From Parabacteroides sp. ZJ-118 (GTDB lineage: Bacteria > Bacteroidota > Bacteroidia > Bacteroidales > Tannerellaceae): a stretch of DNA of 64,000 nucleotides. Below the pieces are notes generated by a model that saw only the letters and a list, made by a program, of their open reading frames with translations, was not told the origin of the DNA and made no database searches. Positions within the stretch are counted from its first letter, which is position 1. Each line of letters begins with the position of its first letter. The stretch is from the NCBI RefSeq assembly GCF_011038785.1, contig NZ_JAAKDT010000012.1:1-64000 (forward strand), read 5' to 3'. Shown piece by piece: positions 1 through 64,000 of this stretch. A program made the position numbers and the translations under genes.

Positions 1-240
1 TTATTGAGGGTCAGAAATCGGGCAATCCGCAAAATAAACAAATCCTAACGGATGAGATTCCGCCTAACTTGTTGTTTTTCGGAGTCCGAGATTCTGCCTG
101 ATTCATTCTAAATTTAACGAACTATTGATTTATTTCCCGCGAAGATAATCAAACTCTTTGTAAGAGCCGTTATATCAATCAAACAATTCCTTTTCCGTAA
201 AAGTTCCTGCCTTCTGCTTGTGGGTTATACATCATTCCGG
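1..240. other. Intergenic, no gene recognised
   Basis: No convincing coding frame is seen here. A weak minus-strand -7-like box (TATCTTCG on the minus strand, positions 140-147) could belong to a gene that lies to the left of the window, but no good -33 box was found at the expected spacing. Confidence 0.4.
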
Positions 241-936
241 TCAGAGCGAGAAGTTGAAACCCCGCTCAACCAATGTGTTGTATTTTTTCTCGTTGAATTT
301 GTAGAGGAAAGCGCCCCGTTTCGAATTTTTCTTGTCTTTGATATCCAGTTTCTCCAGAATATCCATGGCGTTTAGCTTTTTACGGAAGTTCCGTTTATCT
401 AAAGGGGTTTGGTAGATGGCTTCATACAATGTCTGTAGTTGAGGCAAGGTAAATTGCTCGGGAAGCAAATTGAAACCGATAGGGCGGCTTGCCGCCTTCA
501 TTTTAAGGACGGACAGCGTATTGTTTATCATCTGGTTATGGTCGAAAATCAAGTCGGGAAGCTCGGACATCTTGGCCCAAGCAGCGTTATGGTTCTCCAA
601 GATCTCGGGGCTGAAATCATCCATGTTCACCAAGGAATAGTAAGCTACGGAGATAACCCGCTCCCCCAGGTCATACGATATATCTCCGTAAGCCCCTATC
701 TGTTCCATAAAAAGATGTTCAATGCCCGTACAACCGGTTAATACCCGTGACGCTGCTTCATCCACGCTTTCCCCGGATTTCACGAAGCCTCCCATCAGGG
801 ACCACTGTCCTTTCATTGGCTCGAACGAGCGTTTGTATAATAAAACATTCAATTCTCTATTGTTAAACCCTAGAATGATACAATCTACGGCAACATAGAA
901 TTTGACTTCGTCTTGATAAAAAGCTGCTGACATCAT
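241..936 (-). CDS. Nudix-fold transcriptional regulator (AraR/NrtR-like)
   Basis: Probable sugar-responsive transcription regulator of 231 aa. The N-terminal half (about residues 8-145) is a Nudix fold, and the C-terminal part (about 155-225, LPEQFTLPQLQTLYEAIY...DKRNFRKKL) is the winged-helix DNA-binding domain of the NrtR/AraR group. The Nudix box begins normally (GGFVKSGES) but the catalytic REUxEE motif is replaced by R-V-L-T-G-C, so hydrolase activity is unlikely and the fold probably acts as a ligand sensor. The sequence closely resembles the Bacteroides thetaiotaomicron arabinose regulator AraR as remembered. It is the last gene of the operon galM-transporter-galK, 17 bp after galK, which suggests that it senses a galactose-pathway or related sugar. 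The actual ligand is inferred, not shown. Confidence 0.85.
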   Translation of the reverse strand: MMSAAFYQDEVKFYVAVDCIILGFNNRELNVLLYKRSFEPMKGQWSLMGGFVKSGESVDEAASRVLTGCTGIEHLFMEQIGAYGDISYDLGERVISVAYYSLVNMDDFSPEILENHNAAWAKMSELPDLIFDHNQMINNTLSVLKMKAASRPIGFNLLPEQFTLPQLQTLYEAIYQTPLDKRNFRKKLNAMDILEKLDIKDKKNSKRGAFLYKFNEKKYNTLVERGFNFSL

Positions 937-953
937 TTTATGGATTTTAAAGA

Positions 954-2099
954 TTAACAGAGTTTGCGCGCTCCGTCGCCGATTACTACATTGTATAACT
1001 TAGGTTCGCGGCCAAACTTCTCTTTATAAGCGGAGAAAGCCTTCTTTACGAAATCATCGTACAACTCATCCTTAACCAAGTTGATCGTACAACCACCGAA
1101 TCCTCCACCCATGACACGAGAACCCGTTACGCCACACTCCTTAGCGATATCGTTCAAGAAATCCAGTTCCTCGCAGCTGACTTCATAAAGCTTGCTCATG
1201 CCATGATGCGTGCCGTACATCTTTTCGCCGACAGTTTCATAGTCGCCTTCCTCCAGAGCGGCGCATACGTCGAGTACGCGTTGGATTTCCTCGATAACAT
1301 ATTCCGCGCGCATGTAATCTTCGGCGCTGACGTCCGCTTTTACCTCGTTCAGCATCTCCATCGTAGCGTCACGTAAGAACGCTACTTCCGGATGGTTGCG
1401 GCGAATGGCGGCTACCACGTTCTCGCAGGACTTACGGCGTTTGTTGTAGGCAGAGGATGCCAACTCATGCTTAACGACCGAATCCAATAACACAAGTTTG
1501 TAACCAACCGGGTTAAACGGATAGTATTTATACGCTAAGGAACGGCAATCCAAGCGGATCAGACTTCCGGCCTTACCGAATACGGAAGCGAATTGGTCCA
1601 TGATACCGCAATTCACGCCACAATAATTATGTTCTGTAGCCTGACCGATCTTAGCCAACTCGAATTTATCGATATTTAGTGAGAATAAGTCATTCAACGC
1701 AAAAGCATAAGTGCTTTCCAAAGCGGCAGAAGAAGACATTCCGGCACCCAGAGGCACGTCTCCGGCGAATACGGTATCAAAACCTTGGATATTGCCACCT
1801 CGTTTAATAATCTCCCGGCATACGCCAAAGATATATCTTGCCCAGCTTGCGGAAGGAGCGTCCTCCTCAGTCAAGCCAAATTCAGCGTAATCATTTAAGT
1901 CGATGGAGAACGCCCGGACTTTACCTGTCCCATTCGGTTTGATCTCGGCGATCATTCCTTTATCTACGGCACCCGGAAAAACGAAACCTCCATTATAGTC
2001 TGTATGTTCACCGATCAGGTTAATACGTCCCGGAGATGTGTATAAGCTACCTTCGGTATGAAATAACTCTTTGAATTTAGTTCTGATTTTTTGTTGCAT
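954..2099 (-). CDS. galK: Galactokinase
   Basis: Cytoplasmic GHMP-family kinase, 381 aa, which phosphorylates alpha-D-galactose to galactose 1-phosphate with ATP, the first committed step of the Leloir pathway. The galactokinase signature GRINLIGEHTDYNGG is near residues 24-38, the GHMP ATP-binding motif PLGAGMSSSAALES is near 116-129, and the C-terminal glycine motif VMGGGFGGCTINLV is near 329-342. Length matches the family (about 380-390). It lies between the sugar symporter and the Nudix-type regulator and is read in the same direction, so phosphorylation follows uptake and mutarotation from the same transcript. Confidence 0.97.
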   Translation of the reverse strand: MQQKIRTKFKELFHTEGSLYTSPGRINLIGEHTDYNGGFVFPGAVDKGMIAEIKPNGTGKVRAFSIDLNDYAEFGLTEEDAPSASWARYIFGVCREIIKRGGNIQGFDTVFAGDVPLGAGMSSSAALESTYAFALNDLFSLNIDKFELAKIGQATEHNYCGVNCGIMDQFASVFGKAGSLIRLDCRSLAYKYYPFNPVGYKLVLLDSVVKHELASSAYNKRRKSCENVVAAIRRNHPEVAFLRDATMEMLNEVKADVSAEDYMRAEYVIEEIQRVLDVCAALEEGDYETVGEKMYGTHHGMSKLYEVSCEELDFLNDIAKECGVTGSRVMGGGFGGCTINLVKDELYDDFVKKAFSAYKEKFGREPKLYNVVIGDGARKLC

Positions 2100-2208
2100 G
2101 ATACTTAATTTGATTGAGGTAAATAACTGTGAATAAACAAGAAGAAATTATCCATTCAGAAAACTCTGCCGGATAATTTCTTCCTTACTATACTATGTCC
2201 TGTCCCTA

Positions 2209-3483
2209 TTATTCAACAGGAATATCTTTGTTTACGTTCTTGCTACCAATCAAAGCGTAATAGAGCAAATAGGCCAATCCCAGGAATACCACCCAGAAGC
2301 TGGTAATGAAACCGCCGGCGTCGGCTACGGCTCCTTGGATCAACGGAAGAATACCTCCACCACAAACCATTACCATGAAGATACCGGAAGCGGCTGCCGT
2401 ATACTTACCTAAACCTTCTACTGCCAAGTTGAAGATACCACCCCACATAATGGAAGTACATAAACCACAAAGCGCCATGAACATGATTCCAACAGGAACC
2501 TCAACCATACCGAAAGAGATATCAGACAAAAATACGGGCATGCTAACTTTTGTCGTAGCAGGGGCGAAGATAGCGATCAGGATAAAGATCATACCTACCG
2601 TGGCGGCTGACGACAACATCGCCTTACTGGAGATCTTGGCTCCGAAAGAGGCGCCGAACAGACGTCCGATCATCATCAAGAACCAATATGTACCCACGAT
2701 AGAACCGGCTACTGTAGGATCGATACCGATCTCAGGAGAAGTAGCGAACAAATTCATGAAGTTAGGAATACCTACCTCGACACCTACATACAAGAAGATC
2801 GCGATGGCACCTAAAATGAAGTGGCGGAAAGAAAGTGCGCTGTGCTTATCCGGAGTCTTGGCCTCATTTCCCTTCGCCATATGCGGTTCCGGAATTTGCA
2901 TGCAGAACAATACGATGAATACGACGGCAAAGATGCCCATAGCCAAGAACAATGCCGGGTTTGCGTCGCTGATCTGAGCTTTGGCGGCGTCACCGATCAA
3001 ATAACCAACCAATACCGGAACGATCGTAGCACCGATAGAGTTCACGGAACCGGCGACCTGAATTAGCTGGTTACCTTTGTTCCCGCCACCACCTAGCGTG
3101 TTCAACATCGGGTTTACTACGGTATTCAACATACACATAGAGAAACCGGACACGAAAGCACCTGTCAAATAGACAGCGTAGCTACCCACCACACCGGAAA
3201 GATAAGAAATACTTACACCACAGAAACCTACGATGATCGCTAACAAAGCGGTTTTCTTGTAACCGATCTTCTGCAATAACATACCAGCCGGAATACCCAT
3301 GAAGGCATAGGCGATAAAGTTAGCCGCGTTACCCAGCTGCGACATGAAGTTGCTGGCAGCGAACTGGTTCTTAACGATGATGCCGAATGGGTTCTGTAAA
3401 CCCGTCACGAAAGATATCATGAAGAAGAGAGCCACCATCATGATAATAGGCAATGTGTAATTCTTTTTTGCTGTTGATTCCAT
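2209..3483 (-). CDS. MFS glucose/galactose:H+ symporter (FHS family)
   Basis: Inner-membrane sugar importer, 424 aa, with about 12 hydrophobic segments. The N-terminal stretch MMVALFFMISFVTGLQNPFG is typical of the fucose/glucose-galactose:H+ symporter (FucP/GluP) branch of the major facilitator superfamily. The segment GIPAGMLLQKIGYKKTA corresponds to the conserved cytoplasmic loop between helices 2 and 3. Its position between aldose 1-epimerase and galactokinase points to galactose and possibly glucose as substrates. A 46-bp gap separates it from galM and 109 bp separates it from galK. Confidence 0.92.
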   Translation of the reverse strand: MESTAKKNYTLPIIMMVALFFMISFVTGLQNPFGIIVKNQFAASNFMSQLGNAANFIAYAFMGIPAGMLLQKIGYKKTALLAIIVGFCGVSISYLSGVVGSYAVYLTGAFVSGFSMCMLNTVVNPMLNTLGGGGNKGNQLIQVAGSVNSIGATIVPVLVGYLIGDAAKAQISDANPALFLAMGIFAVVFIVLFCMQIPEPHMAKGNEAKTPDKHSALSFRHFILGAIAIFLYVGVEVGIPNFMNLFATSPEIGIDPTVAGSIVGTYWFLMMIGRLFGASFGAKISSKAMLSSAATVGMIFILIAIFAPATTKVSMPVFLSDISFGMVEVPVGIMFMALCGLCTSIMWGGIFNLAVEGLGKYTAAASGIFMVMVCGGGILPLIQGAVADAGGFITSFWVVFLGLAYLLYYALIGSKNVNKDIPVE

Positions 3484-3529
3484 TTCTTTTTTTGTTGTTT
3501 TAGATTATTAGATTACTTGAATTGTTCTC

Positions 3530-4615
3530 TTATTCTACGCTGAATTTATAAATAGTGGTACTTTGGAAAGCCTCGTCCGGGCGGAGAACTGTTGTCGGAT
3601 ATTCCGGTTTGTTAGGACTATCGGGGAAATGTTGGGTCTCCAGGCATAAAGCGGCCCGTTCCGGGTAGCGTTGTCCGTTCTTGCCTTCGAAATTCCCGGT
3701 CATCCAGTTTCCTGTGTATAATTGCACGCCCGGTTGAGTCGTATAAGTTTCCATTACGATACCGGTCTTGGGGGAGGAGCAGCGAGCGCAGAAAGAAAGT
3801 TCGTTACCCTCTTTGTTCAGTAGGTACGTGTGGTCATATCCCTTACCGAATATAAGCTGTTCGAAATTGTCATTGATGCGTTCGCCCACCTCATGAGGGA
3901 CCCGGAAGTCCATCGGTGTACCTTCCACCTTCTCTTTAGGTCCGTACGGGATCGCCGTATCGTCTGTGGGCAGATAATAGTCGGCGTTGATCGTGAGGAT
4001 ATGGTCTCCTATATAAGGATCTCCCGCACCGGATAGGTTAAAATAAGAATGATTGGTCAAGTTCAAGACCGTAGGTTTGTCCGTGGAGGCTTGATAGGAG
4101 ATAACGACCTCATTCTCATTTGTCAGATGATAAGTTACGGTTGTCTTTAATTCCCCGGGGAAACCTTCCTCGCCATCGGCGGAGGTATATTTCAACTCAA
4201 TGGTTTGCTCGTCTGTTTGTTTGGCGTCCCATACTACCGCGTTGAATCCCTTGATCCCGCCATGCAAGCTATTGGGACCGTTATTTATGGCTAATTTGTC
4301 ATAAGTAACGCCGTCGATCGTGAATTTTCCTGCAGCTATGCGATTTCCATAACGACCGCAAATAGCACCGAAATAAGGCTCTTCTGATGTTAAGTACTCT
4401 TCAATCGAATTATGGCCGGTAACGACATCGGTCATTTTTCCGTTCTTATCCGGAACCATCAGAGAAACGATTTTCGCTCCATAATCCGTGATCGCCAACT
4501 CTGCTCCAGCCTTGTTACACAGGACATAAAGGGCCGTTTCTTTCCCGTCAACCAGCTTGCTAAAGTTAGCTGCGGACAAGCCCGACAGTGTATTCATGTT
4601 CTTCATGCGTATCAA
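3530..4615 (-). CDS. galM: Aldose 1-epimerase (mutarotase)
   Basis: Interconverts alpha and beta anomers of galactose and other hexoses, supplying the alpha form to galactokinase. The 361-aa frame has the GalM motifs NSLHGGIKGFN, NLTNHSYFNLSG (catalytic His) and the late LETQHFPDSPN (catalytic Glu region). The first residues are MIRMKNMNTLSG, so starts at residues 1, 4 or 7 are all possible; no signal peptide is seen. It is the first gene of the minus-strand galactose operon. A -7-like box TACTTTTA on the minus strand at 4634-4641 places a likely transcription start just upstream. Confidence 0.95.
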   Translation of the reverse strand: MIRMKNMNTLSGLSAANFSKLVDGKETALYVLCNKAGAELAITDYGAKIVSLMVPDKNGKMTDVVTGHNSIEEYLTSEEPYFGAICGRYGNRIAAGKFTIDGVTYDKLAINNGPNSLHGGIKGFNAVVWDAKQTDEQTIELKYTSADGEEGFPGELKTTVTYHLTNENEVVISYQASTDKPTVLNLTNHSYFNLSGAGDPYIGDHILTINADYYLPTDDTAIPYGPKEKVEGTPMDFRVPHEVGERINDNFEQLIFGKGYDHTYLLNKEGNELSFCARCSSPKTGIVMETYTTQPGVQLYTGNWMTGNFEGKNGQRYPERAALCLETQHFPDSPNKPEYPTTVLRPDEAFQSTTIYKFSVE

Positions 4616-4786
4616 CCTTATTGAAATTGCGTGTAAAAGTAACTTTCTTCTTTGTATTTATAACCTTTTTGAATAATGTTTTATAGCATGATTTTAGATT
4701 TGTCTGCCAAAAATATGTAATTACTTAAGTTTTGCGACTGAATTTTAGCCCTTGCAAAACTTGAGCTATCTACATTGATGAGCGAA

Positions 4787-4890
4787 GTAACTCACTGGAA
4801 TCCGTCTCGTGTTCCATTGACTTGGCGTCGTATCTCAATGGTTTTCCGGTCGTATCTCAATGGAAAAAATGGGGAGGGCAGGGCGCAAAG
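4787..4890. repeat. Dispersed hairpin-forming intergenic repeat, copy 1
   Basis: A sequence of about 104 bp that recurs at 43420-43530 with high identity, including an exact shared core TGGAATCCGTCTCGTGTTCC followed by ATTGACTT. It contains inverted copies of CCATTGA/TCAATGG and a repeated TATCTCAATGG unit, so it can fold into one or more hairpins. It ends with a purine-rich run and GGGCAGGGCGCAAA, also shared. No open frame of interest crosses it. Both copies are intergenic, which is typical of a REP/MITE-like element. Confidence 0.75.
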
Positions 4891-4986
4891 GGCGCATCTT
4901 TACGTACCTCTGGTATAACTTTATATATACATATAGCATGGGAGATGCTTTGACCGGCTCGGAATTTAATTCATCCAACGGTTTAT

Positions 4987-5017
4987 TTTATTTATTCCGG
5001 AAAAAACATTACCTTTG
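4987..5017 (+). promoter_or_regulatory. Promoter of the GtrA/GT2/HAD operon
   Basis: The -7 box TACCTTTG (5010-5017) fits the Bacteroidota consensus TAnnTTTG, with TTTA at 4987-4990 after a 19-bp spacer as the -33 element. The inferred transcription start near 5024 lies after the ATG at 5015 and before the ATG at 5066, which supports 5066 as the true start of the next gene. Confidence 0.65.
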
Positions 5018-5065
5018 TTCTCGTTTCTTGTTTATGGAAGTTTAATAACGAAAAAAAGACGATCT

Positions 5066-5815
5066 ATGAAAGGAGAAGGTGATGTGTTCAAAAAGTTCCG
5101 TGATTCCTTCAGCAGGATGGAGGGGCGTCTCCATATACTAGAACAACGTGTGCCGGTTGAACTTCAAATGGAGTATTTCAAATACTCGGAAAACGTACGG
5201 AAGGAAAACCGGCCTCCCCGTCCCTTATCGGAGGATCAGTGCGAGATCCTGTACAACTCTTTGTTGACGGAGGAAACCAAGGACAAGAGGAAGAAGCGGT
5301 ACCTGCTATCTCAATTGGCTACTTCGAAATCCGTCCGTGCGTATCGCCTGTTGGAGGAATACACCCGGCATCCGGATCCGGAAGTGACAGATTGGGCCTA
5401 CATGGCTTTGATGGAGTCTCGTATCTCTTTAGAATCCGATTTCTCCGACGAGAAACAGGTTTACATCTCGACTGGCTTGGGGGGAAAAGGGGAGAAGTTG
5501 CGTTTCTATGTCTTGATGATGTCTAAAGGCAAGAAGCCTTTCCAAGAATATCAGCGGCGGATAATCGAGCGGGAGTTCGCTTATTATCTGTCGAAAGCGG
5601 ACTGTGAGATCGAGCGTTTGGAGATCGGTGAGCAGTATGTGGAGTTGGTGTTCTTGATCCCGGTGTGTACGGATATAAAAGCCGCGTTGGAGCGGGTGAT
5701 CTATGAATGTAACCAATACGGCGATTTCCTCTCGAATGTATTCACGATCACGAATGTCAAGGAATTGACACCCGAGGAGATTTCCGAGATTATAAATAAG
5801 AATGGAGACGATTAA
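5066..5815 (+). CDS. Conserved hypothetical protein, helical repeat-like N-terminal half
   Basis: I do not recognise a named family. The 249-aa protein is soluble, has no signal peptide, and starts MKGEGDVFKKFRDSF. Residues about 80-130 (YLLSQLATSKSVRAYRLLEEY...DPEVTDWAYMALMES) look like two HEAT-like helix pairs. The second half is an alpha/beta region rich in conserved-looking charged residues. The ATG at 5066 is preferred over the upstream in-frame start at 5015 because the promoter -7 box overlaps the latter. Its last 14 bases overlap the GtrA gene, so the two are translationally coupled, suggesting a role in the same cell-surface glycan pathway. Confidence 0.75.
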   Translation: MKGEGDVFKKFRDSFSRMEGRLHILEQRVPVELQMEYFKYSENVRKENRPPRPLSEDQCEILYNSLLTEETKDKRKKRYLLSQLATSKSVRAYRLLEEYTRHPDPEVTDWAYMALMESRISLESDFSDEKQVYISTGLGGKGEKLRFYVLMMSKGKKPFQEYQRRIIEREFAYYLSKADCEIERLEIGEQYVELVFLIPVCTDIKAALERVIYECNQYGDFLSNVFTITNVKELTPEEISEIINKNGDD

Positions 5816-6182
5816 GCAAGCCATTAAGTATGGCGTAGTCGGGTTGGGCAATACCTTGGTAACGATGATCGTCATCTGGGTGATGATGAAACTCTTCGGA
5901 TGCCGGGAAGGTTTATCTAACTTGACGGGATATGTGGCAGGCCTATTGAACAGTTTCATTTGGAACAAGCAATGGACTTTCAAGGGGAGTTCCACCGGAT
6001 GGACGAAAGGAGCGGTTCGGTTCGCGACCGCTTTCGTTGTTTGTTATGCCTTACAGTACGGATTGGTGCTGGTCTTGAATTCCCGACTCACGATCGATCA
6101 TTACTACAATCACTTGATAGGAATGGCTTTCTATACGGTGATCAATTTTTTAGTAAACAAGTTTTATACCTTTAAAGCATAA
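5802..6182 (+). CDS. GtrA-like membrane protein
   Basis: A 126-aa integral membrane protein with four predicted helices and the GtrA family pattern: an early KYGVVGLGNTL helix, the motif GYVAGLLNSFIWNKQWTFK between helices 2 and 3, and the C-terminal VINFLVNKFYTFK. Family members are thought to flip polyprenyl-phosphate-linked sugars across the cytoplasmic membrane. It overlaps the upstream gene by 14 bp and is 5 bp before the GT2 enzyme, the usual GtrA-GtrB pairing, so the two probably make and flip an undecaprenyl-phosphate sugar. Confidence 0.92.
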   Translation: METIKQAIKYGVVGLGNTLVTMIVIWVMMKLFGCREGLSNLTGYVAGLLNSFIWNKQWTFKGSSTGWTKGAVRFATAFVVCYALQYGLVLVLNSRLTIDHYYNHLIGMAFYTVINFLVNKFYTFKA

Positions 6183-6187
6183 AAGGC

Positions 6188-7120
6188 ATGAAGAAGTTAG
6201 CGGTTATAGTCCCGTGTTATAACGAGGAGGCCGTGATCGAGGAATCGTATCGGCGTACGAAAGAGGTCCTGGTCAAGTTGCCGAACCCAACGGAGATTAT
6301 CTATGTAAACGATGGTAGTCAGGATAAGACGCGGTCTTTGTTGGATCATATAGCCGCTACCGATCCTCATGCGAAGGTGATCCACTTCTCCCGGAATTTC
6401 GGCCATCAACCGGCGGTAACGGCGGGTATCAATAATTGTGATGCCGATTTGGCGATTATCATCGATGCCGATATGCAGGATCCGCCGGAATTGATCCCGG
6501 ATCTGCTGGAGGTGCAGGAGAGAGAGAACGCTAACGTGGTTTATTGCGTCCGTAAGTCACGGGAAGGGGAGAGCCTTTTCAAACTGTTTACTTCCAAGGC
6601 TTTTTACCGGGTGATGAATTATATGAGCGAGGTTCATTTCCCGCTGGATACGGGGGATTTCCGTTTGGTGGACCGGAAGGTGATGAATGAGTTCGACCGT
6701 TTTAAGGAACGGGGAAAGTATATCCGCGGCTTGATAAGCTGGGTGGGCTTCCATCAGGTGCCGTTTTATTATGAGCGTGAGGCGCGCATCGCCGGCGAAA
6801 CGAAATATCCTATTCGTAAGATGCTGAAATTCGCGTCAACCGCAATGCTTTATTTCTCAAAGAAGCCGTTGCGTCTGGCGACGAGTCTCGGGTTCATATC
6901 CGTATTGGTCGGTATTGTCTTGGCTGTTTGGTTCACGTTAGGCAAGATCTATGGTTTTAGTAACGCCGAGGTCGGTTGGACCTCTATCATGACTTCCATT
7001 ATCTTCTTTGGAGGGGTACAGTTATTGACGGTCGGCGTGTTAGGACAATATGTCGGTATCCTCTTTGATGAGATCAAGGCTCGTCCCGAATACATCATCG
7101 ACGAGAAGAAAAACTATTAA
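6188..7120 (+). CDS. Family 2 glycosyltransferase, GtrB/DPM1-like
   Basis: A 310-aa enzyme that most likely transfers a sugar from a nucleotide donor to undecaprenyl phosphate. The GT-A domain starts at residue 4 (AVIVPCYNEEAVIEES), with YVNDGSQDKT near 39-48 and the metal-binding DxD region IDADMQDPPE near 92-101. Two C-terminal transmembrane helices (about 235-260 and 270-295) anchor it. The arrangement matches GtrB, ArnC and dolichol-phosphate mannose synthase relatives. It directly follows GtrA. The sugar cannot be told from sequence. Confidence 0.93.
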   Translation: MKKLAVIVPCYNEEAVIEESYRRTKEVLVKLPNPTEIIYVNDGSQDKTRSLLDHIAATDPHAKVIHFSRNFGHQPAVTAGINNCDADLAIIIDADMQDPPELIPDLLEVQERENANVVYCVRKSREGESLFKLFTSKAFYRVMNYMSEVHFPLDTGDFRLVDRKVMNEFDRFKERGKYIRGLISWVGFHQVPFYYEREARIAGETKYPIRKMLKFASTAMLYFSKKPLRLATSLGFISVLVGIVLAVWFTLGKIYGFSNAEVGWTSIMTSIIFFGGVQLLTVGVLGQYVGILFDEIKARPEYIIDEKKNY

Positions 7121-7147
7121 AAAACATCGGAGGCGGAATATATACTC

Positions 7148-7777
7148 ATGAATGTAACGGAAGGCATAAAGAACTTGATCATAGACTTGGGCGGTGTGCT
7201 TATTAACTTGACTCGCAACCGCTGTATCGAGGCTTTCGAAAATCTGGGCGTGGAGAATATCCGGGAACAGATCACGAATAACTATCAACATAAGGATTTG
7301 TTTGAGCGTTTGGAGTTGGGGATGATATCGGTGGCACAGTTCCATGATGATATTCGTGCCTTAGCGGGAAAGCCCCTGACAGACGAACAAATCGACACCG
7401 CATGGATCGCCATGCTGGGGGATGTCCCGGGAAACAAGTTGCGTTTGCTATTGGAGCTTCGCGAACGCTATCATACGATGCTTCTGAGTAATACGAACGA
7501 GATTCATTGGAGATGGTCCGAAGAGACTTATTTCTCTTATCAAGGTCTTCGCGCCCAAGATTTCTTCCATAAGATTTACCTCTCATACGAATTGCATATG
7601 CTGAAGCCGAATGCGGGTGTTTTCGAGTATGTATTGAAGGACTCGAATCTTTTAGCCGAGGAAACGATGCTGATCGATGACGCATCCGTGAATTGCCGGG
7701 CGGCTGAATTATTGGGAATGAAGTCTTATACGCCGCAACCCCGGGAAGACTGGTCGCATCTATTCAATTCTCGTTAA
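7148..7777 (+). CDS. HAD-superfamily hydrolase (YihX-like, subfamily IA)
   Basis: A 209-aa soluble phosphatase-like protein. Motif I reads IIDLGGVLINL, with the nucleophile Asp followed by L-G-G instead of the second Asp, as in the YihX/epoxide hydrolase N-terminal-like branch. Motif II is LLLSNTNEIHW (Ser/Thr position), motif III Lys lies in LHMLKPNAGVFEY, and motif IV is MLIDDASVNCRAAE. Likely substrate is a small sugar or nucleotide phosphate, unproven. It is 27 bp downstream of the GT2 gene and probably in its operon. Its 3' end overlaps the convergent next gene by 4 bp. Confidence 0.9.
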   Translation: MNVTEGIKNLIIDLGGVLINLTRNRCIEAFENLGVENIREQITNNYQHKDLFERLELGMISVAQFHDDIRALAGKPLTDEQIDTAWIAMLGDVPGNKLRLLLELRERYHTMLLSNTNEIHWRWSEETYFSYQGLRAQDFFHKIYLSYELHMLKPNAGVFEYVLKDSNLLAEETMLIDDASVNCRAAELLGMKSYTPQPREDWSHLFNSR

Positions 7778-8436
7778 AAACGATGGGTGTAGCAGATACC
7801 GATCGCATGGCGGTAATTTACAGGATCGTCCACATTGAATATGTGGTAGCGATAATAGAGTTGGAGGTTATTGTTTGGATTTAGCTGGTAATTGCTCCCT
7901 GTGGAGAAACAGATCTTATCGGATCGCATCTTATTTCGCGTGTCATTGTAGACTTCGGTATAGACAAAAGGACGGAAACCACTCTCGCCGATCTTGTAGG
8001 AGAGGGTCAGCATCGAGCGCAGATAATTCTTGGGGTGTTCGGCATGGACCTTATAGGTGCTTTGAAAACGTTCCCGGACAGAGAGGGTAAAACGTCCGGC
8101 CGAATAAGTCCCCGTAGCGTAGAGATAATATCGGTTTCGTAACTCGTCGGATGCCTTGTATCGCACTAGAGACATATATCCGCCCCCTGCTAGAAGATAT
8201 TTGTTAAACTTGTAGTTTACCTCAACGGTGGTAAGGAACCATTCCGCTTCCTTGAAATCATCTCTCGGGCGGATGTCCTCTTCTACAAGAAAGGATAAGT
8301 GCTTATAGATTTTTCCGCGTAGGCTCACCTTGAAATACACACCTGTACCCTCTATTCCGTATAGGGATGAGGTGTATCCCATTATAAAGAATAAGATCAG
8401 ATAAATGGATCGTTTTGTATAGGATGTGTTTTTCAT
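7774..8436 (-). CDS. DUF2490-like outer-membrane beta-barrel protein
   Basis: A 220-aa exported protein. It starts with a signal peptide (KRSIYLILFFIMGYTSSLYG) and continues with alternating hydrophobic strands ending in Phe (final residues ICYTHRF), as expected for a small outer-membrane barrel. The pattern, including FKVSLRGKIYKHLSFLVEEDIRPRDDF and late YQLNPNNNLQLYYRYH, fits DUF2490 proteins of unknown function. A good ribosome-binding site (GGAGG) lies just before ATG. It is transcribed alone, convergent with the HAD gene. Confidence 0.8.
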   Translation of the reverse strand: MKNTSYTKRSIYLILFFIMGYTSSLYGIEGTGVYFKVSLRGKIYKHLSFLVEEDIRPRDDFKEAEWFLTTVEVNYKFNKYLLAGGGYMSLVRYKASDELRNRYYLYATGTYSAGRFTLSVRERFQSTYKVHAEHPKNYLRSMLTLSYKIGESGFRPFVYTEVYNDTRNKMRSDKICFSTGSNYQLNPNNNLQLYYRYHIFNVDDPVNYRHAIGICYTHRF

Positions 8437-8455
8437 GTAAAATGACCTCCGTGTG

Positions 8456-8505
8456 CAAAAATAGTGTTTTTGGATGTAATATCAACACCTCGGGATATTA
8501 TATCC
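8456..8505 (-). promoter_or_regulatory. Promoter and overlapping palindrome upstream of the DUF2490 gene
   Basis: On the minus strand TATTTTTG (8456-8463) matches the -7 consensus. Immediately upstream, a 12-bp inverted repeat (GGATGTAATATC at 8472-8483 and GATATTATATCC at 8494-8505, one mismatch, 10-bp spacer) covers the expected -33 region and could be an operator. Confidence 0.5.
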
Positions 8506-8597
8506 GATTTTCTAGCTGGAGGCCTGGCTTTGGCGACTACAGGTATCGAGGCGTGGGCAGCCGCGAAAAAGATAGTAGTGTCTAAATTTTGTACACC

Positions 8598-8618
8598 ACT
8601 GTCAAATAATTGGACAGT
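8598..8618. promoter_or_regulatory. Candidate enhancer-binding-protein site
   Basis: The palindrome ACTGTC (8598-8603) and GACAGT (8613-8618), which includes TGTC-N9-GACA, is about 55 bp upstream of a -24/-12-type promoter. That is the usual location of an upstream activating sequence for an NtrC-family activator. The cognate regulator is not in this window. Confidence 0.5.
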
Positions 8619-8670
8619 CTGTTTGGGAGAGTGAAATCATACTTATTTGATAATTAAATATTTAGTTGGT

Positions 8671-8687
8671 TTGGCACACTATTTGAA
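8671..8687 (+). promoter_or_regulatory. Sigma-54-like -24/-12 promoter
   Basis: TTGGCACA (8671-8678), four bases, then TTGAA (8683-8687). Against the RpoN consensus TGGCACr-N4-TTGCw the -24 element is perfect and the GG-to-G spacing is exactly 12 bp; only the -12 C is A. It precedes the ABC transporter operon by about 60 bp. Confidence 0.55.
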
Positions 8688-8747
8688 TTAGATATGGTAA
8701 ATTAAATAATCAAGATAACAAAGATAACAATTAAAACAAATACAGTT

Positions 8748-9428
8748 ATGATTAAGATCGAAGGTTTAAGTAAGTTTTTCCGTACGGAAGAGGTAGAGAC
8801 AATCGCATTGAACAAGGTTTCTTTGGAGGTAAAGGATGGCGAGTTCGTCGCTGTCATGGGGCCTTCCGGTTGCGGTAAGTCCACGTTGTTGAATATTCTG
8901 GGTTTGCTGGATAACCCTTCCGAGGGAAATTACTACTTGGGAGACCAAGAGGTAGGACACTTGAAAGAGAAAGAACGTACACGAGTCCGCAAGGGAAACA
9001 TCGGTTTCGTGTTCCAGAGCTTCAACTTGATAGACGAGTTGAACGTTTTCGAGAACGTGGAGCTGCCGTTGACTTATCTAAAGATCAAGGCGTCGGAGCG
9101 TAAGCAGATGGTAACGGATATTTTGAAACGAATGAATATCAGCCACCGTGCGGCCCATTTCCCTCAGCAACTCTCCGGAGGTCAGCAGCAGCGTGTGGCG
9201 ATCGCCCGTGCGGTAGTCTCCAACCCGAAGATTATCTTGGCCGATGAGCCAACGGGTAACTTGGATTCCAAGAATGGCGCTGAGGTCATGCAACTGCTCA
9301 CCGAGCTGAACAAGGAGGGGACGACGATCGTAATGGTAACGCACTCCAAGCACGACGCAGGTTTCGCCCACCGTGTGATCAATCTATTCGACGGTAGCAT
9401 CGTTTCTTCCGTCAGTGAATTTATCTAG
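8748..9428 (+). CDS. ABC transporter ATP-binding protein (MacB/LolD type)
   Basis: A 226-aa ATPase that energises the two FtsX-type permeases downstream. Walker A is GPSGCGKST at residues 38-46, the Q loop is FVFQSFNLIDELNVFENV, the ABC signature is LSGGQQQR, and Walker B with D-loop is ILADEPTGNLD. The LNVFENVELPL segment after the Q loop is characteristic of the MacB/LolD/FtsE branch, which moves lipoproteins, peptides or drugs from the outer face of the inner membrane or transmits force across it. It is the first gene after the sigma-54-like promoter. Confidence 0.95.
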   Translation: MIKIEGLSKFFRTEEVETIALNKVSLEVKDGEFVAVMGPSGCGKSTLLNILGLLDNPSEGNYYLGDQEVGHLKEKERTRVRKGNIGFVFQSFNLIDELNVFENVELPLTYLKIKASERKQMVTDILKRMNISHRAAHFPQQLSGGQQQRVAIARAVVSNPKIILADEPTGNLDSKNGAEVMQLLTELNKEGTTIVMVTHSKHDAGFAHRVINLFDGSIVSSVSEFI

Positions 9429-9555
9429 TCAGCATAACAACCGGCTCTAGCGATCATTGGTGAGGATGCGTGATCCTGATATCTTGGGATATCGCCAATG
9501 AGAATCCCGGCCCGTAGCATTAAGAACGAACGATAACATGTGATATAAATTACGT

Positions 9556-11910
9556 ATGAAGACTATTTTGAGGAATCTCTTGAGTGTATTGCGCCGTTTC
9601 AAGATGGCGGCACTTTTAAATGTATTAGGACTTTCGATAGCTTTTGCCGCTTTCATTTTGATTATGATGCAGGTGGACTATGACCGGAATTTTGACCGGG
9701 GATATACGGATACGGAGTCTATATTTCGGGTAGAAGCTATGTTTGAGGATGGCGGGCAGACTCTTATTTGCCGTCCGTTGGCCGATGCTTTTATCCAATC
9801 CTCGCCCCATATCGTAGCCGGAACCTTGGTGGATCTTTGGAAAGGAGACTTGTTCTTCTCTGTAGAGGAGAATGGTGTACGGAATACTTTTAAGGAACAA
9901 TGCATAAATGTTTATCCTGAATTCACGAAGGTATTCGACTTTCAATTTCAGGAAGGAAATCCGGATGCGTTACAGGAGCCAAACGTTGTTTTGTTGCCGC
10001 GGAGCATGGCCCGGAAATTATTTGGGAATCAATCGGCTGTAGGCAAGCGATTGATGTTTGAGAATGGGGATCATCTAACGGTGGGTGGAGTGTATAAGGA
10101 TTATCCACGGAATTCATCTGTACGGAATTGTATTTATCGAAAGATGAACCCGAAGGAAAACTTCCAAAGTTGGGGAAACTGGAATTATTTTTTCTATATC
10201 CGTTTGGACGATCCGAAGAATGCCGAGGGCTTATTTGAAAATTTCAAGGCACATTTTGATCCGGCTCTACTGAAGGACAATAGTTTCTCATGGAGGGAAA
10301 CTGAGATGACTTTCCGCTTTAATCCATTGCCTGACGTTCATTATACGACAGATGTAAAATATGACCTGCCCCCCAAAGCCAGCATGCAAACTTTGATGAT
10401 ATTATTTGCCATAGCTATCGTGATCGTGATAATCGCCGGAATTAATTTTACAAATTTCAGTACGGCACTCGCCCCGATGCGTATGAAGAGTATTAATGCA
10501 CAAAAAGTATTGGGGGGAGAAGAATCTGCGATCCGTTTCGCCTTGGCCTTAGAAGCGGTATTCATAAGTATCGTCTCTTACTTATTAGGACTACTATTCG
10601 TCCATATCGCCGGGAAGACGGAAATCGCTTCCTTGATAAATGCCGATATCTCGTTATCAATGCATATGGGGTTGATTTTGGTTGCCGCACTTATCTCAAT
10701 AGCCACCGGGCTTCTTGCCGGTATATATCCGGCATATTATATGACTTCTTTCCCGCCGGCTTTGGTGTTGAAAGGTAGTTTTGGTTTGTCTCCGAGGGGA
10801 CGTCAATTACGTAATGTATTGATTGGAGTGCAGTATGTAGCTTCTTTCGGATTAATCATTGGCGCTACTTTCATGTATTTGCAGAATTATTACATGCAGA
10901 ATACGCCTCTAGGTTATGATAAGGAAGCGGTGATTGTTACGGATATGAACGGTAAGATCCGGAAAAGTATCGATGCTTTTGCCAGTCAAGTGAAATCGTT
11001 TTCCGGCATTGAGGAGATTACTTACGCCGAGAAACTTCTTTCCAGCCAAGATCAATACATGGGATGGGGACGGGATTACAGAGATAAAAACATACAGTTT
11101 CAATGTCTTCCCGTTGATCCCTCTTTTCTGAAGGTGATGAACGTGAAGATCTCCGAAGGGCGTAACTTTAGGGAAGAGGATAAAGCGAAACGTCATGGCG
11201 CACTTATTTTTAACGAGCGGGCCCGTGCGGAATATGAACTGGAGTTGGGAGCCTTGGTAGATAGTATGGAAATTATCGGTTTCATGCCGGATGTCAAATT
11301 CGCCTCTTTCCGTACGGAGGTAACGCCTATGGCCTTTTTTGTATGGGGTACTGATAATTGGGGGACCCAACCTGATTACGCTTATATAAAGGTAAAGGCC
11401 GGTTCTGACTTACAGGAAGCTATGCGACATGTCAAGACTACGCTTCAATCCTTTGATCCGGAATACCCGTTTAATGTCCGTTTCTTCGATGAGGTATTGA
11501 ACGGGCTCTATGAGAAAGAGAGAAGCCTTAGTTCATTGATTACTTTATTTAGTTTGATCGCGATCTTTATCTCGGTGGTAGGTGTATTTGGTTTGGTCGT
11601 ATTCGATAGCGAGTATCGGAAGAAAGAAATCGGTGTTCGTAAGGTGCTGGGTTCTACCACGGGCGAGATTATCGTGATGTTCAACAAGACCTATATACGT
11701 GTTTTATGTATTTGCTTCGGATTGGGCGCCCCAGTCGCGGGTTATGCGGTGAGCCGCTGGTTGGAGAACTTCGCTTATAAGACACCGATGTACTGGTGGG
11801 TCTATTTGATCGCTTTCGCGATCATAACGGTTATCACGGTATTGACTGTCACTTTCCAGAACTGGCACGCGGCGAACGCAAATCCGGTGGATAGCATTAA
11901 AACGGAATGA
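9556..11910 (+). CDS. FtsX/MacB-type ABC permease, copy 1
   Basis: A 784-aa inner-membrane protein with two MacB-periplasmic-core plus FtsX modules. A first helix follows the basic start MKTILRNLLSVLRRFKMA; a periplasmic domain runs to about residue 275; three helices follow (about 280-405); then a second periplasmic domain and three C-terminal helices (about 655-775). Near the end it has the FtsX coupling motif YRKKEIGVRKVLGSTTGEI. It probably works with the preceding ATPase and the following paralogue in export or efflux. Substrate is unknown. The 127 bp before it hold a GATATC-TTGG-GATATC palindrome at about 9478-9493. Confidence 0.92.
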   Translation: MKTILRNLLSVLRRFKMAALLNVLGLSIAFAAFILIMMQVDYDRNFDRGYTDTESIFRVEAMFEDGGQTLICRPLADAFIQSSPHIVAGTLVDLWKGDLFFSVEENGVRNTFKEQCINVYPEFTKVFDFQFQEGNPDALQEPNVVLLPRSMARKLFGNQSAVGKRLMFENGDHLTVGGVYKDYPRNSSVRNCIYRKMNPKENFQSWGNWNYFFYIRLDDPKNAEGLFENFKAHFDPALLKDNSFSWRETEMTFRFNPLPDVHYTTDVKYDLPPKASMQTLMILFAIAIVIVIIAGINFTNFSTALAPMRMKSINAQKVLGGEESAIRFALALEAVFISIVSYLLGLLFVHIAGKTEIASLINADISLSMHMGLILVAALISIATGLLAGIYPAYYMTSFPPALVLKGSFGLSPRGRQLRNVLIGVQYVASFGLIIGATFMYLQNYYMQNTPLGYDKEAVIVTDMNGKIRKSIDAFASQVKSFSGIEEITYAEKLLSSQDQYMGWGRDYRDKNIQFQCLPVDPSFLKVMNVKISEGRNFREEDKAKRHGALIFNERARAEYELELGALVDSMEIIGFMPDVKFASFRTEVTPMAFFVWGTDNWGTQPDYAYIKVKAGSDLQEAMRHVKTTLQSFDPEYPFNVRFFDEVLNGLYEKERSLSSLITLFSLIAIFISVVGVFGLVVFDSEYRKKEIGVRKVLGSTTGEIIVMFNKTYIRVLCICFGLGAPVAGYAVSRWLENFAYKTPMYWWVYLIAFAIITVITVLTVTFQNWHAANANPVDSIKTE

Positions 11911-11929
11911 TAAATGAGGCTATAATAAG

Positions 11930-14296
11930 ATGAAAACGATTATTCGAAACTTTCTGAGTGTGTTGAGGCGGTTTAAAATGGCGACCGCATTGAACGTTAC
12001 CGGTCTCGCTGTCGCCTTCGCTGCCTTTATCGTGATTCTCATACAAATTAATTTTGAGCGGACCTTTGATCGCTGCCATCCTACCTCCGGAAGGATTTTC
12101 AGGGTAGACTTAACGACTCCGGGTACCTTCGGGACGATATTACCCCGTGCTTTTGTGGAGGCTGTTATCCAGTCTTCCCCGCATATCGAGGCCGGGACTT
12201 TGCTGACTCCTTCTTTTGGCCAAAATGGCGTTTATCTCTCAATCGACAGGGATGGACAGCCTTTCGGATTTAAGGAGATCGTGACAACCTGCCATGCTAC
12301 CCTGCCGGGAATATTCGCTTTCCCGATCGTGGAAGGTGATATCGATTGTTTGAGGGATCCTGAGAAAGTAATGGTACCGCGAAGCTTGGCGATGAAACTC
12401 TTTGGAGAAGATGCCTCCGCGATAGGCAAAACATTGCGGGCGGAAGAAAGTATCTGGACTAAATCGGTTCAGCTCCTTACGATCGGAGCGGTTTATAAGG
12501 ATTTTCCGGAGAACACGCAGCTCCGGAACGTGATCTATACGGCGATCGATCCAGATTATAATGTCCGTAATTTTGGAGCGAGTAACTGGGTTTGTTATCT
12601 ATTGTTAGACGATCCGGCCTTGGCTGATGACGTGGCCGATAATTTCAACCGTCACTTCGATTTCAAAAAGATTGGTCGCGAGGATGAACAAATCTGTTTA
12701 GTTCCGTTGACCGATATTTATTACAGGAATGAGACACAAGACGGGGGAACTTTCCGTAGCGGCAGTCGGGAGGTGACGAATTTATTGTTGGGTATAGCCC
12801 TGTTGATAATTGTCGTAGCGGGCATCAACTTCACGAACTTCAGCACCTCCCTGGCTCCGTTGAGAATCAAGAGCATCAATACGCAAAAGGTATTGGGTAG
12901 CCCGGAAGGTCTGCTACGGAGGGCTTTATGGGTAGAGGCCGTCCTTGTCAGTTTTATCGCCTGGTTAGTGAGTTTATCCATTGTTTGGGGATTAGATATT
13001 GTAGAGGCTCTGCCTTTTATCGATGCCGACCTGGATTTAATAGCCAATCTTCCGGTTGTCTTGTTATCCGGTGTTATCGCTTTAATCACGGGCTTGATAG
13101 CTGGTATCTATCCGGCTTTTTATATCACTTCTTTTCCCCCTGCGTTGGTGTTGAAGGGCAGTTTCGGATTGTCTCCTGCCGGAAGGAAATTACGTACAGG
13201 GTTGATCTGTATCCAATTCGTGGTATCTATCCTCTTGATAATCGGGGCCAGTTTTGTACGTGTCCAGAATGGGTACATGCGTGATTTTTCCTTAGGATTC
13301 GATAAAGATCAGGTCGCCGTGGTGGAATTGAATAGTAGGATGTATGATAAACATCATGAGACTTATAAGAATCGCCTGAAAGAATATCCGGGTATCGAGG
13401 ATGTCGCTTTCTCGATGGAGAAAGTCGGGTCGAAAGACGGATACAATACAAATGAGGTAACTTATAAGGATAAAGCGATCCAATATTTTATGATTATTTC
13501 CTCCTCGAATATCTTGCGGGTGTTGGGCATCCCGGTTATCGAGGGGCGTGATTTCTCCAAGGCGGACGAGCTGTCGGACAAAGTCTCTTATATTTTTAAT
13601 CGCCCGGCGTCGCTGCAAGGAGACATGCGGGCAGGTGACTCTTTCGGGAACTATGCCCCTGGACGTTTGATCGGATTTGTCGGTGACGTGAAACTGACAT
13701 CCCTCCGGAGCGGAGAGAGTAATATAGCGTTCGTGGTCGGGAACTTTGGCTATACGATGCCCGTATCCTACATCCGCCTGAAAGCGGGCTCGGATATCCA
13801 CGCGGCTGTCAATCATATTCGTAACGTGGTGACGGAATTAGATCCTTCTTATCCGTTCCATATCGAATTCTATGACGAAATCTTTAATCATCTTTACCGG
13901 AAAGAGGAAAATCTGCGCGATCTGGTTACGATCTTTAGTCTGCTGGCGATTATGATCTCTTTGGTCGGGGTGTTTGGCTTCGTGATGTTTGAGACTCAAT
14001 ACCGCCGTAAGGAAATCGGTATCCGCAAGGTACATGGAGCTACGGTAGGAGAGATCCTGTCGATGTTTAACAGGACCTATCTGCGGATCGTAGGTATTTG
14101 CTTCGTGATAGCGGCGCCGATCGCTTGGTGGGGCGTGAAGCAGTGGCTCGAGGGTTTCGCTTATAAGACCCCGATCCATGGGTGGGTATTCTTGATCGCC
14201 TTATTGCTCGTAACCGTAATCACGCTATTAACCGTAAGCTTCCAAAACTGGAAGGCGGCGAACGAGAATCCGGTAAATAGTATCAAGAGCGAGTGA
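11930..14296 (+). CDS. FtsX/MacB-type ABC permease, copy 2
   Basis: A 788-aa paralogue of the preceding permease with the same eight-helix, two-module plan and nearly the same start (MKTIIRNFLSVLRRFKMA). The middle motif INFTNFSTSLAPLRIKSINTQKVLGS and the C-terminal YRRKEIGIRKVHGATVGEI are the FtsX-domain cytoplasmic coupling segments. It begins 19 bp after copy 1 and belongs to the same transcript, so the transporter may be a heterodimer of the two permeases with two copies of the ATPase. Its stop overlaps the convergent symporter gene by 14 bp. Confidence 0.92.
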   Translation: MKTIIRNFLSVLRRFKMATALNVTGLAVAFAAFIVILIQINFERTFDRCHPTSGRIFRVDLTTPGTFGTILPRAFVEAVIQSSPHIEAGTLLTPSFGQNGVYLSIDRDGQPFGFKEIVTTCHATLPGIFAFPIVEGDIDCLRDPEKVMVPRSLAMKLFGEDASAIGKTLRAEESIWTKSVQLLTIGAVYKDFPENTQLRNVIYTAIDPDYNVRNFGASNWVCYLLLDDPALADDVADNFNRHFDFKKIGREDEQICLVPLTDIYYRNETQDGGTFRSGSREVTNLLLGIALLIIVVAGINFTNFSTSLAPLRIKSINTQKVLGSPEGLLRRALWVEAVLVSFIAWLVSLSIVWGLDIVEALPFIDADLDLIANLPVVLLSGVIALITGLIAGIYPAFYITSFPPALVLKGSFGLSPAGRKLRTGLICIQFVVSILLIIGASFVRVQNGYMRDFSLGFDKDQVAVVELNSRMYDKHHETYKNRLKEYPGIEDVAFSMEKVGSKDGYNTNEVTYKDKAIQYFMIISSSNILRVLGIPVIEGRDFSKADELSDKVSYIFNRPASLQGDMRAGDSFGNYAPGRLIGFVGDVKLTSLRSGESNIAFVVGNFGYTMPVSYIRLKAGSDIHAAVNHIRNVVTELDPSYPFHIEFYDEIFNHLYRKEENLRDLVTIFSLLAIMISLVGVFGFVMFETQYRRKEIGIRKVHGATVGEILSMFNRTYLRIVGICFVIAAPIAWWGVKQWLEGFAYKTPIHGWVFLIALLLVTVITLLTVSFQNWKAANENPVNSIKSE

Positions 14297-15629
14297 TCCA
14301 CCATCCCATCTTCCATGCCAGCAGCAAGATAAGCAGGGAAAGGGCCAAGCAGGCCAATAGCAACCAGACGCCCCATCCGTTTACGAAAAGGATGGGAACA
14401 AAGGTGATCAACAGGATCTCTATGGGGGCGATAGGCAAGTAAGCCATCGCGTAATCATCCATCGCCTTGCTGGAAAGTTTCGGGTCGACGATCCGCAGCA
14501 AGGCGATGCCCATGGCCATCGTGCCGGTCCACCATCCCCAGGCGAAAATCATGCGCTCGAACCAGAACGTCTTGGCTAATCTTCTTCCCAGGAAAAACGT
14601 GATGCACCAGACGATCACCACGCCCGCTATGATGAGTACGATAAGTGGGAAGGCATATTTTACGATCACCCCTAACTTGATAGACGCGACGCCACAAGCT
14701 ACCAGCATATCGGTGAAGGAGCTGCTGAGTCGCTGGGTCGTCTGCGGACAGATGTATCTGGATATGGTTGTCGCATCGAAGAATTTCTTCAACGCTAGCC
14801 CGATGATGAAGGCACAACTGAAAACAGGCAGCTCCAATACCGGATAATACATCTTTACGGTTTGGCTGACCAGATATCCCAAGAAGGCCACGACAACTAC
14901 CAAGGCCACATGGAAGGTCAGCGTATCGATGGATATGGAGGATGTCGTAGCCTCTCCGATGGAATTCCGCTTATCCTCCGGCAGCAATCCGCTTCTCAAC
15001 TCGTCCGGGAGGTCATCGAAATCCGAGATAAAAGCGGTCTGCTTATGTTTGGCTGCCCATTTGACCATCAGCAACCCTCCGATGATCGAGCAGATAACCC
15101 CCACGGTAGCCGTTGTCATGCCTAAACTGCGAGCCTCGTCCCAGCCCATTCCCTCGAATGCGGACCCGATGGCGGCGGCCGTGCCGTGTCCGCCATAAAA
15201 GCCTGTTGGCAGCATGATGCCGAAAGCGTCATTCAGATCCGGCCAGATCTGTTTGATCACGTACAATCCGAACAGGCCAGCCAATGCCCACTGCAACAAC
15301 ATACCCACCTGGGCGTACGCCCACATCGGCCCGACCCGTCGCGCCACCTCTCTCATGGATACGTCCGGGGAAGATAAAGGCAACGCACCGAACACCAGGG
15401 CGATAAGGATCGCCGCGTAAGTACTTAAGCCGTTGGAAAGCGGAATCCACCCTAGCCCATTCGGCCCGAACGCCAATCCCAACAAACCTGCGATCAAGCT
15501 GGGGGGTATGAATAACTGTTGGATCAGCTTTACCTTGACTCGTATGAATTTGCCAACCAACAGGAGTATCGAAATGAATCCAAGGTCCGTAAAGAGTGTC
15601 CAAGGAGTGAACGGTGCCAGGTCTACCAT
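14283..15629 (-). CDS. Sodium:glutamate symporter (GltS family)
   Basis: A 448-aa inner-membrane protein with 10 or more hydrophobic segments. It carries the GltS-like glycine-rich reentrant motif PTGFYGGHGTAAAIGSAFE in the first half and a second inverted-repeat half after a hydrophilic loop of about 40 residues (residues 195-230). It likely imports glutamate with Na+. It is transcribed alone, converging on the permease genes, and its last 14 bases overlap the end of permease copy 2. E. coli GltS is about 400 aa, so this is a longer Bacteroidota form. Confidence 0.85.
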   Translation of the reverse strand: MVDLAPFTPWTLFTDLGFISILLLVGKFIRVKVKLIQQLFIPPSLIAGLLGLAFGPNGLGWIPLSNGLSTYAAILIALVFGALPLSSPDVSMREVARRVGPMWAYAQVGMLLQWALAGLFGLYVIKQIWPDLNDAFGIMLPTGFYGGHGTAAAIGSAFEGMGWDEARSLGMTTATVGVICSIIGGLLMVKWAAKHKQTAFISDFDDLPDELRSGLLPEDKRNSIGEATTSSISIDTLTFHVALVVVVAFLGYLVSQTVKMYYPVLELPVFSCAFIIGLALKKFFDATTISRYICPQTTQRLSSSFTDMLVACGVASIKLGVIVKYAFPLIVLIIAGVVIVWCITFFLGRRLAKTFWFERMIFAWGWWTGTMAMGIALLRIVDPKLSSKAMDDYAMAYLPIAPIEILLITFVPILFVNGWGVWLLLACLALSLLILLLAWKMGWWITRS

Positions 15630-15716
15630 AATAACTGCTTACTTTATGTTTGTTTGAATATCCATCCCGCAAATATATTTTATTCCCATGAGAAATACCA
15701 GAAGTCTCAGCGAATT

Positions 15717-16607
15717 CTAGACCTCCATCTCTTTTTTACGGTAAGCGGAGGGTGAGCAACCCATGACTTTCGTAAACGTACGAGAGAAGTAGGCGGCATC
15801 CTCGAATCCCAGATGGGTGGCGATCTCGTTCAACTTCATATTCGTCAGCTCGATGTATTCGCAAGCCTTCTGTATTTTCAGGCGTATGAAGTAATTCTTT
15901 GGCGAGACTCCGGTCTCGCCAAAGAAAAGGGCTGAGAAGTGGGAAGGGGAATATTTGAAATAAGACGCTACCTCTCTCAAGGTAAGATTCCGGGAGATAT
16001 TCTCACGCATGTAGTGTATGACTCGTGCCGTAAACGGGTATTCTTTTCGCGAGGGAATCAGAGTATGGCGGAATTGCTCCAGATAGATGAAAGAGGCTAG
16101 GAAATTGTAAAGGCACATGGAGGAATAAATCATGTACTCTTTAATATATCCCGAGGAGAAACTGCTATAGATCTCCTCAAACAGTCGCAGCCGGTCTTGC
16201 GAACGGGAATACTCATTCGGCAAAATGGTGACGGGAACCGGACACAACGGCAGGAATCGATCGCTAAGCTCGCCCTGGAAGTGTAACCAGTAGATCGTCC
16301 ATGGATCTTCCTCGTCCGCCCCGAATGAATAGGGTATACCGGGAGGGAGGATGATATATTGGTATTTCTCTACGGTGTATTGTTTACCGAGGATACGATA
16401 CCACCCTTTCCCCTCCGTACAATAAATGAGCATGGCGTAATCGCAGCCATGTTCTTTTTGGAGAAAATGATATTTAACACGCGGGAAGAAACCTATCTTG
16501 CGTACATACAGATTATTGATGAGCGGTTCCCCCCGGTAGCTTGCCAATAGTTCCTCGGGCAAAGAGACAAGCCGTTCTCCCTTAAATCCCTCTTTTATCC
16601 TGGCCAT
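15717..16607 (-). CDS. AraC-family transcriptional regulator
   Basis: A 296-aa regulator with an N-terminal cupin-like sugar-binding domain (about residues 25-165, with YCTEGKGWYRILGKQYTVEKY and IILPPGIPYSFGADEEDPWTIYWLHF) and a C-terminal AraC/XylS double helix-turn-helix (about 195-290). The second HTH has the family signature IATHLGFEDAAYFSRTFTKVMGCSPSAYRKK. It is divergent from the GH38 gene, separated by 185 bp with facing promoters, and probably controls the mannosidase locus in response to a released sugar. Confidence 0.93.
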   Translation of the reverse strand: MARIKEGFKGERLVSLPEELLASYRGEPLINNLYVRKIGFFPRVKYHFLQKEHGCDYAMLIYCTEGKGWYRILGKQYTVEKYQYIILPPGIPYSFGADEEDPWTIYWLHFQGELSDRFLPLCPVPVTILPNEYSRSQDRLRLFEEIYSSFSSGYIKEYMIYSSMCLYNFLASFIYLEQFRHTLIPSRKEYPFTARVIHYMRENISRNLTLREVASYFKYSPSHFSALFFGETGVSPKNYFIRLKIQKACEYIELTNMKLNEIATHLGFEDAAYFSRTFTKVMGCSPSAYRKKEMEV

Positions 16608-16644
16608 GATCGATAAATCATAAGATTGTACAAGTAAATCGGAA

Positions 16645-16684
16645 CAAATGTAGCATTCCTTTCCGGATTATTGAAATAATTTTG
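16645..16684. promoter_or_regulatory. Divergent promoters between araC-type gene and GH38
   Basis: A minus-strand -7 box TACATTTG (16645-16652) points at the AraC-type gene and a plus-strand -7 box TAATTTTG (16677-16684) points at GH38. Both match TAnnTTTG exactly. The -33 elements are weak, which fits promoters that need an activator. Confidence 0.55.
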
Positions 16685-16792
16685 CCAACATAAATCATAT
16701 CCGGTATCTACTTCTTGGATACGATGGGAGGAGGCGATTCAGGATGGCTGAACATCGGTAACTAGGATTTAGGCCCATAAAAACACGATAAA

Positions 16793-19681
16793 ATGAAAAA
16801 AAGAACTTATTTATCAGCCGGATTGGCTTTGTTGATCGGGACATTGCCGATTCATGCGTCTTCGGGATTGTCGGATGTCAAGATCCGTGTATTACCGGCG
16901 GTTTATAAATCGAGAGACGGGCTGACCCAAAAGGTCGAGATCTCCGTGAGACATGAGGGAGAGCCTTCTACTGTGACGATCCGTTTAGGCGAGCGAAGCC
17001 ATAAAGAGAGGCTGATGTCCGGGGATAATGTATTCCGGATCGAGATACCCGAGGTTGGCGAGACCCGCCAATTACCGTTGACACTGACAAGCGGGAAAGA
17101 GAAAGAGGTGACTACAGTGACTGTGAAACCGGCTCGCCATTGGCAGATAAATATGGTGCAACACACGCATACGGATATCGATTATACCCGTTCCCAAATG
17201 GAAATCCTGGCGGAACAGCTCCGGTACATCGATTATGCGCTGGATTATTGCGACGCTACGGATAAATATCCGGATTTCGCTAAGTTCCGCTGGACTTGCG
17301 AGATCGCCTGGGCGGTTAGCGAATATTTGAAATGTCGTCCCGCAGGACAGATCGCTCGCTTGAGGCGACGGGTAAAGGAAGGTCGTATCGAATTATCTGC
17401 GATGTTCTTGAATTTTGACGAATTGCCGGATGAGCAGACACTTGCCGCTTCCCTTTATCCGATCAAGCAATTCAGGGAAAACGGGATGCGTACCGAGGTA
17501 GCCATGCAAGACGACGTGAATGGTATCGGTTGGTGTCTCAGCGAGTATTTCGCAGATGCCGGCGTGAAATACGTGAATATGGGGACCCATGGCCATCGGG
17601 CGTTGATCTGCTTTGATAAACCTACGGTGTTTTGGTGGGAATCACCTTCCGGGAAGAAGGTCTTGACTTATCGTGCGGAGCATTATCACCAGGGTAATTT
17701 TCTCGGGATTCATACGGATGACTTTGATCGGTTCGAGGAGCGTGTCTTAACTTATCTAGATGAAATGGAAGCGAAAAATTATCCGTATGACATATTAGCG
17801 GTACAGCATTCGGGATACCTTACGGATAATGCGCCGCCTTCGACTAAAAGTTGCGAGATGTCACGAAAATGGAACGAGAAATATGAATGGCCGAAATTAC
17901 GCACGGCGGTAGCCAGTGAGTTCTTTAAGACAGTAGAGAGCCAATATGCGGATCGTATCGAGACCATTCGCGGAGCTTGGCCGGATTGGTGGACGGATGG
18001 TTTCGCTTCCGGTGCCCGTGAAGCCACCATATCTCGTGTGACTCACTCGGATGTTATCGCGAGCCAAGGCGGATTGTCATTTGCGAAAATGCTAGGTGCC
18101 CAATTGCCGACAGATATCATTGACCGGATTCAGGACATCAACAAAGCCCTTTTGTTTTATGATGAGCATACTTTCGGGCATAGCGAGAGCGTGCGTAACG
18201 CTTACGGGCTGGAAACTTGGGAGCAACGCTCCTTGAAACAATCGTACGCGTGGGAAGCCTATCGGCATTCCGGTCTGCTGGGAGAGGCTACCATGGGCAT
18301 CTTACAATCGTTCGTGCCCCCAAGCGACGTTCCGTCTATCGCCGTGTTCAATACGCTCAACTGGAATTATAGCGGTATCGCCAAAGCTTATGTCGATCAT
18401 CAGATTCTTCCGAAAGACAAGGCTTTCGAGATCGTGGACGCGGCTGGCAACGTAATCCCTGCGCAAGCCGGTGAGAGTCGTTCCGACGGTACTTATTGGA
18501 ACTTTTACGTGAAGGATGTCCCTGCCTTGGGATATGTACGGTATTACATAAAGGTGAAGGACGCACCGCATCCGGAAACGCAGGGCGCTACGGAATTAAA
18601 GGAGACGCATGTGGAGAATCCTTGGTATGCCATCGATTTCAATACCCGTAAGGGTACGATTCGTAAATTATATGATAAGGATTTGAACAAACAATTGGTT
18701 ACGCCGGGCGCGGAATGGGAGATGGGAGAGTTTGTTTATGAGATTATCGATAGCCGTCATCCGATGGAACAATATCGTGCTCCCCAATTCCTCCGCCGTC
18801 GTCCCGAGAAGATGCGCTTCGAGAAATATGAGAAAGGCGACATCTGGGATACCTATCGTTTCCGGGGAGAAACTGTAGCGGGACGTGAGCCGGATAATTT
18901 GATGGTGGAATTCCGCGTGTTTAACGTGACAAAGAAAATAGAGGTGGTTTATCGCCTGCGTAAAAAAGCGGTAACGGATCCGGAAGCGGTTTACATCGCT
19001 TTCCCGTTTGAGGTAGAAGACGGAAAGATCCATTTGGATGTACCCGGCGGATCGATAGAGGCGGGTGTAGAGCAAATCCCGGGCTCTTCTAACGATTGGT
19101 ACACGGTGCAAAACTTCGCTACGGCTCGTAATGGAAAGTCGCAAGTCGTGATAGGCAGCCAAGAAATTCCATTGATGCAATTTGGAGCGATCAATACGGG
19201 GCGGTACAAGGCCGGAGCCGTGCCTCAGTCCACGAATATGTATTCATGGCCGATGAACAACTATTGGGTAACCAATTTCAACGCAGACCAAATGGGAGAG
19301 ATGCGATGGAGTTACTTCATCAGCTCTTCGAGAGACAACTCGATTGAGTATGCGACTAAATTCGCTTGGGAAAACCGAATCCCGTTCTTGACCCGTGTTT
19401 TGTCTGCGGGAGATAAAAAGGTGGAGCCTCTCCGATCCGCTTCCATTTTCAAGATCGTACCGGAGAACTTGTTGTTGGTAAACATGCGGCCTGTGGAAGG
19501 AGAGAACGCTGTTATGCTTCAACTACGTGAGATAGGCGGGAGGCCCGCTACTTTCTCGGTAGCCTCAGATAAAATTAATTTTGTGAAAACTACGGTCTGT
19601 GATGTCGTGGGAGATCCGGTTTCGGGGAATCCATTGGGTTTCGCTCCGTGGGAGAGTAAGTTCGTGAAACTATCTTGGTAA
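16793..19681 (+). CDS. Exported GH38-type alpha-mannosidase
   Basis: A 962-aa glycoside hydrolase with an N-terminal signal peptide (KKRTYLSAGLALLIGTLPIHASS). After an N-terminal beta domain of about 115 residues comes the GH38 catalytic domain: HTHTDIDYT at 124-132 supplies the zinc ligands (His126 and Asp128, the HxD pair), QDDVNGIGW supplies the nucleophile Asp241, and DEHTFGHSES near residue 461 carries the later active-site His. Long C-terminal beta domains follow. GH38 enzymes are retaining, zinc-dependent alpha-mannosidases. With SusC/D and two GH92 genes downstream, it fits breakdown of N-glycan or mannan oligosaccharides. Confidence 0.88.
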   Translation: MKKRTYLSAGLALLIGTLPIHASSGLSDVKIRVLPAVYKSRDGLTQKVEISVRHEGEPSTVTIRLGERSHKERLMSGDNVFRIEIPEVGETRQLPLTLTSGKEKEVTTVTVKPARHWQINMVQHTHTDIDYTRSQMEILAEQLRYIDYALDYCDATDKYPDFAKFRWTCEIAWAVSEYLKCRPAGQIARLRRRVKEGRIELSAMFLNFDELPDEQTLAASLYPIKQFRENGMRTEVAMQDDVNGIGWCLSEYFADAGVKYVNMGTHGHRALICFDKPTVFWWESPSGKKVLTYRAEHYHQGNFLGIHTDDFDRFEERVLTYLDEMEAKNYPYDILAVQHSGYLTDNAPPSTKSCEMSRKWNEKYEWPKLRTAVASEFFKTVESQYADRIETIRGAWPDWWTDGFASGAREATISRVTHSDVIASQGGLSFAKMLGAQLPTDIIDRIQDINKALLFYDEHTFGHSESVRNAYGLETWEQRSLKQSYAWEAYRHSGLLGEATMGILQSFVPPSDVPSIAVFNTLNWNYSGIAKAYVDHQILPKDKAFEIVDAAGNVIPAQAGESRSDGTYWNFYVKDVPALGYVRYYIKVKDAPHPETQGATELKETHVENPWYAIDFNTRKGTIRKLYDKDLNKQLVTPGAEWEMGEFVYEIIDSRHPMEQYRAPQFLRRRPEKMRFEKYEKGDIWDTYRFRGETVAGREPDNLMVEFRVFNVTKKIEVVYRLRKKAVTDPEAVYIAFPFEVEDGKIHLDVPGGSIEAGVEQIPGSSNDWYTVQNFATARNGKSQVVIGSQEIPLMQFGAINTGRYKAGAVPQSTNMYSWPMNNYWVTNFNADQMGEMRWSYFISSSRDNSIEYATKFAWENRIPFLTRVLSAGDKKVEPLRSASIFKIVPENLLLVNMRPVEGENAVMLQLREIGGRPATFSVASDKINFVKTTVCDVVGDPVSGNPLGFAPWESKFVKLSW

Positions 19682-19773
19682 GAGCAAGACGCTATTTTTG
19701 CGGGTAAGGCAGGTTAATCCCGCCTTTACTAGGTTATAGTCTCTTGAAGTTTCTATCAGGGGAAACTGTGGTT

Positions 19774-19956
19774 CCCGTAGGACTTATATGTTTTAGGCTC
19801 GTTTGAGGTTTGATTTTCTTGGTTTCAAGGGGTAATTTAGTATAAATGTGTAGTTTTTATAAAAAGTGCCGTTATTTTTAGGATAGTTTAAAAAAAGTTG
19901 TAACTTTGCCTCGCTATTTATACGGTAGACCATGGATGGTGCATAAGTCCTACGGG
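19774..19956. repeat. Inverted repeats flanking the susC promoter (candidate inverton)
   Basis: CCCGTAGGACTTAT (19774-19787) and its exact reverse complement ATAAGTCCTACGGG (19943-19956) enclose 155 bp that contain the susC promoter. With one mismatch the match extends to 17 bp (GTTCCCGTAGG... versus ...CCTACGGGGAC). Each arm itself has a small dyad, as expected for a recombinase core site. This is the structure of a phase-variable promoter of the Bacteroides type. In the sequence given, the promoter faces susC (ON orientation). No recombinase gene is in the window. Confidence 0.7.
19901..19908 (+). promoter_or_regulatory. susC promoter -7 box inside the inverted repeats
   Basis: TAACTTTG matches TAnnTTTG exactly. 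The predicted start is near 19915, giving a leader of about 120 nt before the susC ATG that reads through the right inverted-repeat arm. No matching minus-strand -7 box was found between the repeats, so inversion should switch the operon off rather than drive something else. Confidence 0.65.
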
Positions 19957-20035
19957 GACTATGTCTGTCTGTAACAACATAACATTGCAGTTGTAAACTG
20001 TATTAATCTAAACTTTAATAAAAAACAAAAGCAAG

Positions 20036-23000
20036 ATGACAAAGAATGAATCTAAGCTATTATCCCTCCAAGGGATAGCAAAAGCCTCAGCGTTCTGTTT
20101 GCTGCTTTCTGCCTTTTCTGTAGACACCGCCATGGCCGTTCCCGTTTTCGCTGGTACGGTTGATGAAGTGAAGGCCGTACAGCAGGGCAAGAAAGTGACA
20201 GGTGTGGTTGTTGACGGTACAGGTGAACCTGTTATTGGCGCTAACGTGGTGGTGAAAGGCACCACGAATGGTACGATCACCGATTTCGATGGTAATTATA
20301 CGGTCGAGGGTGTGTCTGCGAACGATGTTTTGATCGTTTCTTATATCGGTTACTTATCCCAAGAGATCCTGGTGGGAAATCAATCTTCAATAAAAGTAAC
20401 TTTAAGAGAGGATACCCAAACTTTGGACGAGGTTGTGGTCGTTGGTTACGGTACGATGCGTAAATCAGACGTGACCGGTTCTATCGGTGTGGCTAAAGGA
20501 GATGAATTAACAAAGAACCAAAACTTTAGCGCACTAGACAACTTGCGCGGTAAAGTATCTGGTGTAAATATCTTCTCAAACTCCAGCCAGCCGGGTGCTT
20601 ACTCCAATCGTGTCGTTATCCGTGGTATGGCGACTATCAACGCATCATCTAACCCGTTGTATGTAGTGGATGGCGTAGTAATGGAGAACTTTGACTTGGT
20701 GAACCCGAATGATATCGAGTCCATGGAGGTGTTGAAAGACGCTTCCGCTGCCGCTATCTACGGTGCCCGTGGTGCCAATGGTGTTATCATGGTAACTACA
20801 AAGCGTGGTAAGAAAGATGGTGAAGGCGTACAGGTTAGCTATCAAGGTTCTGTCAGCGCAAGCCATATCGCTCGCAAGATGGATACGATGAACGCCCAGG
20901 AGTGGTGTGACGCATTCATGATTGGTTTGGAAAACGAGAATAAGTGGCAGGGTAAAAATTGGTCTTTGAACCGTGCTGATTGGTTTAATGACCCGGATTT
21001 CTTTGATGCGAGCGGTAATCCTCTGTATGATACGAATTGGCAAGATGAGGCAACTCGTACCGCGGTTTCTCACAACCATCAGTTGAATATACAACAGGCA
21101 GGGAAGAACTCTTCAATGGGTGCTTTCTTGAACTATACGGATCAACAAGGTATTGTAAACAATACGTATAATAAGCGTATTAACGCGAAGTTGGCATACG
21201 ACGCTAATCCTACGAAGTGGTTGTCTACGGCAGTCAATGTATTGGTTAATCATACATGGGGTCGCTATACGCCTGAGGATGGTGGTGGCCAAGAGGCTCG
21301 TCGTACCATGATCGAGATGATTCCTTGGTTGCCGGTTCGCGATAAGAGTGGTAAATACACCACTTCTACCTCTTCTTCCATTGGTGATGTATTAGGCTTT
21401 GAGGGTATGTCCAACCCGGTCATGATCTTGGATCTGCAAAAACGTATGCGCTACAACACGCAGGTGTTTGGTAACGCAGCTTTGACATTCCACTTGGCTG
21501 AGGGTTTGGATTTGAAGACTCAACTAGGTCTCGACCATCATAACAAAACATATAGAGGTTATTCTTCTATCGATCTGAACAACATCTCCATGCCGAATGG
21601 TTGGGCTGAGTATCAAAATTGGAATACACTCTATTGGCAGGAAGAGACTTACTTGACTTACAGTAAGGTATTAAATGATCATCGTATCAACGCCATGGCC
21701 GGTCTGTCTTGGCAAGAGCGTGTGCAAAAGTGGAATAAGGCACGAACGGAAGGTTTCTCGGATGATTTCTTTGAGGACAATAATATGTCCGCAGGTACAA
21801 CTCCGTCATCTCCTGAGTCTTCCTACGATCGTTGGGCGATGAACTCTTATTTCTTGCGTTTCGCTTACACCTATAAAGATCGTTACTCCGCAACCGTAAC
21901 AGGTCGTGTCGATGGTTCCTCTAAGTTTGGTGAAAACAACAAGTACGCATTCTTCCCATCCGCGGGTTTGGCTTGGAATATCTCTCAAGAGGATTTCTTG
22001 CAAGATCAAAATACGATCAGCAATTTGAAGTTGCACACTAGCTACGGTTTGACCGGTAACTCCGAGATTAGTACGTATCGATCATTGGCTCGTGTCTCTT
22101 CCGGTACGCTTTTGATCAACGATATACGTGCTCCGTATTCCTATATCAGCTCTATGGCGAACCCGGATTTGAAATGGGAGAAGACCGGTCAGTTTGATGT
22201 TGGTTTCGAGATCGGATTTTGGCAGAATCGCTTGTCTTTCGATGTAGCTTACTATAACAAGAAGACAACCGACTTACTGTTGGATTGTCCGATTCCTCAC
22301 ACTACAGGTTTCACAACCGTGTATAAGAACATCGGCTCTGTAAGAAACCAAGGTATGGACTTGATGATCAGCGCACGTCCGGTTCAGACTCAAGACTTCA
22401 ACTGGAACTCTACGATCAACTTAAACTTCAACAAGAACAAGATCCTTCAGTTGGGTGACAATAACGAGGATATCGAGATGAATAGCTGGGTAGGTGGTTC
22501 TGAGAGTATCTTGCGTGTGGGCGAGAACATGAGTTCTTTCTATGGTTACAGACGTTTGGGCGTTTATACGGAGGAAGATTTCAACAACGGATTGTGCGAG
22601 AAGAACCAGATCGGTCGTGCGAAACGTACGGATAAGAAAGAGATTATCGGTAAAGGTATGCCGGACTGGACTGGAAGCTGGATCAATAATTTCTCTTACA
22701 AAAACTTCGATTTGACGATGGACTTGCAGTTCGTATGGGGTGTTGAGACCATGCAACAGTTCTACCACTCTACTTACGACCGTTTCGGTATCACGAATGG
22801 TTTGAGCAACATTCTATATGACGCATATAACGGATCGAACCCGAACACGATGCAACAGGCCGTTTACTTGTGTAACTCAGGTCATGCAGGTCAGGATACG
22901 ACCGTGGATTCTCAATGGATCGCCGATGGCTCTTATTTGCGTTGTAACATGTTGCAGTTAGGTTACACCTTCGACTCGAATGTAATTAGCAAGATTGGTT

Positions 23001-23182
23001 TATCCGCTTTACGTTTGTATGCGAGTGCGAATAACTTGTTCTTGATTACGGCCAGCGATTTCAATGGTTACGATCCCGAGGGTACATCACAGGGTGATAG
23101 TAATAAGTTCGGTCAGAACATGGTATTCTTCTCTTATCCGAGAGCGAGAACTTTCACGTTTGGTGTTAATGTGACATTTTAA
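20036..23182 (+). CDS. SusC-like TonB-dependent outer-membrane transporter
   Basis: A 1048-aa outer-membrane importer of oligosaccharides. A long signal peptide (cleavage probably after DTAMA or PVFA) is followed by a carboxypeptidase-regulatory-like beta domain (about 55-135, VTGVVVDGTGEPVIGANVVVKGT), the TonB-box region (DTQTLDEVVVVGYG), the plug domain (about 140-260, DNLRGKVSGV...DVLKDASAAAIYGARGANGVIMVTTKRG) and a 22-strand barrel ending in Phe (FGVNVTF). It pairs with the SusD protein 27 bp downstream. Its promoter is flanked by inverted repeats, so expression is likely phase-variable. Confidence 0.97.
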   Translation: MTKNESKLLSLQGIAKASAFCLLLSAFSVDTAMAVPVFAGTVDEVKAVQQGKKVTGVVVDGTGEPVIGANVVVKGTTNGTITDFDGNYTVEGVSANDVLIVSYIGYLSQEILVGNQSSIKVTLREDTQTLDEVVVVGYGTMRKSDVTGSIGVAKGDELTKNQNFSALDNLRGKVSGVNIFSNSSQPGAYSNRVVIRGMATINASSNPLYVVDGVVMENFDLVNPNDIESMEVLKDASAAAIYGARGANGVIMVTTKRGKKDGEGVQVSYQGSVSASHIARKMDTMNAQEWCDAFMIGLENENKWQGKNWSLNRADWFNDPDFFDASGNPLYDTNWQDEATRTAVSHNHQLNIQQAGKNSSMGAFLNYTDQQGIVNNTYNKRINAKLAYDANPTKWLSTAVNVLVNHTWGRYTPEDGGGQEARRTMIEMIPWLPVRDKSGKYTTSTSSSIGDVLGFEGMSNPVMILDLQKRMRYNTQVFGNAALTFHLAEGLDLKTQLGLDHHNKTYRGYSSIDLNNISMPNGWAEYQNWNTLYWQEETYLTYSKVLNDHRINAMAGLSWQERVQKWNKARTEGFSDDFFEDNNMSAGTTPSSPESSYDRWAMNSYFLRFAYTYKDRYSATVTGRVDGSSKFGENNKYAFFPSAGLAWNISQEDFLQDQNTISNLKLHTSYGLTGNSEISTYRSLARVSSGTLLINDIRAPYSYISSMANPDLKWEKTGQFDVGFEIGFWQNRLSFDVAYYNKKTTDLLLDCPIPHTTGFTTVYKNIGSVRNQGMDLMISARPVQTQDFNWNSTINLNFNKNKILQLGDNNEDIEMNSWVGGSESILRVGENMSSFYGYRRLGVYTEEDFNNGLCEKNQIGRAKRTDKKEIIGKGMPDWTGSWINNFSYKNFDLTMDLQFVWGVETMQQFYHSTYDRFGITNGLSNILYDAYNGSNPNTMQQAVYLCNSGHAGQDTTVDSQWIADGSYLRCNMLQLGYTFDSNVISKIGLSALRLYASANNLFLITASDFNGYDPEGTSQGDSNKFGQNMVFFSYPRARTFTFGVNVTF

Positions 23183-23209
23183 TTCATTTAATCAGTAGAA
23201 TTTTTGGAA

Positions 23210-24784
23210 ATGAAAAAAATATTGACAGTAGCGATTGCATGCGCTTGTTTAACCGGGTTCGGCGCATGTAATGATTTCTTGGAAGAGAAACCGAAGTCTT
23301 CGTTGACAGCCCCGGATTATTACAAGACAGAGGCTCAAGCCCAGGCTAACGTGAACTATTTGTACCGTACGGGAGCCTCAAATAAGCTCACGGGTGCAGG
23401 TAGTGCTTACGTGGGGCCGTTTGCCTCTATCACAGGACAATTGACCGGTTACTTTACAAACAGTTATGAAGGTCAGGAATTGACCTGTAAATATTCTCGC
23501 GAGTTGACTCGTCAGCAGAATACGATGACTGTTTCTGTGACGATTGACGGTATATGGGATGATTGCTACAAGGCTATTAACGTAGCTAATGGCGCTATCA
23601 AGTATATCCCCGAGATCTCAATGGATCAGTCTTTGGCAAATCGTTTGATTGGTGAGGCAAAGTTCTTTAGAGCCTGGAACTACTTCAACTTGGTGAAGAT
23701 CTTTGGTGGTGTCCCATTGACAGTAGAACCGTACGAATCTATGGAGAACATGTATTTGGAACGTGCTTCCGTAGAGCAAGTATATGCTCAGATCGAATCC
23801 GACTTGAAGGATGCCGTTAACGCTTTGCCGGCTGCTACTTTCTACAACAACAATAACCGTATCACGAAGTACGCTGCCGCTATGGTTTTGACTTCCGCTT
23901 ACATGCAACAAGGTAAGTATGCCGACGCTGCTTCTGCGGTAAAGACGGTGATCGATTCTCCGCATGCTTTGGCAACCAACGATGACTTAGCGTTGGGTTC
24001 TGCCTATAACAAGATCCGTACGACAGACGGTTTGGATGAGTCTATCTATTCTTATGAGTACAATGCGACGATCAGCAACGGTGGCTGGTGGCCTACGTAT
24101 GCGTTCAACTCAGCTGCTACGGCTATCTTTGGTACGTATTCAATCTTTGAGCGTACATACGGCCCGATAAATCTGTTCTTGAACGTATATCAGGACAACG
24201 ACTTACGTATCCAGCCAAATCAGTTCTTCCATTGGAATTATACCAATCCGGATAATGGCAAGACTTGGACGGCTCCTAAGGATGCTTGTGGCTGTTGGTT
24301 CTGGTATGACGAGGAGGCTTTGTTGAACTCCGGACGTTCTACGAAAGACCGTGATATCTTCCGTTATGCGGAGGCTTTGCTCGATGCTGCTGAATCTATC
24401 GCTCAGTATCAAGGTGTAACGGCTGAGGCTGCCGGATATTTGGCGCAGGTTAAGGGTCGTGCGAACATGGATGGCAAGACGGTAACTGCGATTACTGCCG
24501 ATCTTCAGAAATTAGGTAAGCAGGCCTTCATCGAGGAATGCTGGACAGAGCGTTTGCGTGAGTTCCCGTTAGAATTCAAGATTTGGGATGACTGTGTCCG
24601 TACAGGCAAGTTTCCTGTAATCTCTTCTACAGAGAAGGGTAAGGTTACATATGTTGACTTGGTTGGCGCGAAGAATGCTTCCGGTGCGACCTTCAAGTCT
24701 TCCGACTTGTTATGGCCGATCTCCTTGAACGAGATGCAACGTAACCCGAGCTTGACTCAGAATGAGGGGTATGCCGCTCAATGA
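23210..24784 (+). CDS. SusD-like surface glycan-binding lipoprotein
   Basis: A 524-aa surface lipoprotein that binds oligosaccharide and acts as the lid of the SusC transporter. The start at 23210 (MKKILTVAIACACLTGFGAC) gives a lipoprotein signal with the lipid-bearing Cys at residue 20; an in-frame TTG six bases upstream is less likely. The mature N-terminus NDFLEEKPKSSLTAPDYYKTEAQA and the region LIGEAKFFRAWNYFNLVKIFGGVPL are diagnostic of the SusD/RagB helical repeat fold, and the C-terminus has the usual LLWPISLNEMQRNPSLTQNEGY. Confidence 0.97.
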   Translation: MKKILTVAIACACLTGFGACNDFLEEKPKSSLTAPDYYKTEAQAQANVNYLYRTGASNKLTGAGSAYVGPFASITGQLTGYFTNSYEGQELTCKYSRELTRQQNTMTVSVTIDGIWDDCYKAINVANGAIKYIPEISMDQSLANRLIGEAKFFRAWNYFNLVKIFGGVPLTVEPYESMENMYLERASVEQVYAQIESDLKDAVNALPAATFYNNNNRITKYAAAMVLTSAYMQQGKYADAASAVKTVIDSPHALATNDDLALGSAYNKIRTTDGLDESIYSYEYNATISNGGWWPTYAFNSAATAIFGTYSIFERTYGPINLFLNVYQDNDLRIQPNQFFHWNYTNPDNGKTWTAPKDACGCWFWYDEEALLNSGRSTKDRDIFRYAEALLDAAESIAQYQGVTAEAAGYLAQVKGRANMDGKTVTAITADLQKLGKQAFIEECWTERLREFPLEFKIWDDCVRTGKFPVISSTEKGKVTYVDLVGAKNASGATFKSSDLLWPISLNEMQRNPSLTQNEGYAAQ

Positions 24785-24806
24785 TAAATTTCAATAACTG
24801 ATGGAT

Positions 24807-24850
24807 AGAGAGGGAGGGAATGAGCGATCATCCTTTCCTCTTCTTTTTTT
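24807..24850 (+). terminator. Intrinsic terminator after susD
   Basis: An imperfect G/A-rich versus C/T-rich hairpin (24807-24841) with several G-U pairs is followed by seven T (24844-24850). A separate promoter for the GH92 genes lies downstream, consistent with transcript ends here. Confidence 0.55.
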
Positions 24851-24951
24851 GGTAGCACGGTTAGTCCGCAAGTCGCATGAAACAACATGTAATATACAGA
24901 ATTTTGAATGGGTTGTCTTAGTATTCTATCCTTTTTTCTAATTCTTTTTGT

Positions 24952-24959
24952 TAGATTTG
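24952..24959 (+). promoter_or_regulatory. Promoter -7 box for the GH92 pair
   Basis: TAGATTTG matches TAnnTTTG. It would give a leader of about 100 nt before the first GH92 gene, so the mannosidases could be expressed independently of the switchable susC promoter. Confidence 0.55.
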
Positions 24960-25066
24960 CGCCTATATCTGCAGAATGCCAGAGGAATTCATAAGAAAGA
25001 AAGGGATATTTCTAAATAAATGACACGAGAACGGATAAATTACAGTATTAATTTAATAGCTATATC

Positions 25067-27421
25067 ATGAAGAAAAAAAGCGTTTGGGCTTTGGCTTTGG
25101 TGGCGACGCTGGCGTGGGTCGGGGAATCCGCGGCAGCGGCCGTAAACGAGGCTTTTGACCCTGTAGAGTACGTGAACCCTTTGATGGGTACGCAATCCAC
25201 TTTTGAGTTGTCTACAGGAAACACCTATCCGGCGATCGCTCGTCCGTGGGGCATGAACTTCTGGACCCCTCAGACCGGTAAGATGGGAGACGGATGGCAG
25301 TATGTGTATACGGCTAACAAGATCCGCGGTTTTAAACAGACCCACCAACCCAGTCCGTGGATCAATGATTATGGACAATTCGTGATCATGCCGGTGGTTG
25401 GCAAACCGGAGTTCGACCAGGATAAACGTGCGAGCTGGTTCTCTCACAAAGGGGAGATCGCCAAGGCTTATTACTATAAGGTCTATTTGGCGGAGCATGA
25501 CGTGGTGACGGAACTAACACCGACAGATCGTGCGGCTATGTTTCGTTTCACCTTCCCGGAGAACGAGCATTCCTATATTGTGGTGGATGCTTTGGATAAG
25601 GGCTCTTATATCAAGGTCGTCCCGGAGGAGAATAAGATCATCGGTTACTCGACGAAGAACAACGGCGGGGTTCCTGACAATTTCAAGAATTACTTCGTGA
25701 TCGAGTTTGATAAACCTTTTACGTACGAGGCTACATTTGTCGACGCCTCTTTGAGAGAGGGTGCGAGGGAACAAACGAGCGACCATGTGGGAGCCGTTAT
25801 CGGTTTCAAGACGAAGAAAGGCGAGATCGTCCACGCCAAGGTGGCTTCCTCATTTATTAGCTTTGACCAGGCCGCTACCAATATGAAGGAATTAGGGAAC
25901 GATAACTTCGATACCTTGGTCCGGAAGGGTAAGGATATCTGGAATGAGCATCTGGGCAAGATCGAGGTTGAGGGGGGAGATTTGGATCAATACCGTACGT
26001 TTTATTCTTGCTTCTATCGTTCCTTGTTGTTCCCCCGTAAGTTTCATGAGATCAACGCTCAAGGCGAGGTGGTTCATTACAGTCCGTATAATGGTGAGGT
26101 ATTACCAGGCTATCTGTTTACCGATACCGGATTCTGGGATACGTTCCGTAGTTTGTTCCCGTTCTTGAACTTGATGTTCCCGTCTGTAAACAAGGAAATG
26201 CAAGAGGGCTTGATCAATACGTATAAGGAAAGTGGCTTCTTCCCGGAATGGGCAAGTCCGGGTCACCGCGGTTGTATGATCGGTAACAACTCGGCATCTG
26301 TCCTAGTAGACGCTTATATGAAAGGAGTGAAGGTCGATGATTTGGAGACTCTGTACAAAGGTTTGATTCATGGTACGGAAAACGTTCATCCGGAGGTCTC
26401 TTCCACAGGACGCTTGGGACATGAATATTATAATAAGTTAGGATATGTCCCTTACGATGTGAAGATTAACGAGAATGCCGCACGTACGTTAGAGTACGCT
26501 TACAATGACTGGTGTATCTGGCGGATCGCCAAACAGCTAGGCCGTCCGAAAAAGGAATTGGAATTATACGCCCGTCGTGCGTTGAACTACAAGAACCTGT
26601 ACGACAAGGAGACCAAGTTGATGCGTGGTAAGAATGAGAATGGCGAGTTCATGGCCTCGTTCTCTCCGCTGAAATGGGGCGATGCTTTCACGGAGGGCAA
26701 TAGCTGGCACTATTCATGGTCTGTATTCCATGACCCGCAGGGATTAATCGACCTGATGGGCGGTAAGGATTCATTCGTGATGATGCTTGACTCCGTGTTC
26801 GCTGTCCCGCCTTTGTTCGATGATAGCTACTACGGTGGCGTGATCCACGAGATCCGTGAGATGACCGTGATGAATGTGGGTAACTACGCTCACGGTAACC
26901 AGCCGATCCAGCATATGATTTACTTGTACAACTACGCAGGGCAACCTTGGAAGGCTCAATATTGGTTGCGTCAAGTTATGAATAAGATGTACACTCCGGG
27001 TCCGGACGGTTATTGCGGTGACGAGGACAACGGCCAGACTTCCGCTTGGTATGTATTCTCGGCGTTAGGATTCTATCCGGTAGCTCCGGGTACGACCCAA
27101 TATGTGTTGGGTGCCCCCTTATTCAAGAAGGCTACGGTCCATTTTGAGAACGGGAACAGTTTGGTGATCAATGCCCCGGACAACAGCGGGAAGAATATCT
27201 ATATCGAATCCATGACGTTCAACGGCAAGAACTACACCAAGAATTATCTGGATCACAACGACTTGTTTAAGGGTGGCGTGATCAATTTTAAGATGGATGA
27301 GAAGCCGAACAGGAATCGTGGCATTAATCCGGAGGATATGCCTTACTCATTCTCCGTAAACGAGGAAGGAATCCATAAACTTTCCCCTGTCTCTGTAAAA
27401 CCTAGTAAAAAGAAGAAATAA
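25067..27421 (+). CDS. GH92 alpha-mannosidase, copy 1
   Basis: A 784-aa secreted, calcium-dependent exo-alpha-mannosidase of family GH92. Signal peptide: MKKKSVWALALVATLAWVGESAAAA. The mature protein begins with the family's beta-sandwich domain (VEYVNPLMGTQS...GNTYPAIARPWGMNFWTPQTG) and continues into the (alpha/alpha)6 barrel with DTGFWDTFRSLFPFLNLMFP, WASPGHRGCMIGNNSASVLVDAYMKG and the conserved end GDEDNGQTSAWYVFSALGFYPVAPG. The linkage cleaved (alpha-1,2, -1,3 or others) cannot be read from sequence alone. Probably periplasmic. Confidence 0.95.
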   Translation: MKKKSVWALALVATLAWVGESAAAAVNEAFDPVEYVNPLMGTQSTFELSTGNTYPAIARPWGMNFWTPQTGKMGDGWQYVYTANKIRGFKQTHQPSPWINDYGQFVIMPVVGKPEFDQDKRASWFSHKGEIAKAYYYKVYLAEHDVVTELTPTDRAAMFRFTFPENEHSYIVVDALDKGSYIKVVPEENKIIGYSTKNNGGVPDNFKNYFVIEFDKPFTYEATFVDASLREGAREQTSDHVGAVIGFKTKKGEIVHAKVASSFISFDQAATNMKELGNDNFDTLVRKGKDIWNEHLGKIEVEGGDLDQYRTFYSCFYRSLLFPRKFHEINAQGEVVHYSPYNGEVLPGYLFTDTGFWDTFRSLFPFLNLMFPSVNKEMQEGLINTYKESGFFPEWASPGHRGCMIGNNSASVLVDAYMKGVKVDDLETLYKGLIHGTENVHPEVSSTGRLGHEYYNKLGYVPYDVKINENAARTLEYAYNDWCIWRIAKQLGRPKKELELYARRALNYKNLYDKETKLMRGKNENGEFMASFSPLKWGDAFTEGNSWHYSWSVFHDPQGLIDLMGGKDSFVMMLDSVFAVPPLFDDSYYGGVIHEIREMTVMNVGNYAHGNQPIQHMIYLYNYAGQPWKAQYWLRQVMNKMYTPGPDGYCGDEDNGQTSAWYVFSALGFYPVAPGTTQYVLGAPLFKKATVHFENGNSLVINAPDNSGKNIYIESMTFNGKNYTKNYLDHNDLFKGGVINFKMDEKPNRNRGINPEDMPYSFSVNEEGIHKLSPVSVKPSKKKK

Positions 27422-27430
27422 GCAATTAAG

Positions 27431-29776
27431 ATGAACTTCATTCATAAACCAGCAATGTCAGGCATAGCAATATGCCTGACATTTTTCGCGGGACAAGCAG
27501 GTCTTGTCTCACGGATTGCCGGGAAAGCCCTTTTGGCGTCCGCTTTCCTATGGGTGTCGTGCTCCGGTGGGGGAGGAACTTCTCCTTCGGCGATGGACCC
27601 GGTGGATTACGTGAATCCTTATATGGGAAACATCAGCCATTTATTGGTCCCTACTTTCCCGACCGTGCATCTGCCGAACAGTATGCTGCGTGTATATCCG
27701 GAACGTGCGGATTTCACGGGCGACCGTCTAGGCGGCCTACCTATTATCGTGACAAACCATCGTGAGCGTTCTGCGTTCAACCTTTGTCCGTATCAAGGTG
27801 ACGAATCGGGCTTGCGATCCGTGATCGCTTATAGCTATGACCGGGAGAAGATCCTGCCGTACCGTTATCAGGTATATCTGGATAATGAGGAAATCGGTGT
27901 GGATTTCGCTCCATCCCATCAAAGTGCCGTATATTCGCTCACTTTCGGGAAAGAGGGACCGGCTTATCTGATATTTAACAGCCGTAACGGACAGCTACAA
28001 GTAAATGGCAACGCCGTAAGCGGTTATCAATATATAGATAAGAAAACGAAAGTTTTTTTGTATGCCGAGACGAACCGGGAGCCTGTGAAAGCGGGTGCAT
28101 TGTCGAATGGCAGTGTCAAATATAACGAGACCTCCGTGGAAGGTTCCCATGCCGCTATCGCCCTTTTCTTCGGGGAGGACGTGAAGAAACTGGGCGTTCG
28201 CTACGGTATTTCTTTTATCAGCGAGGAACAAGCGAAGAAGAACTTGGTGCGTGAGATCGCCGCTTACGACGTGGATGTGGTAGCGAAGATCGCCCGCGAC
28301 GGCTGGAACGACGCTTTAGGTAAAATACAAGTACAAGGTGGTACCCGGGATGAGAAAACTGTATTCTATACCTCTTTATACCGTTGTTACGAACGCCCGA
28401 TTTGTTTGAGCGAGGACGGACGTTATTACAGTGCTTTCGACGGGAAGATCCATGAGGATGGCGGACGGCCTTTTTATACGGACGACTGGATTTGGGATAC
28501 CTACCGTGCTACACATCCCCTGCGTGTCTTGATCGATAATGAGCGTGAGGACGATATCATCAACTCTTATCTCTTGATGGCGGAGCAGATGGGTACCGAT
28601 TGGATGCCTACTTTCCCGGAGGTGACGGGGGATACACGCCGTATGAACTCAAACCATGCCGTCGCTACTGTGATCGACGCTTACCGTAAGGGCTTGCGTG
28701 GTTTTGAGTTGGAAAAGGCCTATATTGCTTGTAAGAAAGGTATCGAGGAAAAGACCTTGATACCGTGGTCTGCCGCTCCAGCCGGTTGGTTGGATGATTT
28801 CTACAAGGAACACGGCTATATTCCTGCGTTGAGACCGGGAGAGAAAGAAACGGTACCTAATGTATCCGTCTGGGAAAAACGTCAGCCGATCGCCGTGACT
28901 TTAGGTACCTCTTATGATGAATGGTGCTTGTCCCAGATCGCTCAGGAATTGGGAAAGAAAGACGAGGCGGATTATTATCTGTGCCGCTCCTACAACTACC
29001 GGAACGTATTTAATCCGGAGACAGGTTTCTTCCATCCGAAAGATAAGGACGGCAAGTTTATCGATCCGTTGGACTACCGCTATGATGGTGGCCTAGGTGC
29101 CCGTGATTATTACGATGAGAATAACGGATATATCTATCGTTGGGATGTACAGCATAATATTGGTGACTTGATCTCCTTGATCGGGGGCGATGAGGCGTTT
29201 ACCTCTGCCTTGGATTCCATGTTCAATACGCCGCTGGGTATGTCTAAGTGGCAATTCTATTCCACGCTCCCGGACCATACGGGTAACGTGGGTATGTTCT
29301 CTATGGCGAATGAGCCGAGTTTGCATATCCCGTACTTGTATAATTACGCGGGTAAGCCTTGGATGACCCAGAAACGTATCCGTACCTTGTTGAATCAATG
29401 GTTCCGCAATGATTTGATGGGTGTACCGGGTGATGAGGACGGTGGCGGTATGTCTGCTTTCGTTGTCTTCAGCCAGATGGGATTCTATCCAGTGACTCCG
29501 GGTTCTCCTACCTACAATATCGGTAGCCCGATGTTTACCGACGTGAAAGTGGATATGGGTAACGGCAATACGTTCGAGATCCGTGCGAATAATGCGTCCG
29601 ATGAAAATAAATACGTACAATCCGCTAAGCTAAATGGTGTAACCTTGAACCAGCCTTGGTTCAAGCATAGCGATATCGCCGCCGGAGGTTTGTTAGAGTT
29701 AGAGATGGGACCGAAAGCGAACAAGGAATGGGGACTGGAAACTCCTCCTCCTTCTGCCGCTCCGATGCCAAAATAA
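27431..29776 (+). CDS. GH92-family glycosidase, divergent copy 2 (lipoprotein-like)
   Basis: A 781-aa GH92 protein, clearly more divergent than copy 1. It keeps the N-terminal VDYVNPYMGNISHLLVPTFPT motif, DDWIWDTYRATHPL, and the end motif GDEDGGGMSAFVVFSQMGFYPVTPG. The N-terminus is long and has two hydrophobic stretches ending in LWVSCSGGGG, which looks like a lipoprotein signal with Cys near residue 44, but the family GH92 start is normally closer. A perfect 13-bp hairpin followed by T residues lies in the first 55 bases of this frame (27454-27486). It starts 10 bp after copy 1. Confidence 0.9.
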   Translation: MNFIHKPAMSGIAICLTFFAGQAGLVSRIAGKALLASAFLWVSCSGGGGTSPSAMDPVDYVNPYMGNISHLLVPTFPTVHLPNSMLRVYPERADFTGDRLGGLPIIVTNHRERSAFNLCPYQGDESGLRSVIAYSYDREKILPYRYQVYLDNEEIGVDFAPSHQSAVYSLTFGKEGPAYLIFNSRNGQLQVNGNAVSGYQYIDKKTKVFLYAETNREPVKAGALSNGSVKYNETSVEGSHAAIALFFGEDVKKLGVRYGISFISEEQAKKNLVREIAAYDVDVVAKIARDGWNDALGKIQVQGGTRDEKTVFYTSLYRCYERPICLSEDGRYYSAFDGKIHEDGGRPFYTDDWIWDTYRATHPLRVLIDNEREDDIINSYLLMAEQMGTDWMPTFPEVTGDTRRMNSNHAVATVIDAYRKGLRGFELEKAYIACKKGIEEKTLIPWSAAPAGWLDDFYKEHGYIPALRPGEKETVPNVSVWEKRQPIAVTLGTSYDEWCLSQIAQELGKKDEADYYLCRSYNYRNVFNPETGFFHPKDKDGKFIDPLDYRYDGGLGARDYYDENNGYIYRWDVQHNIGDLISLIGGDEAFTSALDSMFNTPLGMSKWQFYSTLPDHTGNVGMFSMANEPSLHIPYLYNYAGKPWMTQKRIRTLLNQWFRNDLMGVPGDEDGGGMSAFVVFSQMGFYPVTPGSPTYNIGSPMFTDVKVDMGNGNTFEIRANNASDENKYVQSAKLNGVTLNQPWFKHSDIAAGGLLELEMGPKANKEWGLETPPPSAAPMPK
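27454..27486 (+). terminator. Perfect hairpin with GCAA loop and T tract at the GH92-2 start
   Basis: AATGTCAGGCATA (27454-27466), loop GCAA, then TATGCCTGACATT (27471-27483) and further T residues to 27486. This is a 13-bp perfect stem with a GNRA-type tetraloop. It lies inside the apparent signal-peptide region of GH92 copy 2, so it could attenuate transcription between the two genes or mark a palindromic insertion. A second small dyad (GACAAG/CTTGTC) follows. Confidence 0.6.
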
Positions 29777-29816
29777 TTTCGGGCGTTTGTAGATGGTTGG
29801 ATCAAACTTAAAATCT

Positions 29817-30464
29817 ATGGATAATAAAATCATATTGACAATAGGCCGCCAATTCGGAAGCGGCGGCCGTGAGATCGGACAACGTTTGGCGAAGGAGTTG
29901 GGTATCGGTTACTATGATAAGGAACTGGTTTCCGTGGCGGCCCGTGAGAGTGGATTGTGTGAGGATGTTTTTGAGAAGGTGGACGAGCGTGCCTCCAGCG
30001 GTTTATCATATGCTTTTACGATGGGGTACTCTTCTTTTATGGGAGGGATGTTTACACCTTATAATGATATTTTGTCTAATGACGGTCTTTTTAAGATACA
30101 GAGCGACGCAATCCGTAAGTTGGCGGAGACTGATTCGTGTGTGTTGGTAGGACGTTGCGCCGATTATATCCTCCGGGATGATCCGGCTTGTTTGAGTTTC
30201 TTTATCCATAGCTCGGTGGAGAGCCGGATCCAAAAGATCGTGGAAAGGCATGACGCGACGGTGGAAGAGGCAAGGAACATGATGGAGAAGACGGATAAAT
30301 CCCGTGCGGCTTATTATAATTATTATACGAATAAGACATGGGGAATGGCTTCTTCTTATAATTTCTCGATTGATGTATCCGTATTGGGAATCGACGAGAC
30401 CGTGGAATTTATGAAAAACTTTATCGAGCGCAGATTGAACAAGCGTCCGCCTCATTTCGGATAA
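29817..30464 (+). CDS. Cytidylate kinase-like family protein
   Basis: A 215-aa P-loop protein of the cytidylate-kinase-like family. The N-terminus reads IILTIGRQFGSGGREIGQRLAKELGIGYYDKEL, with the glycine-rich nucleotide loop and the Arg typical of the group, and VLVGRCADYIL precedes the lid segment rich in Arg and Asp. The start at 29817 is used because the upstream in-frame ATG (29793) adds a short unrelated extension. True CMP kinases share the fold but not this sequence pattern; the substrate of this family is not established. It may be read from the GH92 transcript (40 bp gap). Confidence 0.85.
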   Translation: MDNKIILTIGRQFGSGGREIGQRLAKELGIGYYDKELVSVAARESGLCEDVFEKVDERASSGLSYAFTMGYSSFMGGMFTPYNDILSNDGLFKIQSDAIRKLAETDSCVLVGRCADYILRDDPACLSFFIHSSVESRIQKIVERHDATVEEARNMMEKTDKSRAAYYNYYTNKTWGMASSYNFSIDVSVLGIDETVEFMKNFIERRLNKRPPHFG

Positions 30465-30501
30465 ATCGTGTTTCACATCTAGGTGTTATACTATTTTTTT
30501 G

Positions 30502-30509
30502 TACATTTG
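30502..30509 (+). promoter_or_regulatory. Promoter of the TPP-riboswitch/thi4 transcript
   Basis: TACATTTG is a perfect -7 box. It places the transcription start near 30516, a few bases before the riboswitch aptamer begins. Confidence 0.7.
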
Positions 30510-30518
30510 CCCCTGGCT

Positions 30519-30606
30519 TTTCACATAGGGGTGCCCGGTTCATGCGGGCTGAGATTATACCCATCGAACCTGATCTGGGTAATGCCGGCGAAGGGAAAAT
30601 AAGGTA
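30519..30606 (+). promoter_or_regulatory. TPP riboswitch (THI element)
   Basis: The sequence contains the conserved THI-box blocks in order: GGGGTGCC, GGCTGAGATTATACCC, GAACCTGATCTGGGTAATGCC and GGCGAAGGGA. It binds thiamine pyrophosphate and should repress the thiazole synthase gene 70 bp downstream. CACATAG near the 5' side (30522-30528) is complementary to CTATGTG at 30635-30641 in the leader, so an alternative or extended stem could form the expression platform. No strong T tract follows, which hints at translational rather than transcriptional control. Confidence 0.95.
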
Positions 30607-30676
30607 GAACTAGGGAATAAGGGGGGCGTTACCTCTATGTGCTCCCCGATGTTTAAACTTTAATTAGTTATTTAAG

Positions 30677-31447
30677 ATGGAACAGATTGTTTCAAGTGGA
30701 ATCATTGGCTCTTACTTCGAGAAGTTGAAGAGGAACTTGTCTGTGGATGTAGCGATCGTGGGAGGAGGACCTTCCGGTATCGTGGCCGCTTATTTCTTGG
30801 CGAAAGCCGGTAAGAAGGTGGCGTTGTTTGATCGTAAGCTGGCTCCTGGTGGAGGTATGTGGGGTGGCGCTATGATGTTCAATGATATCGTGGTGCAGGA
30901 AGAGGCTATGCCGATTATCAAGGAATTGGGCGTGAGTCATAAGGAAGGTGCTGATGGCACGTATATCATGGATTCGGTACATACCACTTCCGCTTTGATT
31001 TATCAGGCGACGAAGGCGGGCGCTACGATCTTTAACTGCTATTCGGTAGAGGACGTGGTGTTTCATAACGATGCCGTAGCCGGTGTGGTAGTGAACTGGG
31101 CTCCGGTAATCCGTGAGGGAATGCACGTTGATCCGCTGACGATCATGGCAAAGGCGGTCTTGGAAGGTACGGGGCATGATTGCGAGATCGCCCGTGTGGT
31201 AGCCCGTAAGAACGATATCCAATTGAATACACCGACCGGAGGCGTGATCGGCGAGCGTTCCTTGAACGTGGAGCTGGGTGAGCAGACAACGGTGGAGAAT
31301 ACGAAGGAGATCTACCCCGGATTATTCGTTTCCGGTATGGCCGCTAATGGTGTAAGCGGTAGCTTCCGTATGGGACCGATCTTTGGCGGCATGTTGATGA
31401 GCGGTAAGAAGGCGGCTGAGTTGATCTGCGAAAAACTTAAAATTTGA
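30677..31447 (+). CDS. thi4: Thi4-type sulfide-dependent thiazole synthase
   Basis: Makes the thiazole precursor of thiamine from NAD and glycine. The 256-aa protein has an FAD/NAD-type Rossmann start (VDVAIVGGGPSGIVAAYFLAKAG, residues 23-45), LAPGGGMWGGAMMF, and the C-terminal GLFVSGMAANGVSGSFRMGPIFGGMLMSG. In yeast Thi4 a Cys donates its own sulfur and the enzyme dies after one turnover; here the equivalent position in GMHVDPLTIM is His150, as in archaeal Thi4, which uses free sulfide catalytically. The TPP riboswitch upstream confirms the pathway. Its stop codon is formed by the first unit of a heptamer repeat. Confidence 0.95.
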   Translation: MEQIVSSGIIGSYFEKLKRNLSVDVAIVGGGPSGIVAAYFLAKAGKKVALFDRKLAPGGGMWGGAMMFNDIVVQEEAMPIIKELGVSHKEGADGTYIMDSVHTTSALIYQATKAGATIFNCYSVEDVVFHNDAVAGVVVNWAPVIREGMHVDPLTIMAKAVLEGTGHDCEIARVVARKNDIQLNTPTGGVIGERSLNVELGEQTTVENTKEIYPGLFVSGMAANGVSGSFRMGPIFGGMLMSGKKAAELICEKLKI

Positions 31448-31503
31448 GAATTGAGAATTGAGAATTGAGAATTATGGATCGTTGCATCTTTAATTCTCAA
31501 TTC
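31444..31503. repeat. Heptamer repeat with inverted arm after thi4
   Basis: Four tandem copies of TTGAGAA (31444-31471) are followed by ATTA; GAATTGAGAATTA (31462-31474) is exactly complementary to TAATTCTCAATTC (31491-31503). The structure could serve as a transcript end for thi4. The same heptamer, in reverse, recurs four times inside carA (46291-46318), so it belongs to a repeat family rather than being specific to this gene. Confidence 0.8.
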
Positions 31504-31581
31504 CCTACGGTTTCCCGTTTTTCCGGGAGATTTTTATTTATCGCAAACGTACAACATTCGTGCAAAAATAAAAAATATCCT

Positions 31582-31589
31582 TACCTTTG
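31582..31589 (+). promoter_or_regulatory. Promoter -7 box for the His-rich gene and efflux operon
   Basis: TACCTTTG, an exact match to TAnnTTTG. The inferred start near 31596 lies between the candidate ATGs at 31594 and 31606 and so favours 31606 for the next gene. Confidence 0.65.
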
Positions 31590-31605
31590 TGCTATGTGTG
31601 AGAAA

Positions 31606-31998
31606 ATGAAACATAGGATCGTACAATACGTGGTGCTGGCGGCCGGCATCTTGACATTACTCTCTGTGGTTATCCCTCACCATCATCATCGGGACGGGAT
31701 GCCCTGTTATCAATCCTTGATCTCGGAGCAAGCGCATGGCGATAAAAACGCTGATACGCATGATTGTGGTTGTGACGGGCATAACTTAGCCTATTTCGGT
31801 ACGCATATTTCTCACTTTACATATGGGGATGTGGATATACATCTGATGCCGTTACTTGTCTTATTCGATTACATTTATCCACCCGAACCGGCGTTTTGCG
31901 GACAGCACCTTGAGCATGAGAACGCCTCGTATATTGAGTCGCTGCACGATACTTGGATAGTGAGCGCCTCGGGACTTCGCGCCCCTCCTATGTCTTGA
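31606..31998 (+). CDS. Small His/Cys-rich exported or membrane protein
   Basis: A 130-aa protein of a kind often found beside metal-efflux genes in Bacteroidota; I cannot give a firm family name. It begins with one hydrophobic segment (VQYVVLAAGILTLLSVVI, residues 6-23) followed directly by HHHHRDGMPCYQ (25-36), then a His/Cys cluster THDCGCDGHN near 51-60, and ends LRAPPMS. The clusters suggest metal binding in the periplasm. The start at 31606 is chosen from the promoter position. The cusB-like gene follows after 78 bp, so it may be a metal chaperone or sensor for that system. Confidence 0.7.
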   Translation: MKHRIVQYVVLAAGILTLLSVVIPHHHHRDGMPCYQSLISEQAHGDKNADTHDCGCDGHNLAYFGTHISHFTYGDVDIHLMPLLVLFDYIYPPEPAFCGQHLEHENASYIESLHDTWIVSASGLRAPPMS

Positions 31999-32076
31999 TA
32001 TCTCGTTTGTGAGAGCGGGTGAGGACTGACTTGCCCCTATTTATATTAGTATTAACGATATCAAGTTTTTTACACA

Positions 32077-33255
32077 ATGAAGAAAATATATTTGGTAGGT
32101 GCGATGTGCGCTTATCTGTTTGCCGGTTGTGCGGGAAATGCGCCGCAAGCCGGACACGACCATGAACACGAGGGACACGACCATGAACACGAGGGTCACG
32201 ACCATGAGCATGAGGCCGGTGGTACCCATCCCGGCGAGATTGTCTTTAAGAAAGCCTTGGCCGAGGCCGTTGGTCTGCAGACCGTAACGGTTAATCCTGC
32301 TTCTTTCACGGATGTGATTAAGACGAGCGGGCGAGTAACGGCGGCGCAGGGGGAGGAGTCCGTGATCGTCGCTACCGTACCCGGAGTGATCTCGTTTGGT
32401 AGCTTGCCGTTCGTGGATGGTACGGCGGTACGTAAGGGGCAGGCCGTGTTGAGTATCGCTTCTAACACTCTCTCGGATGGCGATGTGGCGGAGAGGGCTA
32501 AATTCGCTTATGAGACGGCCAAAAAGGAATATGAGCGTATGCAAGCCTTGGTAGGCGATAAGATCGTATCCGCCAAGGATTTTGAGCAGGCTCGTTTGAA
32601 TTACGAGAACGCCAAGGTCGCTTATGAGGCGATAGCGGGAAAACAGACAGCTAAAGGTGTGTCTGTAGTCTCTCCCTTGAGCGGTTACCTGAAGAACATC
32701 CAAGTGAAAGAGGGTGATTATGTATCCGTAGGCCAGCCTTTGGCTACGATCTCGCAAAACAATCGCTTGGTATTGCGTGCGGACGTGTCTGAGAAATATT
32801 ACAATAATCTTCCCATGATTCAAACCGCTAATTTTAGGACTCCGTATGATAACGCTCTTTATAAACTGTCTGATTTGCGCGGACGGCTATTATCTTATGG
32901 GAAGTCTTCCGATATGAATTCCTCCTATGTACCGGTGACTTTCGAATTCGACAATAAAGGGACGGTTATCCCCGGTTCTTTCGTGGAGATCTTTTTGTTG
33001 ACAAAGCCGATGGCGAATGTTTTGAGCGTGCCTGTCTCCGCCCTGATCGAGGAGCAGGGTATTTATTCGGTATTTATCCGCCTGGATGAGGAAGGCTATA
33101 AGAAGCAATGGGTGACGTTGGGAGCGAATAACGGCTCGGAGGTGCAAATCCTTTCCGGATTGAAGCCGGGTGATGAGGTCGTGACCTGCGGCGCTTACCA
33201 GATCAAGTTATCTTCCGCTTCCCATGCGATACCGGCTCATAGCCATAGTCATTAG
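32077..33255 (+). CDS. RND efflux periplasmic adaptor lipoprotein (CusB-like)
   Basis: A 392-aa membrane-fusion protein joining the inner-membrane pump to the outer-membrane channel. The lipoprotein signal ends at LFAGC (Cys18). The mature protein starts with a His-rich stretch made of three GHDHEHE units, a probable metal-loading site. A split lipoyl domain (VIVATVPGVISFGSLPFVDGTAVRKGQAVLSI and GVSVVSPLSGYLKNIQVKEGDYVSVGQPL) flanks a helical hairpin; beta-barrel and membrane-proximal domains follow. The C-terminus HAIPAHSHSH is again His-rich. First gene of cusBAC-like operon, 15 bp before the pump. Confidence 0.93.
   Translation: MKKIYLVGAMCAYLFAGCAGNAPQAGHDHEHEGHDHEHEGHDHEHEAGGTHPGEIVFKKALAEAVGLQTVTVNPASFTDVIKTSGRVTAAQGEESVIVATVPGVISFGSLPFVDGTAVRKGQAVLSIASNTLSDGDVAERAKFAYETAKKEYERMQALVGDKIVSAKDFEQARLNYENAKVAYEAIAGKQTAKGVSVVSPLSGYLKNIQVKEGDYVSVGQPLATISQNNRLVLRADVSEKYYNNLPMIQTANFRTPYDNALYKLSDLRGRLLSYGKSSDMNSSYVPVTFEFDNKGTVIPGSFVEIFLLTKPMANVLSVPVSALIEEQGIYSVFIRLDEEGYKKQWVTLGANNGSEVQILSGLKPGDEVVTCGAYQIKLSSASHAIPAHSHSH
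32152..32214 (+). repeat. Three tandem 21-bp units encoding GHDHEHE
   Basis: Units 32152-32172 and 32173-32193 are identical, and 32194-32214 differs at three bases. The direct repeat could change copy number by slippage in whole codons and so alter the His content of the adaptor's N-terminus. Confidence 0.9.
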
Positions 33256-33270
33256 CAGGAGGGACGTTTC

Positions 33271-36200
33271 ATGTTAAATAAGATAATTTATTATTCATTG
33301 CACAACCGGTTAGTAATCTTGGTTTGTGCGCTATTATTGATGATCTGGGGTACGTACACGGCGTTTCATGCGGACGTGGATGTGTTCCCGGACTTGAACG
33401 CCCCGACGGTCGTGATCATGACCGAGGCGAACGGTATGGCTCCCGAGGAGGTGGAACGCTTGGTGACATTCCCTGTGGAGACCGCCGTGAACGGTGCGAT
33501 GGACGTACGGCGTGTGCGTTCCTCGTCTACCACCGGATTCTCTGTGGTTTGGGTAGAGTTTGATTGGGGTACGGATATTTACCGGGCTCGTCAGATCGTA
33601 TCCGAGAAACTGGCGATCCTGGGAGAGAGCCTTCCCGAGAACGTCGGTAAACCGACTTTGGGACCGCAGTCGTCCATCTTGGGTGAGATGATGATTCTCG
33701 GTTTGACCGCTGATTCCACCTCGTTGCTGGACTTACGTACGATCGCCGATTGGACGATCCGCCCCCGTTTGTTGTCTACAGGGGGTGTGGCACAGGTGGC
33801 CGTGATCGGTGGTGACATGAAGGAATACCAGATATTGTTGGACCCGGCCCGTATGAAGCATTACGGTGTAGGATTGAACGAGGTATTGGATGTTTGCCGG
33901 AATATGAACCGGAACGCCAATGGGGGTGTATTGTATGAATTCTCGAATGAATATATCATCCGAGGTGTCTTATCAACTTCGAAGGTGGAGGAGATCGCTC
34001 AGGGCGTGGTGAAGACCGTGAATGAGTACCCGGTTATGCTGGGCGATATTGCTACGGTTAAGATCGGCGGTAAAAGTCCGAAATTGGGAACCGCTTCCGA
34101 GCGGACGAAGCCGGCTGTGTTGATTACCGTGACTAAACAGCCGGATACGAGTACGGAGAAATTGACGGAGAAGCTGGATGAGATTGTTGTTGATTTGCGG
34201 AAGAACCTGCCGGCGGATGTACATGTCTCTACGGATATATTCCGCCAGAGCCATTTTATCGATAACTCTATCAATAATGTAAAGAACAGTTTGTTTGAGG
34301 GTAGTTTCTTCGTGGTGATCGTTTTGTTCCTGTTCTTGATGAATATACGTACGACGGTGATCTCATTGGTAGCCTTGCCGTTATCTTTGCTGGTCTCTAT
34401 CATCGTATTGCACTACATGGGATTGACGATTAACACGATGAGCTTGGGCGGTATGGCGATCGCTATCGGCTCCTTGGTGGACGACGCTATCGTGGACGTG
34501 GAGAACGTGTATAAGCGAATCCGGGAAAACCGACTCTTGCCTCCAGACCGGCAACGCTCTACCCAGGAGGTGGTTTATGACGCTTCCCGTGAGGTGCGTA
34601 TGCCGATCTTGAACTCTACCCTGATTATTGCGGTGAGCTTTGTCCCCTTATTTTTCTTGAGTGGTATGGAAGGTCGTATGTTGGTTCCACTGGGGATCGC
34701 TTTTATCGTGGCTTTGTTTGCCTCTACGTTGGTGGCGCTTACCTTAACTCCGGTGCTTTGTAGCTATTTGCTGAACCGTGAAGCGGCGGGAATGAAGGAA
34801 CTGCGTGAGGCTTGGATCGCCCGGAAATTGAAAGCGGTATATAAACGGGCTTTGGTGTTTGTGCTGGCTTGTCAGAAATGGGTGCTTGGTATCACGATCG
34901 CTTTGTTTGTGATCGCCTTGGTCATCTTCTTTCACTTGGGACGTAGTTTCCTGCCACCCTTCAATGAGGGTTCTTTTACGATCAATGTAAGTTCGCTTCC
35001 GGGAATTTCCTTGGACGAGTCGGATCAGATCGGACGCCGTGCGGAAGCGTTGCTGCTGCAAGTGCCCGAGATAAAGACAGTGGCCCGGAAGACCGGTCGT
35101 GCGGAATTGGATGAGCACGCCTTGGGCGTGAATGTCTCCGAGATCGAGGCTCCTTTCGAATTGCAAGATCGTAGCAGGGATGAGGTGATGAATGATGTCC
35201 GCAATAAGTTATCTACGATCAGCGGCGCTAATATAGAGATCGGGCAACCAATTTCCCACCGTATCGACGCTATGCTTTCCGGTACGGAGGCGAATATCGC
35301 TATCAAATTGTTTGGTACGGACTTGAACCTGATGTTTACGGTCGGCAACCAGATCAAGGCCGCCATCCAAACGATTCCGGGTCTGGTTGACTTGAAGGTG
35401 GAGCAGCAGATCGAGCGTCCGCAGTTGACAATTGCCCCGAAACGGGAGTCGCTGGCTAAATATGGCATTCCCTTGCCGGAGTTCGAGGAATATATCAACG
35501 TGATGTTGGGCGGAGAGGCCGTAAGTCAGGTGTACGATGATGGTAAGAGTTTCGACTTGACCGTTAAGACCTCCGACGCTAGCCGTGCGACGATGGATGA
35601 TATTAGCAATCTGATGATCGATGCCGCCGGACAGAAAGTGCCGCTAAGCTACGTGGCCGATATCCGCTCCGTGACCGGTCCGAATACGATCAATCGGGAG
35701 AATGTGCAACGTAAGATCGTGATTAGTGCCAATGTGTCGGAACGCGATCTGAGGGGTGTCGTGAACGATATTCGTAACAAAGTGGATGAGAGTATTAAGC
35801 TTCCCGAGGGCTATCACATCGAGTATGGCGGCCAATTCGAGAGCGAGGAGGCAGCTAGCCGTACGTTGTTATTGACATCTCTTATGTCGTTATTGGTGAT
35901 CTTCATGTTACTGTACAACGAGTTCAAGAATGTAAAGGAGAGCGGCGTGATCTTGTTGAACCTGCCGTTGGCGTTGATTGGTGGCGTGATTATCCTATGG
36001 CTTACTTCCGGCGAGATCAGTATCCCGGCGATTATCGGTTTCATTTCCTTGTTCGGTATCGCTACCCGAAACGGTATGCTACTGATCAGCCACTATACGC
36101 ATTTGCGTGGAGAGGGAATGGAATTGCGCGAGTCCGTGATACAAGGTTCCCTTGACCGTTTGAACCCGATCTTGATGACGGCGTTGAGTTCCGCCTTGGC

Positions 36201-36354
36201 GTTGATTCCGCTGGCGTTGAATGGAGATCTTCCCGGAAATGAGATCCAGAGCCCGATGGCTACGGTGATCTTGGGTGGTTTATTAACATCTACGTTCTTA
36301 AACGGATTCATCATCCCGATTGTTTATCTGATAATGAACAAGAATAAAGAATAA
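33271..36354 (+). CDS. CusA/CzcA-family heavy-metal RND efflux pump
   Basis: A 1027-aa proton-driven inner-membrane transporter that expels metal ions. It has the RND plan: helix 1 after LNKIIYYSLHNRLVILVCALLLMIWG, a large periplasmic loop, a helix bundle with MAIAIGSLVDDAIVDVENVYKRIREN (helix 4, proton-relay Asp residues), a second periplasmic loop and a second helix bundle ending FIIPIVYLIMNK. VDVFPDLNAPTVVIMTEANGMAPEEVERLVTFPVE is diagnostic of the heavy-metal branch. Whether Cu/Ag or Zn/Co/Cd is moved is not settled by sequence inspection; the His-rich partners fit several metals. Confidence 0.95.
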   Translation: MLNKIIYYSLHNRLVILVCALLLMIWGTYTAFHADVDVFPDLNAPTVVIMTEANGMAPEEVERLVTFPVETAVNGAMDVRRVRSSSTTGFSVVWVEFDWGTDIYRARQIVSEKLAILGESLPENVGKPTLGPQSSILGEMMILGLTADSTSLLDLRTIADWTIRPRLLSTGGVAQVAVIGGDMKEYQILLDPARMKHYGVGLNEVLDVCRNMNRNANGGVLYEFSNEYIIRGVLSTSKVEEIAQGVVKTVNEYPVMLGDIATVKIGGKSPKLGTASERTKPAVLITVTKQPDTSTEKLTEKLDEIVVDLRKNLPADVHVSTDIFRQSHFIDNSINNVKNSLFEGSFFVVIVLFLFLMNIRTTVISLVALPLSLLVSIIVLHYMGLTINTMSLGGMAIAIGSLVDDAIVDVENVYKRIRENRLLPPDRQRSTQEVVYDASREVRMPILNSTLIIAVSFVPLFFLSGMEGRMLVPLGIAFIVALFASTLVALTLTPVLCSYLLNREAAGMKELREAWIARKLKAVYKRALVFVLACQKWVLGITIALFVIALVIFFHLGRSFLPPFNEGSFTINVSSLPGISLDESDQIGRRAEALLLQVPEIKTVARKTGRAELDEHALGVNVSEIEAPFELQDRSRDEVMNDVRNKLSTISGANIEIGQPISHRIDAMLSGTEANIAIKLFGTDLNLMFTVGNQIKAAIQTIPGLVDLKVEQQIERPQLTIAPKRESLAKYGIPLPEFEEYINVMLGGEAVSQVYDDGKSFDLTVKTSDASRATMDDISNLMIDAAGQKVPLSYVADIRSVTGPNTINRENVQRKIVISANVSERDLRGVVNDIRNKVDESIKLPEGYHIEYGGQFESEEAASRTLLLTSLMSLLVIFMLLYNEFKNVKESGVILLNLPLALIGGVIILWLTSGEISIPAIIGFISLFGIATRNGMLLISHYTHLRGEGMELRESVIQGSLDRLNPILMTALSSALALIPLALNGDLPGNEIQSPMATVILGGLLTSTFLNGFIIPIVYLIMNKNKE

Positions 36355-36359
36355 GTTTT

Positions 36360-37544
36360 ATGAAATCGTATATTATAGTCGCCGTCTTGTCTGTATTGAC
36401 AGGCGGCCTTTTCGCCCAGACTTCTATAGAGGACGTACTCCGGAGCGTGGAGGCGAACAATAAGGATTTACAGGCGAACAGCCGGTTGGTTCAGTTGCGG
36501 AAGTTGGAGGCGAGGTTGGATAATAATCTGCCGGACCCTTCGGTCTCTTATTCTCATTTCTGGGGAAATAAAGAAGGAATGGGATTCACGGGCGAGTTCG
36601 TGGCTTCCCAAAGTTTTGATTTCCCGTCCGTATATGTCTGGAAGCATAAGCTGACGAAGGCGAAATCCGCAGGTTTGGATCGCCAAGGGATGGCTTTTCG
36701 CCAGCAAATCTTGTTGCAGGTGAAAGAGGTTTGCTTGGATTTGGTGCTGTTGAACCAGCAGAAGAAACTATTGGATACCCGCCTTAAGAACGCTGAGCGA
36801 CTTTCCGCTTTTTATGCGACTCGTTTGGAGAAAGGAGACGCGAATATCCTCGAGACAAACAAGATCGACCTGGAATTATTAAACGCCCGGACAGAGGCCC
36901 GGATGAACGAGACATCCCGTATTGCAAAGTTGCAGGAGCTGGCTACCCTGAATGGTGGTATCGCTATCGAGTTTACGGATACGGTTTACTCCTTGCCAGA
37001 TAAGGGAGCGCTTTCCTTTGATGAACTGCGGACGGAGGCGATGCGATGCGATCCGCGATTACAGACCTTGCGTAGCGACCAAACGACAGCCCTTCGGCAG
37101 TTGAGCGTGAATAAGGCGAAAGGCCTGCCCGGCTTTGAGCTGGGGTATCGTATGAATCCGGCCTCGGGTGGAGAGCGTTTCAACGGTTTCTTGGTGGGAA
37201 TCACCATCCCGTTGTTCTCGAACCGTAATAGCGTGAAACAGGCGAAGGCACAGGCTCACTATACGGAAATGCAGCTGGAGAGTGCCTCATTCACGGTAGA
37301 GAGTGGGTTGAGGCAGCTATATGACCGGTCTGTCTCCTTAAGGAAATCTATCGATGAATATAAGGGTGTGCTGAAAAGGCAGAATAGCTTGGCCTTGTTG
37401 AACAAGGCTATACAGGCCGGGCAAATATCTATGATCGAGTATTTCGTGGATGTGACGGCCTATTACCAAAGCGTGCAAAACTACCTGCAATTGCAAAACC
37501 AATACCAAAAGGTCATGGCGCAATTGTATAAGTATCGATTATGA
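36360..37544 (+). CDS. TolC-family outer-membrane efflux protein
   Basis: A 394-aa outer-membrane channel component for the preceding adaptor and pump. A signal peptide (KSYIIVAVLSVLTGGLFAQ) is followed by two similar halves rich in long amphipathic helices (for example LVQLRKLEARLDNNLPDPSVSYSHFWGNKEG and QLSVNKAKGLPGFELGYRMNPASGG), the outer membrane efflux protein pattern. It starts 5 bp after the pump gene, so cusB-cusA-tolC form one operon. A perfect hairpin terminator follows the stop codon. Confidence 0.92.
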   Translation: MKSYIIVAVLSVLTGGLFAQTSIEDVLRSVEANNKDLQANSRLVQLRKLEARLDNNLPDPSVSYSHFWGNKEGMGFTGEFVASQSFDFPSVYVWKHKLTKAKSAGLDRQGMAFRQQILLQVKEVCLDLVLLNQQKKLLDTRLKNAERLSAFYATRLEKGDANILETNKIDLELLNARTEARMNETSRIAKLQELATLNGGIAIEFTDTVYSLPDKGALSFDELRTEAMRCDPRLQTLRSDQTTALRQLSVNKAKGLPGFELGYRMNPASGGERFNGFLVGITIPLFSNRNSVKQAKAQAHYTEMQLESASFTVESGLRQLYDRSVSLRKSIDEYKGVLKRQNSLALLNKAIQAGQISMIEYFVDVTAYYQSVQNYLQLQNQYQKVMAQLYKYRL

Positions 37545-37549
37545 TAGGG

Positions 37550-37590
37550 AACACAGTTGTGTTTCCTCACAAACACAACTGTGTTTTTAT
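37550..37590. terminator. Bidirectional terminator between efflux operon and flavoenzyme gene
   Basis: A perfect 15-bp stem: AACACAGTTGTGTTT (37550-37564), six-base loop, AAACACAACTGTGTT (37571-37585), followed by T residues on the plus strand and A/T on the other. The right arm also encodes the last residues (TQLCL) and the stop of the minus-strand flavoenzyme gene. Confidence 0.9.
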
Positions 37591-38514
37591 CTTCTCTAGG
37601 GATAGCTTAAAGTCCCGGATCAATTCTTTCATCACCTCTTCTACGGTTAATTCCTCCCGGAATAAAGACGCTACCTGTCCGATCTCTAGCTCACCTTCCC
37701 TTAGGTCGCCCTCAAAGATCCCTTTCTTGGCACGTCCTTTGCCCAATAACTCACGTAATTCTTCCACGGAGGCTCCCCGGGCTTCCGCTTCTTCCACAGC
37801 CGTGGCGAAATCTCCTTTTACCAGACGGGTAGGGGACAGTTTCTTTAATAATAACTTCGTGTCGCCTTCCATAAGGTTCAAGCAGAGTTCCTTGAAATTC
37901 TCGTGTGCCGAGCTTTCTTGGGTCAGGGCGAAACGAGTACCTATCTGTACGCCGTCGGCTCCTAGTGCGAGTGCTGCTAGCATCGCTTGACCGTTTCCGA
38001 TACCTCCTGCCGCCAAAAGAGGGAGAGAGGTCGCTTTCCGGACAGCGGGAATCAGGCACATCGTGGTTGTTTCCTCCCGTCCGTTGTGTCCGCCGGCCTC
38101 GAAGCCTTCGGCAACGATGGCGTCCACGCCGGCCTCCTCGCATTTCGTGGCGAATTTAGAGCTGCTTACCACGTGAACGACCGTCATACCCTGATCCTTC
38201 AAATACGTTGTCCATGTTTTCGGGTTGCCGGCGGAGGTAAATACGATCTTCACCTTCTCCTCTACCAATATCCGCATCAAGGTATCGATTTCCGGGTACA
38301 TCAGCGGGACATTCACGCCAAAAGGCTTGTCGGTCGCCGCCTCGCATTTACGGATATGCTCCTGGAGCACTTCCGGATGCATGGAGCCTGCCCCGATCAA
38401 TCCTAATCCACCGGCGTTACTAACCGCTGAGGCCAACCGCCAACCACTACACCAAACCATCCCTCCCTGTACGATGGGATACCGAATGCCCAAAAGATTA
38501 CAAATTCGATTCAT
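37567..38514 (-). CDS. FMN-dependent oxidoreductase, FabK / nitronate monooxygenase family
   Basis: A 315-aa TIM-barrel flavoprotein. N-terminal GIRYPIVQGGMVWCSGWRLASAVSNAGGLGLIGAG and the FMN-phosphate motif LLAAGGIGNGQAMLAALALGADGVQIGTRFALTQES are shared by FabK enoyl-ACP reductases and nitronate monooxygenases. VAEGFEAGGHNGREETTTMCLIP contains the His found in both. In Bacteroidota such proteins are commonly annotated as enoyl-ACP reductase II, which would act in fatty-acid elongation; I cannot separate the two functions from sequence alone. A minus-strand -7-like box (TAACTTTA) lies near 38530-38540. Confidence 0.85.
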   Translation of the reverse strand: MNRICNLLGIRYPIVQGGMVWCSGWRLASAVSNAGGLGLIGAGSMHPEVLQEHIRKCEAATDKPFGVNVPLMYPEIDTLMRILVEEKVKIVFTSAGNPKTWTTYLKDQGMTVVHVVSSSKFATKCEEAGVDAIVAEGFEAGGHNGREETTTMCLIPAVRKATSLPLLAAGGIGNGQAMLAALALGADGVQIGTRFALTQESSAHENFKELCLNLMEGDTKLLLKKLSPTRLVKGDFATAVEEAEARGASVEELRELLGKGRAKKGIFEGDLREGELEIGQVASLFREELTVEEVMKELIRDFKLSLEKIKTQLCL

Positions 38515-38603
38515 ATTATTTCTTGTGTTAATCTCGCTAAAGTTAGTGAACTATTTTTATTGGAACAACAATTTCCTTGTCGAAGTTGCCCTGAATAGGC
38601 ATA

Positions 38604-38727
38604 TAAGTTTAAAATAGAAGCGATGATCTTCACGATGAGACCCTGTCTGCCCATTCCGTATTTCCGGATGATGACGCGTCTAATAACGGTTCCCGGAGGG
38701 AAGATCTCCCTCTGGGGATCTGTTTTT
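38604..38727 (+). ncRNA. Candidate small RNA or terminated leader
   Basis: This 324-bp intergenic region (38515-38838) has no gene, but carries a plus-strand terminator-like hairpin (AGATCTCC 38702-38709 with GGGGATCT 38714-38721, then G and five T). It competes with another stem, CCCGGAGGGA (38692-38701) with TCCCTCTGGG (38707-38716). A weak -7-like box TAAGTTTA sits at 38604-38611, which would give an RNA of roughly 110 nt. The downstream peptidase gene has its own promoter at 38803, so this RNA would be separate. Low certainty; no RNA family recognised. Confidence 0.3.
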
Positions 38728-38802
38728 GTATGAATTATGAGAATCTTTTTCCCGATTTTAAATAATAACCATTTGAAATAGAATTGTAACGCAAAACTTC
38801 GT

Positions 38803-38810
38803 TATCTTTG
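38803..38810 (+). promoter_or_regulatory. Promoter -7 box for the M3 peptidase genes
   Basis: TATCTTTG, exact match to TAnnTTTG, with transcription start expected near 38817, about 20 bases before the ATG. Confidence 0.65.
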
Positions 38811-38838
38811 CCCGTTGTAATTCTAATATAACAATGGC

Positions 38839-40959
38839 ATGAATAAAACGCTTATGGCCGCAGGTTTAGCGGTTATTTTGGAAGCCTGTTCCTCCTCAAA
38901 GAAAAGCGATGTGGCGGAAAGCGTCACACCCAATCCGTTTTTTACGGAGTATACGACACCGTTCGGGGTGCCTCCGTTTGACCAAATAGAGGTGGCTCAT
39001 TACAAGCCGGCTCTTTTGAAAGGCATGGAAGAGCAGTCGAAGGAGATCGAGGCGATCGTAACCAATCCGGATGCGCCGACATTCGAGAATACGATCGTGG
39101 CCTTAGATCAAAGTGGCGAGTTGCTTACTAAAGTAATGTATGCTTTCAGTGGCCAATCCAGTGTGAATACCACAGACGAGATCCAAGAACTCGAACGTGA
39201 GCTTTACCCTCTACTATCCAAGCATTCGGATGATATCAGCTTAAATCCCAGGCTTTTCGCCCGAGTGAGATCCGTATATGAGAATCAAGCGAGCTTCCAT
39301 CTGGATAAGGAACAGAAGAAGCTGTTGGAAGAAACCTATAAAAGCTTTGTCCGGGGAGGATCCAATCTGCCGGAGGATAAGCAGGCGAAGTTGCGTGAGC
39401 TGAACGAGAAAATATCCATGCTCCAACTTGCTTTCGCACAGAATACCCTGAAAGAGACCAACGCTTTCCAATTAGTGATCGATCATAAAGAGGACTTGTC
39501 CGGCCTGCCGGAGGACGTGATTGTCAAGGCGGCACAAACGGCCAAAGAGAATGGTCTGGAAGGTAAGTGGGTGTTTACCCTTCATAATCCGAGCGTGATG
39601 CCTTTCCTTCAATACGCCGATAAGCGTGATTTGCGTGAGAAGATCTTCAAGGCATATACGAATCGGGGCAACAATAACAATGAGAATGATAATAAAGAGG
39701 TCGTTAAGCAGTTGGTTACCGCTCGTCTGGAGAAAGCCCGATTAATGGGATATGAGGATTATGCCGCTTTCATATTGGAAGAGAATATGGCGAAGAGCGA
39801 GAAGAACGTCTACGACTTGCTCGATAAGATCTGGCCATCCGCCTTGGCGAAAGCGAAAGAGGAATTGGCCGATATCAACGCCGAGATCAAGAAGGAAGGC
39901 GGTAATTTCGAGGCCGAGGGTTGGGACTGGCGTTATTATTTCGAGAAAGCCAAGAAAGCGAAATATAACTTGGATGAGAACGAGATGCGCCCTTATTTTG
40001 AGTTGGGACATGTACGTGAGGGTATCTTCCATGTAGCCAATAAATTATACGGTATCACGTTTACCGAGATCAAGGATATCCCGAAACCGGATCCCGACGC
40101 TCTCGCTTTCGAGTGCAAGGATAAAGAGGGTACGCATCTGGGCGTGCTGTATATGGATTTCTTTACCCGTCCGGGCAAAGGAGGTGGCGCATGGTGCGGC
40201 GGTTATCGCTCACAAGCGTATAAGGAGGGGAAACGAGTGGCCCCCGTGGTTACTACCGTATTTAATTTCAGTAAACCGGCGGATGGACAACCGGCGCTTT
40301 TGACGGCTGACGAGACCGAGACCGTATTCCATGAGTTCGGTCATGCCTTGCACAGTTTATTCTGCGACGTTCATTATTATGGCGTTTCCGACGTGCCTCG
40401 TGATTTCGTGGAGCTACCCTCGCAAGTCGATGAGCATTGGGCCGTAGAGCCGGAGGTGTTGAAAGTATACGCTAAGCATTACCAGACCGGTGAGGTTATA
40501 CCGCAAGCCCTTGTAGACAAGATGATCAAGAGTGGGAAGTATGGGCAGGGCTTCGCTACGACCGAGTATCTGGCCGCCTCTTATCTGGATATGGATTACC
40601 ATGTGTTGAAAGAGATCCCAGCCGATTTGGATGTCGAGAAGTTTGAGGCGAAGGTCCTGGGCGATCGGGGTCTGATCCTTCAGATACCGTCTCGCTACCG
40701 CTCCACTTATTTCGGACATACGATGGAAGGCGGGTATACCGCTGGTTATTATAGCTATATCTGGGCGGAAGTGTTGGATTGCGACGCTTTCCAAGCTTAT
40801 AAGGAGACGGGCGATATCTTCAACCCGGAGGTTGCCTCTAAATTCCGTAAATACATACTGACCCCGGGCGGCATCGACGACGCTATGGATATGTACGTGA
40901 ATTTCCGCGGTAAACAGCCTAGCATCGATCCGTTGTTGGAGAACAGAGGACTAAAATGA
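38839..40959 (+). CDS. M3-family zinc metallopeptidase lipoprotein, copy 1 (Dcp-like)
   Basis: A 706-aa peptidyl-dipeptidase-like enzyme that trims oligopeptides. The signal peptide ends in a Cys (MAAGLAVILEAC, Cys17), so it is probably a periplasmic lipoprotein; the lipobox residue Glu before Ala-Cys is unusual. The zinc site HEFGH is encoded at 40330-40344 (TVFHEFGHALHSLF), and the third ligand Glu lies about 25 residues later in FVELPSQVDEHW. NPFFTEYTTPFGVPPFDQI at the mature N-terminus is typical of Bacteroidota Dcp-like proteins. It lacks about 20 residues that copy 2 has after YLDMDYH/YLDMDFH. Confidence 0.93.
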   Translation: MNKTLMAAGLAVILEACSSSKKSDVAESVTPNPFFTEYTTPFGVPPFDQIEVAHYKPALLKGMEEQSKEIEAIVTNPDAPTFENTIVALDQSGELLTKVMYAFSGQSSVNTTDEIQELERELYPLLSKHSDDISLNPRLFARVRSVYENQASFHLDKEQKKLLEETYKSFVRGGSNLPEDKQAKLRELNEKISMLQLAFAQNTLKETNAFQLVIDHKEDLSGLPEDVIVKAAQTAKENGLEGKWVFTLHNPSVMPFLQYADKRDLREKIFKAYTNRGNNNNENDNKEVVKQLVTARLEKARLMGYEDYAAFILEENMAKSEKNVYDLLDKIWPSALAKAKEELADINAEIKKEGGNFEAEGWDWRYYFEKAKKAKYNLDENEMRPYFELGHVREGIFHVANKLYGITFTEIKDIPKPDPDALAFECKDKEGTHLGVLYMDFFTRPGKGGGAWCGGYRSQAYKEGKRVAPVVTTVFNFSKPADGQPALLTADETETVFHEFGHALHSLFCDVHYYGVSDVPRDFVELPSQVDEHWAVEPEVLKVYAKHYQTGEVIPQALVDKMIKSGKYGQGFATTEYLAASYLDMDYHVLKEIPADLDVEKFEAKVLGDRGLILQIPSRYRSTYFGHTMEGGYTAGYYSYIWAEVLDCDAFQAYKETGDIFNPEVASKFRKYILTPGGIDDAMDMYVNFRGKQPSIDPLLENRGLK

Positions 40960-41006
40960 TCATGATCAGAATAATTCATAACTCATAAATCAAAAAATCA
41001 GTAAAG

Positions 41007-43166
41007 ATGAAACAATTAATTATGGCAGCAGGATTTGCTGTTATGCTTACCGCCTGCGGTACTTCCGAAAAGAAGACCGTGGAGGAGGAGAACCCGTTCT
41101 TCGCGGAATATACGACCCCGTTTGGTGTTCCTCCTTTTGATCAAATCAAGTTCGAGCACTACAAACCGGCTCTATTGCAAGGTATGGAAGAGGGACGTAA
41201 GGAGATCGAGGCGATCGTGAATAACCCGGAGGAGCCGACATTCGAGAATACGATTGTCGCATTGGATGAGCAGGGTGCGTTGCTTCGGAAGGTCCAGATC
41301 GTTTTCGGTGGACAGAATAGCGTGAATACGAATGATGAGATGCAGGCGTTAAGCCGTGAGATGTCGCCGCTATTGTCAAAATATGGCGATGATATCAACT
41401 TGAATCCGAAATTATTCGCTCGTGTGAAGGCTGTATACGATCGGAAGGATGCGTTGGGCCTCGATAAGGAGCAAATGAAGTTGTTGGAGGAGACTTATAA
41501 GGACTTCGTTCGGGGTGGCGCTAATCTTTCCGCTGAGGATCAAGCGAAATTGCGAGAGTTGAATAGCAAGATCTCTATGTTACAGCTTACGTTCGGACAG
41601 AATATGCTGAAAGAGACGAACGCTTTCAAATTGGTGATCGACAAGCGGGAGGATCTTTCCGGCCTGCCCGAGACCTTGATCGCTAACGCCGCTCAAGCGG
41701 CCCAAGATGCCGGAATGGAAGGCAAATGGGTATTTACCTTACAAAACCCGAGCGTAATGCCGTTCTTGCAATATTCCGATAAACGTGAGTTGCGTGAGAA
41801 AATTTTCAACGCTTATATCAACCGTGGTAACAACAATAATGAGAACGATAACAAGGAAGTGGTTCGTGATTTGGTCGCCGCTCGTTTGGCGAAAGCGAAG
41901 TTGATGGGCTATGACGATTACGCTTCTTTCGTGTTGGAGGATCGTATGGCGAAAAGCTCGGATAAGGTTTATCGATTGCTAGACGAGGTTTGGAAGCCTG
42001 CTTTGGCGAAAGCGAAAGAGGAATTGGCCGATATCAACGCCGAGATCAAGAAAGAAGGCGGCAATTTCGAGGCCGAGGGATGGGATTGGCGTTATTATTT
42101 CGAGAAAGCGAAGAAGGCCAAATTCAATTTGGACGAGAACGAGGTCCGTCCTTACTTGAAGTTGGACAATGTACGTGAGGGAGCTTTCTATGTAGCTAAT
42201 AAATTATACGGTATCACGTTCACCCCGATCCATAATATCCCGTTGCCTTATCCGGAAGCGCAGGCTTTTGAGTGCAAAGATAAGGATGGCTCTCATTTAG
42301 GCGTTATTTATTTCGACTTCTTCCCTCGTGCCAGCAAGCGTGGTGGCGCATGGTGTGGTTCTTATCGTCCGCAGGATTATAAGGATGGCAAGCGTGTGGC
42401 CCCGGTCGTAACGATCGCTTGTAACTTTAGCCAGCCGGCTCCGGGACAACCCGCGTTGTTGAGTGCCGATGAGGCAAATACATTGTTCCATGAGTTCGGT
42501 CATGGTTTGCATAACTTGTTCCGTGACGTGCGTTACTCAGGAGTTTCCGGCGTTCCCCGTGATTTCGTGGAGTTGCCTTCACAGGTTATGGAGCATTGGG
42601 TCTTCGAGCCGGAAGTGTTGAAGGTGTACGCTAAGCATTACCAGACTGGCGAGGTGATCCCAGCCGAGTTGATCGAGAAACTGGATAAGAGCGGTAAGTA
42701 CGGGCAGGGCTTCGCTACGACGGAGTATCTGGCGGCTTCTTATCTGGATATGGATTTCCATGCCGTCAGTGGTGACGCGGCGGATAAGAAAGTGATCAAG
42801 TTCGTTGACCAGACGAATAATGTTCCGGCCGACTTGAACGTGATGGATTTCGAGCAACAGACGCTAGGCCGTCGCGGTTTGCTGAAACAAATCCCCTCCC
42901 GTTACCGTACGACTTACTTCAACCATACGATGGGTGGCGGCTACACCGCCGGCTATTATAGCTACATCTGGGCCGAGGTATTGGATTGCGACGCTTTCGA
43001 GGCATTCAAGGAAACCGGTGACATCTTCAACCAAGAATGTGCCGATAAATTCCGTAAATATATCCTGACCCCGGGCGGTATCGACGACGCTATGGATATG
43101 TACAAGAACTTCCGAGGCAAAGAACCGGGCACGGATCCGTTGCTGAAGAATAGAGGGCTGAAATAA
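41007..43166 (+). CDS. M3-family zinc metallopeptidase lipoprotein, copy 2 (Dcp-like)
   Basis: A 719-aa close paralogue of the upstream gene, from an evident tandem duplication (47-bp gap). A clearer lipobox ends at MLTAC (Cys17). The zinc motif HEFGH is encoded at 42489-42503 (LFHEFGHGLHNLF), followed by RDFVELPSQVMEHW. It keeps a loop AVSGDAADKKVIKF...NNVPADL that is shortened in copy 1, and this copy may be the ancestral form. Both copies share long nearly identical stretches such as EGWDWRYYFEKAKKAK. Confidence 0.94.
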   Translation: MKQLIMAAGFAVMLTACGTSEKKTVEEENPFFAEYTTPFGVPPFDQIKFEHYKPALLQGMEEGRKEIEAIVNNPEEPTFENTIVALDEQGALLRKVQIVFGGQNSVNTNDEMQALSREMSPLLSKYGDDINLNPKLFARVKAVYDRKDALGLDKEQMKLLEETYKDFVRGGANLSAEDQAKLRELNSKISMLQLTFGQNMLKETNAFKLVIDKREDLSGLPETLIANAAQAAQDAGMEGKWVFTLQNPSVMPFLQYSDKRELREKIFNAYINRGNNNNENDNKEVVRDLVAARLAKAKLMGYDDYASFVLEDRMAKSSDKVYRLLDEVWKPALAKAKEELADINAEIKKEGGNFEAEGWDWRYYFEKAKKAKFNLDENEVRPYLKLDNVREGAFYVANKLYGITFTPIHNIPLPYPEAQAFECKDKDGSHLGVIYFDFFPRASKRGGAWCGSYRPQDYKDGKRVAPVVTIACNFSQPAPGQPALLSADEANTLFHEFGHGLHNLFRDVRYSGVSGVPRDFVELPSQVMEHWVFEPEVLKVYAKHYQTGEVIPAELIEKLDKSGKYGQGFATTEYLAASYLDMDFHAVSGDAADKKVIKFVDQTNNVPADLNVMDFEQQTLGRRGLLKQIPSRYRTTYFNHTMGGGYTAGYYSYIWAEVLDCDAFEAFKETGDIFNQECADKFRKYILTPGGIDDAMDMYKNFRGKEPGTDPLLKNRGLK

Positions 43167-43237
43167 TATTCTGTCATTTTGTTTATCGGGAGAGATCCGT
43201 TACCCTTTTGTAAGGGCGAACCGATAAAAGGAAGTGA

Positions 43238-43471
43238 TCATAGCTGAAACTCGGTACGGAGAAGCATACGATCGAGGGGTGGAAGATTGATGAATGAGTT
43301 GCTTCGTAAACGTATCGAGAGGGCGGGAATCTCTGTTTGATACGGAGTTGGCCTTTTGGATACGTCGAGTCGCTCGGCGAGCTGTGAGAGCCGGACGATA
43401 TCCGCCTGGGATAGGGAGGCTAAGTCACTGGAATCCGTCTCGTGTTCCATTGACTTAGCGCCGTGTCTCAA
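43238..43471 (-). other. Possible small or remnant coding region, unknown
   Basis: A minus-strand open frame of 77 codons whose first part runs through the dispersed repeat at 43420-43530. The rest (SQADIVRLSQLAERLDVSKRP...RLRSNSFINLPPLDRMLLRTEFQL) has a protein-like composition, but I recognise no family and there is no clear ribosome-binding site. It could be the tail of a decayed gene or simply non-coding. It lies in the 635-bp gap between the peptidase and purF genes. Confidence 0.25.
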
Positions 43472-43530
43472 TGGTTTTCCGGTCGGGTTTCAGTGAAAAA
43501 AAAACGGGAGAGGCAGGGCGCAAAAAATGG
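43420..43530. repeat. Dispersed hairpin-forming intergenic repeat, copy 2
   Basis: Second copy of the element at 4787-4890. Here the stem is clearest: TAAGTCACTGGAA (43421-43433), 11-base loop, TTCCATTGACTTA (43445-43457), a 13-bp inverted repeat with one mismatch. CCATTGA...TCAATGG (43447-43453 and 43467-43473) forms an alternative hairpin. It ends with an A-rich run and GGCAGGGCGCAAA as in copy 1. Same orientation as copy 1. Confidence 0.75.
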
Positions 43531-43739
43531 TGATTGTGGCTTGCACGGGTCTTACCAGAGACTTTATAGAAAAGTTGTGAGGGTGAGTTATCACCGAACA
43601 AGGGAATCTCTTTGAACGGGATGTCCTTATTATGGATTGAAAACAAAGCCCTCCCTTTTGCTTATAAAATGAAAGCTTTGTTAACCAAACGTCCGATAAA
43701 AACATTTTTCCCGTGAAAGTGTCAATTATTTTATGCTTG

Positions 43740-43774
43740 TTTGAACAATATGTTAGGGATTGTCTGTATCTTCG
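43740..43774 (+). promoter_or_regulatory. Promoter of purF-carA-carB
   Basis: TTTG (43740-43743) and TATCTTCG (43767-43774, close to TAnnTTTG) with a somewhat long 23-bp spacer. The inferred start is about 20 bases before the purF ATG. Confidence 0.45.
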
Positions 43775-43801
43775 CGGCAAAGTCAAAAAGTTGATTCGAC
43801 A

Positions 43802-45688
43802 ATGGAAGTATTGAAGCACGAGTGTGGTGTCGCCATGGTCCGGTTACTGAAGCCTTTGGAGTATTATCACGAGAAGTACGGTAGTTGGATGTATGGACTG
43901 AACAAGCTCTATTTGCTGATGGAAAAGCAGCATAACAGGGGGCAGGAAGGAGCGGGCTTAGCCTGCGTGAAGTTAGAGGCAAATGCCGGAGAGGAATATA
44001 TGTTCCGTGAACGGGCCGTCGGGACCGGAGCTATCACCGAGATATTTGCCGCGGTTCACGGACACTACGAGGATTTAACCCCCGAACAACTCAACGATCC
44101 ACTATTCGCCAAAGCCCACCTACCTTTCGCCGGAGAGCTTTATATGGGGCATCTCCGTTACAGTACCACCGGGAAATCCGGGATCTCTTATATCCATCCC
44201 TTTTTACGACGCAATAACTGGCGCGCGAAGAACCTTGCCGTTTGCGGAAATTTCAACCTGACAAATGTCCATGAGGTATTCGAGGAGATCACGGCGATCG
44301 GCCAGCATCCCCGGAAATATTCCGATACCTATATCATGCTGGAGCAGCTGGGACATCGACTGGACAGGGAAGTGGAGCGCCTGTACCAAAAGTGTGAGGC
44401 GGAAGGATTGAGAGGGATGGATATCACGCATGCCATCGAGGATCAAATGGATTTGTCGAACGTGCTGAAACGCTGTGCCCCGGGCTGGGATGGAGGTTTC
44501 GTGATTTGCGGTATCACCGGTAGTGGCGAGTCGTTCGGCGTGCGAGACCCGTGGGGAATCCGTCCGGCCTTCTATTACGCGGATGATGAGATTATCGTGT
44601 TGGCTTCCGAGCGTCCGGTTATACAAACCGTGATGAACGTGCAGGTAGCGGATATCCGGGAGTTGAATCGGGGAGAGGCGATACTCGTCAACAAGAAAGG
44701 CGAGTGGTATACCTCCCAGATCGTGGAGCCGAAGGAGAACAAGGCTTGTTCCTTCGAGCGTATCTACTTCTCGCGCGGTAGCGACGTAGATATCTACAGG
44801 GAAAGGAAGCGTTTGGGTGATAATCTCGTGCATCCGATCTTGAAAGCGGTGGATTACGACTTGAATCATACCGTCTTCTCTTTTATCCCGAATACGGCCG
44901 AGGTCGCTTATTTCGGAATGCAGGAGGGATTGAACAACTATTTGAACAAACTGAAAAAAGAATGGATCGCCGACCGCGGTCACCCGCTCAGGGAAGAGGA
45001 ACTGGAACAAATCCTTTCCATACGAATCCGCTCGGAGAAGGTAGCTATAAAAGATATAAAATTACGTACGTTTATCGCTGAGGGCAATAGCCGCAATGAT
45101 TTGGCGGCGCACGTATATGATATCACTTACGGAAGTATCGAACCTTTTATCGATAATCTGGTCGTGATAGATGACAGCATCGTGCGGGGTACGACCTTAC
45201 GCCAGAGCATTATCGGCATCTTGGATCGCTTGCATCCGAAGAAAATCGTGATCGTAAGTTCTTCTCCACAGGTACGTTACCCGGATTATTATGGTATCGA
45301 TATGTCCCGGATGGACGAGTTTATCGCTTTTAAGGCCGTGGTGGCCCTGTTGCGTGACCGGGGAATGGAATACGTGATCTTGGACGCTTATCAGAAGGCG
45401 AAGCGGCAACAAACAGCGGCGGATGGTCCGTTGGTGAATTACGTAAAGGAGATATACGCTCCATTTACGGCGGAGGAGATATCCGTTAAGATGGTGGAGT
45501 TGCTTACACCGGCCGGGACACGGGCGAAAGTAGAGATCGTCTACCAGACCTTGGAGGGCTTGCATGCCTCTTGTCCGGAGCATCCGGGTGACTGGTATTT
45601 CTCCGGTGATTACCCGACGCCGGGCGGGACTCGGTTGGTGAACGAGGCTTTTATCCACTATATGGAAGAAGAATATTTAGTGAAATGA
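43802..45688 (+). CDS. purF: Amidophosphoribosyltransferase (long PurF form)
   Basis: Catalyses the first step of purine synthesis, PRPP plus glutamine to phosphoribosylamine. The start at 43802 gives 628 aa, beginning MEVLKHECGVAM, so that Cys8 would become the N-terminal nucleophile of the class II glutamine amidotransferase domain after removal of a seven-residue propeptide. MEKQHNRGQEGAGLA and MGHLRYSTTGKSG are amidotransferase motifs. The PRTase domain has the PRPP-binding motif NLVVIDDSIVRGTTLRQS and ISSP-like VIVSSSPQVRYPDYYGID. About 120-150 residues longer than the E. coli or B. subtilis enzymes, with extra sequence at the C-terminus. Overlaps carA by ATGA. Confidence 0.88.
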   Translation: MEVLKHECGVAMVRLLKPLEYYHEKYGSWMYGLNKLYLLMEKQHNRGQEGAGLACVKLEANAGEEYMFRERAVGTGAITEIFAAVHGHYEDLTPEQLNDPLFAKAHLPFAGELYMGHLRYSTTGKSGISYIHPFLRRNNWRAKNLAVCGNFNLTNVHEVFEEITAIGQHPRKYSDTYIMLEQLGHRLDREVERLYQKCEAEGLRGMDITHAIEDQMDLSNVLKRCAPGWDGGFVICGITGSGESFGVRDPWGIRPAFYYADDEIIVLASERPVIQTVMNVQVADIRELNRGEAILVNKKGEWYTSQIVEPKENKACSFERIYFSRGSDVDIYRERKRLGDNLVHPILKAVDYDLNHTVFSFIPNTAEVAYFGMQEGLNNYLNKLKKEWIADRGHPLREEELEQILSIRIRSEKVAIKDIKLRTFIAEGNSRNDLAAHVYDITYGSIEPFIDNLVVIDDSIVRGTTLRQSIIGILDRLHPKKIVIVSSSPQVRYPDYYGIDMSRMDEFIAFKAVVALLRDRGMEYVILDAYQKAKRQQTAADGPLVNYVKEIYAPFTAEEISVKMVELLTPAGTRAKVEIVYQTLEGLHASCPEHPGDWYFSGDYPTPGGTRLVNEAFIHYMEEEYLVK

Positions 45689-46866
45689 CACAACATACAG
45701 ATTCTATGCAGATAAACAAGACAGCAACTTTGAGGTTAGACGACGGTACCGTCTTTCAGGGCCACTCTTTCGGCTATGAGAGACCGGTGGCCGGCGAGGT
45801 CGTGTTCAATACCGCTATGACCGGATATCCGGAGAGCTTGACGGATCCTTCGTATGCGGGTCAGTTGATGGTGTTGACTTATCCGCTCGTTGGCAACTAC
45901 GGTGTCCCGCCTCGTACGTTCGGGCCGAATGGGATCGCCACGTTTATGGAGAGCGAGAAGATCCACGCCGAGGCGATTATCGTCAGCGATTACAGCCATG
46001 AGTATAGCCACTGGAACGCTGAGTGCAGCTTGGGCGACTGGCTGAAGGAGGAGAAGATCCCGGGCATATACGGTATCGATACGCGTGCGTTGACGAAGAA
46101 ATTGCGCGAGCATGGCGTGATGATGGGACGCGTCGTTATCGGTGATGCCGATAACGAGATTGAAGATAAAGAATTGAAAATGGAGAATTATGAGAATGTG
46201 AACTACGTGGATCGGGTATCGTGCAAAGAGATTATTTGTTACCTGCCTGATGGTACGAGCCAGACCTGTTCTTTATCAGAAGCTCCTAACTCTCGATTCT
46301 CGATTCTCGATTCTCAATTCCGAAAGAGCGTCGTGCTTTTGGACTGCGGCGTGAAGCATAACATCATCCGTTGCCTGTTGAGGCGTAACGTGGCGGTGAT
46401 CCGTGTGCCTTGGGACTACGACTTCAATCGACTGGAATACGATGGCTTGTTTATCAGCAACGGCCCGGGCGATCCGGATACCTGCGATGCCGCTGTCCGG
46501 AATATCCGTAAGGCGCTGTCCGGAAATAAGCCGATTTGTGGTATTTGCATGGGTAACCAGTTGTTAGCGAAAGCCGGCGGGGCTTCTATCTATAAATTGA
46601 AGTACGGTCATCGCAGTCATAACCAGCCGGTACGCATGGTGGGCACGCAGAAATGCTTCATCACCTCGCAGAACCACGGTTACGCCGTGGATAACGATAC
46701 GCTGGGCGAGGAATGGGAACCGTTGTTTGTCAATATGAATGACGGGACGAACGAGGGTATCAAGCATAAGACGAAGCCTTTCTTCTCCTCTCAGTTCCAT
46801 CCCGAGGCTTGTGGAGGGCCGCTGGATACGGAGTTCATATTTGATAAATTCGCGGAATTGTTGTAG
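45685..46866 (+). CDS. carA: Carbamoyl-phosphate synthase small subunit
   Basis: Glutaminase subunit that supplies ammonia to CarB for carbamoyl phosphate (pyrimidine and arginine synthesis). The 393-aa protein has the N-terminal CarA domain (ATLRLDDGTVFQGHSFG...GEVVFNTAMTGYPESLTDPSY) and a class I amidotransferase domain with the nucleophile Cys in PICGICMGNQLLAKA and His/Glu in SQFHPEACGG. Between the domains, residues about 163-172 and 200-212 are encoded by repeat-like DNA (46171-46199 and 46289-46320). It starts at 45685, overlapping the purF stop; an alternative ATG is at 45706. carB follows after 48 bp. Confidence 0.95.
   Translation: MTQHTDSMQINKTATLRLDDGTVFQGHSFGYERPVAGEVVFNTAMTGYPESLTDPSYAGQLMVLTYPLVGNYGVPPRTFGPNGIATFMESEKIHAEAIIVSDYSHEYSHWNAECSLGDWLKEEKIPGIYGIDTRALTKKLREHGVMMGRVVIGDADNEIEDKELKMENYENVNYVDRVSCKEIICYLPDGTSQTCSLSEAPNSRFSILDSQFRKSVVLLDCGVKHNIIRCLLRRNVAVIRVPWDYDFNRLEYDGLFISNGPGDPDTCDAAVRNIRKALSGNKPICGICMGNQLLAKAGGASIYKLKYGHRSHNQPVRMVGTQKCFITSQNHGYAVDNDTLGEEWEPLFVNMNDGTNEGIKHKTKPFFSSQFHPEACGGPLDTEFIFDKFAELL
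46171..46320. repeat. Heptamer palindromic repeat inside carA
   Basis: Three tandem TCTCGAT units and one TCTCAAT (46291-46318) followed by TC form the right arm. A degenerate complementary stretch starting GAATTGAAAATGGAGAATTA lies at 46171-46199, so the two can pair imperfectly across about 90 bases. The unit is the reverse complement of the heptamer after thi4 (31444-31471). The reading frame stays open through it (SRFSILDSQF). Confidence 0.7.
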
Positions 46867-46914
46867 CCGGGGATTTACGCTTACCCTAAAAGAGAACATC
46901 AAAAAAGCAAAGCC

Positions 46915-49900
46915 ATGAAAGAAGATATAAAGAAAGTCCTGATACTCGGTTCCGGAGCCTTGAAGATAGGTGAGGCGGGCGAGTTCGATTATTCAGGTAG
47001 CCAAGCCCTGAAGGCGATTAAGGAAGAGGGGATCCAAACGGTATTGATCAATCCGAATATCGCTACGGTACAGACCTCGGAAGGAGTCGCGGACACGGTT
47101 TATTTTCTGCCCGTTACTCCTTTTTTTGTGGAGAAGGTGATCGAGAAGGAACGTCCGGAAGGTATCCTGCTCGCTTTCGGGGGGCAGACGGCGTTGAATT
47201 GTGGCGTGGTCCTTTATCAAAGCGGTGTGTTGGAGAAGTATGGCGTGAAGGTATTGGGCACCCCGGTGCAGGCTATCATGGATACCGAGGATCGGGAGTT
47301 GTTCGTGCGCAAGCTGGATGAGATCGACGTGAAGACGATCAAGAGCGAGGCCGTGGAGAGTGCCGCTGACGCTCGTCGTGCAGCCGCCGAGCTGGGGTAT
47401 CCGGTTATCGTCCGCGCCGCTTATGCGCTGGGGGGCTTGGGTTCCGGTTTCTGCGACAATGAGGAAGAGTTAGACGTGTTGGTAGAGAAGGCTTTCTCTT
47501 TCTCTCCGCAAATATTGGTGGAGAAAAGCTTGAAGGGCTGGAAAGAGGTGGAGTACGAGGTGGTGCGCGACCGCTTCGACAACTGCATCACGGTATGTAA
47601 TATGGAGAATTTCGACCCGCTGGGGATCCATACGGGAGAGTCTATCGTGATTGCCCCCTCGCAGACCTTGAGCAATACGGATTATCATAAATTACGTGAG
47701 TTGGCGATCCGTATCATTCGCCATATCGGTATCGTGGGTGAGTGTAACGTGCAGTACGCCTACGATCCAGAGAGTGAGGATTACCGGGTGATCGAGGTGA
47801 ACGCCCGCTTGAGCCGTTCTTCGGCCTTGGCCTCTAAAGCGACCGGTTATCCCTTGGCTTTCGTGGCCGCTAAATTGGGCTTGGGCTACGGGTTGTTCGA
47901 CTTGAGAAATTCCGTGACGAAAACGACTAGCGCTTTCTTTGAGCCGGCTCTCGATTATGTGGTATGTAAGATCCCTCGCTGGGACTTGGGCAAGTTCCAC
48001 GGCGTGGCTCGCGAGTTGGGTTCCAGCATGAAGTCGGTTGGCGAGGTGATGGCGATCGGACGCACCTTCGAGGAGGTCATCCAGAAGGGTTTGCGTATGA
48101 TCGGGCAGGGTATGCACGGTTTCGTGGAGAATAAGGAGCTGGTGATCGAAGATATCGATAAGGCGTTGCACGAGCCGACCGACCTCCGTATCTTCGTTAT
48201 CTCGAAGGCATTCCGTGCCGGTTATACGGTAGACCAGATTCATGAGCTTACCAAGATAGACCGGTGGTTCCTGCAAAAGCTCTACGGAATCATGTGCATT
48301 TCCAAGGAGCTGCACAAATTGACAATGGACAATGGACAATTGACAATGAAAGAGGAGTATCGTACCTCCAATAATTGTCCATTGTCGATTGTCCATTGTC
48401 AATTGCTTCGCACCGCGAAGCAGCTGGGTTTCTCAGATCTCCAGATCGCCCGCGCGATCGGTCTCGAGGGGGATGCGGAGAAGGGTATGATGTTGGTTCG
48501 CCAGTTCCGTAAGGAGCATGGCATTCTTCCGGTGGTGAAACAGATCGACACCTTGGCCGCCGAGTATCCGGCGCGGACGAATTACCTGTACCTGACGTAT
48601 AGCGGTACGGAAAACGACGTGACCTACTTGGGCGATCATCGCTCGATCGTCGTGCTGGGTTCCGGCGCTTACCGCATCGGCAGCTCGGTAGAGTTCGACT
48701 GGTGTGGCGTGCAGGCCCTGCAAACGATCCGCAAGGAGGGTTACCGCTCGGTGATGATCAACTATAATCCCGAGACGGTGTCGACCGACTATGATATGTG
48801 CGACCGCCTTTATTTCGACGAGCTTACCTTCGAGCGTGTGATGGATATCCTTGAGCTGGAGAACCCCTACGGCGTGATCGTCTCCACCGGCGGCCAGATC
48901 CCGAATAACTTGGCGATGCGTTTGGACGAGCAGCGCGTGAATATTCTGGGGACATCCGCCAAGAGCATCGATAATGCCGAGGATCGCGAGAAGTTCTCCG
49001 CCATGTTGGACCGTATCGGCGTGGATCAACCCCGCTGGAAGGAGCTTTCTTCCATGGAGGATATCAATGGCTTCGTGGCAGAGGTAGGCTTCCCCGTGTT
49101 GGTCCGCCCGAGTTACGTGCTGAGTGGCGCCGCCATGAATGTCTGCTCGAACCAAGAGGAGTTGGAACGTTTCTTGCGATTGGCCGCCAACGTCAGCCAG
49201 AAGCATCCGGTGGTGGTAAGCCAGTTCATTGAGCATGCGAAAGAGGTGGAGATGGACGCCGTGGCCGATCATGGCGAGATCGTGATGTATGCCATCAGCG
49301 AGCATATCGAGTTTGCCGGGGTTCATTCCGGCGACGCCACGATCCAGTTCCCCGCGCAGAAGCTGTATGTCGAGACCGTCCGCCGGATCAAGCGTATCAG
49401 CAAGCGGATCGCGAAGGAGTTGAACATCTCCGGCCCGTTCAATATCCAATACCTGGCGAAGGGCAATGAGATCAAGGTGATCGAGTGTAACCTTCGCGCC
49501 AGCCGTTCTTTCCCGTTCGTGAGCAAGGTGCTGAAGATAAACTTTATCGAGCTGGCTACCCGTGTCATGTTGGGTTTGCCTGTCGAGAAGCCGAACAAGA
49601 ATGAGTTCGACCTGGATTACGTGGGCATCAAGGCCTCCCAGTTCTCGTTCAATCGCTTGCAGAAGGCCGATCCGGTATTGGGGGTCGACATGGCTTCCAC
49701 GGGCGAGGTGGGCTGTCTGGGCGACGATGTATCCGAGGCGGTGCTGACGAGTATGCTCGCCGTCGGGCAACGGGTCCCGGAGAAGAATATCCTTCTGTCT
49801 ACCGGTGCGCCGAAGCAGAAGGTAGCCATGCTGGATGCCGCCAAGATGTTGGCGGCGAAAGGCTACGATCTATTCGCCACGGGAGGCACGCACCGTTTCC

Positions 49901-50184
49901 TGGAGGAGAATGGTATCCGGAGTACGAAGGTGTACTGGCCGAGCGAGCAGGGAGAACCACAGGCGCTAAAGATGCTTCATGAGAAGCGGATCGATATGGT
50001 CGTGAATATCCCTCGCGACCTTTCCGCCGGAGAGCTCGACAACGGCTATAAGATCCGCCGCGCCGCTATCGACTTGAATATCCCGTTGATCACGAATGCC
50101 CGTCTGGCGAGCGCTTTCATCCAAGCCTTCTGTACCCTGGGCGTGGATGATATCTGCGTCAAGAGCTGGCAAGCCTATAAATAA
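46915..50184 (+). CDS. carB: Carbamoyl-phosphate synthase large subunit
   Basis: Makes carbamoyl phosphate from bicarbonate, ammonia and two ATP. The 1089-aa protein has two homologous ATP-grasp halves: VLILGSGALKIGEAGEFDYSGSQ starts the first and IVVLGSGAYRIGSSVEFDWCGVQ the second, each with its NARLSRSSALASKATGYPLA-type motif (the second reads ECNLRASRSFPFVSKV). A C-terminal MGS-like allosteric domain follows (MLAAKGYDLFATGGTHRFLEENGI). It is about 15 residues longer than usual (about 1073), explained by an in-frame palindromic repeat at 48317-48404 in the oligomerisation region between the halves. Confidence 0.97.
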   Translation: MKEDIKKVLILGSGALKIGEAGEFDYSGSQALKAIKEEGIQTVLINPNIATVQTSEGVADTVYFLPVTPFFVEKVIEKERPEGILLAFGGQTALNCGVVLYQSGVLEKYGVKVLGTPVQAIMDTEDRELFVRKLDEIDVKTIKSEAVESAADARRAAAELGYPVIVRAAYALGGLGSGFCDNEEELDVLVEKAFSFSPQILVEKSLKGWKEVEYEVVRDRFDNCITVCNMENFDPLGIHTGESIVIAPSQTLSNTDYHKLRELAIRIIRHIGIVGECNVQYAYDPESEDYRVIEVNARLSRSSALASKATGYPLAFVAAKLGLGYGLFDLRNSVTKTTSAFFEPALDYVVCKIPRWDLGKFHGVARELGSSMKSVGEVMAIGRTFEEVIQKGLRMIGQGMHGFVENKELVIEDIDKALHEPTDLRIFVISKAFRAGYTVDQIHELTKIDRWFLQKLYGIMCISKELHKLTMDNGQLTMKEEYRTSNNCPLSIVHCQLLRTAKQLGFSDLQIARAIGLEGDAEKGMMLVRQFRKEHGILPVVKQIDTLAAEYPARTNYLYLTYSGTENDVTYLGDHRSIVVLGSGAYRIGSSVEFDWCGVQALQTIRKEGYRSVMINYNPETVSTDYDMCDRLYFDELTFERVMDILELENPYGVIVSTGGQIPNNLAMRLDEQRVNILGTSAKSIDNAEDREKFSAMLDRIGVDQPRWKELSSMEDINGFVAEVGFPVLVRPSYVLSGAAMNVCSNQEELERFLRLAANVSQKHPVVVSQFIEHAKEVEMDAVADHGEIVMYAISEHIEFAGVHSGDATIQFPAQKLYVETVRRIKRISKRIAKELNISGPFNIQYLAKGNEIKVIECNLRASRSFPFVSKVLKINFIELATRVMLGLPVEKPNKNEFDLDYVGIKASQFSFNRLQKADPVLGVDMASTGEVGCLGDDVSEAVLTSMLAVGQRVPEKNILLSTGAPKQKVAMLDAAKMLAAKGYDLFATGGTHRFLEENGIRSTKVYWPSEQGEPQALKMLHEKRIDMVVNIPRDLSAGELDNGYKIRRAAIDLNIPLITNARLASAFIQAFCTLGVDDICVKSWQAYK
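48317..48404. repeat. In-frame palindromic element inside carB
   Basis: Two 31-bp arms, 48317-48347 and 48374-48404, are inverted copies with only two mismatches, around a 26-base loop that itself contains GAGG/CCTC. The arms consist of repeated GACAATG/GACAATT heptamer-like units. The frame stays open (KLTMDNGQLTMKEE... SNNCPLSIVHCQL), adding about 28 residues. The structure of the unit is like those in carA and after thi4 but with a different heptamer. Confidence 0.9.
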
Positions 50185-50256
50185 ACGGGGTTTTGATGAA
50201 AATCGAGTGGTATTTATTTCGTAAGTTCGCGAAAACAAACAAAAACAACCACTAAT

Positions 50257-50838
50257 ATGGATACAGCGATATTTATAGCTCGCAGGATCGCGGCGCAATC
50301 GATTCTGCTCCGCGAGGAAGCCGTCGAGAAGCTGGCCTCGATCTTAATCCGTACAGAATTGAAAAAAGGCGACCTGTTTTTGAGCGAGGGAGAGGTTTGT
50401 ACGCAACTCGGCTATGTTTATAGGGGAATGGTTCGCCAGTTTTACTTCAAGAACAAGAAAGAGCTGACCGAGCATTTCGCCAGAGAGGACCACATCTTCA
50501 TCTGCATCGAGAGTTTCTTGCGCCAGCGTCCCGCCAATTTGTTGGTGGAGGCCTTGGAGAACACGGTACTGTATGGCATTCCTCATGATCCCTTGCTGGC
50601 GCTGTGCGCCGAGGATTACGAGATCGAGGTCATGTATCGCCGCCTGTTGGAGAACTCGCTGATCCTGTCTCAGCGGAAGGCGGACTCCTTTCGTTTCGAG
50701 ACCGCCAACGAACGTTACGCCCGCCTATTGAAGGGACACCCGGAGATCGTGCGGCGCGCCCCCTTGTCTCATATCGCCTCTTATTTGCTGATGACTCCCG
50801 AGACGTTGAGCCGGGTCCGGGCGAATTTGCAGTCATGA
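50257..50838 (+). CDS. Crp/Fnr-family transcriptional regulator
   Basis: A 193-aa protein with an N-terminal cyclic-nucleotide-binding-like beta roll (about residues 20-115; ELKKGDLFLSEGEVCTQLGYVYRGMVRQFYF) and a C-terminal helical region ending in RAPLSHIASYLLMTPETLSRVRANL, the short helix-turn-helix of the Bacteroidota Crp subgroup. The cAMP phosphate-binding residues of true Crp are not evident. No Cys cluster for an iron-sulfur centre as in Fnr is seen. It stands alone after carB with convergent trpA downstream. Ligand and targets unknown. Confidence 0.88.
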   Translation: MDTAIFIARRIAAQSILLREEAVEKLASILIRTELKKGDLFLSEGEVCTQLGYVYRGMVRQFYFKNKKELTEHFAREDHIFICIESFLRQRPANLLVEALENTVLYGIPHDPLLALCAEDYEIEVMYRRLLENSLILSQRKADSFRFETANERYARLLKGHPEIVRRAPLSHIASYLLMTPETLSRVRANLQS

Positions 50839-50843
50839 CAGCC

Positions 50844-50874
50844 CGCGGAGACGAGGCGTAGCCCCGCCTCCGCG
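50844..50874. terminator. GC-rich hairpin between convergent genes
   Basis: CGCGGAG (50844-50850) pairs with CTCCGCG (50868-50874), with additional inner pairing (GAGGCG with CGCC). It sits between the ends of the Crp/Fnr-like gene and the trp operon and may terminate both transcripts, although no T tract follows. Confidence 0.5.
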
Positions 50875-50910
50875 AGCCGTACGATGATTCGGGACGATAC
50901 CCCGGGTCTC

Positions 50911-51684
50911 CTATCGTTTCAGGGCTTCCAGCAACCGGTCGATCGCATCGGCGGGAGTAGGCTCGCTCTTTAGCAACTGCACGAACTTGCTGCCGATGAT
51001 GGCGCCGGAGGAATGGGCCGTCGCCGCATCGAAAGTAGCCTTGTTGCTGATGCCGAAACCTACCAAACGGGGATTATGCAGCTTCATGGCGTTGATGCGG
51101 CGGAAATAGGCCAGCTTCCGCTCGTCGAAGTCTCGCTGGACCCCGGTCGTGGCGGCGCTGGATACCATATAGATAAATCCGCTGGTATGGGCGTCGATCA
51201 GCCGGATTCGCTCCTCGGAGGTCTCGGGGGTGATCAGCATGATCATTTTCAGGTCGTGGCGATCGGCGATCTCCTTGTAGCTGGAGATGTAATCGGCATA
51301 AGGCAGGTCGGGGATGATCATCCCGTCCACGCCGGCTTCCGCGCAGCTGGCGCAGAATCTCTCGAAACCGTATCGCATGATGGGGTTCAGGTAGCCCATC
51401 AGGATGACCGGGATCCGTACCTCGTCGCGGATCGCTTTCAATTGCTCGAACAGGAGGCGGAGCGACATCCCGTTGCGCAACGCGCGCGTGGATGCCTCTT
51501 GGATGACGGGGCCGTCCGCCATCGGGTCCGAGAAGGGGATTCCTACTTCCACCAGGTGGATGCCTTTGGCCTGCAAAGCCTTCAGGATGATCGCCGTATC
51601 GTTCAAGTTCGGATAACCGGCGGTGAAATAGACGGAGCATATTCCGTCTTTCCGGGTCTGGAATAAGTGTGTGATGCGATTCAT
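50911..51684 (-). CDS. trpA: Tryptophan synthase alpha chain
   Basis: Cleaves indole-3-glycerol phosphate to indole, which tunnels to TrpB. The 257-aa TIM barrel has the catalytic Glu in [22 protein letters not shown] and the catalytic Asp in [26 protein letters not shown] and [12 protein letters not shown] are the phosphate-binding loops. It is the last gene of the operon trpBEGDCFA and overlaps trpF by 4 bp (ATGA). Confidence 0.97.
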
Positions 51685-52358
51685 TTTGAAATGTGTTGGA
51701 TGAAATCTTTTAGTTTATCGATGTCTTTCAATCCCGGCTCGGTCTCGAAGCCACTGTTGAGGTCGATACCCGCGAGCCGCGGATGCCGGAAGTCGCGGAT
51801 CGCCTCCGCGTTTTCCGGGCGGATGCCTCCGCTGAGCAAGAAGGGGGTTTCTCCCTTATACTCGGTCAGGATGGACCAATCGAAACGTCTGCCCGAGCCT
51901 CCATAGCCCTCGCATCTCGTATCGAAAAGGAAATAGTCCACCCGCCCCTCGTACGCCCTTGTTCTCTCGAGGTCCTCTTTCGCGGCGATGGGGAGGGCCT
52001 TGATCAGGGAATAGCCCCTTTTTCGCAAGGTGTGGCACTCCTGCGGCGATTCGTTACCGTGGAGTTGCAGGTAATCCAGCCCGCACGCGGTGGCGATCTC
52101 CATCATGCTTTCCGGGCTAGCGTCGACGAAGACGCCCACTTGCTTGACGGAGGGCCGGCCGGTGAGGGCGGACAGCGGTGACAAGCGACTTGCCGCGTGC
52201 GACGGCGCGCTGTCGCGCGCCACCCTGCGCTTCGTCGGGATCTGCCCGACGAAGCGCAGGGAGCGCTCATAGAAGATAAAACCGATCCAGTTGATGGCCA
52301 GGGCGGCTACCTCCCGGATATTCCGGGGCTCCCGCATTCCGCAGACTTTGATGATCAT
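51681..52358 (-). CDS. trpF: Phosphoribosylanthranilate isomerase with an internal insertion
   Basis: Converts phosphoribosylanthranilate to CdRP in tryptophan synthesis. The true start is the ATG at 52358 ([14 protein letters not shown]), overlapping the trpC stop by 4 bp; a longer open frame upstream is only the shadow of trpC. The 225-aa TIM barrel has the catalytic Cys (KVCGM), LQLHGNES and the Asp in FLFDT. Between the normal SLRFVGQIP and VKQVGVFV there are about 20-25 extra residues ([13 protein letters not shown]...ALTGRP) encoded by palindrome-rich DNA. Whether the insert affects activity is unknown; the frame is intact. Confidence 0.93.
52204..52261. repeat. Palindrome-rich insertion inside trpF
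   Basis: A perfect 17-bp inverted repeat, CCCTGCGCTTCGTCGGG (52223-52239) and its complement (52245-52261), has a 5-base loop. It is followed on the coding strand by GGCGCG...CGCGCC (52204-52221). The stem covers the last native residues and the start of the extra residues of TrpF. Confidence 0.85.
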
Positions 52359-53152
52359 GCCAGTCCTCCTATGAAACGGGCCAGGGTGTCGCCCGGCCGC
52401 TCGGTTTTCATGAAGGTCTCTCCGATCAGGAACCCGCGGAAGCCGGCCTCGCGCAACCGGCGCACGGTATCGCTCTCGGAGATCCCGCTCTCGGATACCA
52501 GAAGGGGGGAGAAGCCTCGTCGCGGCTTGCCGACCAGCTTGAACGAGTTGTCCACGTCCGTATGGAAGGTGCCGAGGTCGCGGTTGTTCACGCCGAGCAT
52601 GTCGATCTCTGCGTCCAGGTAGCTGAGCTCCTCCTCGCCATGGATCTCCAGCAAGACCTCCAGCCGCAGGCTGTGGGCGGTCTCGGCCAGTATCCGGCAT
52701 TCCTCCTCCGTAAGGGCGGCGGCGATCAGCAAGACCGCGTCGGCGCCCATCGCCCGCGCCTGGAAGAGTTGGTAGGTGTCGATGATGAAGTCCTTGCGGA
52801 GCAGGGGGAGGTCCGTCAGCGTGCGGGCCTTCCGCAGGTCGCCCAGGGAGCCTCCGAAGAACTCCCCGTCCGTAAGGATCGAGCAGGCGGAGGCGCCTCC
52901 GGCCTCGTAGGCGGGCACCACGTCGGCCACGTCCGCCGCGGGGCGCAGCCAGCCTTTGGAGGGGCTTTTGCGCTTGAACTCGGCGATGATGCCGGAGGGG
53001 GAGGATTCCAACGCCGTGCGCATGGAGCGCGTGTCGCGCTCCATACGCTCGCCGCCCAGCGCCAACAGGGTCTGCAGACTCACGGCCTGTTTCTGCCGGG
53101 CCACCTCGACGCGCTTGTTGGTGATGATCGTTTGTAAGATGTCTTTTCTCAT
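52355..53152 (-). CDS. trpC: Indole-3-glycerol phosphate synthase
   Basis: Closes the indole ring from CdRP. The 265-aa TIM barrel carries the signature FKRKSPSKG near residues 59-67, the catalytic Lys in LLRKDFIID, Glu in LEVLLEIHGEEEL, NNRDL, and LLVSESGI. Stand-alone enzyme, not fused to TrpF as in E. coli. It overlaps trpF by 4 bp and follows trpD by 19 bp. Base composition is strongly GC-rich here. Confidence 0.97.
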   Translation of the reverse strand: MRKDILQTIITNKRVEVARQKQAVSLQTLLALGGERMERDTRSMRTALESSPSGIIAEFKRKSPSKGWLRPAADVADVVPAYEAGGASACSILTDGEFFGGSLGDLRKARTLTDLPLLRKDFIIDTYQLFQARAMGADAVLLIAAALTEEECRILAETAHSLRLEVLLEIHGEEELSYLDAEIDMLGVNNRDLGTFHTDVDNSFKLVGKPRRGFSPLLVSESGISESDTVRRLREAGFRGFLIGETFMKTERPGDTLARFIGGLA

Positions 53153-53171
53153 GGGATAGCTTTTCTGTGTG

Positions 53172-54170
53172 TTAGTAATGGTTCAAGGCGATAAACTTGC
53201 GGAACGTGGCCAGCGCTTTCCCGCCCTCCAGCGATTCACGCGCCTCGGCGATGCACGCCTCGATCTTCTTCTCCGGACAGATCACCTGAATGGCGAAGGC
53301 CGAGTTGGCGATCACGCAGCTCTTCTGGGCCTCGGTGGACCGGTTCGCCAGCACGGCGTCGAAGATGTGGGCCGCCGCCTCCGGGGTATCGCCGCCGTCG
53401 AGGTCCGCCTCCGCACAACGTTTGAACCCGAGCGCCTCCGGGGTATAAAGCTTCTCTTTCTCGGGCATGGCCACCTTGAAATCGGCCGTGAGGGAGATCT
53501 CGTCGTAGCCGTCCAGGCTGTGCACCACGGCGAAACGGGTGCCGCTCTCCTGATAGGTGTAGTTGTACAGGCGGAGCAGCGGGAGGTTATATACGCCCAG
53601 CAATTGGTACGCGGGCATGACCGGGTTGACCAGCGGGCCGAGCATGTTGAAGAAGCTGCGTACGCCGAGGCTCCTCCGTACCGGGGCTACCGCTTTCAGC
53701 GCCGGGTTGAACAAGGGGGCGTGGAGGTAGGCGATCCGGCAGGTATCCATGGAGGCGCGCAGCTTGTCGATGTCGCTCGTGAACCTTACGCCGTGTTGCT
53801 CCATCACGTTGCTGGCGCCGCTCACCGAGGTGGCCCCGTAGTTGCCGTGCTTTACGACCGGGTAACCGGCGCCGGCCACCACGAAGCAGGAGCAGGTGCT
53901 GATGTTGAACGTGTTTTTCCCGTCGCCTCCGGTCCCTACGATATCGATCGGTTTGTACGCGCTTAAATCCACCGGCACGCGCATCTCCAGCAAGGCCTCC
54001 CGGAAGCCGCTCAATTCCTCTACGGAGATGCTACGCATCAGGAATACGGTGATCAGGCTGGCGATCTGGGAATCGTTGTAGCGTCCCTCCGCTATGCCCT
54101 GGAGGATCTTCCGGGCCTCTTCTCTGCCCAGGTACTGGTGCTCGAATAATCGGTATAAAATCTGTTTCAT
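53172..54170 (-). CDS. trpD: Anthranilate phosphoribosyltransferase
   Basis: Joins anthranilate to PRPP. The 332-aa protein has the class III PRTase motif VGTGGDGKNTFNISTCSCFVVAGAGYPVVKHGNYGATSVSGASNVMEQ (about residues 78-123) and RRSLGVRSFFNMLGPLVNPV. It starts with the typical helical N-terminal domain (LYRLFEHQYLGREEARKIL). Stand-alone form, not fused to TrpG. It is separated from trpG by 105 bp of hairpin-rich sequence, the only large gap in the operon. Confidence 0.97.
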   Translation of the reverse strand: MKQILYRLFEHQYLGREEARKILQGIAEGRYNDSQIASLITVFLMRSISVEELSGFREALLEMRVPVDLSAYKPIDIVGTGGDGKNTFNISTCSCFVVAGAGYPVVKHGNYGATSVSGASNVMEQHGVRFTSDIDKLRASMDTCRIAYLHAPLFNPALKAVAPVRRSLGVRSFFNMLGPLVNPVMPAYQLLGVYNLPLLRLYNYTYQESGTRFAVVHSLDGYDEISLTADFKVAMPEKEKLYTPEALGFKRCAEADLDGGDTPEAAAHIFDAVLANRSTEAQKSCVIANSAFAIQVICPEKKIEACIAEARESLEGGKALATFRKFIALNHY

Positions 54171-54207
54171 ATTGTATCTTTTATAATGTAATGTATGTTC
54201 GAAAAAA

Positions 54208-54310
54208 TCGTGCGACTCCTTGCGAGCGGCCTTTCACCCGCACGAAATACCTCGCGAATCCCCGCGAGGCGTCTCTCACCCTCGAAAGGTGCCCGGCGAG
54301 CCTTCGCCGG
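54208..54310. repeat. Cluster of three short palindromes at the trpG-trpD junction
   Basis: TCGTGCG/CGCACGA (54208-54214, 54239-54245), CCTCGCG/CGCGAGG (54250-54256, 54263-54269) and CCGGCGA/TCGCCGG (54293-54299, 54304-54310) form consecutive hairpins. The first two lie in related imperfect direct repeats of about 38 bp on the coding strand. The last one encodes the end of TrpG. They may stabilise or process the mRNA between the two genes. Confidence 0.7.
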
Positions 54311-54878
54311 CAGGTCGCTCCAGCCAATTCCGGATGATCGTCTTCCCTTGAGGGGTCAACACGGATTCCGGATGGAACTGGATGCCTCGCACGTCGTACG
54401 CGCGGTGGCGCAGGCCCATGATCTGTCCCTCTTCCGTATCGACCGCCGTGATTTCCAGGCAATCCGGGAAGTTTTCCTTGGAGACCACCCAGGAATGATA
54501 ACGCCCGACCCGTATGCCCGGCTCCAGCCCCGCGAAGATCGGATCTTTGGCGACGATCCGGATGTCGGAGCAGACGCCGTGACGTACGTCGGCAAGGTTT
54601 ACCAACGTGGCGCCAAATGCCTGGCCGATGGCCTGCTCGCCTAGGCAGACGCCCAGGATGCTCTTTGTCGGGGCGTAGCGGCGGATCAGGGGGAGGAGGA
54701 TGCCGGCCTCCTCGGGGATGCCCGGCCCCGGGGATAACAGGATCTTATCGAAACGCGCGACCTCCTCCAGCGAGATCTTGTCGTTGCGGCGTACCTCGGC
54801 GTCCGCGCCCAGCTCCTTCAGCATGTGTAGCAGGTTGTAAGTGAAGGAATCGTAATTGTCAAATACTAATGTCTTCAT
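54276..54878 (-). CDS. trpG: Anthranilate synthase component II (glutamine amidotransferase)
   Basis: Releases ammonia from glutamine for TrpE. The 200-aa class I amidotransferase has NYDSFTYNLLHML at the start, the oxyanion motif LLSPGPGIPEEAG, the nucleophile Cys in ILGVCLGEQAIGQAFG and His/Glu in GIQFHPESVLTPQG. In some bacteria this subunit also serves PabB (folate). About ten extra C-terminal residues (PAGEGSPGTFRG) derive from the palindromic DNA at the gene end. It starts 14 bp after trpE. Confidence 0.96.
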   Translation of the reverse strand: MKTLVFDNYDSFTYNLLHMLKELGADAEVRRNDKISLEEVARFDKILLSPGPGIPEEAGILLPLIRRYAPTKSILGVCLGEQAIGQAFGATLVNLADVRHGVCSDIRIVAKDPIFAGLEPGIRVGRYHSWVVSKENFPDCLEITAVDTEEGQIMGLRHRAYDVRGIQFHPESVLTPQGKTIIRNWLERPAGEGSPGTFRG

Positions 54879-54892
54879 TATTGTATGGATGA

Positions 54893-56296
54893 TTAATTGA
54901 TCAGTTTCTCCGCCAGGTCTATCGCCTTCTTCAGGGCGCCCAGCTTGTTGTTTACCTCTTGCGATTCGCGCTCATCGTCGCTTTTCGCCACGATCCCGGC
55001 TCCCGCCTGGTAGTACAGCACGTTGCCCCGGCTGACGAAGGTCCGGATCGTGATCGCCTGGTTCAGGTCGCCGTCCAGGCCGATGAAACCGATACAGCCG
55101 CCGTAAGCGCCCCGGTTATGAGGCTCGATGTCGGTGATCAGTTGCATGGCCCGTACCTTGGGCGCCCCGCTCAGCGTGCCGGCGGGGAAGGTGTCGACGT
55201 AGGTCCTCACCGGGTCGCTGCCGGAGTCGATCTCGCCGCTCACGCGGGATACGAGGTGGATGACGTGGCTGTAGTATTGCACCTCCTTGTAGAAGTCCAC
55301 CCGCACGTCGTGGGCGTTCCGGCTCAGGTCGTTGCGGGCGAGGTCTACCAGCATCACGTGCTCGGCGTTCTCCTTGGGGTCGGCGAGCAGGGCCTCGGTC
55401 CGTCGCTTGTCCAGCTCGATGTTGCCGGTACGGAAAGCGGTCCCGGCGATCGGGTCGATGCTGGCGTGTCCGCCCGTTACCTTGCAGTGCGTCTCGGGGG
55501 AGGAGCCGAAGATCCGGAAACCGCCGAAGTCGAAATAGAACAAGTACGGGGAGGGATTGATGCTGCGCAGCGCCCGGTACACCTTGAAGTCGTCTCCCTT
55601 GAAGGGTTGCTCGAAGCGGCGGCTCAATACGATCTGGAAGACATCTCCCCTGAGGCAGTGCCTGATGCCCCTGCGGACCATCGCCTTGTATTCCTCGCTG
55701 CTGATCGGCGAGGTCTCGGGGCCCGCCTTCCGGAAGTTGTAGGAGGCGAAGTTACGGTTCTCGATCAGCGCGAGGATCTCGTCCAGCCCGCTATCCTCGC
55801 CCTCCTGGATCATCTCCACCAGCGTAAGCTCGTTCTTGAAATGGTTGAACACGAGCACGTATTTGTACAACAGGTACAACATATCGGGGGCGTCGTTCTC
55901 CTCGTGATGGACCTCCATGACCGGGATGTTCTCGAAATAACGGACGGCGTCGAAGGCCGTGTAACCAAATAACCCGCAGACCTTCTTGTCCGCTCCCTCT
56001 ACCCGGAAGCGGCCGAGGAAAGCGTTCATCGCCTCGGGCACGCTATAGGTCTCGCTGAGCGGGGTGACCTCGCGGGTCTTGTCCGGGAAGGTCGCCGTGC
56101 ATTCGCCGTTGTTGATACCGACGCTCGCCAAGGGGCGGAGCGCTATGAAGGAAAGGCTGTTCTCGTTTCCGTGGAAGTCCGAGCTTTCCAGCAGGGCCGA
56201 TTCCGGGTAGATGTCCCGCACCTTGAGGTAGATGCTCACGGGAGTATGAAGGTCGCCCATCACCTTCTTGCTGATTGTCTTAAACGAATAATTCAT
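54893..56296 (-). CDS. trpE: Anthranilate synthase component I
   Basis: Converts chorismate and ammonia to anthranilate, the committed and feedback-controlled step. The 467-aa protein retains LLESSDFHG near residue 35, the tryptophan-binding motif for feedback inhibition. The chorismate-binding domain has [52 protein letters not shown] and [11 protein letters not shown]. It overlaps the end of trpB by 4 bp. Confidence 0.97.
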
Positions 56297-57477
56297 GATA
56301 ATCTATGATTGATGTAGGTATTCATATCTTTATCGCCGCGGCCGGAGACCGTCAGTACCACCACCTCTCCCGGCTCGAAGCTTATCTTGGCCAAGGCGCC
56401 TAAGGCATGGGCGCTCTCCAGGGCCGGTATGATCCCCTCCAGGCGGGTCAACTCGAAAGCGGCCTCCAACGCCTCGTCATCGTCGATCGCCAGGACTCGC
56501 GCGCGGCGCCTTGCGGAGAGGTTCGCGTGGATCGGACCGATGCCCGGGTAATCCAGGCCGGCGGAGACAGAATAAGGCTCCTCGATCTGTCCGTCCTCGT
56601 TCTGCATGACCAACGTGCGCGCCCCGTGGATGATGCCCACCTTGCCCAATTGGATCGTGGCGGCGCTCATGCCGGAGTGGATGCCCTTGCCGCCGGCCTC
56701 GGCCAGGACGATCTTGACCCGCTCGTCGTCCACGAAGTGATAGATCGTGCCGGCGGCGTTGCTTCCCCCGCCTACGCAGGCGATCAGGTAATCCGGGTGA
56801 TCCCTTCCCTCCTTCTCCAGCAGTTGCCTCTTGATCTCCTCGCTGATGACGGATTGCAACCGGGCTACCATATCCGGGTAAGGATGGGGCCCTACCGTGG
56901 AGCCGATGATGTAATACGTATCCGAGGGATGGCAGCACCAGTCGCGGATCGCCTCGTTCGTGGCGTCTTTCAGGGTCATGTTTCCCGAGGTCACGGGCAC
57001 GACGGTGGCTCCCAGCATCTCCATCTTCTGCACGTTGGCATGCTGGCGTTCCACGTCTGTCTTCCCCATATAAACGATACATTCCATATTCATCAGGGCG
57101 CATACCGTGGCCGTAGCCACTCCATGCTGCCCGGCACCCGTCTCGGCGATGATACGGGTCTTCCCCATGCGGCGTGCCAGGAGGATCTGGCCGATCGTGT
57201 TGTTGATCTTATGCGCCCCGGTATGGTTCAAGTCTTCCCGTTTCAGATAGATCTTGCATCCATATTTCTCGCTCAACCGTCTGGCCAAGTAAAGAGGGGA
57301 GGGGCGGCCTACATAGTCGCGCGATAACCGGTCGAACTCCTCCTTGAAGCCATCGCTTTCCAAGACCTCTAGATAGGTATTCCGCAAATCTTCCACGCAT
57401 TGATGAAGGATCTCGGGGACATAGGCCCCGCCGAACTCACCATAGTAACCATTTTTGTCAACTTGATACGTTTTCAT
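56293..57477 (-). CDS. trpB: Tryptophan synthase beta chain
   Basis: PLP enzyme that joins indole and serine to give tryptophan. The 394-aa protein starting [17 protein letters not shown] has the PLP Lys in [13 protein letters not shown], the phosphate loop [10 protein letters not shown], and [16 protein letters not shown]. The ATG at 57477 gives the usual family length and N-terminus; an upstream in-frame ATG at 57504 is possible but adds a non-conserved extension. It is the first gene of the operon, preceded by a leader of about 200 nt with a Trp-rich peptide and an attenuator-like terminator. Confidence 0.96.
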
Positions 57478-57521
57478 CTTTTTATCTATTTCAGTTATTT
57501 TCATCTTGAGCTTACCCCGCG

Positions 57522-57556
57522 AAAAAAGAGGCCTGCCGCAAGTGCGACAGACCTCT
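57522..57556 (-). terminator. Attenuator terminator in the trp leader
   Basis: On the minus strand the stem has 13 pairs (57556-57544 with 57539-57527, sequence AGAGGTCTGTCGC and GCGGCAGGCCTCT), two of them G-U, with a four-base loop and six T directly after (57527-57522). It is a strong intrinsic terminator placed 44 bp before the trpB start and after the Trp-rich leader peptide, so it should control read-through into the operon. Confidence 0.85.
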
Positions 57557-57605
57557 TCATATCTTCATGTGGTGTGCTTTACGTATACATACGAGTCCTC
57601 GTCCC

Positions 57606-57668
57606 TTACGACCTTCTGAGTTGTATGGAGCGCCACCACCAATATGTATTTACTACGAATGTTCTCAC
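57606..57668 (-). CDS. trp operon leader peptide
   Basis: A 20-codon frame with GTG start at 57668 and TAA at 57608-57606. It includes three consecutive TGG codons (57641-57633) in the context NTYWWWRSIQ. An in-frame TAA lies only six codons before the GTG, so no longer frame exists; GTG is the only standard start. It begins about 18 bases after the predicted transcription start and lies 49 bases before the terminator stem. The combination is the layout of ribosome-mediated attenuation as in enterobacterial trpL. No clear ribosome-binding site is seen, as is common in this phylum. Not previously a recognised gene to my knowledge. Confidence 0.75.
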   Translation of the reverse strand: MRTFVVNTYWWWRSIQLRRS

Positions 57669-57692
57669 GACTTTGTTCGGTTGTTATGGCGG

Positions 57693-57723
57693 CAAATGTA
57701 TGGAATCTTTAACAAATGGCAAA
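57693..57723 (-). promoter_or_regulatory. trp operon promoter
   Basis: On the minus strand TTTG (57723-57720), a spacer of exactly 19 bp, then TACATTTG (57700-57693): a perfect match to the Bacteroidota TTTG-N19-TAnnTTTG promoter. The predicted start is near 57686, giving a leader of about 210 nt before trpB. Confidence 0.9.
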
Positions 57724-57956
57724 TAAAAACGAGATTTTTTTTTGAGGAATTTCCTGCGCCTCCCTTGCAAGGAGAAGGAGAACCGGGGGCAAATTGTCAA
57801 AGGGAATTGAACGCACGAGCTCAAGTTCTTGTTACGCTTGAATAAGATCCGAAGGAGCTCTTGTGAATCTTGAAATTGACAAATTGTAACCGATGATAGG
57901 TCGATGGTGTGTTTTATGGGATAAATAAATGTTTTTTGTATTTTGTCAAAGAATAA

Positions 57957-57987
57957 TTTGCTTTCAAAATAATAGTTCCTACCTTCG
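57957..57987 (+). promoter_or_regulatory. aspA promoter
   Basis: TTTG (57957-57960), a 19-bp spacer, TACCTTCG (57980-57987). One base differs from TAnnTTTG. The predicted start is near 57994, about 28 bases before the ATG. Between this and the trp promoter (57724-57956) nothing else was recognised. Confidence 0.8.
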
Positions 57988-58021
57988 CGGAAACAATAAG
58001 AAAACAATTAATATTTCTAAT

Positions 58022-59455
58022 ATGGATACGAAATTAACTGGAAAAACTCGCGTGGAGAGCGACCTGATCGGCGCTCGTGAGATCCCCGCCGAAGCATTGT
58101 ATGGAGTTCAAACCTTGAGAGGAATCGAGAATTTCTCGATTAGTAAATTCCGTTTGAGCGAGTATCCTTTATTCATAAAAGGATTAGCGATAACGAAAAT
58201 GGCGGCTGCCAAGGCTAACTTTGAGTTGGGCTTGCTTACCGCGGCGCAAAAGGAGGCCATCACCGCCGCTTGTAAGGAGATTATCGATGGCAAGCACCGC
58301 GACCAGTTCCCGGTGGATATGATCCAAGGCGGAGCGGGTACCACTACGAATATGAACGCGAACGAGGTGATTGCCAACCGTGCCTTGGAATTGATGGGGC
58401 ACGAGAGAGGCGAGTACCAATACTGCTCACCGAACGATCATGTGAACCGCTCGCAATCCACGAACGATGCGTATCCGACCGCCATCCATATCGGTATGTA
58501 TTTCAAGCATCTTCAATTGCTGCCCCATTTGGAGGAATTGATCGCCTCCTTCCGTAAGAAAGGAGAGGAGTTCTCGCGAATTGTCAAGATGGGACGCACG
58601 CAGCTGGAGGATGCCGTGCCCATGACGTTGGGGCAGACCTTCCACGGTTTCGCCGGCATCTTGCGGGATGAGATCGCCCACTTGAACGAGGCCGCCGCCG
58701 ATTTCCTGGTGGTCAACATGGGAGCTACCGCCATTGGCACGGGTATTTGTGCCGAGCCGGGATACGCGGAGAAATGCATCGCGGCTTTGCGCGAGATAAC
58801 CGGATGGGATATCCGTCTCTCTCCCGATTTGGTAGGAGCCACCTCGGATACCTCGTGCTTGGTAGGCTATGCTTCCGCCATGAAGCGGATTTGCGTGAAG
58901 ATGAATAAGATCTGTAATGACCTTCGCCTGCTGGCAAGCGGTCCTCGTTGCGGTTTGGGCGAGTTTAACTTGCCCGCCATGCAGCCGGGTTCGTCTATCA
59001 TGCCGGGTAAGGTGAACCCGGTAATCCCGGAGGTGATGAACCAGATCGCCTACAAGGTGATGGGTAACGAGTTATGCGTGACCCTGGCGGGGGAAGCCGC
59101 CCAGATGGAGTTGAACGCGATGGAGCCGGTGATGGTACAATGCTGCTTCGAGTCCGTGGATTTGCTGATCAATGGTTTCGATACCTTGCGCACCCGTTGC
59201 GTGGACGGCATTACCGCCAACGAGGATCGTTGCCGCGAGGAGGTACATCATAGCATCGGAGTGGTGACGGCCTTGAATCCGGTAATCGGCTACAAGAACT
59301 CCACCAAGATTGCGAAGGAGGCGTTGGAGACCGGTGTTAGCGTTTATCAATTGGTATTAGATCATGGTATCTTGACCAAGGAGGAGTTGGATACGATCCT
59401 AAGCCCGGAGAACATGATCAAACCGGTGAAGTTGGCTATCAAGCCTCGCTGTTAA
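58022..59455 (+). CDS. aspA: Aspartate ammonia-lyase
   Basis: Reversibly deaminates aspartate to fumarate and ammonia, feeding fumarate respiration in anaerobes. The 477-aa protein (start at 58022, MDTKLTGKTRVESDLIGAREIPAEALYG) has the fumarase/aspartase signature GSSIMPGKVNPVIPE, the TNMNANEVIANRA segment and HVNRSQSTNDAYPTA. The length equals that of E. coli AspA. The longer open frame starting at 57929 includes the promoter region and is not real. Monocistronic, ended by a strong terminator. Confidence 0.97.
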   Translation: MDTKLTGKTRVESDLIGAREIPAEALYGVQTLRGIENFSISKFRLSEYPLFIKGLAITKMAAAKANFELGLLTAAQKEAITAACKEIIDGKHRDQFPVDMIQGGAGTTTNMNANEVIANRALELMGHERGEYQYCSPNDHVNRSQSTNDAYPTAIHIGMYFKHLQLLPHLEELIASFRKKGEEFSRIVKMGRTQLEDAVPMTLGQTFHGFAGILRDEIAHLNEAAADFLVVNMGATAIGTGICAEPGYAEKCIAALREITGWDIRLSPDLVGATSDTSCLVGYASAMKRICVKMNKICNDLRLLASGPRCGLGEFNLPAMQPGSSIMPGKVNPVIPEVMNQIAYKVMGNELCVTLAGEAAQMELNAMEPVMVQCCFESVDLLINGFDTLRTRCVDGITANEDRCREEVHHSIGVVTALNPVIGYKNSTKIAKEALETGVSVYQLVLDHGILTKEELDTILSPENMIKPVKLAIKPRC

Positions 59456-59489
59456 TCGGGTCCTGTCCCATAAATGTATGCCATATGGG

Positions 59490-59530
59490 GGTCGTATAGG
59501 GGGATTTTTCCATCCTATACGACCTTTTTT
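59490..59530 (+). terminator. Intrinsic terminator after aspA
   Basis: A perfect 11-bp stem GGTCGTATAGG (59490-59500) and CCTATACGACC (59514-59524) followed directly by six T (59525-59530). Confidence 0.92.
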
Positions 59531-59573
59531 GGATTATAATCGCTACCTTTGGGCTGACTTAATTCTAATAATC

Positions 59574-60509
59574 ATGATAAATAGACGAGATTTTTTAAAG
59601 AACGCGTCCCTTTTCACCCTGGGTGGCTTGATGGCCGGAAAGGTCGGGAGCGCGGATGCGGCCAAACCTGTCACTTTCGAGGCGACGGCCGCTAAGACAG
59701 TTGGTTTACAAATCTATTCCTTAGGCAGGGAGCTTTACGCGGATGTACCCGGCGGATTGAAAAAAATCAAGCAGATGGGGTACGCCAATTTGGAGTTGGC
59801 CGGTTACAGGGAAGGCAAGATCGGCGGCGTAGACATGATGGAATTCAAGAAGATGGTGGACGACGCCGGATTGAGGATCACCAGTTCCCACGTGAATCCT
59901 CCGGTACGCGAGTACACGAAGGCCAACCGCTCCCAGATCTCGGAGTATTGGAAGAAGACGGCCGATGATCATGCCAGACTAGGCGTGAAGTACCTGATCC
60001 AGCCCGGGAAGCCGAGTACCCGCAGCACCGAGGAGACCGCTTTCGTCTGCGAGATCTTCAACGAGGCGGGTAAGATCGTTAAAGCGGCCGGTATTCCTTT
60101 CGGCTATCACAACCATGAGATGGAGTTCGCCAAGGTAAACCCGGGCGGTACGGAGGCCAAGCTGGGAAGGCGCGAGAAAGGAGACTGCGTCTATGAGTTG
60201 TTCTTGAGGAATACGGATCCTTCGCTCGTGTTTTTCGAGATGGATGTTTATTGGGCCGTGATGGGGCAACAAGATCCGGTAGAGTGGTTGAGGAAATATC
60301 CGAACCGCATCAAGGTATTGCACATCAAGGATCGTGCTATCCTGGGCGAGTCCGGGATGATGAATTTCGAGAATATATTCCGGCAAGCCTACGCGAACGG
60401 GATCAAGGATTATTTCGTGGAGTTGGAGGGCATGCCTGACGGGCGTTCCCAGTTTGAGGGCGTGAAAGGCTGCGTGGATTATTTATTGAAGGCACCGTTC
60501 GTGAAATAA
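59574..60509 (+). CDS. Tat-exported sugar phosphate isomerase/epimerase-like TIM barrel protein
   Basis: A 311-aa protein starting MINRRDFLKNASLFTLGGLMAG, a twin-arginine signal (RRDFLK), so it is exported folded to the periplasm. The mature part is an AP-endonuclease-2/xylose-isomerase-like barrel: VGLQIYSLGRELYADVPGGLKKIKQMGYANLELAG, PFGYHNHEMEF, EMDVYWAVMGQQDPVEWLRKYPNRIKVLHIKD and VELEG, with His/Glu/Asp positions expected to bind a divalent metal. The substrate is probably a modified sugar; not assignable. The ATG at 59574 gives the Tat signal; the longer frame upstream overlaps the terminator. TACCTTTG at 59544-59551 is a likely -7 box. Confidence 0.88.
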   Translation: MINRRDFLKNASLFTLGGLMAGKVGSADAAKPVTFEATAAKTVGLQIYSLGRELYADVPGGLKKIKQMGYANLELAGYREGKIGGVDMMEFKKMVDDAGLRITSSHVNPPVREYTKANRSQISEYWKKTADDHARLGVKYLIQPGKPSTRSTEETAFVCEIFNEAGKIVKAAGIPFGYHNHEMEFAKVNPGGTEAKLGRREKGDCVYELFLRNTDPSLVFFEMDVYWAVMGQQDPVEWLRKYPNRIKVLHIKDRAILGESGMMNFENIFRQAYANGIKDYFVELEGMPDGRSQFEGVKGCVDYLLKAPFVK

Positions 60510-60722
60510 GTCTTTTTGACTCACTCAGAAAAAACGCTCATGGCGGTATAGGATGCCCCTTCCGTCATGGGCGTGCTCGCCTGTGTCCGAGGTTCTCCCT
60601 CCGACTTCGTCGTTTTTGATAGCTCGGGAGAGAACACCTTCTTAAACCGCGATGCTTTTTGAGAACGGTTCTTCCGTATCTCACTTTTTATTCGTAGTTT
60701 CGCGACGCAGGGCTGTAAAAGA

Positions 60723-61130
60723 ATGTTTATGTCTTTAAAACGTTTTGGCGTCTCTTTGGAAGACAATTTGTTGGAATCGTTGGATCAATACGTGAATGAG
60801 AATGGCTTCGCCAATCGCTCACAGGCGATTCGTTTTCTGATAGAGAAGAATGTGGCCGAGCGTAAATGGCAATGCAACCATATCGTAGCCGGGACGATCG
60901 TGATCATGTATGACCAAGTCAAGAAAGAGATCTCGTTGAAGATCATGGGTATCCAACAAAATTATAAGGATGTGATCTTGTCGTCTTCCCAGTATTATAT
61001 CAATCGGAATTTTTGCTTGCATATAGTGACGGTGATGGGAACGGCCTGCCGCTTGACGGAATTGTCGGATACGTTGACGACGATCAAAGGCATTAAGCAT
61101 GGCAAGTTGGTGATGAGCCGGGCGGATTGA
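60723..61130 (+). CDS. NikR-family ribbon-helix-helix regulator with altered metal site
   Basis: A 135-aa protein of the nickel-responsive regulator family. Residues 3-45 form the ribbon-helix-helix DNA-binding domain (LKRFGVSLEDNLLESLDQYVNENGFANRSQAIRFLI); residues about 55-130 are the ACT-like NikR C-terminal domain ending GIKHGKLV. Aligned without gaps to E. coli NikR, the QHHHHDL segment becomes QQNYKDV, and HVHxNHDDC becomes QYYINRNFC, so all His ligands are lost and only the Cys remains. It may sense another metal or ligand. Start could be 60723 or 60729. A TonB-dependent receptor and a NikR-spaced palindrome follow. Confidence 0.88.
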   Translation: MFMSLKRFGVSLEDNLLESLDQYVNENGFANRSQAIRFLIEKNVAERKWQCNHIVAGTIVIMYDQVKKEISLKIMGIQQNYKDVILSSSQYYINRNFCLHIVTVMGTACRLTELSDTLTTIKGIKHGKLVMSRAD

Positions 61131-61148
61131 TGTTTTTTTTGCGGGTTT

Positions 61149-61178
61149 GGTAACACGTTTTCCGGTGGACGTGTTACC
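61149..61178. promoter_or_regulatory. Candidate operator for the NikR-like regulator
   Basis: GGTAACACGT (61149-61158) and ACGTGTTACC (61169-61178) are perfect 10-bp inverted arms around 10 bases. Read as GTAACA-N16-TGTTAC it has exactly the half-site length and spacing of the E. coli NikR box GTATGA-N16-TCATAC. It lies between the regulator gene and the TonB-dependent receptor start (44 bp downstream), where a repressor would act. Confidence 0.65.
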
Positions 61179-61221
61179 GCCGGATGTTTAAAATGATAAC
61201 CAATATAGATACAAGTAGTAT

Positions 61222-63093
61222 ATGAGAAAAGGACTTTTACTGGTTTCCGGGCTGTTGACAGGCTCCATGGCATTCGCGATAGAGCCGGCAGAGGCTGACA
61301 GTCTGATCAATTTGAGAGGGGTGGTGGTTTCCGCCAACAAGATCCATGTGAACCGGAACAGCGTGCCGTTATCGATCTCGGTCATCGAACGGGAGGAGAT
61401 TGAGGCCAGCAGTGAATCGGCGTTGCTTCCCGTATTATCGGAGCGGGTACCCGGGCTGTTTGTCACGGAAAAAGGGATCACGGGTTTCGGCGTTTCCGAG
61501 GGAGCGGCCGGGACGGTCAACATCCGGGGCGTCGGACAGGGTAATAAGGTCTTGATGCTGTTCGACGGGCAGCCTCAATGGGCCGGCCTGTTCGGCCATT
61601 CGCTTCCGGATACCTATGTGGCCTCGGACGTGGAAAGGGTGGAGGTGATCCGTGGCCCGGGTTCCCTGTTATACGGCTCGAACGCGATGGGAGGCGTCGT
61701 GAATATCATTACCCGCCAGCATAATCAGCCGGGACGACGTACGCAAGCCCGCGTCATGTACGGCTCGTATAACACCCAGAAGTATATGATCAACAATGGG
61801 TACAATAGCGGTGACTTTAGCAGTTATATCTCGTTGAATCACGACCGCACGGATGGACATCGCCCGGATTCGAAGTTTCAGATCACGAATGGTTTCGCCA
61901 AGTTAGGCTATAAGATGGGTGATCATTACAAGGTGACGGGAGACGTAAGCTTGGCCAAGTCCAAGAACCAGAACCCGGGGAAGGTAACAAGCCCGCTTAT
62001 CGACAACAAGATGGATATCCTGCGAGGTACCGCCTCCTTCGCCTTGGAGAACAATCACGGGAAGACAAGCGGTGCCCTTCGCGTGTTCTACAACTGGGGC
62101 CATCACAAGATTGATGACGGGTACGATCCGGGCGGGACGCCCAGACCGTATCTGTTTTACTCGGACGATCATAACGCGGGTTTTTTGCTTTATCAGTCGT
62201 TCCGCCTGGTGAGAGGGAATCGTCTCACGGTCGGTGTCGACTACAAGAACTGGGGGGGTGACGCGTGGCAGGACAGCATCAATGGCAACCGGAATGAGCT
62301 GGTGAATAAGACTGTGAACGAGGTAGCCGGATACGTTATCGCGCAGCAGGATTTATTTGACAAGGTAAGCTTGAACGCCGGGGTTCGTTATGAGCATAAC
62401 AGCGTCTTCGGTGGCGAGTGGGTTCCGCAGGCCGGCTTCACGGTACGTCCGTTCGAGGGGAACGTGATAAGGGCATCTTTGTCGAAAGGCTTCCGGAGCC
62501 CGAATATACGGGAGATGTATATGTTCCCGCCTCAGAACCCGGATTTGAAGCCGGAAAGCATGATGAACTACGAGGTCTCCGTCGGGCAGGAATTCTTCGA
62601 GGGCAACCTGTCCGCGGAGCTGACCGCCTTCTTCATCGACGGGCAGGATATGATCGAGACGACACGCGTAGACGGACGCCCCAAGAATGTCAACACGGGT
62701 GCTTTCACGAATAAAGGCATCGAGTTCGATTCCCGCTGCCGGATCCTCAAGAACCTGAGCCTCGATATGAACTACAGCTATCTACACACGAGCAAGGCCC
62801 TGCTGGCGGCCCCGGCGCATAAGTTTTTCGCCGGCGTGATGTACGCTCCGGGGCGTTTCACCTTCAACGTGAACGTACAATCCATCTTCGACCTCTACAT
62901 CAATACGGCGGACAAGGTGAAAACGGATTACACGGTGCTGAACGCGAAGGCGGCCTACCGTTTCGGTACGCGCGATAAAGGCTTGAATCTATTTGTCAAA
63001 GGAGAGAATCTGACGGCCACCCGTTATTCCATCAACGAAGGATTCCCGATGCCGAAAGCGATATTTATGGGCGGCATGGATGTGACTTTTTAA
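61222..63093 (+). CDS. TonB-dependent receptor (BtuB/FepA size class)
   Basis: A 623-aa outer-membrane importer with a signal peptide (RKGLLLVSGLLTGSMAFA), TonB-box region (LINLRGVVVSANKI), plug domain (about 40-160, RVPGLFVTEKGITGFG...VEVIRGPGSLLYGSNAMGGVVNIITR) and a 22-strand barrel ending in Phe (GGMDVTF). It lacks the N-terminal extension of SusC-type receptors, so it more likely imports a metal chelate, corrinoid or siderophore. No cobalamin riboswitch is seen upstream; instead a NikR-type palindrome is present, pointing to control by the NikR-like protein. Confidence 0.92.
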   Translation: MRKGLLLVSGLLTGSMAFAIEPAEADSLINLRGVVVSANKIHVNRNSVPLSISVIEREEIEASSESALLPVLSERVPGLFVTEKGITGFGVSEGAAGTVNIRGVGQGNKVLMLFDGQPQWAGLFGHSLPDTYVASDVERVEVIRGPGSLLYGSNAMGGVVNIITRQHNQPGRRTQARVMYGSYNTQKYMINNGYNSGDFSSYISLNHDRTDGHRPDSKFQITNGFAKLGYKMGDHYKVTGDVSLAKSKNQNPGKVTSPLIDNKMDILRGTASFALENNHGKTSGALRVFYNWGHHKIDDGYDPGGTPRPYLFYSDDHNAGFLLYQSFRLVRGNRLTVGVDYKNWGGDAWQDSINGNRNELVNKTVNEVAGYVIAQQDLFDKVSLNAGVRYEHNSVFGGEWVPQAGFTVRPFEGNVIRASLSKGFRSPNIREMYMFPPQNPDLKPESMMNYEVSVGQEFFEGNLSAELTAFFIDGQDMIETTRVDGRPKNVNTGAFTNKGIEFDSRCRILKNLSLDMNYSYLHTSKALLAAPAHKFFAGVMYAPGRFTFNVNVQSIFDLYINTADKVKTDYTVLNAKAAYRFGTRDKGLNLFVKGENLTATRYSINEGFPMPKAIFMGGMDVTF

Positions 63094-63103
63094 TATTTTT
63101 TCT

Positions 63104-63111
63104 TACCTTTG
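63104..63111 (+). promoter_or_regulatory. Promoter -7 box for the receiver-domain gene
   Basis: TACCTTTG matches TAnnTTTG; the start of transcription is expected near 63118, about 45 bases before the ATG. Confidence 0.6.
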
Positions 63112-63161
63112 CTTCGTCAGGGTTCGTTCGATCCCGGCTAAACACAAGGAATAAAAACGTT

Positions 63162-63563
63162 ATGTATATGGATGTAAAAAATGATCTGGGCGCAGGAAAG
63201 CCCACGCTGCTAATCGCGGAAGATGAGGAGAGTAATTATCTGCTTCTGAAAACCATTTTACATAAACATTGTAATTTGATCCGTGCCAAGACCGGCTTGG
63301 AAGTCTTGGCTCTCTTCAAGGAAAACGAGGTAGACCTGATCCTGATGGATATAAAGATGCCTGAGATGACGGGTATCGAGGCATTGAAGGAGATCCGTAA
63401 GTTATCGGAGGATGTCCCCGTGGTCATGCAATCGGCCTACGTGTTCGACACCGATATGGAAGCCGCCAGAGAGGCCGGGGCTACGGCTTTCATCACGAAG
63501 CCGATCAACCTGAAGATATTGAAAAGCACGATATCGCAATATTGCCCGTCGATTGTATGGTAA
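63162..63563 (+). CDS. Stand-alone response-regulator receiver domain
   Basis: A 133-aa single-domain CheY-like protein. The acidic pocket is IAEDEESN (residues 20-27), the phospho-acceptor Asp is in LILMDIKMPEMTG, the conserved Ser/Thr is in VVMQSAYVF, and the Lys is in FITKPINLK. There is no output domain, so it acts as a phosphate relay or by protein contact. The partner kinase is not in the window. Alternative start at the third codon (ATG at 63168). Confidence 0.92.
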   Translation: MYMDVKNDLGAGKPTLLIAEDEESNYLLLKTILHKHCNLIRAKTGLEVLALFKENEVDLILMDIKMPEMTGIEALKEIRKLSEDVPVVMQSAYVFDTDMEAAREAGATAFITKPINLKILKSTISQYCPSIVW

Positions 63564-63588
63564 GGATGGCGCGAAAAGCAGCAGGCTT

Positions 63589-64000
63589 ATGATAAAAAAA
63601 GACCCCCTTGTCCTTGACATTGCCGAGCTGAGAAAAGCATACGACCGGAGCTTCCCTTGGTTGGTGGCCTTGGCGGAAAAAAGTGAGGACGCGAAGTATT
63701 TCAAGGATACTTTGCGCCCTCTTGTCGTATCCCGGCTCACGGGAAAGGGAAGTGCCCGGGGAAACGCGGGAATGGCGGTGGCGAGGCGTATCCTCCTTTT
63801 GATCGAGCATGACGATACGTTCGTGGACGAGTTGTCTACGGGCGAGCGTCTTCCGGTGCGGACGATCACCTATCTTTGGCAGTTCCTGACCGGCCGGTTG
63901 GGAAATGAGGCCTCTCCCGATTTATTCATCGATTTATACCATCAGTTCGATTTGCTGGAACATCCGGTCGAGATCCTGTCGGACCGGGCGTTGGTGAAAA
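63589..64000 (+). CDS. Partial gene running off the window, unidentified
   Basis: An open frame from ATG at 63589 continues without a stop to the window end (about 137 codons). It starts MIKKDPLVLDIAELRKAYD, is soluble and mostly helical, and has SPDLFIDLYHQFDLLEHPVEIL near the end of the visible part. I do not recognise the family with confidence; an N-terminal extension of a radical SAM (KamA-like) protein is one unproven idea. It lies 25 bp after the receiver gene and may share its transcript. Confidence 0.7.
   Translation, partial: MIKKDPLVLDIAELRKAYDRSFPWLVALAEKSEDAKYFKDTLRPLVVSRLTGKGSARGNAGMAVARRILLLIEHDDTFVDELSTGERLPVRTITYLWQFLTGRLGNEASPDLFIDLYHQFDLLEHPVEILSDRALVK

Follow-up and report, generated by a model that had tools for sequence, protein, structure and literature searches.

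Evidence for an invertible promoter upstream of the susC/susD pair in a putative mannan locus of Parabacteroides sp. ZJ-118

In Bacteroides fragilis a single recombinase, Tsr0667, inverts many distant regions located at susCD clusters (PMC4747536, PMC11852207). The Region EE shufflon of B. fragilis NCTC 9343 is more elaborate, as larger inversions move susC/D pairs behind an invertible promoter (PMC5729914). In Parabacteroides distasonis, invertible promoters have been described at capsule loci, with palindromic arms, the repeat GCTACTYRGNRAGTAGC and recombinases nearby (PMC12118408). Many P. distasonis inversion sites have also been reported, in a passage that does not name susC (PMC5903667), and a P. 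distasonis genome was included in an inversion survey in which regions in or near susC/susD were among those with the largest orientation differences between IBD patients and controls (PMC10939037). Among the papers listed in our searches on Parabacteroides susC invertons, none names the mannan locus studied here in its title or abstract opening, and the element may already be in the tables of PMC5903667 or PMC10939037. As far as our literature search shows, three things are new: the mannan locus itself, the candidate invertase, and a count of the matched-core rule over Parabacteroides genomes.

The stretch of DNA analysed (hereafter the window) runs from the first base to base 64,000 of contig C28 (65,983 bases), in a genome (G000) of 3.17 Mb and 125 contigs. 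Close matches come for the most part from Parabacteroides. The genes of interest follow the order AraC-family gene (on the minus strand), GH38, susC, susD, GH92 and GH92, which we interpret as a mannan-type polysaccharide utilization locus, mannan being the probable substrate given the GH38 and GH92 enzymes. The relevant features are the following:

15717-16607, minus strand: AraC-family regulator gene, adjoining GH38
16793-19681, plus strand: GH38 alpha-mannosidase, upstream of susC and outside the switch in our model
19770-19784: predicted left recombination site GGTTC-CCGTA-GGACT, core 19775-19779
19771-19787, plus strand: left arm of the inverted repeat, 17 nt, one mismatch against the right arm
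19788-19942, plus strand: putative invertible segment, 155 nt between the arms, in the ON orientation in the assembly
19901-19908, plus strand: TAACTTTG, predicted Bacteroidales -7 element (TAnnTTTG) of susC, within the segment; aligns with TACATTTG of G004 and P. distasonis TSDC17
19943-19959, minus strand: right arm of the inverted repeat, 17 nt, one mismatch against the left arm
19946-19960: predicted right recombination site AGTCC-TACGG-GGACT, core 19951-19955
20036-23182, plus strand: susC, SusC/RagA TonB-linked outer membrane protein (TIGR04056, 864.7 bits)
23204-24784, plus strand: susD, start listed as TTG, with an in-frame ATG at 23210
24808-24842, plus strand: terminator-like hairpin and T run after susD
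24952-24959, plus strand: TAGATTTG, a probable separate promoter for the two GH92 genes, located beyond the repeat and roughly 108 nt ahead of the first of them
25067-27421, plus strand: first GH92 mannosidase
27431-29776, plus strand: second GH92 mannosidase

Re-deriving the coordinates bore out the repeat given in the preliminary description, that is, 14 perfectly matching nucleotides (19774-19787 and 19943-19956), or 17 with one mismatch, around 155 nt. Both arms and TAACTTTG lie in the 354-nt region between GH38 and susC, and none of 1000 dinucleotide shuffles of this region yielded a 17-nt pair with one mismatch. Nevertheless, one of ten shuffles of the whole window produced some repeat of this kind, and two other repeats of the window, at 48317 and 55998, pass the same criterion, so the repeat alone is weak evidence. 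These two 17-nt inverted repeats (48317-48404 and 55998-56211; one perfect, one with a mismatch) lie in long ORFs. The segment had also been said to hold the only good susC promoter. TAACTTTG is indeed inside it and reads toward the susC start at 20036, the orientation described as ON, and it fits TAnnTTTG, the -7 promoter consensus of Bacteroides (PMC4747536). It is not the only such match, since TATTTTTG at 19693, on the plus strand of the intergenic region but outside the repeat, fits as well; it sits just 5′ of the hairpin that comes after GH38. As the minus strand between the arms has no TAnnTTTG, the flipped segment would give susC none. Scans for sigma-70 promoters and for terminators gave no more matches than in shuffled sequence.

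The arms are themselves dyads, each with two 5-nt half-sites separated by a core of 5 nt, of the type AGTTC-N5-GAACT. Both window sites match this motif at 8 of 10 positions, and their cores are identical in inverted orientation; the left site of G004 likewise matches at 8 of 10, and the orthologue of the G004 element is found flipped in G005. Read on either strand, the core is CCGTA/TACGG in the window, CGTAC in G004 and TSDC17, CAGCG in L057 and L058 (one paralogue in two P. distasonis records) and CGCGG in G011. Within a locus the two arms hence share their core, and different loci have different cores, as recombination sites require. Our first guess at the motif, AGTTCC-N4-GGAACT, occurred at 8 places (each on both strands) against 15 for its control and was replaced by the form with a 5-nt core. 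The consensus associated with Tsr0667 in B. fragilis is AGTYYYN4GDACT, a string for which a text search of the literature gave no match; compared with it by eye, the right window site fits fully and the left one misses one position.

We then counted pairs among the listed perfect sites of G000 to G007 (80 in all). Among the 22 pairs less than 20 kb apart, 16 had identical cores in inverted orientation and one in direct orientation, while the five with differing cores were all more than 11 kb apart; the chance of an inverted match is 1 in 1024. In a half-site control on 98 stretches, AGTTC gave six matched pairs, against a mean of 0.10 and a maximum of 2 for the 59 rearranged forms of this half-site. 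This control falls short of full independence, because the motif was first derived from some of these loci; the genus-wide and Bacteroides counts came later. The highest-scoring control half-site was GTTAC (2 pairs), which has been described as a short element within the capsule repeats of other Bacteroidales (PMC12118408).

Single sites behaved differently. The genome of the window has fewer of them than of the reversed pattern, both at one mismatch (105 versus 231) and at zero mismatches (6 versus 14), so single sites are uninformative here and only matched pairs count. Perfect sites are strongly enriched in G009, G013 and G037 (54, 45 and 46, versus 2 each for the control) and not in other genomes of the genus, so base composition and lineage matter. 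Perfect sites are also found at extreme contig ends (G001:C77:6-20, G001:C143:4-18 and G038:C6:355329-355343), as expected if mixed orientations broke the assemblies. The preliminary description had proposed looking for the same repeat at other loci. At up to three mismatches the arm sequence had seven matches in the whole genome, namely the two arms and five at three mismatches, while the reversed-pattern control had nine (one forward, eight reverse); nothing besides the arms lay within two mismatches of the right arm. This search thus came out negative, but the absence of an identical repeat is what is expected when the core is locus-specific and only the half-sites are common to loci, and the test was mis-specified.

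Matched pairs mark susC genes. All 22 loci chosen by sites alone, that is, by perfect matched pairs in G000 to G007, B. fragilis S82 (G038) and P. vulgatus ATCC 8482 (G039), hold an ORF with a blastp match to susC references. B. fragilis S82 has 22 perfect sites versus 6 for the reversed pattern, and its seven inverted matched pairs fall in six loci with a susC-like ORF at each. For the genome of the window we surveyed 20 stretches covering 22 of the 33 susC-family matches in addition to the window's own, the ten weak matches (below 53 bits) being left out, and found two further susC promoters with matched pairs of the AGTTC-N5-GAACT type:

G000:C51:22822-22836 and 23042-23056 (L066): site pair separating two divergent susC genes whose N-termini are alike
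G000:C63:21018-21032 and 21263-21277 (L061, 1367/1612): site pair whose right arm is inside the susC coding region (K-V-L-D-E-L-G)

Flipping of the C51 promoter could select which of the divergent susC genes is expressed. At C63, the position of the right arm within the coding region means that inversion would sever promoter and signal peptide from the gene; a pair of this type, enclosing a longer segment, is also present in G004 (L256, 2354/3125; sites matching at 9 and 10 of 10 positions). Of the G011 susC genes, one is accompanied by a matched pair (L086) and one has none, and in G023 the susC start was not found within the stretch taken.

Comparison with relatives shows both orientations of the element. 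In G004 and in P. distasonis TSDC17 (NZ_OY725755.1) the segment is oriented as in the window. In G005 (contig C139) the end of GH38 is followed by arms as in G004 and by a segment exactly inverted between them: the inner part is 86% identical to G004 in reverse, while the left flank is 85% identical forward and the right flank 98% forward over 58 nt. Between the arms, the flipped G005 segment has no TAnnTTTG facing susC and one facing GH38. The G005 susC leader is interrupted after the 58 nt of right flank, and the sequences at the ends of contigs C139 (L081) and C162 (L080, the contig with susC) look like the two ends of one insertion sequence. An element between two divergent susC genes beside the candidate recombinase described below is also exactly inverted between G004 and G005, with 100% identity over 536 inner nt and flanks more than 99% identical forward:

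L225 15446-16011 and L264 2254-2819: recombinase-linked element in G004 and G005

In all, inversion was seen at three of the six loci compared between genomes (setting aside the paralogue L057); the other three showed none, the inner match being short in two of these comparisons (41 and 52 nt). Both orientations thus occur between orthologues, from which we infer that the segment would also flip in the window's own strain.

The preliminary description had also called for a nearby recombinase. None of the 18 integrase-family (PF00589) matches of the genome, 16 of them above the cut-off, is on C28, but a candidate was found elsewhere. Six integrase genes adjoin long perfect or near-perfect GCTAC/GTAGC repeats (contigs C36, C44, C50, C51, C52 and C70; stretches L043, L044, L045, L047, L048 and L049) and two more adjoin TCTC/GAGA repeats (L051 and L053). 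The candidate is located in a susCD locus:

G000:C32:32656-33846: candidate tyrosine recombinase, 397 aa
G000:C32:27802-27816: perfect site upstream of the neighbouring susC, without a partner

The protein has arm-binding, SAM-like and catalytic domains, the catalytic residues R246, K273, H335, R338, H361 and Y370 are invariant in five orthologues, and the enzyme is intact. Beside its G004 orthologue (93% identity), a perfect site pair separates two susC genes that diverge from each other; relative to G004, a susC gene with its switch may have been lost at C32. Matches at 1e-60 are present in 25 of the 38 genomes of the genus, including that of the window, and in 19 of these 25 the identity is at least 60%. 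The orthologues of B. fragilis S82 (55%) and P. vulgatus (51%) both adjoin susC-like genes. Among 16 orthologue neighbourhoods, those of G002, G003, G004, G005 and G006 contain a perfect matched pair some 5 kb from the gene and the other 11 contain none, that of G038 being a 7.4-kb contig; the neighbourhoods of G009, G013 and G037 have no perfect site.

Site density was modestly higher in 19 genomes with an orthologue than in 13 without (Mann-Whitney p = 0.016, uncorrected for kinship and with six genomes with 45-59% matches left out). At related susC genes, a matched pair was found in four of four genomes with the enzyme (G000, G004, G005 and G011) and in none of four without it (G007, G022, G030 and G035), these eight genomes being related and hence not eight independent cases. 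There are exceptions: G043 combines two orthologues (54-56%) with a single site, G010 and G021 have 11 and 21 sites versus 2 in the control with no recombinase match at 1e-60, and G001 has an orthologue without paired perfect sites. Assigned by linkage and elimination, a weaker footing, the C32 protein is the likeliest invertase.

We conclude that the element is very probably an inverton, in which a tyrosine recombinase would invert about 161 nt between the dyad sites and so switch the susCD promoter ON and OFF. The flipped orthologue, the locus-specific matched cores and the candidate recombinase support the phase-variable promoter originally suggested. The recombinase, most likely the C32 protein, would bind the sites at 19770-19784 and 19946-19960, and strand exchange inside the identical core (CCGTA/TACGG) would produce the inversion. 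In the orientation of the assembly TAACTTTG would drive susC and susD (ON); once flipped, the promoter would aim at the 3′ end of GH38 and leave susCD without one (OFF). The GH38 and GH92 enzymes would be transcribed independently, and what the switch would mainly toggle, in a fraction of cells, is import and the display of the mannan SusCD complex at the surface. Flipping in this strain, the identity of the enzyme, the effect on transcription and the substrate are all inferred.

Other explanations of the arms can be considered. They could be two transcription-factor operators repressing susC by looping or roadblock with no inversion, a view favoured by the near-palindromic nature of each arm, by their location on either side of the promoter and by the AraC-family gene next to GH38. 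We consider it very improbable, given that an operator would have no reason to keep a 5-nt spacer that is the same within a locus and different between loci, that a flipped orthologue exists and that two other flipped elements are bounded by sites of the same type. We give even less credit to the right arm being an RNA hairpin acting as an attenuator in the susC leader, with a left arm alike by descent or chance. A leader hairpin that covers the right arm does exist on folding (-16.5 kcal/mol), but this barely beats shuffled sequence (z = -0.92; 37 of 200 fold as well), and the left arm, its core and the flipped orthologue are left unexplained.

An inverton that was once active and is now locked ON in this species, its arms having drifted or flipping having been lost, is unlikely, though less so than these two. 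Both sites reach only 8 of 10 positions of the motif, and the partnerless site at C32 suggests that the recombinase locus lost its own pair in this genome. Against this, the 14 nt that span both cores match perfectly, the recombinase is intact, the C51 and C63 elements of the same genome fit the motif better, and the right site agrees with the consensus from B. fragilis. An active inverton remains our preferred interpretation.

The GH92 genes had been assigned their own promoter outside the repeat, and we arrived at the same view: TAGATTTG at 24952 follows the hairpin after susD (-20 kcal/mol, z = -2.12; equalled by 9 of 200 shuffles), and in G004, where susC and GH92 point away from each other, an identical promoter stretch lies ahead of GH92. 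The consensus terminator scan did not pick up this hairpin. Because of the hairpin and the separate promoter, inversion should switch import but not the GH92 enzymes.

The transporter genes themselves vary at this locus. The window SusC shares 97% identity with its G005 counterpart, and 80% and 74% with the two SusC of G004, while GH38 is 93% identical to that of G004; a susCD cassette that differs between genomes at one place points to exchange. In G004 two susCD pairs lie tail to tail, and both of their leaders carry AGTTCCGTACGAACT, inverted and 10.4 kb apart, so that the two cassettes have leaders with the same core. By its sites, G011 C57 shares this layout: two susC leaders have perfect sites matching in inverted orientation 11.6 kb apart, the promoter-side partner being unmatched. 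One of the two facing G011 susC genes is split into two ORFs (L235, that is, G011:C57:11000-30000, at 13417-16620). Inversion between the leader sites of G004 or G011 would place the other susCD pair behind the promoter and could thereby exchange cassettes. In the window there is a single susCD pair, and beyond the two arms no site with core CCGTA/TACGG reaches 7 of 10 positions.

Tentatively, and with somewhat less than even confidence, we suggest a broader scheme in which one conserved tyrosine invertase of susCD loci switches many Bacteroidales SusC through a 5-nt core that acts as an address: elements with different cores would flip independently and cassettes with the same core would be exchangeable. 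The mannan locus would then be an exchange locus, its GH38-linked invertible promoter being followed by one of three cassette types (A and B in G004, C in G005 and the window), varying whether and which transporter is shown while the mannosidases stay constant. Mannan use by gut Parabacteroides could be a coin-toss trait, all enzymes being present and import possibly absent, in which case one could not tell from a genome with this locus whether the bacterium grows on mannan. With the matched-core rule such switches can be located simply, using nothing but assemblies, and if the C32 gene is correctly assigned, deleting it should freeze them.

Comparison with the described systems places the element as follows. 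It resembles the P. distasonis capsule invertons in that palindromic arms flank a promoter, and six integrase genes of the same genome adjoin a GCTACTYRGNRAGTAGC-type repeat. The capsule invertons, however, have GCTAC/GTAGC half-sites, an integrase gene beside each repeat and capsule genes, whereas the window has another half-site and susCD; its arms are not GCTACTYRGNRAGTAGC, and C28 lacks a PF00589 match. The layout of Region EE is like that of the G004 mannan locus and unlike that of the window, which has a single pair and no third same-core site. The Tsr0667 regions of B. fragilis differ from the window in genus, the window having a GH38/GH92 mannan locus and a single susCD pair at this site. 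Like them, the window has a promoter between inverted repeats that reads toward susC, and its arms carry an AGTTC-N5-GAACT-type dyad with a matched core; in B. fragilis S82 such sites also mark susC, and the 55% orthologue of the candidate enzyme adjoins susCD. The window element belongs with the B. fragilis SusC invertons.
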